A stretch of DNA of 26,936 bases from a virus. The position numbers were made by a program, and so were the translations under genes. The notes under the pieces were generated by a model that was not told where the DNA came from, searched no databases, and worked only from the letters and a program-made list of their open reading frames with translations. Below, piece after piece: positions 1 through 26,936 of this stretch. The stretch is taken from the IMG/VR virus record IMGVR_UViG_3300038701_003104, positions 1 through 26,936 of that record; one strand, 5' to 3'. The first letter of the stretch is position 1. Each line of letters starts with the position of its first letter.

Positions 1-742
1 GGCTTTGCTTTTCCTCCAGTTGCTTTGAAATTCTTCTGTAGTCCAATGGCAAAGGCTTAGAACGGTCTACTTCATCAATACGTGATGGAATAGTTTTGAT
101 GCGTTCCTTCGCCTTTTTAATGGAAGATTTAATTTGTGCCTGGTATTGCTCAAAAGTTTTATTCTGAGACAGTTTTGAAAGAAGTCTTTCAAATTCATTG
201 TTGCCTTTTGCTAATTCTTCATCTGATTTTATCCCGGCAATATCAACTAATTGTGATCTTTGCTTTTCCCAGTGTAAAGATGTAAAGGCTAAGGGGTTGG
301 TAATTAATCTGAATATAGCCTCATCTAATAAATCAGAAACATTTTTATCAAACTCAGTTTTCTTAACCGGAACCTCATTCCAGAAATACTCGGTTTGATT
401 TCCTGAAAACTCAGGGATAAGATTTCCTCTTTTTTTAACCCAGTTTTCTTTCAGGATTCGCTTTAAAGTAATTTCGTCATCATTTATAATAATGACTGCT
501 TCGACCTCATGATCTATTCTTGGAATAGGTTTCCCATTGCCGTTTATGGTTTTAAGATTGAAGTCTGCCCTGTTGGAGCTGTCCTTTCCAAAAAGTAACC
601 AAGTGAAGGCGTCAAAGATTGTGGTTTTGCCTGTGGCGTTATCGCCATAGACGAAGTTCTGTTTTTTGTCAAACTCAAAGGTTTCGCTTCTAAGGCCTTT
701 GAAGTTTAATAATCTGATTGATTTTAATTGAATTGTTTTCAT
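1..742 (-). CDS. SbcC/RecF-like AAA ATPase, N-terminal part (partial)
   Basis: The reading frame starts at ATG 742 and runs off the window edge, so only about 247 N-terminal residues are visible. The start (MKTIQLKSIRLLNFKG) has the usual opening of SMC/RecF/SbcC ATPases. A Walker A motif GDNATGKTT follows at about residues 33-41, then FDAFTWLLFG. The later visible part (KKAKERIKTIPSRIDEVDR) looks like the beginning of a coiled coil. Proteins of this family act in DNA end processing or recombination, and in phages they often sit beside an exonuclease or annealing protein. It is the last visible gene of the leftward early operon, and its start overlaps the stop of the 50-residue gene upstream by four bases (ATGA). 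The ATPase fold is well supported. The exact role is inferred, since the C-terminal Walker B/signature half is outside the window. Confidence 0.85.
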   Translation of the reverse strand, partial: MKTIQLKSIRLLNFKGLRSETFEFDKKQNFVYGDNATGKTTIFDAFTWLLFGKDSSNRADFNLKTINGNGKPIPRIDHEVEAVIIINDDEITLKRILKENWVKKRGNLIPEFSGNQTEYFWNEVPVKKTEFDKNVSDLLDEAIFRLITNPLAFTSLHWEKQRSQLVDIAGIKSDEELAKGNNEFERLLSKLSQNKTFEQYQAQIKSSIKKAKERIKTIPSRIDEVDRSKPLPLDYRRISKQLEEKQS

Positions 743-891
743 AATTGAAATAAATATTTTTCGTCGAGTTTAGTTGCTTCTAAAAATTCACAGAAGAACT
801 CCTGCTCTTCAGTTGAGAGGTCTTGATATCTGCATCCGTTTACAGTCCAGAATCCGTTTTCTACTTTGATGTGATAAGTTTTCTCAGTCAT
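739..891 (-). CDS. small hypothetical protein (50 aa)
   Basis: This 50-residue frame (MTEKTYHIKVENGFWTVNG...) begins at ATG 891, one base after the stop of the 76-residue gene upstream. It ends in a TGA that overlaps the ATG of the ATPase gene (ATGA at 739-742). The tight coupling on both sides and the normal composition make it a real gene. I do not recognise the family. It is rich in Glu, Phe and Tyr and has no membrane segment. The fragment VENGFWTVNGCRYQDLSTEEQ looks like a short beta-sheet start followed by a helix. It is probably co-translated with the ATPase. Confidence 0.7.
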   Translation of the reverse strand: MTEKTYHIKVENGFWTVNGCRYQDLSTEEQEFFCEFLEATKLDEKYLFQL

Positions 892-892
892 T

Positions 893-1123
893 TTAAAGTA
901 GAATTTGAAGGTTAAATGATTTCTCTGTTGAATACACTATCATCGAATGCGTGATTGATTCTAATAAAGTGTTTTCTGTTGCTTCTGCATGATCTAATAG
1001 GTTGTGATATAGCCTTGCTAATTGCTCATCATTTTCAGCAAGATTGTAAGCGTCCAGCCATTCCCACATTTCTAAGTTTTGAAGTGGGTTTCCAACTTTG
1101 ATTTTTTTTAAATTATTTTCCAT
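893..1123 (-). CDS. small hypothetical early protein (76 aa)
   Basis: The predicted protein is acidic and mostly helical (MENNLKKIKVGNPLQNLEMW...). It has no signal peptide, membrane segment or recognisable motif. It is the first gene after the hairpin terminator at 1170-1199, so it either begins a new transcript or receives read-through from the LuxR operon. The next gene starts one base beyond its stop region, so translation is probably coupled. Family unknown. Confidence 0.6.
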   Translation of the reverse strand: MENNLKKIKVGNPLQNLEMWEWLDAYNLAENDEQLARLYHNLLDHAEATENTLLESITHSMIVYSTEKSFNLQILL

Positions 1124-1169
1124 ACTTTTGTATTTGAGTTGAGTTGTTATAACTTGATTTTAATTGATT

Positions 1170-1199
1170 AAAAAGGTGAGGGTCGAGACTCGCCTTTTT
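1170..1199 (-). terminator. intrinsic terminator after the LuxR-led operon
   Basis: The arms AAAAAGGTGAG (1170-1180) and CTCGCCTTTTT (1189-1199) pair over 11 positions with one G-T wobble around an 8-base loop. T-runs occur on both strands, so it could act in both directions. It lies directly after the stop at 1200 of the third gene of the leftward operon, which fits partial termination before the recombination genes. Confidence 0.75.
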
Positions 1200-1424
1200 T
1201 TATTTTAATAGGCTTGCTTTAGCCTTTATAATCTGTTCGGAACTCAGTCCACCGTTTCTACCCTTTCGGGGAGAGCGTTGAGGAAATCCCAACTCCTCAA
1301 GCTCTCTTTTCAATTGCATCTTACGACTTGCAATTACTTTTAGGTTCGATTCGCATATTGTCTCCTGGTCATCCAAAAGGCTCAGATGGTATCTTATTTC
1401 TTTAGCTTGCTTTGATTTGCTCAT
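1200..1424 (-). CDS. small basic hypothetical protein (74 aa)
   Basis: The protein is strongly charged. An N-terminal helical region (MSKSKQAKEIRYHLSLLDDQ) leads to a Lys/Arg-rich middle (SRKMQLKRELEELGFPQRSP) and an end (GLSSEQIIKAKASLLK) that could be a short DNA- or protein-binding helix. I chose ATG 1424, which overlaps the previous gene by 23 bases. An in-frame ATG at 1484 would give 94 residues but would overlap the upstream gene by 83 bases. The terminator at 1170-1199 follows its stop. No family recognised. Confidence 0.6.
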   Translation of the reverse strand: MSKSKQAKEIRYHLSLLDDQETICESNLKVIASRKMQLKRELEELGFPQRSPRKGRNGGLSSEQIIKAKASLLK

Positions 1425-1698
1425 GAGGGATGTAGGTTTTAAGTTCTTTAATCTTTGCTCTGTCATTTTTAATCTGATTAGCACAATTTTTAAGAGCTAT
1501 GATTGTGAGCTCTTTGATTGATTGAATGTTGTTCTCTGTAAGGCTTCTCTTTCTGTAAACCAGATCTCTAATCATAGAATGACTATAGCCTGTTTTTGCC
1601 ATAACATCAGAATAATCGCTAGTATTTGTATATTCTCTGATTAATTCAGATAGTTCCTGGGTGATTGGAAAACCTATTTGTTGATTATTTAGTTCCAT
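1402..1698 (-). CDS. hypothetical early protein, possible HTH (98 aa)
   Basis: Helical protein. The segment YSDVMAKTGYSHSMIRDLVYRKRSLTENN (about residues 28-56) reads like a helix-turn-helix of the phage Cro/XRE type, with TGYSHSMIRDLVYRKR as turn plus recognition helix. The remainder is a charged helix. It overlaps the LuxR gene upstream by 10 bases and the gene downstream by 23, consistent with one early operon. A DNA-binding role is inferred from this segment only. Confidence 0.65.
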   Translation of the reverse strand: MELNNQQIGFPITQELSELIREYTNTSDYSDVMAKTGYSHSMIRDLVYRKRSLTENNIQSIKELTIIALKNCANQIKNDRAKIKELKTYIPHEQIKAS

Positions 1699-2063
1699 AA
1701 TGCTTTGTTTTGATTTCGAGTTCTTATGTTCCTTGATTGATTCTTCAGTCTAAGTCTGGAAGGCTTTCTTAAGTCAATGTCAAAGTCAACCATGGTTGAA
1801 GATTGAATCATTAAAAAGCCAAAAGCAAACAAAATTTGCTTCGGATTTTCTAGACTTAAAATGAACTTTCGGCAAACATCGACAGCTGACCGTGCGTTGA
1901 TCTTCTTTCTTATTCTGTAAGCATGAGAATGAATGGTATCAACACTTACAAAAAGCTTAGAAGCGATTTCCTTTTCTGAATATCCCTTAGCAATAAGTCT
2001 GGCCACTTCTCTTTCTCTATTACTCAACAGCTTAATACCTTGATGTGAATTACATTGTTCCAT
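1689..2063 (-). CDS. LuxR-type HTH transcriptional regulator (124 aa)
   Basis: Residues about 12-60 (LLSNREREVARLIAKGYSEK, then EIASKLFVSVDTIHSHAYRI) form a classic LuxR/FixJ C-terminal HTH with the SNREREV opening and VSVDTIHSH recognition helix. There is no N-terminal receiver or ligand domain, so the protein is essentially a bare DNA-binding unit with a basic C-terminal tail. It is the first gene of the leftward early operon, transcribed divergently from the S24-type repressor. That is where a Cro-like or early activator gene usually sits. LuxR-type HTHs normally bind short AT-rich palindromes, so it is a candidate reader of one of the palindromes in this window (inference). ATG 2063 follows a roughly 40-base leader from the TATATTTG box at 2110-2117. 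Confidence 0.85.
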   Translation of the reverse strand: MEQCNSHQGIKLLSNREREVARLIAKGYSEKEIASKLFVSVDTIHSHAYRIRKKINARSAVDVCRKFILSLENPKQILFAFGFLMIQSSTMVDFDIDLRKPSRLRLKNQSRNIRTRNQNKALWN

Positions 2064-2086
2064 AGTCGAGGTTTGGAATTATTATT

Positions 2087-2094
2087 TATATTTG
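2087..2094 (+). promoter_or_regulatory. candidate rightward -7 box for the repressor operon
   Basis: TATATTTG matches the Bacteroidota -7 consensus TAnnTTTG. No good TTG -33 element is visible at the expected distance, so support comes from the box alone. Transcription from here would cross the operator array before the repressor start at 2192. Confidence 0.4.
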
Positions 2095-2109
2095 TGTAAT
2101 ACTGTTAGG

Positions 2110-2117
2110 CAAATATA
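2110..2117 (-). promoter_or_regulatory. candidate leftward -7 box for the LuxR operon
   Basis: Read on the minus strand this is TATATTTG, a match to TAnnTTTG. A TTCG at 2138-2141, 20 bases upstream, is a near match to the -33 TTG. The box overlaps the first operator half-site (2116-2121), so repressor bound there would block it. Confidence 0.5.
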
Positions 2118-2164
2118 CGCAATATTATGCGTAATACGAATATAAATGCGTATATAATTACGTA
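2116..2164. promoter_or_regulatory. tandem palindromic operators of the immunity switch
   Basis: Two 18-bp sites with the same 6-6-6 geometry lie in tandem: TACGCA-N6-TGCGTA at 2116-2133 and TACGAA-N6-TGCGTA at 2135-2152. A further half-site TACGTA at 2159-2164 pairs with the 2147-2152 half at the same spacing. Another TACGTA occurs at 2223-2228 inside the repressor gene. The array sits between divergent regulator genes, which is the expected place for a CI/Cro-type operator. Confidence 0.75.
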
Positions 2165-2191
2165 AAAAAATGTGTTAAAATTTTTATTTAC

Positions 2192-2878
2192 ATGAATGAT
2201 AGGGGTTTAGAGGTTAAAAAATTACGTAAAAAGCTTAAATTAACTCAGAAAGAATTTGGTGAATTGTTTGGTGTAAGTCTTAGAACTGTCCAGAATTGGG
2301 AATCATCTAAGGAATTAAGTGATAAAAATTGGTTGCTTATTAAATCTAAATATGCAGAATATGCGCAAAGCGAAATAAATGACGTAAATGAAAATAACCA
2401 TTTATTAAATACAGAAGCCGAGGCAATACCTACTAATTATTTAAAAGTATCAATGATACCTATTCATGCTCAAGCTGGATTTTTATCCGGTTATGGAGAC
2501 CAAGCATATTGGGATGGAATGCCAACTGAAATTTGGGAGGTTGATAAGCAGTATAAAGGGAATTATGTAGTATTTGAGGTCAAAGGAGATAGCATGGATG
2601 ATAATACAATACACTCAATACTAGAAGGTGATCGAATTCTTTGCAGAGAAATAAAAAAAGAATTATGGCAAAACAAACTGCATATCAATAAATGGAATTT
2701 TGTCATTGTTCATAAGGACGAAGGAATTATAGTTAAAAGGATAATTGAACATAATGTTAAAACTGGTGATATTACTTGTCATTCACTAAATGAATATTAT
2801 GAAGACTTTGTAGTAAACCTTGATGACGTTATTGCTCTTTATAATGTAGTTGATTTAAAAAGAAATTTAAGATTATAA
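2192..2878 (+). CDS. XRE-family phage repressor with S24 peptidase-like domain
   Basis: Residues about 6-40 form an XRE/Cro HTH (LRKKLKLTQKEFGELFGVSL, then RTVQNWESSK). Residues about 85-225 form an S24 (LexA/CI) domain with the catalytic-type serine in KGDSMDD (S134), the lysine in GIIVKRI (K182) and an Ala-Gly pair (A95-G96, HAQAGF) at the position of the self-cleavage site. All elements for RecA-stimulated autocleavage are present, so this is the likely lysogeny repressor inactivated on DNA damage. It heads a plus-strand operon with the genes at 2881 and 3141 and faces the LuxR operon across an array of palindromes. Length (228 aa) is normal for the family. Confidence 0.93.
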   Translation: MNDRGLEVKKLRKKLKLTQKEFGELFGVSLRTVQNWESSKELSDKNWLLIKSKYAEYAQSEINDVNENNHLLNTEAEAIPTNYLKVSMIPIHAQAGFLSGYGDQAYWDGMPTEIWEVDKQYKGNYVVFEVKGDSMDDNTIHSILEGDRILCREIKKELWQNKLHINKWNFVIVHKDEGIIVKRIIEHNVKTGDITCHSLNEYYEDFVVNLDDVIALYNVVDLKRNLRL

Positions 2879-2880
2879 TT

Positions 2881-3129
2881 ATGACTTTAAAAAGTAAACT
2901 AGATCATCACATTATCAGGCTAATAAATAAATACGAGGACTTAGGTAAATTTAACTCTCGTAAAGAGCTATATGAAACGATGAATATCAAAAGACAGAAT
3001 ATTCATAGAATTAAGATGGGCTATGCTCATTTTACCTTTGAGCATATATATCGACTACAAAAATTTTTAGATATCGAGCCAGAAGAACTATTTGCAATTA
3101 ATTCAAAGGAATTTACATCAACAATTTAA
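2881..3129 (+). CDS. small HTH-like protein in the repressor operon (82 aa)
   Basis: It starts two bases after the repressor stop. The segment FNSRKELYETMNIKRQNIHR (about residues 24-43), followed by IKMGYAHFTFEHIYRLQKFL, has the helix-turn-helix pattern and C-terminal helix layout of XRE-type DNA-binding domains, although the sequence is divergent. It may be an accessory regulator of the lysis/lysogeny choice. Family assignment rests on the pattern, not on a diagnostic motif. Confidence 0.75.
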   Translation: MTLKSKLDHHIIRLINKYEDLGKFNSRKELYETMNIKRQNIHRIKMGYAHFTFEHIYRLQKFLDIEPEELFAINSKEFTSTI

Positions 3130-3140
3130 ATAATCATTTT

Positions 3141-3677
3141 ATGAAAAAACTAATAGTATTGATTTTTATATTAAATACCATTCATGGTTTTAGTCAAGAT
3201 AAATTCAAGTATGGGGAGAAGGGATTGTTACCTGAGTATCTTGTCAACGAATTAAAGTCTAAATCTAAAGAAGAACTTTTTAAACAAACGAAAAAATGGG
3301 TAATTGAAACTTTCAAAAACCCTGATGAAGTTTTAAAAGCAACGATAGAAAATGAAATGATCAGAATTGAAGGATATAAGGAAAATTTGGTTTCTATTAA
3401 TAGTCTTGGCATGAAAACGACTTATCCAGGTACATACACAATAGAGATAGAGTTTAAAGAAGGTAAATTTAAATTTGAGCCAATATCATTACAATACATA
3501 TCTCAAGGTAACCGTGATATACCTCTTCATGATGGATCCTGGGCTTTTAAAAATAACGGTAAAGTAAGAGGGGTTTGGAAAGATTATCCAAGCGCAATAG
3601 AAAGTATTTTTCAAGAATTAAATGATGACTTATTAAGTTTTTTAAAATCAAATGATAATGAAAAAGATGACTGGTAA
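3141..3677 (+). CDS. predicted secreted protein in the repressor operon (178 aa)
   Basis: The N-terminus MKKLIVLIFILNTIHGFSQ is a clear Sec signal peptide with a likely cut after about residue 19. No lipobox cysteine is seen. The mature part is polar and mixed alpha/beta (for example YPGTYTIEIEFKEGKFKFEP) and has a conserved-looking SWAFKNNGKVRGVWKDYPSA region. It starts 11 bases after the HTH gene and lies before attP, so it is probably transcribed with the repressor and expressed in lysogens. Secretion to the periplasm or surface suggests a lysogenic-conversion or superinfection role, but this is inference from position. No family is recognised with certainty. Confidence 0.8.
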   Translation: MKKLIVLIFILNTIHGFSQDKFKYGEKGLLPEYLVNELKSKSKEELFKQTKKWVIETFKNPDEVLKATIENEMIRIEGYKENLVSINSLGMKTTYPGTYTIEIEFKEGKFKFEPISLQYISQGNRDIPLHDGSWAFKNNGKVRGVWKDYPSAIESIFQELNDDLLSFLKSNDNEKDDW

Positions 3678-3794
3678 CAAACCGACAACCTAAAAAGGCT
3701 TTATTATTTAATAAATCTGATTTAACAATATTTTAAAAATCTGTTTTTCAAGTAATTACAATTTATATGATTATTGGCTATGGTTTCTTATCGG

Positions 3795-3838
3795 ATTCAT
3801 AACCCGGAGGTCGGCAGTTCGATTCTGCTCCTCGCTAC
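3795..3838 (+). repeat. 3' part of an initiator-like tRNA-Met (att core)
   Basis: From the anticodon loop on, the sequence matches a tRNA: loop TTCATAA with anticodon CAT, stem CCCGG, variable AGGTC, T-arm GGCAG-TTCGATT-CTGCT, acceptor 3' strand CCTCGCT and a following A. There is no matching 5' half (no AGCGAGG acceptor strand or D-arm upstream), so it is a fragment, not a working gene. The CCC next to CATAA is typical of initiator tRNA-Met. It would restore the host tRNA gene after integration. Confidence 0.8.
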
Positions 3839-3841
3839 AAT

Positions 3842-3877
3842 TCTCAAAGCCTTTCCCAACAAGGCTTTGAGAGTCTT
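3842..3877 (+). terminator. terminator-like hairpin downstream of the tRNA fragment
   Basis: TCTCAAAGCCT (3842-3852) and AGGCTTTGAGA (3862-3872) form a perfect 11-bp stem with a 9-base loop, followed by a short T-run (GTCTTTTA). It is probably the tRNA gene's own terminator carried within the att identity block. Confidence 0.7.
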
Positions 3878-3950
3878 TTAAATGATTATCTTACGACTTG
3901 TAATTACATAAAACGACAACCTAATCGTCAACCTAAATGTAATTACTGTT

Positions 3951-5156
3951 ATGGCTACAAAACTTATTCGTGGGTGCTCGTATTCTGAAATATGGGTTAA
4001 TCCAAAAAACTGGAAAAATTTAAGGACTAACAAATCTTTAGAACAGAACTGGTATTTGCAATGTAAATATTATGACCCCAGATTTAAAGACAAATATCCA
4101 AATGGTTTTGCTTACCGTAAAAAGCTAAATCGCTTCAAAACATTAGAAGAACGAAAAGCAATTATTGAGTTATTCCTAAAAGAAATCCCTAAGCTTTTTG
4201 AAAAATCACATTACAACCCAATCACAAAGGAATATATGACGCCTTTGTTTACTTCCAAATATGAGGAAATTGCGAATATGTGGTTTGGTGATGCTTTGGA
4301 ATTTACAATTAAAGAATTAAAGGGACCTACCAAAAAGACTATTAAGGATATAAAGTGTACAGTAAATCAATTTAATAAGGCTGGTCGAACTTCATTTCCT
4401 GACCTATTAATTAAAGATATGCATTCTGGCCATGTCCGGGATATTCTTGATTATATGGATACAACCAATAAAAGATATAATAAACATTTGTCTTATTTAT
4501 CAATAGTTTGGAATGAGATGGTTGAGAAGCGTGTAGTATTTCATAATCCTATTCGCGACATAAGAAAGCGAAAGACCATTAAAAAGATTAGAAAAACTAT
4601 GAGCCTTGAGGAATTTAAAAAGGTTCAAAAAATATTAAAAGCTGAGTACTATTCATTTTATAGATACATGATGATTTTCTTTTATTCCGGTGCCAGGAGC
4701 ACAGAACTACTTAAAATCAAGGTTTCTGATATTGATATTGAAAAACAGGAATACAAAGTTGTTATTAAAAAGGGTCAGGAGTATAAGGAGACTATGAAAG
4801 TGATTTTACCAAATGCTATACCCTATTGGAAAGAAGTTCTCTCTGAGGCAAAAAACAAAAATGATTATTTATTTTCTAAGGGTTTGGTTCCTGGATCAGA
4901 GGAAATACGAGCTTATCAAATTACTAAACGTTTTAAACGTCTGGTTAAGGATAAATACCCAGAAATCACAGCTGATTTCTATTCATTGAAGCATTTATTT
5001 TTAGACTTATTGGACAGCAAAATACATGATGATAGTTTGAATTTATCAAGTAAGCTGGCTTCTCATACATCTACTCAAGTCACTAATTCTGTTTATTTGG
5101 TCAATAAAAAAGAAAGGGAAAGGGAACTACTTAAGACTATTAACATTGAGATTTAA
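3951..5156 (+). CDS. int: tyrosine recombinase (phage integrase), 401 aa
   Basis: The N-terminal part is a SAM-like, Arg/Lys-rich DNA-binding region. The catalytic domain spans about residues 215-395, with the first arginine in YSGARSTELLKIKVSDI (R249), a lysine-bearing beta hairpin (VVIKKGQEYKE), H348 in FYSLKHLFLDLL, H372 in KLASHTSTQVT and the nucleophile Y382 in NSVYLVNKKE. The usual HxxR motif reads H-L-F-L here, so the second arginine is not in its normal place. Length and adjacency to attP fit a site-specific integrase using a tRNA-Met gene. The gene is transcribed alone on the plus strand and converges with the lysis genes one base beyond its stop. Two arm-type repeats lie just upstream of its ATG (3914-3936), so bound integrase may repress its own promoter (inference). 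Confidence 0.93.
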   Translation: MATKLIRGCSYSEIWVNPKNWKNLRTNKSLEQNWYLQCKYYDPRFKDKYPNGFAYRKKLNRFKTLEERKAIIELFLKEIPKLFEKSHYNPITKEYMTPLFTSKYEEIANMWFGDALEFTIKELKGPTKKTIKDIKCTVNQFNKAGRTSFPDLLIKDMHSGHVRDILDYMDTTNKRYNKHLSYLSIVWNEMVEKRVVFHNPIRDIRKRKTIKKIRKTMSLEEFKKVQKILKAEYYSFYRYMMIFFYSGARSTELLKIKVSDIDIEKQEYKVVIKKGQEYKETMKVILPNAIPYWKEVLSEAKNKNDYLFSKGLVPGSEEIRAYQITKRFKRLVKDKYPEITADFYSLKHLFLDLLDSKIHDDSLNLSSKLASHTSTQVTNSVYLVNKKERERELLKTINIEI

Positions 5157-5157
5157 T

Positions 5158-5859
5158 TTAAAACCTTAAAATTCCATATTGCAAGCTTATTCCAGCAGAA
5201 ACATCTTGCTGAAATAAATCAAATCCTAAGTATGGACCAACTGACCAACGTCTGATCTTTGGTGTAAATTGATAAGCATCAACCCCAGTTGTTCTTATAT
5301 ATGGATTTGAGTTTTTAATCTCTACCGAATAAGTAGGTTTTGAAAACCATCCGGTTTTTTTTTGTCCAATAACAAAGCTTAGTTTATTAGGAATTTCTAA
5401 GCTATTTAGTCCAAATCCGTCTTGGTCAACAAAAGCATTGATATTATAATAATCGTCTTTTAAGTTTATAGATTTATTAAAATTTAAACCTACAGGTTGA
5501 TTAAATGGCACGTACACAGTATCTATTATAGTTATGGTGTTGACAATACCTGCGCCATCAACATGCTTGTACTGTCTGACTAATTCTTTTAATTCAGAAG
5601 TAGAATCAATCTGCTTTGAAAGCAGTATTTCAAGCTGATTTTTATCTCCAGATAGTGCTGTTTTGGTCGCCACTTCTTTGCCATACTTGTCCTTGTAATA
5701 CGAAATAGAATCGTTAAGAAAACTGATTGCATTATCTCGCTGATCTTGTATGTATTTATTCTCCCGGTATTGCCACAAACCAAAACACAATAATACAATA
5801 GCAATAATTATTAAAGCATTGCGATTATTATGGGCTTTTGGTTTTGCTTTGTAGTGCAT
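5158..5859 (-). CDS. spanin-like membrane protein (233 aa)
   Basis: One N-terminal membrane helix (NALIIIAIVLLCFGLW, about residues 14-29) follows a short basic cytoplasmic tail. A polar, partly coiled-coil periplasmic region comes next (about 30-95), then a beta-rich part. The end (SVGPYLGFDLF, then SAGISLQYGILRF) alternates hydrophobic residues and finishes in phenylalanine, like the beta-signal of outer-membrane proteins. It is the last gene of the late operon, next to the amidase. An inner-membrane anchor plus an outer-membrane-type end is the expected layout of a single-protein spanin that disrupts the outer membrane at lysis. Function is inferred from topology and position; the sequence family may simply be called hypothetical elsewhere. 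Confidence 0.8.
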   Translation of the reverse strand: MHYKAKPKAHNNRNALIIIAIVLLCFGLWQYRENKYIQDQRDNAISFLNDSISYYKDKYGKEVATKTALSGDKNQLEILLSKQIDSTSELKELVRQYKHVDGAGIVNTITIIDTVYVPFNQPVGLNFNKSINLKDDYYNINAFVDQDGFGLNSLEIPNKLSFVIGQKKTGWFSKPTYSVEIKNSNPYIRTTGVDAYQFTPKIRRWSVGPYLGFDLFQQDVSAGISLQYGILRF

Positions 5860-5860
5860 C

Positions 5861-6391
5861 TCAAGGTAATATAGATTTTAAAATATCAGCGTGTTTTTGA
5901 AAATCTAAGAACTTTTCAGCCTCTTTTTCGTCGCCAAAGAACGGCTCATAAATTATAGAATTGGCTTTCATCCTATAAAGAAATTCAAAACCTCTTTGTT
6001 TATTATTATCTCTTTCTAGAACACCTCTATTATGAATATTAAAACTTTTAGAGATTTGAGTTAGAAGTTTATTAGATAATAGAGCTGACTCAAGATTCCC
6101 TCTGTAAATAACCGCCTCGCAACCATGTCCTTTTTTATTAGCTTTTCCATCAAATAAGTTAAAATGGAGCTCTAAAACATTCTTATAACTCTTCTTATTT
6201 AGATGATTAGCAAGCTTTCTCATTTTGGAGGTGTAACCGCCCTTTATTGGTCTATAATAAATATCAAAAGTTTCACAGAGAAAATCAGCTAATCTACAAT
6301 TATATTGATATTCCGTCATTTTAATTATCGGAGAATAACCACCTTGTTCGTTTTGGTCATGCCCTACTATTATTGCTGTATTTCTTTTCAT
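5861..6391 (-). CDS. N-acetylmuramoyl-L-alanine amidase endolysin (Amidase_3-like)
   Basis: I take ATG 6391, which overlaps the upstream stop as ATGA and gives 176 residues; an extension to 6418 is possible but less likely. Zinc ligands of the Amidase_3 fold are visible: H11 in IIVGHDQN, E27 in KMTEYQYN and H76 in LELHFN. A glutamate in IIYEPFFG (E149) is the likely catalytic base. The enzyme would cleave the bond between N-acetylmuramic acid and L-alanine in peptidoglycan. There is no signal peptide, so it needs a holin, and two candidates are encoded just upstream. It is followed two bases later by the spanin-like gene. Confidence 0.88.
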   Translation of the reverse strand: MKRNTAIIVGHDQNEQGGYSPIIKMTEYQYNCRLADFLCETFDIYYRPIKGGYTSKMRKLANHLNKKSYKNVLELHFNLFDGKANKKGHGCEAVIYRGNLESALLSNKLLTQISKSFNIHNRGVLERDNNKQRGFEFLYRMKANSIIYEPFFGDEKEAEKFLDFQKHADILKSILP

Positions 6392-6669
6392 TGTTTTAAA
6401 ATTACTTGTCCGCAACATTCACAAATTTCGTTACTGCCATCACTGCCATTTACAATTTCTCCAGAACGATTATTCTTATAATTGTAGAGAAAAAATATAA
6501 CTCCGTTTAAACCAGTTCCTAAAAGATATCCTATCATCATTATTAATATTTCCTTGTTTTCAGCTGGAATACTAACAATGAAAAGTAGAAACCCCATAGA
6601 GTAAGAACAAAAAGCTATTATTATTGCTAATGTATTAGCCGTTTTCATTTTCATTGGATTATTTTTCAT
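6388..6669 (-). CDS. holin-like membrane protein with C-terminal Cys cluster (93 aa)
   Basis: Two hydrophobic helices (about residues 11-33, ANTLAIIIAFCSYSMGFLLF, and about 40-62, ILIMMIGYLLGTGLNGVIFF) are joined by a short charged loop, and then a polar tail ends in ICECCGQVILKQ. Size, two-helix topology and position directly before the amidase fit a holin or antiholin. The CxCC end is unusual and might bind metal. Its start overlaps the previous gene by four bases. Confidence 0.75.
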   Translation of the reverse strand: MKNNPMKMKTANTLAIIIAFCSYSMGFLLFIVSIPAENKEILIMMIGYLLGTGLNGVIFFLYNYKNNRSGEIVNGSDGSNEICECCGQVILKQ

Positions 6670-6869
6670 TTCTTAGGCTTATTTTTTCTGTTATCCTTTA
6701 TCTCAATCACCTTATATACAGTGTAAACTATTGATACTGCCAATAATATAATTTGTAGAATATCTTTTACATTAGTAAAGCTTACTCCAAGAGCAAAAAC
6801 ATTTAAAAATGCAATTTTGTATTCTTCAGAATGTCTGTCTATATGTTGTAATAGCTCAAAAAGCATCAT
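6666..6869 (-). CDS. small membrane protein, possible holin/antiholin (67 aa)
   Basis: A short N-terminal amphipathic helix is followed by a hydrophobic stretch at about residues 22-55 (FLNVFALGVSFTNVKDILQI, then ILLAVSIVYTVYKVI) and a basic tail DNRKNKPKK. It lies between the head-completion gene and the second membrane protein, with four-base overlaps on both sides, as part of the lysis cassette. With the next gene it could form a holin pair. I cannot tell which is holin and which is antiholin. Confidence 0.7.
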   Translation of the reverse strand: MMLFELLQHIDRHSEEYKIAFLNVFALGVSFTNVKDILQIILLAVSIVYTVYKVIEIKDNRKNKPKK

Positions 6870-7390
6870 TGTATAACATGGGTTTTAAATGTTCTGTTTG
6901 ATTTCGGTTTGCAATCTTTAATACATCTCTTATAAATTGGATACTGGTCAATATTTCTTTCTAAGAATAGTTGTATTTTGGCAAAAAGCTTATTGGCTTC
7001 AATTCGGTTTTTTTCCTTATAGTCTTTTCTTTCCTGAAAGCTTAAAGCCTCTGAGTGTGGGTTTACTTTATGGACAAATCCATGGGATGTACTTGAGACA
7101 TTTGAATTCATCACAAATCTCGCATAGGTGAAGTAAGCAATCACATCTTTAAGGCCTCTGAAATTGTATATCTTACTTTCATATTCATAAGAACCGCCTT
7201 CTAAAAGCTTTGTGATTTCAGGATTATCTGTCTCTGAATAAAAAATTTTATAAAAAAACTCTTCGCAAAACAATTCTTGAATATCAAATTCGATTGCTTC
7301 TCTGATGTATTTATCAAAATCTGTATTATCAAACCCGATAGCGATTTGAAATAAGTTTGAAACGTAAGCTTTTTCTATTTTTAAATCCAT
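6866..7390 (-). CDS. head-completion/connector protein (174 aa)
   Basis: A helical protein beginning with a pattern common to Bacteroidota phage connector proteins: a short beta start, then FDKYIREAIEFDIQELFCEE and a region GLKDVIAYFTYARFVMNSNV before a Glu/Lys-rich C-terminal helix. I recognise it as resembling the DUF6712-type family found next to portals in these phages, from memory and without a search. It lies two bases after the portal stop, the expected place for a head-tail connector. Confidence 0.65.
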   Translation of the reverse strand: MDLKIEKAYVSNLFQIAIGFDNTDFDKYIREAIEFDIQELFCEEFFYKIFYSETDNPEITKLLEGGSYEYESKIYNFRGLKDVIAYFTYARFVMNSNVSSTSHGFVHKVNPHSEALSFQERKDYKEKNRIEANKLFAKIQLFLERNIDQYPIYKRCIKDCKPKSNRTFKTHVIQ

Positions 7391-7392
7391 TG

Positions 7393-8553
7393 CTATTGAT
7401 TTACAGTACCATCATCAAGTAGCTTATACTGCTTAATACTCCAATTCTGACTTGGATTAATATTATCCTTATAATTTTTGAATAATTCCTTAAATAGAAT
7501 TTCAACCATTTCTTTATCCCTGGCAATTGAAGCGTTATAAATAGCCTGTGCTTTGATTAAATCTTCTCCTGAGGTATTTCCTAACTTACCGGAAACATAA
7601 TCCATTAATTGAGGTGGTATGTTTTTGTGCGCTTTTCTGATGAAGTTAGAGGATGATTCTTCAAAGTGCTTGTACTTATCTGATTTTACGTCAGACTTGA
7701 TTTCATCAATTTTTAAAGAACCGTTCTGATCAACTTCATCCCATTCATCCTCTAATACCAATTTTGAGGAAGCATTCTTCAGCCCTGATATGCTTTTAAT
7801 GTTTTTATGAAATTCGTCAAAGTCTTCCTTGCTTTCAAATGGCTTGTGTCTTATAATGTGAGCGTTTTCAAAATTTCTTTTAACCGTAGCAGAATAGTAC
7901 TGGCCTAGATGATGTTCTACATCTGCAAAGAAATAAGCCTTCTCCAACATAGACACTGAATAGTGATACTTATCAGAAAATTTAAAATACATGATCTGCC
8001 CTTTATAGTTCTGCCATCCACCATCACGCTCAACTTGTTTATCTATGATGTCGGGGTCAGGGTTATAAGCGTCATAAACTTTTATGCAATCGTCTTTTGG
8101 CTTTAACCATTTAGACCAGCCCTCGGAAGAAACAACAATCTTTCCGGAGTAATCTTCTGAATCTGCTTTACCTAATCGACACAAGGTATATGGAACGACT
8201 TCAAAGGAAGTCTTTTCATAATTTGCGTTATAACCAACATGAATAAAAACGCCCTGGTGTCTTGATAATGATTCTTCTAATGAATACAGTAGGTGATTAG
8301 GGTTTTTGAAATACCAAAGCTTATCAGATAGATTTACGTTTGACAAATCAACTTCAAAACCACCACCAACTAAAAATGAGCCATAAATCCATGCGGCCTG
8401 GCCTGCAGAAGGAGATGAATCATATAAGTTTTCTATAACTATAGGACGCAAATTGTCCTCTCCATTAAAGATTATTCCTAATGATTTATTGAAAACCTCA
8501 CGTTTGGTGTTGGTTTCATTGTATGGATCTATGACCTCACTTCTTAATTTCAT
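7393..8553 (-). CDS. phage portal protein (386 aa)
   Basis: Features shared with small portal proteins are an N-terminal part with YDSSPSAGQAAWIYGSFLVG, a beta-rich wing (FIHVGYNANYEKTSFEVVPY), the GGWQNYKGQIMYFKFSDKYHYS segment, and a C-terminal stem/crown helix region (IPPQLMDYVSGKLGNTSGED). The portal forms the dodecameric ring through which terminase packages DNA. It lies between two small head genes and, unusually, downstream of the major capsid gene. Length is at the short end for the family. Confidence 0.78.
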   Translation of the reverse strand: MKLRSEVIDPYNETNTKREVFNKSLGIIFNGEDNLRPIVIENLYDSSPSAGQAAWIYGSFLVGGGFEVDLSNVNLSDKLWYFKNPNHLLYSLEESLSRHQGVFIHVGYNANYEKTSFEVVPYTLCRLGKADSEDYSGKIVVSSEGWSKWLKPKDDCIKVYDAYNPDPDIIDKQVERDGGWQNYKGQIMYFKFSDKYHYSVSMLEKAYFFADVEHHLGQYYSATVKRNFENAHIIRHKPFESKEDFDEFHKNIKSISGLKNASSKLVLEDEWDEVDQNGSLKIDEIKSDVKSDKYKHFEESSSNFIRKAHKNIPPQLMDYVSGKLGNTSGEDLIKAQAIYNASIARDKEMVEILFKELFKNYKDNINPSQNWSIKQYKLLDDGTVNQ

Positions 8554-8566
8554 TTATTAAAAGGGT

Positions 8567-9169
8567 TTACTCTTTTGTAAATTCTTCTGGATATTCAGCT
8601 TTCAAGATAGCTTTAATAGAGCCATCTTTTTTAAGCAATGAATAATCGTGTCCTAGCTTTTCAACAATTTCTTCTAATTGCTTCCAGTGCAAATCCTCAA
8701 GCTCTGCTTTTCTATCATTCAATGTTGGCTTTTCAACATTTTCAGTCTCAACCTCAGTTTCAACATTTTCACTTGTTTTAGGTTTCCACCCTTTTGGAAG
8801 TTTGACAAAAAGAACCTTTCGATTAGGATTCTGATCAAGAATTTCTTTTGCGACTTTATCTGTCAAATTGTGGGCTGAATAGCTTTTGCCTTTGTGTCTT
8901 ATCAAGGCTCCACCTTTTAATTGAAATTCTTGCTTTGCTGTTTTTTTAGTTTCGGTACTCATGATTTTTTGATTTTTAAGAAAAGATTGAACATTTCTGA
9001 TGTAATCATCTTGGTTATAAGGACAGGAAGAACAAACAGAACCTAGCTTTTCTTTGTGAATTTGATGTATGTATTTTAAATAAGGAATTCCAGCATCATT
9101 TCTACCAAACTTGATATCTTGAATACTGGAAGTCTTTATAAAGGTCAATATGGACTTATCGATGTCCAT
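8567..9169 (-). CDS. phage head-region protein with CxxCP motif (200 aa)
   Basis: Two parts are visible. The N-terminal part (about 1-68) ends in the motif VCSSCPYNQDDYIRNVQSFL. The second part (from about 69, MSTETKK) is charged, with a central GGALIRHKGKSYSAHNLTDK region and a C-terminal SAP/Rho-N-like helix pair (ELEDLHWKQLEEIVEKLGHD). An internal ATG at residue 69 could yield a second product. It lies between the capsid-associated gene and the portal, so it is probably a minor head or assembly protein. No firm family. Confidence 0.65.
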   Translation of the reverse strand: MDIDKSILTFIKTSSIQDIKFGRNDAGIPYLKYIHQIHKEKLGSVCSSCPYNQDDYIRNVQSFLKNQKIMSTETKKTAKQEFQLKGGALIRHKGKSYSAHNLTDKVAKEILDQNPNRKVLFVKLPKGWKPKTSENVETEVETENVEKPTLNDRKAELEDLHWKQLEEIVEKLGHDYSLLKKDGSIKAILKAEYPEEFTKE

Positions 9170-9174
9170 TTCAA

Positions 9175-9762
9175 TTAAGCTGGTACAAATAAGTTTGTAC
9201 TTATAAAATCTGCTGCAGTAGTAGGAGTTACTGAGTTGTAAAACAACTTAATTCCTGTCGCTTCTTCTTCGCCTTCTTTTGTGGCAACCACAAAATTTCT
9301 GGTTCCTGAATTCTCAGCTGAATTATAGTCATCTGCACTGGCTACCATTCCAGATTCAAATCCTACAACTTCATAAGCTAATTCTCCAGACTCACCTTTG
9401 TCTATTTTCTCAACAATAGTTACAACTCGGTTTCCTTCAACAATTTTCTGAAGTTCTTCACGAACTTCAGGACCGTTGTATAATGGAGTGAACTCATCAG
9501 TATGGATATAACCATTTCCAAAATCTCCTACTGATAAGGCATGGTTGACTCTGTGTGATCTGTCATTACCCTCAGCTTGATAGATTTTAGCACCGTCTTT
9601 TAATACCAAAGTTTCAATCACAGTATTATTGTGAGCCAACTGACTAGCTTCAAAATCTATGTCTTCATAGTTGAGATAGAATTTTTTTAAAATCCCAGCT
9701 TTTGGTTTCACTCCACATTTACGAGCGAAATTATTTGCTAATAGTGTTACGCAATCTGCCAT
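9175..9762 (-). CDS. virion protein, possible tail-tube or decoration protein (195 aa)
   Basis: I choose ATG 9762 (MADCVTLLANNFARK), which leaves the hairpin 9779-9814 fully in the leader; an upstream in-frame start at 9789 would begin inside that hairpin. The protein is beta-rich, with repeated strand patterns (NTVIETLVLKDGAKIYQAEG, AYEVVGFESGMVASADDYNS, RNFVVATKEGEEEATGIKLF) of the kind found in tail-tube and capsid-decoration proteins. No other tail-tube candidate is obvious in this window. It directly follows the major capsid gene. Structural role likely; exact role open. Confidence 0.65.
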   Translation of the reverse strand: MADCVTLLANNFARKCGVKPKAGILKKFYLNYEDIDFEASQLAHNNTVIETLVLKDGAKIYQAEGNDRSHRVNHALSVGDFGNGYIHTDEFTPLYNGPEVREELQKIVEGNRVVTIVEKIDKGESGELAYEVVGFESGMVASADDYNSAENSGTRNFVVATKEGEEEATGIKLFYNSVTPTTAADFISTNLFVPA

Positions 9763-9778
9763 GTTTATATGTTTTATA

Positions 9779-9814
9779 TTGGGAAGCATCGGCTTTTAGC
9801 TCGACACTTCCCAA
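9779..9814 (-). promoter_or_regulatory. intergenic hairpin after the major capsid gene
   Basis: TTGGGAAG (9779-9786) and CTTCCCAA (9807-9814) form a perfect 8-bp stem with a 20-base loop between the capsid stop (9819) and the next start (9762). On the minus strand the stem is followed by TATAAAAC, not a strong T-run. It is better read as a leaky terminator, attenuator or processing site than a full stop. Confidence 0.6.
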
Positions 9815-9818
9815 AAGA

Positions 9819-10880
9819 TTAAATAGCTGCTTTAAAATCGAATGGATTTGGAATTTTGAAATCCATCATATAGTTGGCTTTGATATAGAAATGCTCATCA
9901 TCTCCACCAATATATTCAAACGTCATATCAGTCAAGCTTCTCACATCATCCACACCAATTTGAAGGTTGGATTTGTCAGTGTGAATTGCAAAGTGAACTG
10001 GCTCACCTACACCTGGGTCGCCTGTTACTGCTTCAATATCGTTCTTTCTCCAACGGTCAAAACCTTGAGTAAATACGATAGGAGCACCGGCACGGCTTAA
10101 TCTTCCCTGACCATTCAAAATTCTGTTTACTGAAGTTTCAACCCCAGCACCAGCAAGGTCTTCGAAGTAATCCTCGTAATTTTGATAAAGCTTACCATTA
10201 CACAAGATTTGACCTTGGTCAAACGCTACATCTCTCGTTAGCTGTCTGAATAAATCCTTAGAATATTCAGCAGAAAGAGCATAAGGGTCTGCCTGTGTGT
10301 TTGCAGACAATTCTACAAAATTGTCAGTAAGAGCTCCAACAGTTGTGAAGTACTGAAGAGTTGGGATAAGCCCTTTTGGTATGATATTGTAGAATTCTGC
10401 TTTTGCCGGGTCAATAAGATATCCAGCTGTTGCAATATCTTCATTTGCCAACAAGGCTATTCTTAGCATATCTGCCTTTACAGCCTCTGAAACAAAATCA
10501 TAAATAAATTTCATGAATTCAGTTTCGCCTAGATCTTTGATGGCATAGCCATTTTTAAGACCCCATTGAGTAAAAAAGCCCATAAAATCAGTATAGCAAT
10601 ACTTGATTTTAATTTCTGCTAATTTGGGATTCCACTTTTGTGAAATTGCTGGCATATCAGGGTTAAGTGCATTACCACCACAACCTTGAGATGCACGAGT
10701 GATGTACTCAGGAGTTTTGGCAGCAGCAACTTGCTGACCGCCTTTAATGCCTGGTACTATTGTGAACAATTCAGAGGCTTCTTCATAAAGTACCTTTGAC
10801 TTAATGATTTCAGAAGTTTGCTCGATTAACCGATCGTCGGTATTTAATTCCGTGAAAATTGTTTTAATATCTACTGCCAT
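9819..10880 (-). CDS. major capsid protein (353 aa)
   Basis: The composition and strand/helix pattern fit an HK97-fold capsid protein: an N-terminal helical arm (FTELNTDDRLIEQTSEIIKS), a long spine-helix region (FMKFIYDFVSEAVKADMLRI), a central domain with a Gly/Asn-rich loop and a C-terminal strand region (HFYIKANYMMDFKIPNPFDF). It starts two bases after the protease/scaffold gene, the standard arrangement, and is followed by a hairpin that could limit transcription of the genes downstream. Residue-level family assignment was not possible; context is the strongest support. Confidence 0.82.
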   Translation of the reverse strand: MAVDIKTIFTELNTDDRLIEQTSEIIKSKVLYEEASELFTIVPGIKGGQQVAAAKTPEYITRASQGCGGNALNPDMPAISQKWNPKLAEIKIKYCYTDFMGFFTQWGLKNGYAIKDLGETEFMKFIYDFVSEAVKADMLRIALLANEDIATAGYLIDPAKAEFYNIIPKGLIPTLQYFTTVGALTDNFVELSANTQADPYALSAEYSKDLFRQLTRDVAFDQGQILCNGKLYQNYEDYFEDLAGAGVETSVNRILNGQGRLSRAGAPIVFTQGFDRWRKNDIEAVTGDPGVGEPVHFAIHTDKSNLQIGVDDVRSLTDMTFEYIGGDDEHFYIKANYMMDFKIPNPFDFKAAI

Positions 10881-10882
10881 GA

Positions 10883-12088
10883 CTAATCTTGTTTTTTAGC
10901 GTCCAATTCAGCTTGCATTTTCTCAAACAAGCTTTGACCGCCTTTAGGGTTCTTATTTTGTTCTCCTTTTGGAGGGTTAAACTGTTTTGAAGTGATTTGC
11001 TTTCCAAACTTGTTGAGTCTGGTGTCCTGTTCTTTAAACTTATCAGTTAGAAACTCTAAGCTTTTTGAAACATCTTTAGCAAAAGCATCAAACTTATCTG
11101 ATAAGTCTTTTACAGAATTCTCATCCTGTTCGCCTTCACCATCGCCTTCGCCACCATCATCAGCAGGAAGAATTTCTGTAATCCTTCCACCATCGGTTAC
11201 GACTGTGCGTCCATCGTTAAGCAAGTGATTGTCATCTGGAACTGGTGCTCCATCAGCATCACGAACTTCATCGCCAACCTGTGGAGTTTCATTGTCGGTA
11301 ACAACCGTAACAACATCACCGGTAGCAAGTGTTAAGTCGACATCGAAAGTTTCATCTTTCTCTTTTTTGCCGAACTTTTCTTTCATCTTTTTGAATAGGT
11401 CCATATTAGAATTTATTGATTTGCGTTTTTGGTAGGCCTCATATCTGTCAAAGAAGTCAGAAACTACATCCGGCTTATTTGCTACGATATCAAACACTTC
11501 AGGATTTTCATCGAGAAACTGAGTCATGATAACTCCAAAGTCATCATTTGAAGAAAATAAAGCATCGGTCGCGGCTGGATCATCGACTAAATCAGAAGCT
11601 AAAAGAGAATGCAAAACTTTAACTGTTTGCCATTCCTTTTCGCCTTTATCATTTTTTATCTCATTTTCATATTCATCAGCCATTATGACAATAGAATTCC
11701 CGAACATATCAGCGTTGTTTTCTGCCATGTCCATGATGTAGTCAAACATCTTAATACCTTTGCCTTCGACTTCTGTTTTCTTTGTAATAGGGTCAAGCGT
11801 TAAATCGGCATAAACCTTTCTTTCTTTAACTCTGAAATTGGTATATCTACCAACATAAGTTCCTAAAGAAGAAGCACACATGTTTGGGTGTCCAAAACGA
11901 GACTTGACGCCTTGGGGTTGCTCGTTACCTTTTTCAACTAAGTCACTTAGGAACTTCTCATCAAAAAATGATGAATTCTTATTCCTGCCATACTTAGCAA
12001 TTTCAACACCGCTTAAGATTCCTTTCTCTCGGTCAACATTATTTGGTGATGAGAAATTAGGTAAAGATTTAAAGCTTGTTTTCTTCAT
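10883..12088 (-). CDS. prohead protease fused to scaffold-like region (401 aa)
   Basis: The N-terminal half (about 1-180) resembles phage head-maturation serine proteases. It has a His in VKSRFGHPNM (H67), a Ser in MFGNSIVIM (S132) and the trailer HSLLASDLVDDPAATDALF, which is common in GpO-like proteases. From about residue 215 the protein becomes acidic and low in complexity (GDGEGEQDE), followed by a predicted coiled coil (VKDLSDKFDAFAKDVSKSLE) and a Gln/Lys-rich end, as expected for an internal scaffold. It opens the head/lysis transcription block, and its ATG is two bases from the palindrome at 12091-12107. Catalytic residues are proposed by position and should be treated as tentative. 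Confidence 0.75.
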   Translation of the reverse strand: MKKTSFKSLPNFSSPNNVDREKGILSGVEIAKYGRNKNSSFFDEKFLSDLVEKGNEQPQGVKSRFGHPNMCASSLGTYVGRYTNFRVKERKVYADLTLDPITKKTEVEGKGIKMFDYIMDMAENNADMFGNSIVIMADEYENEIKNDKGEKEWQTVKVLHSLLASDLVDDPAATDALFSSNDDFGVIMTQFLDENPEVFDIVANKPDVVSDFFDRYEAYQKRKSINSNMDLFKKMKEKFGKKEKDETFDVDLTLATGDVVTVVTDNETPQVGDEVRDADGAPVPDDNHLLNDGRTVVTDGGRITEILPADDGGEGDGEGEQDENSVKDLSDKFDAFAKDVSKSLEFLTDKFKEQDTRLNKFGKQITSKQFNPPKGEQNKNPKGGQSLFEKMQAELDAKKQD

Positions 12089-12090
12089 AT

Positions 12091-12107
12091 GTAATATAAT
12101 ATATTAC
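12091..12107. promoter_or_regulatory. late-block palindrome, copy 1 (exact)
   Basis: GTAATATAATATATTAC is a perfect 8-1-8 palindrome, placed two bases before the ATG of the protease/scaffold gene. A second palindrome, TTACTTT-TTT-AAAGTAA (12104-12120), overlaps it. Because the site touches the start codon, it could act as operator, promoter core or mRNA hairpin. Confidence 0.75.
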
Positions 12108-12179
12108 TTTTTTAAAGTAACAAAGTTAATTGCAAAGGCTACTTTAAAATGGTTAAGCTTTTTTGACTAAATTTGAGTT

Positions 12180-12452
12180 ATGGTAACATTTGCTTTGATA
12201 ATACTTTTTGGTTGTACAGCTTATGTCTTAATAAAGCTGTGGATAAAAGCTGTTAACTGGATTTTTGGGTACACACCAAAAGGCAAAAATCCTTATATCG
12301 ATGCTCATAAGAGAAAGTTTAAAAATGATAGGGATTATGAAGAATACTTGAAATGGCTTAATACCGACCAAAGGAGAGATATTCCATTTGAAAAGGTTAA
12401 GACCAAGAGAGATGCTGAATTTGAGAAGGCCTTTAAAGACACAATTAAATGA
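12180..12452 (+). CDS. small membrane protein of a plus-strand cassette (90 aa)
   Basis: One N-terminal membrane helix (VTFALIILFGCTAYVLIKLW, about residues 2-24) is followed by a highly charged, probably cytoplasmic tail (RKFKNDRDYEEYLKWLNTDQ, then FEKAFKDTIK). It is transcribed against all surrounding late genes. A TAAATTTG box (TAnnTTTG) lies just upstream of the ATG, which would give a very short leader. Its stop overlaps the next ATG (ATGA), so the two genes are coupled. The layout fits an independently expressed moron-type gene. Function unknown. Confidence 0.72.
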   Translation: MVTFALIILFGCTAYVLIKLWIKAVNWIFGYTPKGKNPYIDAHKRKFKNDRDYEEYLKWLNTDQRRDIPFEKVKTKRDAEFEKAFKDTIK

Positions 12453-12544
12453 GTTTTTTGGAAATCATAGGAATTGTCGTTGCTCTTGTAATTGGAGCCT
12501 TTATTGTAGATGCAGTTTATAGGAATATGAGGAAGCCGTTTTGA
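12449..12544 (+). CDS. 31-residue single-pass membrane peptide
   Basis: The frame MSFLEIIGIVVALVIGAFIV followed by DAVYRNMRKPF is almost entirely one membrane helix with a short basic tail. It overlaps the 90-residue gene by four bases and ends just before a nested hairpin that probably terminates the transcript. It is likely co-expressed with, and perhaps a partner of, the upstream membrane protein. Confidence 0.6.
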   Translation: MSFLEIIGIVVALVIGAFIVDAVYRNMRKPF

Positions 12545-12720
12545 TAAAAACAGTAAGATTAGTAAGAAATCTTACTGGTACCTTACTGTTTATTTGCATA
12601 TTTCAAAATTGGTATTATCTAAAAACAAAATACCAAAAATGTATTAAATTACTGTATTTCAGTATCTTAATAATACCATTTTACCGACATCGGGAAAATG
12701 GTTGTTCGGGATTTCCGAAT
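12545..12720. other. densely hairpinned non-coding stretch
   Basis: No credible gene. Successive inverted repeats are: AAACAGTAAG/CTTACTGTTT (12548-12557 with 12582-12591) with an inner AGTAAG/CTTACT (12561-12566 with 12571-12576); TTGGTATT/AATACCAA (12609-12616 with 12629-12636), or alternatively TGGTATTAT/ATAATACCA (12610-12618 with 12670-12678); TACTG/CAGTA (12650-12654 with 12660-12664); CCATTTT/AAAATGG (12676-12682 with 12695-12701) with inner CCGA/TCGG; and TTCGG/CCGAA (12705-12709 with 12715-12719). The first probably terminates the plus-strand cassette. Confidence 0.7.
12548..12595 (+). terminator. nested hairpin terminator of the plus-strand cassette
   Basis: A 10-bp outer stem encloses a second 6-bp stem, four bases after the 31-residue gene. 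It is followed by TTTATTT on the plus strand, so it can end the membrane-protein transcript before it runs into the tail genes. Confidence 0.6.
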
Positions 12721-12724
12721 AGCC

Positions 12725-12756
12725 ACAAAAAAAAACGCTCCTTTTGCAAGAGCGTT
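12725..12756 (-). terminator. intrinsic terminator of the small secreted-protein gene
   Basis: AACGCTC (12734-12740) and GAGCGTT (12750-12756) form a 7-bp stem. On the minus strand the stem is followed by a run of T (plus-strand A-run at 12727-12735). It lies about 30 bases beyond the stop at 12789 and separates the tail block from the head block. Confidence 0.85.
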
Positions 12757-12788
12757 TCCAAACTAACTAAATAAAAAATGCTACAAAA

Positions 12789-13112
12789 TTAATTCAAGAT
12801 TTGCCATCCTGGGTCAATATGTAAACTGACCGATTCCGGGTTATCATACAGGCTGTTAATTTCTTTTCTATACAATTTCTTAAACTCTGACCTGATTTTC
12901 CTATACCTGTCCCGCAATCTTTGTTTACGAGTTTTGGGTTTTGGAGTTTGTTCAAAATCAACTTGAAAGTCAACAATATCGAAAGATACTGGTTGAAAAT
13001 CATCTGTGACTTCAATTTTTTGTTTTTGCTCCAGTTCGCCATCTCCTGCGAATGCTGTTGAAGTTGTCATTCCGATCAAAATCAATAAAAAGAGTGATAA
13101 AATATGTTTCAT
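12789..13112 (-). CDS. small predicted secreted protein (107 aa)
   Basis: The N-terminus MKHILSLFLLILIGMTTSTA is a Sec signal peptide with a probable cut at AFA|GDG (about residue 22). The mature part is charged, with KPKTRKQRLRDRYRKIRSEF as a strongly basic helix and an end at DPGWQILN. It forms a unit of its own: the palindrome variant at 13132-13148 upstream and an intrinsic terminator at 12725-12756 downstream. A Sec-exported small protein expressed late might act at the envelope during lysis or block superinfection. No family recognised. Confidence 0.75.
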   Translation of the reverse strand: MKHILSLFLLILIGMTTSTAFAGDGELEQKQKIEVTDDFQPVSFDIVDFQVDFEQTPKPKTRKQRLRDRYRKIRSEFKKLYRKEINSLYDNPESVSLHIDPGWQILN

Positions 13113-13131
13113 GACTGCTAATATAATAAAA

Positions 13132-13148
13132 GTAATATAATATATGAC
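13132..13148. promoter_or_regulatory. late-block palindrome, copy 2 (one mismatch)
   Basis: GTAATATAATATATGAC differs from the exact palindrome at one base. It lies between the stop of the 76-residue gene (overlapping its TAG) and the small secreted-protein gene, 19 bases before that gene's ATG. Confidence 0.7.
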
Positions 13149-13378
13149 TATTTGGATAAATCAGTGACAATTTTTTTGACCGATTGCCAGCTCACCTGAG
13201 GCTTTATTTTTTCAGCAACAATGTAATAAGCATCATACACACCGACACCTTTTTCAATTTCATCTTGATAAAATTCAAATATCTCAATATTTCTTAGCCA
13301 TACTGGATTAACTAAGCCCAGATTGGTCAACTCTTTAATTTGTGATTCTTTTTCTTTCAATCTATCGTATAGCATCAA
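13148..13378 (-). CDS. small conserved-type phage protein (76 aa)
   Basis: Helical protein (MLYDRLKEKESQIKELTNLG, then LVNPVWLRNIEIFEFYQDEI). The end WQSVKKIVTDLSK resembles the recognition helix of a small HTH protein. It overlaps the previous gene by four bases. The arrangement CxxCP protein, small beta protein, small helical protein after the tape measure seems familiar from Bacteroidota phages (memory, not searched). Function unknown. Confidence 0.7.
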   Translation of the reverse strand: MMLYDRLKEKESQIKELTNLGLVNPVWLRNIEIFEFYQDEIEKGVGVYDAYYIVAEKIKPQVSWQSVKKIVTDLSK

Positions 13379-13581
13379 CTATTTTTTTTCAAAATATTCT
13401 TTTCTTTAGAGATTTCAAACTCGTAATGATAAGATTCATTCTCACCGCAGGACAAGGCATAGGATATTGAATTAAGTCTAATGTTTAAGCCAGTAACTAT
13501 TCTTTCATTCTGATCTGTATCAGTTTTTAAATAAACTGTGTCTCCAATATTAAATTTATTCTCTATTAACATCATTACCAT
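13375..13581 (-). CDS. small beta-barrel-like phage protein (68 aa)
   Basis: The sequence FNIGDTVYLKTDTDQNERIV followed by TGLNIRLNSISYALSCGENE shows five short strands with a GDxVYLKTD start, the layout of an SH3-like barrel. Start choice is open between ATG 13581 and ATG 13575; the latter overlaps the upstream stop as TAATG. Probably a small assembly or accessory protein. No function can be given. Confidence 0.7.
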   Translation of the reverse strand: MVMMLIENKFNIGDTVYLKTDTDQNERIVTGLNIRLNSISYALSCGENESYHYEFEISKEKNILKKNS

Positions 13582-13829
13582 TTATTTTTTGGGCAATTAG
13601 AATCTTTTGATCTGACTTTAGTTGACAAAGGACATTTACATATACCACAATAGTATCCTTGTATTTCTGCAAAAGAATAGTCAGGAAGAATTGCGGTATA
13701 AATCCCTTTTTTAGCCTCTGGGCATTCTGAACAAATTTTTGCTCTTTTATTTGCGATTTTATCATCAAGTGGACTTTCCTCAAATAAATACTTTTTCCAT
13801 CCTGTCAATATTTCATTCACTTTACTCAT
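13575..13829 (-). CDS. CxxCP zinc-finger-like small phage protein (84 aa)
   Basis: Cysteines occur in pairs: KICSECPEAKK (CxxC), GYYCGICKCPLSTKVRSK (CxxCxC) and NCPKNKW at the end. The spacing suggests a structural zinc site. The WKKYLFEES start and CP..KxW end are typical of a small protein that recurs in Bacteroidota phages and related elements (recognised by memory). Its ATG overlaps the tape-measure stop by eight bases. Role unknown, possibly virion assembly. Confidence 0.75.
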   Translation of the reverse strand: MSKVNEILTGWKKYLFEESPLDDKIANKRAKICSECPEAKKGIYTAILPDYSFAEIQGYYCGICKCPLSTKVRSKDSNCPKNKW

Positions 13830-16626
13830 GATTTGCTCTGGCCTCTATTTGTGATACTTCGTCGTTGACTCTTCTTATGTCTGATACTGCGACTTGACCG
13901 GGTGGTAAGCTTTTAACTCCTTCCATTACTTGAATACCAATCATTGATGCAAGCTTATCATAATCAATTTTTGAACCTTGATTGATTTCTCTGACCGCTG
14001 AAGATACTCCGGCAATACCGCCAGTATTAAAACGAACGCCACCTCCCGCCTGATTGATTGCTGAAAGTATCGGTTTGAACATTTTAGTTGACTTCGCGTT
14101 GATAACACTTTCACCTTTACTCAATTGCGCTGGTATTGAATCAGATGTTTCGGTTCCTGGTAATGATGGATCATCTAATATTCCGCCAGTAGCCAAACTG
14201 ACCCCGTTAATTTGTGCAACATTTGCCAAACCTTTTGAAATTGCGACACCTGCAGCAACAGCTCCTCTAACCGGTGATGATGGATCCGGAACCGGTAAAA
14301 ACTGAGACAAGTAAGCTTTTTGCGCTGCTAAAAAAGTATCCGCTAAAGCCAATGCAGATATTATTGCCTTGTTTTCGCCAAAAAAAGTATTTGCCAATTG
14401 AGTTAGCTGATTTATCATTTGCCTGTCGGAATCAATCCTGGCAATATTTTTTTGATCATTTATAGCTTGTTGTTTCTTAGCAAACCTTTCATTGATAGAA
14501 GTAACATCAACCCCAAGTCTTTCAGCTTCTTGAACAGCTAATTGTCTTTCTTTTTCTAATTGTAGTCTTTTTCTTTCAAACCTAGCTTCAAACTCAGTGT
14601 TTTCACGTTCAATTTCAAGCTGTTTTTCTAATTCTCGACGTTCAGCTTCAGCTTCTATATTGGCTAACCTATTCTCTTCATTTATAGCATTTATAGCTTG
14701 ATTGTATTCTTGTTGACTTATAACACCTTGTTCAAGTCTTTTAGCCTGAAATTCCCTTTCAACCTCAGCCAATCGATTATTTTTCTCAATAGCATTTTCA
14801 ACTTCTAAATCAATTAAAGCTTTTTTACGCTCTAATTCTTCTTTTGCAATTTCGATTGCGATATCACTTCCAACTTTAGCAAACTCCCTTTTTATGTTGA
14901 GTAGTTCAGTTTGATATTCAGTTTCGCTAAGCTTACCGGCTTTATATTTTTCTTCAAGAATTTCTTTTTCTCTTTCTGATACCTCTTTTGCAACATCCAA
15001 TTCTTCTTGTCTGGACTTCGCTTTATCTCCCTGTTGAGCAATAAACAAATCAAGCTCTTCATTTAGTTGATTAATTTTAATTTCAAAAGCTTCATTCTCT
15101 TTTGCGATTCTTGCATCGATATCCTTTTGCATTTGAGCTTCTGCTTGCTGTCTTATTGTGTTAAGCTTATTGGTCTGCGTAGTTTGTAATTCCAAGGCCT
15201 GTTCTTCGAATTGGTATCTTCTTGCAATTAGTTCGTTGAGTTCTTTTTCATCCTCTCTTGATGTATCATTCGCAATCTGTTTTAGTTTCAGTTGTTCAAT
15301 TTCTTTATCTAAAATAGCCTGTTGTTCTTCCAGTAATTCTTTAGATAATTCAACAGATCGCTTTGCTGCAAGCTCTCTTTCTTTTAATGTTTTAGTTTGG
15401 TCTTCAGCAATTTTATTTTGCTCTTTAATCTCAGCTCTTATTCTTGCTTCATTAATTATTAAAGCATTTTGACCCTTTTCAATTTCTTCTTGAAGTTTTT
15501 GTATTTCCTGACCTCTTTGAATTGCCTCTTTAAAGAAATTATTCGCTTTATTTCCAAGTTCCGCGACTTTGCCTGTTACATCTTCAACACCAGTTGCTGC
15601 TTGAAGTATATCATCTCCAATTCCATCAAAATCAAAATTTATCACTTTATTGATGATGTTTGCTAATGCCTGAAATCTATTAATAAGATTGTTTTTAATA
15701 AGATTTGCTAAATCTGATATCAACTTCTTAGGGTTAGAAAAAGCTTCAAATATCCCTTTGCCAAAATCCTGAACCACACCGAAAAGCTGAGCAAATATTT
15801 CTTTCATTGGTGTTAAAACCCGATTGACTTTATCAATTCCTTCCTGCGTAGATGCTAAATAAGCGACTAATGATCCAATTAAAACAACTATGGCACCGAT
15901 GCCAGTTCCAATAAGTGCCAATCTCAACAATTTCAATCCGGCAACAGTGCCATTATTGGCTTTTAAATAAAGCCTTTGAGCTGTTGTCATGTCCTCTGTT
16001 GCAGTAGTATTGGCTTTATATTCGTTTCGGATGTTGTTAAAGTCGCCTTTGACTTGATTTAATACCGGGCTAAAAGACTGAAATATGTTTGTGATTTCTG
16101 TTATTTGACCTTGAAAAAGTCCATTTTCCTGAATAGCCTCATTGATCGCATCTTTATAGCCCCCTATTCCGATTTTTTGCTGTTCTAATTCTGAAACATT
16201 TTCTTTAATGAAAGCATTGTTCTTATCAATTTGTTTGTTGATGATGTCTCGATTTTTACGACCTTCCTCAGTTGCAAGATTTAATTCATTTCGAATTGCT
16301 AATAAGTCTTTATTAGCGTCTCTTGCTGAGTTAATTGATGTAACTTCTTTTTCTAATGTTAGGTTTAAGCGATCTTGAGTTGATAAAAACCTTTCATTTC
16401 CTTCATATAATGACGATAAGGCCTTTTGGTTTTTTCTATATTCAGAAGAAAGGCTTTTGATTCCTGCATCAAGTTTGGCTAACTCTTTTGAGTTGTCACC
16501 ATCTTGTTTTCTCAACTCTTTTCTTTTGTCTCTAAGCTTATCGAGTTCTTTTCTCAGCTCAGCCGACTTTCTAAGTATTTCATCAGTTGAGATATCAAGT
16601 TCTAATATTTTTCTGGCTTCGCTCAT
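13822..16626 (-). CDS. phage tail tape measure protein (934 aa)
   Basis: The first 200 residues are heptad-rich coiled coil. A membrane-like Gly-rich helix lies at about 230-260 (LLRLALIGTGIGAIVVLIGS). Then comes a very long Glu/Lys/Gln-rich coiled coil (about 370-730) and a C-terminal domain with the tape-measure signature region ATGGILDDPSLPG...DSIPAQLSKGESVINA (about 815-850). The protein sets tail length and is probably ejected with DNA; a 934-residue protein implies a long, flexible siphovirus tail. It lies downstream of the tail-tip gene, whereas most siphoviruses encode it upstream. Confidence 0.9.
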   Translation of the reverse strand: MSEARKILELDISTDEILRKSAELRKELDKLRDKRKELRKQDGDNSKELAKLDAGIKSLSSEYRKNQKALSSLYEGNERFLSTQDRLNLTLEKEVTSINSARDANKDLLAIRNELNLATEEGRKNRDIINKQIDKNNAFIKENVSELEQQKIGIGGYKDAINEAIQENGLFQGQITEITNIFQSFSPVLNQVKGDFNNIRNEYKANTTATEDMTTAQRLYLKANNGTVAGLKLLRLALIGTGIGAIVVLIGSLVAYLASTQEGIDKVNRVLTPMKEIFAQLFGVVQDFGKGIFEAFSNPKKLISDLANLIKNNLINRFQALANIINKVINFDFDGIGDDILQAATGVEDVTGKVAELGNKANNFFKEAIQRGQEIQKLQEEIEKGQNALIINEARIRAEIKEQNKIAEDQTKTLKERELAAKRSVELSKELLEEQQAILDKEIEQLKLKQIANDTSREDEKELNELIARRYQFEEQALELQTTQTNKLNTIRQQAEAQMQKDIDARIAKENEAFEIKINQLNEELDLFIAQQGDKAKSRQEELDVAKEVSEREKEILEEKYKAGKLSETEYQTELLNIKREFAKVGSDIAIEIAKEELERKKALIDLEVENAIEKNNRLAEVEREFQAKRLEQGVISQQEYNQAINAINEENRLANIEAEAERRELEKQLEIERENTEFEARFERKRLQLEKERQLAVQEAERLGVDVTSINERFAKKQQAINDQKNIARIDSDRQMINQLTQLANTFFGENKAIISALALADTFLAAQKAYLSQFLPVPDPSSPVRGAVAAGVAISKGLANVAQINGVSLATGGILDDPSLPGTETSDSIPAQLSKGESVINAKSTKMFKPILSAINQAGGGVRFNTGGIAGVSSAVREINQGSKIDYDKLASMIGIQVMEGVKSLPPGQVAVSDIRRVNDEVSQIEARANHE

Positions 16627-16636
16627 AACATATTTT

Positions 16637-16927
16637 TTATCCGAATTTATGTACAGGATTTTGTGGAGTTATTTCATTTTGAAAGTTTATCGGTTCTCTT
16701 GTCATTACATCGACATGATAACCCTCAATGTAAGTAGCTTCTGATATTATATTCTCATTTTCGTCATAAACAGCCGGCTGATCTATTATTTCGCCTATAA
16801 ATACAACAGCAAGTGTATTTTTTTTATAATAAAATCCTTCAAGGCTTGAATTTTTTATAACTCCTTTTTGAACTAAATCATTGATCGCCTCTTGTTTGTC
16901 AGTATATTTTAGCTTGTATTCATTCAT
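16637..16927 (-). CDS. small tail-associated protein (96 aa)
   Basis: Recognisable pattern but no named family: an N-terminal helix (DKQEAINDLVQKGVI), strands with LAVVFIGEIIDQPAVYDENE, then TYIEGYHVDVM and a polar end. Similar short proteins often sit next to tail-fibre genes in phages. It lies two bases after the giant tail gene and ten bases before the tape measure gene. It may be a fibre chaperone or a small tail component. Confidence 0.65.
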   Translation of the reverse strand: MNEYKLKYTDKQEAINDLVQKGVIKNSSLEGFYYKKNTLAVVFIGEIIDQPAVYDENENIISEATYIEGYHVDVMTREPINFQNEITPQNPVHKFG

Positions 16928-16928
16928 T

Positions 16929-19900
16929 TTATAAAGTTGTGAATTCTAATGTGTTTGAAAATCTGGTTATGTTGAAATACTCATCTGCTAGTATGATATT
17001 CATCTCATAGTTTTGTGATGAATTAAGTCCAGATACGATGTTTGTGAAATCCTGTATTTTAACCCATTCCTTTAAGAAGCCGTCCATAAATATCATAATC
17101 CAACCTTGGGTTAATTCTGTACTAAAACTCACTTCAATGCTATTTGCGTTTATTGTAACAGCCGATAAGTCTTCGACATCTTCTGGATATTGATTTTGTA
17201 ATGGATCTGATAGGTCTTTATAGACCACTGATCCGCCGTTATCAACAACATATTGAAGATCTCCTTCAGGTTGACCACTGTTAGATGTTTCATGAAATTT
17301 GTTAGCGACTATTTGCGCACCAATAGTATTTCTTCTGAAGCAATTACTGTAAGTAAAATCCCCACTGCCATCGGGTCCTAAATATGGTAACTCTGTAAAA
17401 CTTACTAATAGCCTAAGAACATGATCAGCTGCACTTGCAAAATTTTGGTCGAATGTTCCTACTTGTGCGTTTGGTGTGTATATGAATCTCGCTTCTGATG
17501 TGTATTGATTATAACACCTTACAAGACTTATCTTTCCGTGTAAGTCAAAAATATAGGTAACATTAGCATCACTAAAATTGCTTTCAAAATTGTAATTGGT
17601 TAAAGCAAAAAAACGAATATTACCATTTACAACTTCGTAATTTTCAAAATCGTTTATTGTTATACCTAAATTCCCACTAAGACTCAATAAGTAATCAACA
17701 AATTCTTGAAGGTTGGTTAAGCTATTACCTAAACCACCGATCCATGTATTATATTTTTTTTGCAGAATATAAGTGTCATCAATAGTAATCTGACCACTAA
17801 CATGAGTTTCAATTTCTTCTTGGCTAAGCAAATGCTTTTTAAAAATCATATTCTTGATTTCTGTTCTATTTTCATCACTTCGGACAGAAAGAACTTTAAA
17901 CCCTGATAGGTTTTGATATTCGAGAGTTTGTAGATTAGAATTAGAATCTTTGTAATGTAGTTCAATGATATTTCTTTTAATCAGTAAAACGATTTGACCA
18001 CTGCCATTAGCTGGAATTTCTACATTGGTCATATTGTCTGAAAGAACTAAAACGCTTTCATACTGTTGCATTGTAATAATGACTGAAAACTCTCCTTCAA
18101 TTTCTGAAATTAAATTCTTTTTTAGTACGTCTTGATTTCTGGTTACGATTGAGCCAGAGGTTGGGATGTAGCTTGTTGATTTTGAACCATATTCAACTTG
18201 CAAGGATGAAGCGTAAATAGTCTTAGTGTTTAAATCACCTGATCTGATTTGAGGAAAAAAAATATTATTATCATTAGGCAGAACACCTGAAAATTCAAAC
18301 TTATTCCATTCTTTTTTTGCTGAAAACAATTCAGAAATAATAGAACCTGACCCAGAAGTTATTGCTAAAATAAAAGTTTCTCCACCATTTTTACCTTTAA
18401 CCCAACATGAAATAGTTACAAGAGAATTTGAATCAATAGGGGTCGCTTTATCAATTCTTGAAAAACTGCTATTAGAAAATATAATCTCAGCAGCATCAAG
18501 CAGACCCCATGGTGAAGTATTTGAAAGTGTATTTAATATAGCCGAATTTTTAGCAGACCATCCATTTTCAAAACTTTTTGAATAAGTAATCAAATTTATC
18601 CTCTGTGGTTCTAAAAGCAAATGAGAACATTCATTCTTTCTGTAGTTGATTCTTGGTGTATCAGCCGCTAAGTCTTGAATTAATAAATCTGAATTTACTC
18701 GCGTTCCTGTGGTAGCGCGTGAAACATCAAACTCAATTAAACCGGTGCCTACATTTACACCGTAAATAATAGTACTGTCAAAAATCTGAGAAAATAGAAT
18801 GATATCGTTATCTATCCAATAGCCTTTTTTGGCAAAACTTATCAAATCCCCTTTAAAGCAATTAAAATTATCTATTGTTGCACTTTTATCTATCACATAA
18901 CCCTGAACCACAGAAATCATTCTTTGAACTACAACACCGTTCCATGTGCCATCTATATCTCTGATTTCTAATAAATGAAATATCGTAGGTTTGCCCTCAA
19001 CAAAATTTGATACTTTATCTATTAAAAAATATGCAGATAGCTGTTTGATATAAATCAATCTTGAGAAATCAAGGTTTTGATAATCAATTTCATTAATAAA
19101 CAGTTCGACGATTCTAAGTTTAGATCGTCTTATAATACTCAAATATTTTTCATAATATTTTGAAAGCAATAAATTCCAGTTTGATTGCTCAAATTCTGCC
19201 TTAAAAAACTTGTTATTATTACCTGTATTTGTAAGCTCTAAACTTCCTATGTTTATGTTTTCAGTAATTTCTTTACTTTTACAGAAATAAAACCTTTTGT
19301 TCAGACCTCTGTAATCAACAGATCCATTATCTTGAACTTGTTTTTGCCAAAGCTTTAAAACATTAAATTGTCCGTAATTTAAAATTTCACTTAAAAAAGC
19401 TTCTGCTGAATAAGTTTTAGATCTAAATGCTGTTTTCTCTTCTTCTAAATTTTCATTGTTGACAAATAAACTTGAATCATTATGATTGTCACCAGAAGTA
19501 TTATATTGATAAGAAAAAATATTATCCTTTGCGTAGTTTTGGTAAACAAATAATGTGTCTAATAATTGGACAAATTTTGACGAAAAATCAATTGAATTTG
19601 TAAAATCTAAAATTTCAGATATAGTTTTAAAAGTAATATTTTTGCCAACACGACTCATGAATGGTGTTAAAGCAAATCTCATCATTATTTCTTTTATGAA
19701 ATCTGTGATTTTGAAATCAATAAAAGCTTCTGAGAATCCAACTGTAAAAGCTGATACTTTTTCAACAGTAGTTTGAAAAACATGATTAACATTATTTTGA
19801 TCAAAAAATGATAAATACTCGCTATCAGTATCTGTTAATATTTCACCATTTGAATCATAAGGATTAGTTAGAACAAATAAAGCAATCGTATCAAATAAAG

Positions 19901-20936
19901 CATTATTTGTAAAAATTACAGAATTATTATTGGCATCAACTGTGTCGATTTCTCCTTCTTCTAAATTTTGAGTTAATGTGTTGTATTTTCTCCATAAAAT
20001 TCTTGTAAATGGTCCAGAAACAACATTATTACTTTGCCTATCCTTTAGGTAGACTTTGCCAGTTATAGTAACTCTTAATGTTCCTGACATTTGGTCTATT
20101 TGAGGTGTAGAAAAATTTTGGTCTATTCCTATGTAGTTTTGATAAGCTGGAGTTCTAGCGTCCGTAAATGGTGTGTCTGCTTCTAAATCATATTCACCGT
20201 AAACAGGCAATAATCTGATAGACCTTCTTTGAGGATTATCAAAAGGTTTAAAGTTAAAATCTGCCGTCTGTTGTGTTAACAACAAGAATTCTGCAGTTTC
20301 TTGACCGATAGGCTTCGGATAAGAAAGCCACAGATCTTTAAAATCTTCACTATCGAAAATTATTCCTTGATATGTCCATCCAAAATGATTAAATATCTGA
20401 TTCCAAATGTATTCAACCTTCGCAAAAGGCACTTGATAATCAATATTAAATAAACTTGAGTAACTATTTAAACCGTTAAAATCTGCTAAAAGATATTTAT
20501 AGTTGTATTGATTGTTCCAAGATTGTATAACATTAGTTATACTTTTAGAATGATTAATTTCGCTTAAATCAATATCATTCAATGTTTTGTTTTGAATTGC
20601 TTTCAGAAAATCAATATAACCATCATAAATGGAAATACTAATTTCATGATTAGAAACCTTATTTATATATGCCAGTCCTTTATCTGTTAAACAAAAACCA
20701 CTTGCAGAAAATATTTTTGCTCTTAATATTATGTATGGCAAATCACTTATTACTCCTGGCTGATCAAGAAGTTCAAAAAATTTATAGTTCTCAGCTGTTT
20801 TATAAATACTTATTGAAGATGTAAAATTTGATTGACGTGATGAGAGTTTGCCAATGGTATTGACTTGAAGTTGTCTTTCAAAATTTTGACTATAAACTTT
20901 GAATAAAAAATCTCCTATGTATATTCGATATTCCAT
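16929..20936 (-). CDS. giant tail-tip/fibre protein with carbohydrate-binding-like module (1335 aa)
   Basis: The N-terminal part (about 1-680) reads as a baseplate/tail-hub-like region with many beta strands. Residues about 775-925 match the phage fibre carbohydrate-binding pattern: RINLITYSKSFENGWSAKNS, then VTISCWVKGK, and finally SLQVEYGSKSTSYIPTSGSI with VTRNQDV. Residues about 930-1040 look LamG-like, and the last about 80 residues resemble a fibronectin type III domain (SAVTINANSIEVSF). The protein therefore probably joins the tail tip to host-surface glycan recognition. The ATG overlaps the stop of the upstream tail gene. Domain limits are by eye. Confidence 0.82.
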   Translation of the reverse strand: MEYRIYIGDFLFKVYSQNFERQLQVNTIGKLSSRQSNFTSSISIYKTAENYKFFELLDQPGVISDLPYIILRAKIFSASGFCLTDKGLAYINKVSNHEISISIYDGYIDFLKAIQNKTLNDIDLSEINHSKSITNVIQSWNNQYNYKYLLADFNGLNSYSSLFNIDYQVPFAKVEYIWNQIFNHFGWTYQGIIFDSEDFKDLWLSYPKPIGQETAEFLLLTQQTADFNFKPFDNPQRRSIRLLPVYGEYDLEADTPFTDARTPAYQNYIGIDQNFSTPQIDQMSGTLRVTITGKVYLKDRQSNNVVSGPFTRILWRKYNTLTQNLEEGEIDTVDANNNSVIFTNNALFDTIALFVLTNPYDSNGEILTDTDSEYLSFFDQNNVNHVFQTTVEKVSAFTVGFSEAFIDFKITDFIKEIMMRFALTPFMSRVGKNITFKTISEILDFTNSIDFSSKFVQLLDTLFVYQNYAKDNIFSYQYNTSGDNHNDSSLFVNNENLEEEKTAFRSKTYSAEAFLSEILNYGQFNVLKLWQKQVQDNGSVDYRGLNKRFYFCKSKEITENINIGSLELTNTGNNNKFFKAEFEQSNWNLLLSKYYEKYLSIIRRSKLRIVELFINEIDYQNLDFSRLIYIKQLSAYFLIDKVSNFVEGKPTIFHLLEIRDIDGTWNGVVVQRMISVVQGYVIDKSATIDNFNCFKGDLISFAKKGYWIDNDIILFSQIFDSTIIYGVNVGTGLIEFDVSRATTGTRVNSDLLIQDLAADTPRINYRKNECSHLLLEPQRINLITYSKSFENGWSAKNSAILNTLSNTSPWGLLDAAEIIFSNSSFSRIDKATPIDSNSLVTISCWVKGKNGGETFILAITSGSGSIISELFSAKKEWNKFEFSGVLPNDNNIFFPQIRSGDLNTKTIYASSLQVEYGSKSTSYIPTSGSIVTRNQDVLKKNLISEIEGEFSVIITMQQYESVLVLSDNMTNVEIPANGSGQIVLLIKRNIIELHYKDSNSNLQTLEYQNLSGFKVLSVRSDENRTEIKNMIFKKHLLSQEEIETHVSGQITIDDTYILQKKYNTWIGGLGNSLTNLQEFVDYLLSLSGNLGITINDFENYEVVNGNIRFFALTNYNFESNFSDANVTYIFDLHGKISLVRCYNQYTSEARFIYTPNAQVGTFDQNFASAADHVLRLLVSFTELPYLGPDGSGDFTYSNCFRRNTIGAQIVANKFHETSNSGQPEGDLQYVVDNGGSVVYKDLSDPLQNQYPEDVEDLSAVTINANSIEVSFSTELTQGWIMIFMDGFLKEWVKIQDFTNIVSGLNSSQNYEMNIILADEYFNITRFSNTLEFTTL

Positions 20937-22084
20937 TAGATTTTTTGAGTGTAATGTTTTGGGATTTTGAATTCAAGTTCAATATCCCATTTCTTTACAT
21001 TGAATTTTTGGTGCTGAAATTCATCTGTTATTAATTCAACTTCAATCCAGTCTTTACTTGTAGTTTGTGTATTTGGTTGACCAGTAAATAAATATATTTT
21101 AGGACTGTCTATTATGTCTGCTAATATTTTTCTATCAAGATAAGTTGTTTTTCTAGCTACAACAGTCATAATCTGGGTTGATTCTTTTCCTATTTGAAGA
21201 ATTGGTGATGAATTTTCTGAGTAATTTTCAAAATCATTGTATAAAGAACCTATATTTTTAGATTCGCTTAATCTTTGATGATTTTCAGAAAAAAGAAAAT
21301 AAGACCAGCCACCTTTTTGATTGAACCACTTGAAGTATTTTCCAAAACAATAGTTTGTTATTCTATGTACTTCTACTATTTTAGGTGGATTAACCTGACC
21401 AGTGTCAGCGTACAAACTTGTAATAGAAGAATTGATTAAATCATTACCTGTTACCGGTGTTGGTTTTAAGGCAAATCTGCCATCATCAATCGTAATTCTA
21501 TAAGCAGATTTAAGTCCGACTTGGTTTGGCTCTATCAATATAGAGTTAGTTGAATCAACATCATCTAAGGAGTTATTTATATGAAAATCATCTCTTTCTC
21601 CTATTACTGTTATTGTGAATGGTAGTCCTTTCCAGTATATGACCTGAAAAGGATGAGCTACATCATAAGTTTTAATATCATTTTCAAATAAGAATAAGTT
21701 TTTAACTCCTTTAAAGGCTTTTAAATTAATTATCCTTTCGTCTATTGAGTTGTCATCAAAAACCACTTGAAATTTAATATCCTTCTGAAAAAAGAAACTA
21801 TTGCTCTTATTAAGAATGAAAGTCTCAACATCTGTCTCATCTACAGCTAAAGAATCACCATCAATTAAGTTATCAGTGACTAAATCATTTTTGATGTGCT
21901 TTTGTAGGTCTATCCAAAAAGTATTGTTACCGGGAATAGGTTGAAGGGTAATATCATTTTCAAAATTTAAAATTTTAGCATGACTTACAGAACCGGAATT
22001 GGTTGAGTTAAATCTTACAATTAAATTTTGAAAGCAAGAATACACTTTACTCTCATCGAAATCATTTAAAATATTTACAGCCAT
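20936..22084 (-). CDS. tail protein, probable distal-tail component (382 aa)
   Basis: A beta-rich, acidic protein with no membrane segment. Motifs such as PFQVIYWKGLPFTITVIGER and GKYFKWFNQKGGWSYFLFSE appear in the middle. The C-terminal region (KDWIEVELITDEFQHQKFNV, then KKWDIELEFKIPK) resembles the strands of distal-tail proteins. It opens the tail block with the exact palindrome one base before its ATG, and its stop overlaps the giant tail-tip gene. A distal-tail role is inferred from position and strand content. Confidence 0.7.
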   Translation of the reverse strand: MAVNILNDFDESKVYSCFQNLIVRFNSTNSGSVSHAKILNFENDITLQPIPGNNTFWIDLQKHIKNDLVTDNLIDGDSLAVDETDVETFILNKSNSFFFQKDIKFQVVFDDNSIDERIINLKAFKGVKNLFLFENDIKTYDVAHPFQVIYWKGLPFTITVIGERDDFHINNSLDDVDSTNSILIEPNQVGLKSAYRITIDDGRFALKPTPVTGNDLINSSITSLYADTGQVNPPKIVEVHRITNYCFGKYFKWFNQKGGWSYFLFSENHQRLSESKNIGSLYNDFENYSENSSPILQIGKESTQIMTVVARKTTYLDRKILADIIDSPKIYLFTGQPNTQTTSKDWIEVELITDEFQHQKFNVKKWDIELEFKIPKHYTQKI

Positions 22085-22085
22085 T

Positions 22086-22102
22086 GTAATATATTATATT
22101 AC
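22086..22102. promoter_or_regulatory. late-block palindrome, copy 3 (exact)
   Basis: GTAATATATTATATTAC, the same 17-mer as copy 1 read on the other strand. It lies one base before the ATG of the 382-residue tail gene (22084), which leaves no room for an ordinary ribosome-binding site. Confidence 0.75.
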
Positions 22103-22118
22103 TTAATTAGTAAAAAAA

Positions 22119-22601
22119 TTATGCTACTTCCTGAAAAACATTTGATATCTCACTTCTAAATCTTTCTAAATACACTAAGCCTAATTCATTTATGATTTTA
22201 TCCACATCATTTGCCAGAAAATCATTAACTACCGATGACACCACTTGTCCTTTATTAAATTGGTTTGGCACTTTTATTCCTTCGTTTGCTATTCTGTGGG
22301 CAATAGCAAAGGACAAACTTTGCTTATTGTCTCTGAAAAATTGAGGAAGAGTTGATTTAACCTCAATCCATTCCTTTATTATTGGTGCAAGTTTTTTATA
22401 ATCTCCTCCTGGACCACGTCCGCGTTCCATATATTCTGAATGCTTGGCACCAAACAAAACAAATCCATGATCTGACGCTTCTCCTTCGAGCTTTTCCTCA
22501 TATTTACCAGAAGCCCGAAGCCCTAACTCATCATATTTTTTGATAAGCTTTTCTCTTAACTGTTCAAGATATTTTGTGAATATGGATCGTTCTTGGGTCA
22601 T
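22119..22601 (-). CDS. HK97-gp10-like neck/tail-completion protein (160 aa)
   Basis: The pattern YMERGRGPGG with upstream HGFVLFGAKHSE, and IIKEWIEVK downstream, fits the HK97 gp10/minor-tail family that joins head and tail. A second helical half (AIAHRIANEGIKVPNQFNKG) follows. It closes the connector block and is followed by palindrome copy 3. Similarity is by eye. Confidence 0.7.
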   Translation of the reverse strand: MTQERSIFTKYLEQLREKLIKKYDELGLRASGKYEEKLEGEASDHGFVLFGAKHSEYMERGRGPGGDYKKLAPIIKEWIEVKSTLPQFFRDNKQSLSFAIAHRIANEGIKVPNQFNKGQVVSSVVNDFLANDVDKIINELGLVYLERFRSEISNVFQEVA

Positions 22602-22617
22602 ATGTTATATTATTTAT

Positions 22618-22686
22618 TTATTTTTGTATCGGCTGTGGATTTAAAATGTAGTAGCTTCGGCTATGGTTTTTATATGTAGCAGCCAT
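22618..22686 (-). CDS. possible 22-residue peptide
   Basis: MAATYKNHSRSYYILNPQPI followed by QK fits neatly between two genes (six bases after one stop, 16 before the next ATG). The rest of this 91-base gap holds no other signal except a weak, degraded look-alike of the palindrome near 22603-22615. It may be only a chance frame. Confidence 0.3.
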   Translation of the reverse strand: MAATYKNHSRSYYILNPQPIQK

Positions 22687-22692
22687 TTTTTA

Positions 22693-23175
22693 TTAATAGC
22701 TTCTCCAAATTATTTCATTTTCTCTAACATAATCTCTAAGCTCTTCCATATCATTTACTCTTTTGTGAATTAGCTCAGGAACGGATTCAGGGTTATTCAA
22801 AAAGGCTGGTTTTTCGAACCAAACAGAACCAAAAGTATTTACCAAAACTTTAGTATTTTTGAATATTTTAAAAAAGATACACGAAGGGTTTCCAAAATCT
22901 CTTAAAATTCCATAAGTCTCGTTATCCAACCAATCAATATCTTTTTTAGTAGAAAGCTGACCCCAACCATCTTTCAATAGATTCCTACCTCCAATTGTCG
23001 GTCTAAAATGAATTGATAAATTATTATTTTCTTTAGTGTACTGATAATTGAATGAGTGTTTGAATCCAGATATTTGCTGCTGCATAAATTCTTCAAGCAT
23101 TGTCTTTTCTATCAAAGTCACTGCCTCTATTTCTAAAAATAGCTTTTTGTTTTTTTGTTTAAATTCTGCTTTCAT
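22693..23175 (-). CDS. connector-block hypothetical protein (160 aa)
   Basis: Mixed alpha/beta protein starting MKAEFKQKNKKLFLEIEAVT, with a central TIGGRNLLKDGWGQLSTKKD region and helical end (RVNDMEELRDYVRENEIIWR). It overlaps the gene upstream by four bases. Position between terminase and tail suggests head-tail joining, but I do not recognise the family. Confidence 0.65.
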   Translation of the reverse strand: MKAEFKQKNKKLFLEIEAVTLIEKTMLEEFMQQQISGFKHSFNYQYTKENNNLSIHFRPTIGGRNLLKDGWGQLSTKKDIDWLDNETYGILRDFGNPSCIFFKIFKNTKVLVNTFGSVWFEKPAFLNNPESVPELIHKRVNDMEELRDYVRENEIIWRSY

Positions 23176-23639
23176 ACCGGTTCTATATTTAATTGGTAAT
23201 AATTTGGGTCTATTGTTAGTGATACCTTGACCTTAAGGCCGTCTAAATTAGTGTCAAGTAAATTTTCAACTTCGCTTGTTTTGTAAGAGTTCAAAGTCAA
23301 TCCATCAGCACAATGCGCTATTTTATCTTCAATTAATTGATTTACCTCAGACTTTAGATTTTTTATGTGAGTTTCATATTTAAATTCGTAATCTGGGTCA
23401 GTTATTTTAGATTTGACAGCAAGGATGAATTCAAAGTCATAGGTGACTTTATTGGCTGAATTATGCTCATTGAATGTTGTATTATCGTCAACATAAAGCA
23501 AAAGTAAATGCTTCTTTCTCTGGTCAAATGAAAGCTGATGATCGCATTCAAAATCGTTAAGGTTTTGCCAGTGCATTCGACCATAAGTAAAAGTATAATC
23601 GAGTAATGTAGAGTGATATTTTAATAATTCAACTATCAT
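23172..23639 (-). CDS. connector/tail-completion-like protein (155 aa)
   Basis: I use ATG 23639, which overlaps the stop of the 30-residue gene; a TTG nine bases upstream is less likely. The protein has alternating strands and helices (YDFEFILAVKSKITDPDYEF, VKVSLTIDPNYYQLNIEPV), as in phage tail-terminator-type proteins. Function inferred from position only. Confidence 0.65.
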   Translation of the reverse strand: MIVELLKYHSTLLDYTFTYGRMHWQNLNDFECDHQLSFDQRKKHLLLLYVDDNTTFNEHNSANKVTYDFEFILAVKSKITDPDYEFKYETHIKNLKSEVNQLIEDKIAHCADGLTLNSYKTSEVENLLDTNLDGLKVKVSLTIDPNYYQLNIEPV

Positions 23640-23728
23640 AAAACCCAATCAAATATTATTGTGTAAACACCAATTAAGCTTGTCACAAACACAAAAACGC
23701 CCCAAATTAAATTGATTTTTTTTCTCAT
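23636..23728 (-). CDS. 30-residue single-pass membrane peptide
   Basis: The frame MRKKINLIWGVFVFVTSLIG followed by VYTIIFDWVL is a basic start and one membrane helix. It is coupled at both ends by four-base ATGA overlaps with its neighbours (23725-23728 and 23636-23639), which strongly supports it as a real gene. Confidence 0.7.
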   Translation of the reverse strand: MRKKINLIWGVFVFVTSLIGVYTIIFDWVL

Positions 23729-24279
23729 GACTTATAAAGTTTCTTCTGATATTGATTTTGAGTACTTATGTAGCATATTTCAAGAAAAACTTCACTATAC
23801 GGCAAATCCAAATAAAACTTTTCTTTGCTCTTATCACCTCCAGTAAGCATACGTATAGTATTGTATTCTCCGAATTCCTGAAAGTTTTCAATACCGGCAC
23901 TAATTTCTTTTTGAGTTGGTTTTGACGAAAGCTTTTCTTCTTCAGCTTTGACAATAGCTTTCATTTCTTCTACAACATATTTGTAAGCTGATAGGGCGTT
24001 AAAAAGACTAAGGCTACTTATGTCCTGAATGTCTAAATTATAAAGCAATTCAATTACTTTTTCATACTCCGTATTCTCGATGAGACCTTTAAGTTGAATC
24101 ATTTCAGAATACTTAATATCCCATAGACTTGAAAACTTAGGCTCTACTTTATGTCGTCCTAATCTTATTACTCTATTTGACTTTAAAAAATTTTCAGTGA
24201 TGTATAAAACATCTTCCTGCTTTTCTTTTGAAAGCTTTTGAAAATCTTTGACTTTAGTATTTAAAAGTGTTCTTTTCAT
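23725..24279 (-). CDS. hypothetical protein after terminase (184 aa)
   Basis: A helical protein rich in Lys/Glu (KDFQKLSKEKQEDVLYITEN, MVEEM-type helices, then YNTIRMLTGGDKSKEKFYLD). No membrane segment or motif. It opens the connector block, 12 bases downstream of palindrome copy 4. It may be a chaperone or head-tail adaptor; no family recognised. Confidence 0.7.
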   Translation of the reverse strand: MKRTLLNTKVKDFQKLSKEKQEDVLYITENFLKSNRVIRLGRHKVEPKFSSLWDIKYSEMIQLKGLIENTEYEKVIELLYNLDIQDISSLSLFNALSAYKYVVEEMKAIVKAEEEKLSSKPTQKEISAGIENFQEFGEYNTIRMLTGGDKSKEKFYLDLPYSEVFLEICYISTQNQYQKKLYKS

Positions 24280-24291
24280 TCTTATACAAAA

Positions 24292-24308
24292 GTAATATAT
24301 TATATGAC
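24292..24308. promoter_or_regulatory. late-block palindrome, copy 4 (one mismatch)
   Basis: GTAATATATTATATGAC, with the same T-to-G change as copy 2. On the minus strand it continues into TACTTTTG, a TAnnTTTG-type -7 box, 12 bases from the ATG of the 184-residue gene. The remaining part of the 57-base gap holds nothing else clear. Confidence 0.75.
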
Positions 24309-24336
24309 TTTTAATAGCTAATGAATTTTATTTAAT

Positions 24337-25650
24337 TTACGTTAGAGCCATTCTGCCTGAACGACTTGATTTACTCCTGAGTTCAAAAATCATTCTCATG
24401 ATACACATATCGCTAAAATCAGGAGAGCGCCCTAAGATTTCTTTTACTTTTTGCTTAGGTGTAATTTTCATTTTACCATCTCGGTCGACATCTTCTTTTT
24501 TAATTTGTTCAAGCTCCTCTATTATGTGATCCTTGTATAAATTATCTTCGATGTAGATTTCACCATCATTTACTTTCTCTCCAAATTTATAAGCACATTG
24601 TGTTTTTAGATTTTGATAATTTTCATTTCTCAAAGCTTTTGAACCATTGTTAAATGGAATGGCACCACGTAAATAACCTCTTAGAAATGTACCCAGGCCA
24701 TCAGCGTCATAAGTAATATGTGATCGTGGCACATTGTAATTATTAGCAATCTCTTTAAGTTTACGTTCAACCTGATCTGCATCAAGTTTCTTGAAAACAA
24801 AAACTTTCTTTAATACCCAACCATGCCATAAGCCTATTACAAATCTATCAGAACCATGAAGCGCAATATCAGCTGTTAGGTATCTTTCTTTTAAGTTTTC
24901 TTCAACGAAATCATTGGTCCATAAATCACTGATGGCTTCAAAGCTCATCACTGCGTTATCATCATCTTCATATTCCCAGTTTCCGTATAAAAGCCTTTGT
25001 TTGTCAACTTTTGACAAACTCATTAATCCTTTCCTGTATTGCTTAGAAATGTAAGGATTGTCCGATAATAACGATTGAATGAATGCTTTTTCACTTTCAA
25101 TAGTGCCTTCTTTGTGAGGTTTATAAAAATCCTGATAAACCCAGTTTTTAGAAGGGTTTCCAACAAGTAATATTTTTTGACATAACCCGAAGTCATCAAG
25201 CCTATATCTAATCCTGGACTTCAATACATTTTTGGCTCGCCTAACTATCTGGGGAGTTTCATCAATAAAAGCATCTGTAATTTCAAGTGAACCAAAAGCG
25301 TCAAAGTTTGGGTCTGAGGGGTACGCAAATAAGTCTTTGAGCATAATTTCAGACCCATTCGCAAATGTGATAAGAGATTGCTGTTGGTGGTATTTAAAAT
25401 GAGTATCTCGTTTAAGACCTTGCATTTTAGCGATTTCAAAGAACGTTTTTAGTGTTGTATCTTTTAAAGCCTTCAGCTTTGAACGTCCAATTAAGCCTCT
25501 TGTTTCAGGATACTTAATTCTATTTTTTAATTGCCAATAACAACCAAGAGCAGACTTACCACCTCCGGCAGCACCACCGAAAAATATTTGCTCGGTTGAC
25601 TTGTCTTCTAACAAATCCAGTGCAATTGTTTGTTTGTGATGAAGTCTCAT
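24337..25650 (-). CDS. terL: terminase large subunit (437 aa)
   Basis: The ATPase domain has Walker A FFGGAAGGGKSALG (residues about 23-36), Walker B DAFIDET (126-132) with the catalytic glutamate in DE, and the coupling motif LLVGNPSKNW (161-170). The RNase H-like nuclease shows acidic residues in YLTADIALHGSD (D261), ITYDADGLG (D315/D317) and, near the end, SPDFSDMC. The enzyme cuts concatemers and drives DNA into the prohead. Its start overlaps the small-subunit stop by four bases. The module follows the palindrome copy at 26557-26573. Confidence 0.95.
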   Translation of the reverse strand: MRLHHKQTIALDLLEDKSTEQIFFGGAAGGGKSALGCYWQLKNRIKYPETRGLIGRSKLKALKDTTLKTFFEIAKMQGLKRDTHFKYHQQQSLITFANGSEIMLKDLFAYPSDPNFDAFGSLEITDAFIDETPQIVRRAKNVLKSRIRYRLDDFGLCQKILLVGNPSKNWVYQDFYKPHKEGTIESEKAFIQSLLSDNPYISKQYRKGLMSLSKVDKQRLLYGNWEYEDDDNAVMSFEAISDLWTNDFVEENLKERYLTADIALHGSDRFVIGLWHGWVLKKVFVFKKLDADQVERKLKEIANNYNVPRSHITYDADGLGTFLRGYLRGAIPFNNGSKALRNENYQNLKTQCAYKFGEKVNDGEIYIEDNLYKDHIIEELEQIKKEDVDRDGKMKITPKQKVKEILGRSPDFSDMCIMRMIFELRSKSSRSGRMALT

Positions 25651-26084
25651 TCATCTTCTATTTGTTCTTCACCTTGCTTAATATATGTCTTTTCTTCCAC
25701 CCATTTCACAGCAAGCGGGTTTTCTTCATCTCCTGATATCTGAACTTTTTTAACTGGTTCTAAATCTTCAAGTTTAATAATCAGCTTTTGAGCGTTTACC
25801 CAGGCATTAAGCCCTTTGGCAGTGGAAAGCTCTTTTTGATTCATTTTCCTACATCTCTCTTGTATTTCAGCAATTTTTGCACTTCTCTTAGCTTCTATGC
25901 TTTCATCGTTTACAGGCTTTAACTTTTCATAAGCCCACTTTTTGTAATTTCTTGCTTGTCTTAATGTAAGTCCCCAGTTCTGCTTTATCATTTCAAGTAT
26001 CTTCATATCTGAATAACCATGGATAATAGCTTCAGCAATTTGAAGTACTCGTTTTTCTTTCTCAATTTTACTGGCTCTGGCCAT
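25647..26084 (-). CDS. terS: terminase small subunit-like (145 aa)
   Basis: The N-terminal HTH region (VLQIAEAIIHGYSDMKILEM, then LTLRQARNYKKWAYEKLKP) is followed by a central helical oligomerisation part and an acidic tail. Position directly before terL with a four-base overlap is the standard arrangement. It would bind the packaging start site. The HTH is clear; the small-subunit name rests on context. Confidence 0.85.
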   Translation of the reverse strand: MARASKIEKEKRVLQIAEAIIHGYSDMKILEMIKQNWGLTLRQARNYKKWAYEKLKPVNDESIEAKRSAKIAEIQERCRKMNQKELSTAKGLNAWVNAQKLIIKLEDLEPVKKVQISGDEENPLAVKWVEEKTYIKQGEEQIEDE

Positions 26085-26092
26085 AGGTGCAA

Positions 26093-26329
26093 CTATTTCT
26101 TAGGAAACATTCTTTTTATTACATTGATGTGCCTATTAAGTTGATCAACTCTGTCTCTTAGCTTAATAGATTCAAATTCTCTAAGCCTTTTCATGTCTGG
26201 GTCAGAGTCTTGAAATGGTTTATCTTCATAGGCTTTAAGACTTTTCAAATTCATGTCCAGCTCCTCTTGCAAATAATCAATAATTGTGTCTTTCACTTCA
26301 ATAGTAATTTCATAAGGTGTAACTTTCAT
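26093..26329 (-). CDS. small helical protein before terminase (78 aa)
   Basis: Charged, probably coiled-coil protein (MKVTPYEITIEVKDTIIDYL, then ELDMNLKSLKAYEDK). It lies eight bases before terS in the same block. No recognised family; it may help terminase or be a regulatory leader gene. Confidence 0.6.
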   Translation of the reverse strand: MKVTPYEITIEVKDTIIDYLQEELDMNLKSLKAYEDKPFQDSDPDMKRLREFESIKLRDRVDQLNRHINVIKRMFPKK

Positions 26330-26374
26330 ATCTCTCGGTTTTTGTCAAAAATATCAATTTGACTTTAAACCGGT

Positions 26375-26404
26375 ACGGGAGCAATTAAGCTCCCGTTGTT
26401 TTTT
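26375..26404 (+). terminator. plus-oriented intrinsic terminator-like hairpin
   Basis: ACGGGAGC (26375-26382) and GCTCCCGT (26389-26396) form a perfect 8-bp stem with loop AATTAA, followed by TGTTTTTT on the plus strand. No plus-strand gene lies upstream, so it would stop antisense transcription into the terminase block; on the minus strand it has no T-run. It may alternatively be a packaging-site structure. Confidence 0.6.
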
Positions 26405-26430
26405 CAGTGCAATACCATCTATAAAGTTTG

Positions 26431-26532
26431 TTGTGGGGACTGGACTCGAACCAGCACAATCATGTTTTCTTAGCGTTTCAAATGATTAACAAAAACGTAA
26501 ACGTCGGCGTCTACCAATTCCGCCACCCCACT
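26431..26532 (-). tRNA. tRNA-Leu-like gene with abnormal middle
   Basis: Read on the minus strand, AGTGGGG-TG-GCGGAATTGGTAGACGC is the 5' acceptor and D-arm of a leucine-type tRNA. GCTGG-TTCGAGT-CCAGT is a good T-arm, and CCCCACA is the 3' acceptor. Between them the anticodon/variable region is about 48 bases, longer than the usual 30 or so, and I cannot fold a normal 5-bp anticodon stem with a 7-base loop. Stretches CGTTT/AAACG and AATCAT/ATGATT can pair. The first acceptor pair would be A-A. It is therefore a divergent or degenerate tRNA, and no anticodon is claimed. Confidence 0.55.
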
Positions 26533-26556
26533 GTTTACACAAAAGTAATCAAAAAA

Positions 26557-26573
26557 GTAATATAATATATTAC
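26557..26573. promoter_or_regulatory. late-block palindrome, copy 5 (exact)
   Basis: GTAATATAATATATTAC, identical to copy 1. It lies upstream (minus sense) of the tRNA-like gene and the terminase block. A TACTTTTG box follows on the minus strand just before the tRNA start. Confidence 0.75.
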
Positions 26574-26835
26574 TTTAGGTTTAGATTGATGGGTTTTGAG
26601 GGTTTAATCTATACTAAACTGGTTAAATTTTTAATTGATTGGAGTGAGCTTCAAGAATTTTCATATTTATTTGCTTTGTTTATAGGGTTTGAAAAGGTGT
26701 TTTGGTTTATATGCAAGTTACATTGCAATGCGCTAAGCAATTACACCCTAGAGGCGCACTGCAAGTAACAATGCATATAGTTTATACCTATGGTTTGAGC
26801 TTAATCATAAGTTATAGGCTTATCAGCTTTTTATT
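26574..26835. other. non-coding region before the terminase block
   Basis: I see no convincing gene here. The only long frame (plus strand from about 26589) has odd composition and runs into the inverted repeat. The region holds the iteron-like array at 26708-26779, and near 26789-26820 a weaker inverted repeat (CCTAT/ATAGG with CTTA/TAAG inside). Confidence 0.5.
26708..26779. repeat. iteron-like repeats inside a long inverted repeat
   Basis: GCAAGTTACA (26713-26722), GCAATTACAC (26737-26746) and GCAAGTAACA (26761-26770) start exactly 24 bases apart. The outer sequences 26708-26733 and 26754-26779 form an imperfect 26-bp inverted repeat around a 20-base spacer. The pattern is typical of a protein-binding site such as a packaging or replication origin; which one is unknown. 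Confidence 0.65.
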
Positions 26836-26936
26836 TTATTTTTTTGCCTTTGCGCTCTTTGAGTTTTGCAAACTCATTATAAATTTTTCTAATCGATGAT
26901 AATATTTTTTAGGCAAATCCTGAACACCATTTACAC
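26836..26936 (-). CDS. C-terminal end of an unknown protein (partial)
   Basis: The last 32 codons of a minus-strand frame enter from beyond the window and stop at TAA 26836. The visible end reads VNGVQDLPKKYYHRLEKFIM and then a Ser/Lys/Ala-rich tail. The helical, charged composition looks coding, but it is too short for any identification. Confidence 0.45.
   Translation of the reverse strand, partial: VNGVQDLPKKYYHRLEKFIMSLQNSKSAKAKK

Follow-up and report, generated by a model that had tools for sequence, protein, structure and literature searches.

Repeated palindromes in front of the late genes

The window analysed here is a whole IMG/VR contig of 26,936 bases, whose left edge falls within the early block and whose terminase is, among named phages, nearest to that of Flavobacterium phage 11b (46%). 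A 17-bp palindrome, GTAATATA-W-TATATTAC, was found in five copies, three of them exact and two carrying the same T-to-G change (GTAATATAATATATGAC and GTAATATATTATATGAC). When up to three mismatches were allowed, there were six matches, compared with 0.31 expected in shuffles (largest shuffle count 3). A preliminary description of this DNA had reported the five copies, each heading a late block, and all of them were recovered at the same coordinates; the sixth site, degenerate and of doubtful function, was not listed there. The sites, all putative operators, are as follows.

12091-12107, minus strand: operator copy 1, exact, before the head gene 10883-12088 (head/lysis block)
13132-13148, minus strand: operator copy 2, one base change, before the gene of a small secreted protein (12789-13112)
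22086-22102, minus strand: operator copy 3, exact, before the tail gene 20936-22084
24292-24308, minus strand: operator copy 4, one base change, before ORF 23725-24279 (connector/tail-completion block)
26557-26573, minus strand: operator copy 5, exact, before a tRNA-like element, terS, and terL
22597-22613, minus strand: degenerate sixth site GTCATATGTTATATTAT, three mismatches, over the start codon of ORF 22119-22601

Two copies stand close before an ATG, as described previously, with gaps of 2 and 1 bases (ATG at 12088 and 22084, respectively), and copy 2 overlaps the end of ORF 13148-13378. The tRNA previously placed in the terminase block is a borderline case: the element at 26431-26532 (minus strand) reaches 29.0 bits with the Rfam tRNA model, which equals the gathering score, while ARAGORN predicted none. 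It immediately follows the -7 box of operator 5. A small membrane-protein gene (12180-12452, plus strand) is located on the opposite strand between late blocks and is conserved across the group.

Conservation of the site in related phages

Relatives were gathered by portal and capsid protein searches; a search of viral contigs with the tail protein 20936-22084 returned no relative. Contig L036, with 80% nucleotide identity over the longest stretch, retains a pair of sites close to where copies 1 and 2 lie; in L038 (59% portal identity), an exact copy immediately precedes the homologous head gene. Furthermore, GTAATA-N5-TATTAC occurs in four to six copies in each of seven further phages or prophages, namely six in a F. 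sedimenticola prophage (G007), six in G016 (where all have GTAATAA arms), six in G088, and four each in G017, G018, G020, and G219. Two exact and two one-off sites were found in G009. A blind search for recurrent palindromes, given no motif, returned the same site in the window, G007, G016, G017, G018, and G020 and, when extended, in G088 and G219.

Sites in the relatives mostly precede late genes, that is, the head gene, g13378, the terminase/g24279 junction, the small secreted protein, and the packaging block. Counterparts to copy 1 occupy the same place in L036, L038, G007, G016, G017, G018, G020, G009, G088, and G006, and in none of the mapped relatives does copy 3 have a counterpart at its position. 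The counterpart of copy 4 lies approximately 150-170 nt before the homologue of 23725-24279, inside an unrelated terL; the window has a terminase of another kind, and its site lies shortly before g24279, with a promoter box. G007, G016, G018, and G088 have an additional site at the start of a middle block. The terL-internal site is itself a conserved putative operator lacking a TAnnTTTG box (G007 26237, G016 22060, G018 53620, G088 28575, and G219 19965, all in joined-stretch coordinates). The small secreted protein (12789-13112, minus strand, in the window) has its own late operator in G018, G009, and G020 as well.

The reported lack of copies in the early region holds within the window, which by itself does not allow such an absence to be judged because the contig stops partway through the early block; in the complete relatives G007, G016, and G088, likewise, neither the early nor the immunity region contained GTAATA-N5-TATTAC. 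A host regulon was considered and rejected as unlikely, because the variant site GTAACA-N5-TGTTAC, present three times in the 5.9-Mb genome of F. hungaricum, is confined to the prophage (G006; three of three), where it occupies corresponding places. Six of the 11 relaxed matches in the G007 genome lie inside the prophage, and the genome-wide count for G009, prophage sites aside, is at control level. The suggestion of a late regulon that is specific to the phage and has its own reader is thus supported by a site that is conserved among relatives, mostly before late genes, and concentrated in prophages relative to the host chromosome.

Position of the sites relative to host promoter elements

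The motif TAnnTTTG at -12 to -5 is the -7 element recognised by flavobacterial sigma-A (PMC9723704). Between -22 and +27 relative to the start of the site, 35 of 51 sites have an exact box on the sense strand, compared with one of 51 on the antisense strand and 2.3% of random positions, the latter drawn from whole genomes, so that intergenic DNA would be somewhat richer in boxes. The 16 sites with no exact box nearby include two of the five in the window and the terL-internal sites. Box starts recur in a few registers relative to the site: -10 (4 sites), +14 (6), +17 (11), and +26 (9). Given these fixed registers and the location of the -7 element, the sites cover positions of about -38 to +17, with copy 1 of the window further downstream. 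Exact boxes accompany copies 1, 4, and 5 in the window.

12121-12128, minus strand: -7 box TAACTTTG, 21 nt upstream of operator 1
24287-24294, minus strand: -7 box TACTTTTG, overlapping operator 4 (register +14)
26540-26547, minus strand: -7 box TACTTTTG, downstream of operator 5 (register +26)

Copies 2 and 3 have one-mismatch boxes only: TACTTTTA at +14 for copy 2, and TAATTTTT upstream of copy 3, where nothing closer to the consensus was found. Most relatives have a TAnnTTTG box near the place of 12121-12128, and register +26 is also seen at the packaging-block sites of G017, G020, G009, and G219. Because the sites overlap or abut -7 boxes at a few fixed offsets, their geometry fits promoter occlusion, as would be predicted for a repressor operator and not for an activator site or an RNA hairpin.

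A second, imperfect inverted repeat lies upstream of the head promoter (12151-12170, minus strand), and one is found upstream of the head promoter in L038, L039, L041-L044, L048, L050, L053-L058, and L061 as well. Its arms vary in a matched fashion among phages (e.g., TAGGTTG-N6-CAACCTA, TTAGGAA-N6-TTCCTAA, and GGTCAA-N6-TTGACC), and it occurs with or without the late operator. Where both were found, it ends about 19-22 nt, mostly 21 nt, upstream of the TAnnTTTG box of the head gene, and so constant a distance would be appropriate for an activator site near -43. A comparison with the immunity region, made in case the repeat was a CI operator, returned only low-complexity matches as shared words.

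A small HTH protein as candidate reader

Four genes in the left part of the window bear on the question of which protein reads the site.

1689-2063, minus strand: LuxR-type HTH protein with a GerE domain; homologue only in G014
2192-2878, plus strand: S24-type CI repressor (Peptidase_S24, HTH_3; phrog_4, transcriptional repressor), first gene of the lysogeny operon
2881-3129, plus strand: candidate reader, 82-aa Cro/C1-type HTH protein (Pfam HTH_26), directly behind cI
3141-3677, plus strand: secreted protein of the lysogeny operon (phrog_4002)

The product of 2881-3129 matched Pfam HTH_26 at 24.6 bits (cut-off 22) and phrog_638, a transcriptional regulator, with an E-value of 1.2e-8, and its sequence carries a Cro/C1-type (XRE) HTH domain. 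Its AlphaFold model (mean pLDDT 87.8) has the five-helix fold of lambda-repressor-like proteins. The best structural neighbours of this model (VIA) are restriction controller proteins and phage repressors, among them C.Esp1396I (Z 8.3) and lambda repressor (1lmb, Z 6.7). These two share the HTH fold of the predicted reader and have different biological roles, and fold alone shows no function. Helix 3, the recognition helix, covers approximately residues 38-46 and starts with RQN; Q39 and N40 therefore lie at the helix start, and the model suggests that they may contact bases.

We compared nine site-bearing with five site-lacking records. Wherever the immunity region of a site-bearing phage was included (seven phages), a family of 81-89-aa Cro/C1-type HTH proteins was present; only one of the site-lacking relatives compared, some of which may lack the immunity region by truncation, had it. 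Homologues were later found in G088 and G219, with a closer subset of the HTH alignment, and in G009, each with GTAATA sites in the phage or genome. The protein of the window is very divergent, with 17-34% identity to the homologues of relatives. Members of the family sit with an S24-type CI in the lysogeny operon. This operon regularly carries a secreted protein (phrog_4002) or a lipoprotein in addition, possibly for superinfection exclusion; homologues of 3141-3677 are found in the same operon of G007, G016, G017, G018, and G088. According to this distribution, the small HTH protein 2881-3129 appears to be the best candidate reader of the late site.

A phage-encoded late activator is an improbable reader, with a small chance of being right. 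Sites that head late blocks are what such a protein would bind, and in register +26 the site extends from about -38 to -22, near a possible polymerase contact. However, in registers -10, -7, and -21 the site follows the -7 box, a location from which no simple activator works. Activation would require a single geometry, which the registers do not share, and an activator could not act from within the early transcribed region. The candidate reader, moreover, belongs to the lysogeny operon. The LuxR-type protein, previously proposed to read the sites, is excluded by its distribution: among 13 phages compared, its gene was found only in the window and in G014, and the latter has no site.

Covariation of recognition helix and site

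In the window, G007, G016, G017, G018, G020, G088, G219, and G009, a recognition helix with K/R-Q-N/S goes with GTAATA sites. The helix reads KQT in the F. hungaricum prophage (G006), which has GTAACA, and KQV in G232, which has four copies of GTAAAT-N5-ATTTAC. In G014 it reads KGN; this phage has no site and groups with the GTAATA phages on the tree. The DNA of the G009 and G006 prophages shows 72-85% identity where the two match, and the HTH proteins show 72% identity. Their helices, VLKQNLTRIK in G009 and ILKQTLTKIK in G006, differ by an N-to-T change right after Q, and at three shared operators both arms differ, with GTAATA in G009 and GTAACA in G006 (T to C in one arm, A to G in the other). 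The G009 homologue, encoded on a different contig of that draft genome, was sought once the pattern was known; its helix reads KQN, as the GTAATA sites of G009 predict. G232 is a more distant case: its portal and other structural proteins have no blastp match to the group of the window, the tape measure excepted, and three of its four sites lie just before late genes.

The helix rule is incomplete, since homologues with EQT, PQN, and some with RQT had no recurrent site in searches for exact 6-base arms or GTAA-N9-TTAC. One RQT phage, G234, has three mixed GTAAYA sites, not all of them at structural genes. As sites and HTH protein are inherited together, their co-occurrence is not fully independent, and the strongest evidence for the reader lies in the few specificity changes and the one loss (G014). 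Across the genomes compared, the site recurs, is conserved, sits at promoters, and covaries with this one small HTH family.

The same comparison bears on the CI (S24) repressor itself, which shares the operon and could in principle serve scattered operators, as a single repressor does in phage P1 (PMC8546580). Because the CI recognition helices differ between phages with the same site, we consider CI distinctly unlikely as the reader: among GTAATA phages they read LRTVQNW in the window, LRTVQSW in G007, RDTIINY in G020, and KGNLSSY in G017, whereas the small HTH protein keeps K/R-Q-N/S in these phages. Furthermore, the inverted repeat found in the immunity region of the window (TACGCAATATTATGCGTA) is a different one, and no late-type site occurs there.

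Two readings that do without a transcriptional regulator fare worse. That the palindromes act as mRNA hairpins controlling translation, an idea raised by the two copies that abut an ATG and by the 7-bp stem that can form, is very improbable in general. In 28 of the 36 placements counted, the site begins ahead of the -7 box and would therefore not be transcribed from that promoter; the stem is all A-U except for the end pair (-2.0 kcal/mol alone), and one of the two leaders folds no better than shuffles (z -0.28). A role in partition, packaging, or recombination can hardly be credited: some relatives encode ParB-like proteins, but the sites lie at promoters in fixed registers, and the large ParB-like genes (559 aa in G016) are absent from some site-bearing phages, for which reason that protein was rejected as a reader.

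A proposed second repressor for the late genes

We propose that the palindromes are probably operators for late-gene repression in temperate phages of Flavobacterium and relatives, read by the small Cro/C1-type repressor. The late promoters would be ordinary host sigma-A promoters with TAnnTTTG at -7. In the lysogen, the 82-aa protein (2881-3129), made together with CI from one operon, would bind the 17-bp sites as a dimer and block RNA polymerase at every late promoter. Upon induction, the lysogeny operon would stop, loss of the small repressor or its titration by replication would follow, and the late blocks would then open together. From sequence comparison we infer that the protein binds, dimerises, and represses in lysogens, and in what order events would follow upon induction. 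A further-reaching view, in which two repressors divide the labour (CI on early promoters and the small Cro-like protein on late ones), timing follows from loss or titration, and specificity of protein and site has switched together more than once, has about an even chance of being correct. With a second repressor acting directly on late promoters, the late genes would need no dedicated activator or antiterminator.

We know of no established late-gene control for Flavobacterium phages, and a literature search, whose coverage left out most subscription journals, returned no description of such control or of such a system.

Several copies of one operator at lytic-gene promoters, as found here, are also the mark of systems like those of P1 C1 and SPbeta MrpR. 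The C1 repressor of phage P1 has 22 dispersed 17-bp operators, which are asymmetric (ATTGCTCTAATAAATTT), and reaches the late genes via the activator Lpa (PMC8546580). The likeness lies in the many copies of one operator across lytic genes and in a single prophage repressor; unlike in P1, the sites described here are palindromic and lie directly on late promoters, and their reader appears to be separate from CI. In Bacillus phage SPbeta, MrpR (YopR), a prophage master repressor with a tyrosine-recombinase fold, binds the 15-bp SPBRE, a repeated element of phage promoter regions that was recognised in silico first and shown to bind MrpR later (PMC10516654). The present site is likewise a repeated element in phage promoter regions recognised in silico first, but its candidate reader differs from MrpR in being a Cro/C1-type HTH protein of approximately 82 aa that accompanies a normal CI. 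The stoperators of cluster A mycobacteriophages are 13-14 bp long, lack dyad symmetry, share one orientation, and number 20-30 sites per genome, mostly away from promoters (PMC6550527). There, as here, the specificities of repressor and scattered sites diverge together between related phages. The sites of the present group are nonetheless not stoperators, being 17-bp palindromes, three to six per phage, mostly on promoters (35 of 51 on or beside -7 boxes). What appears to set this group apart from known scattered-operator systems is that the site is palindromic and located mostly at late sigma-A promoters, and that CI is accompanied by a second small repressor.

These results provide Flavobacterium phages of this family with a concrete operator, promoter positions, and a named candidate for the reader. 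Furthermore, the natural N-to-T change in the reader, together with the T-to-C change in three operators of a closely related prophage pair, makes the code directly testable with two proteins and two oligonucleotides (GTAATATAATATATTAC and GTAACAATTATTGTTAC).
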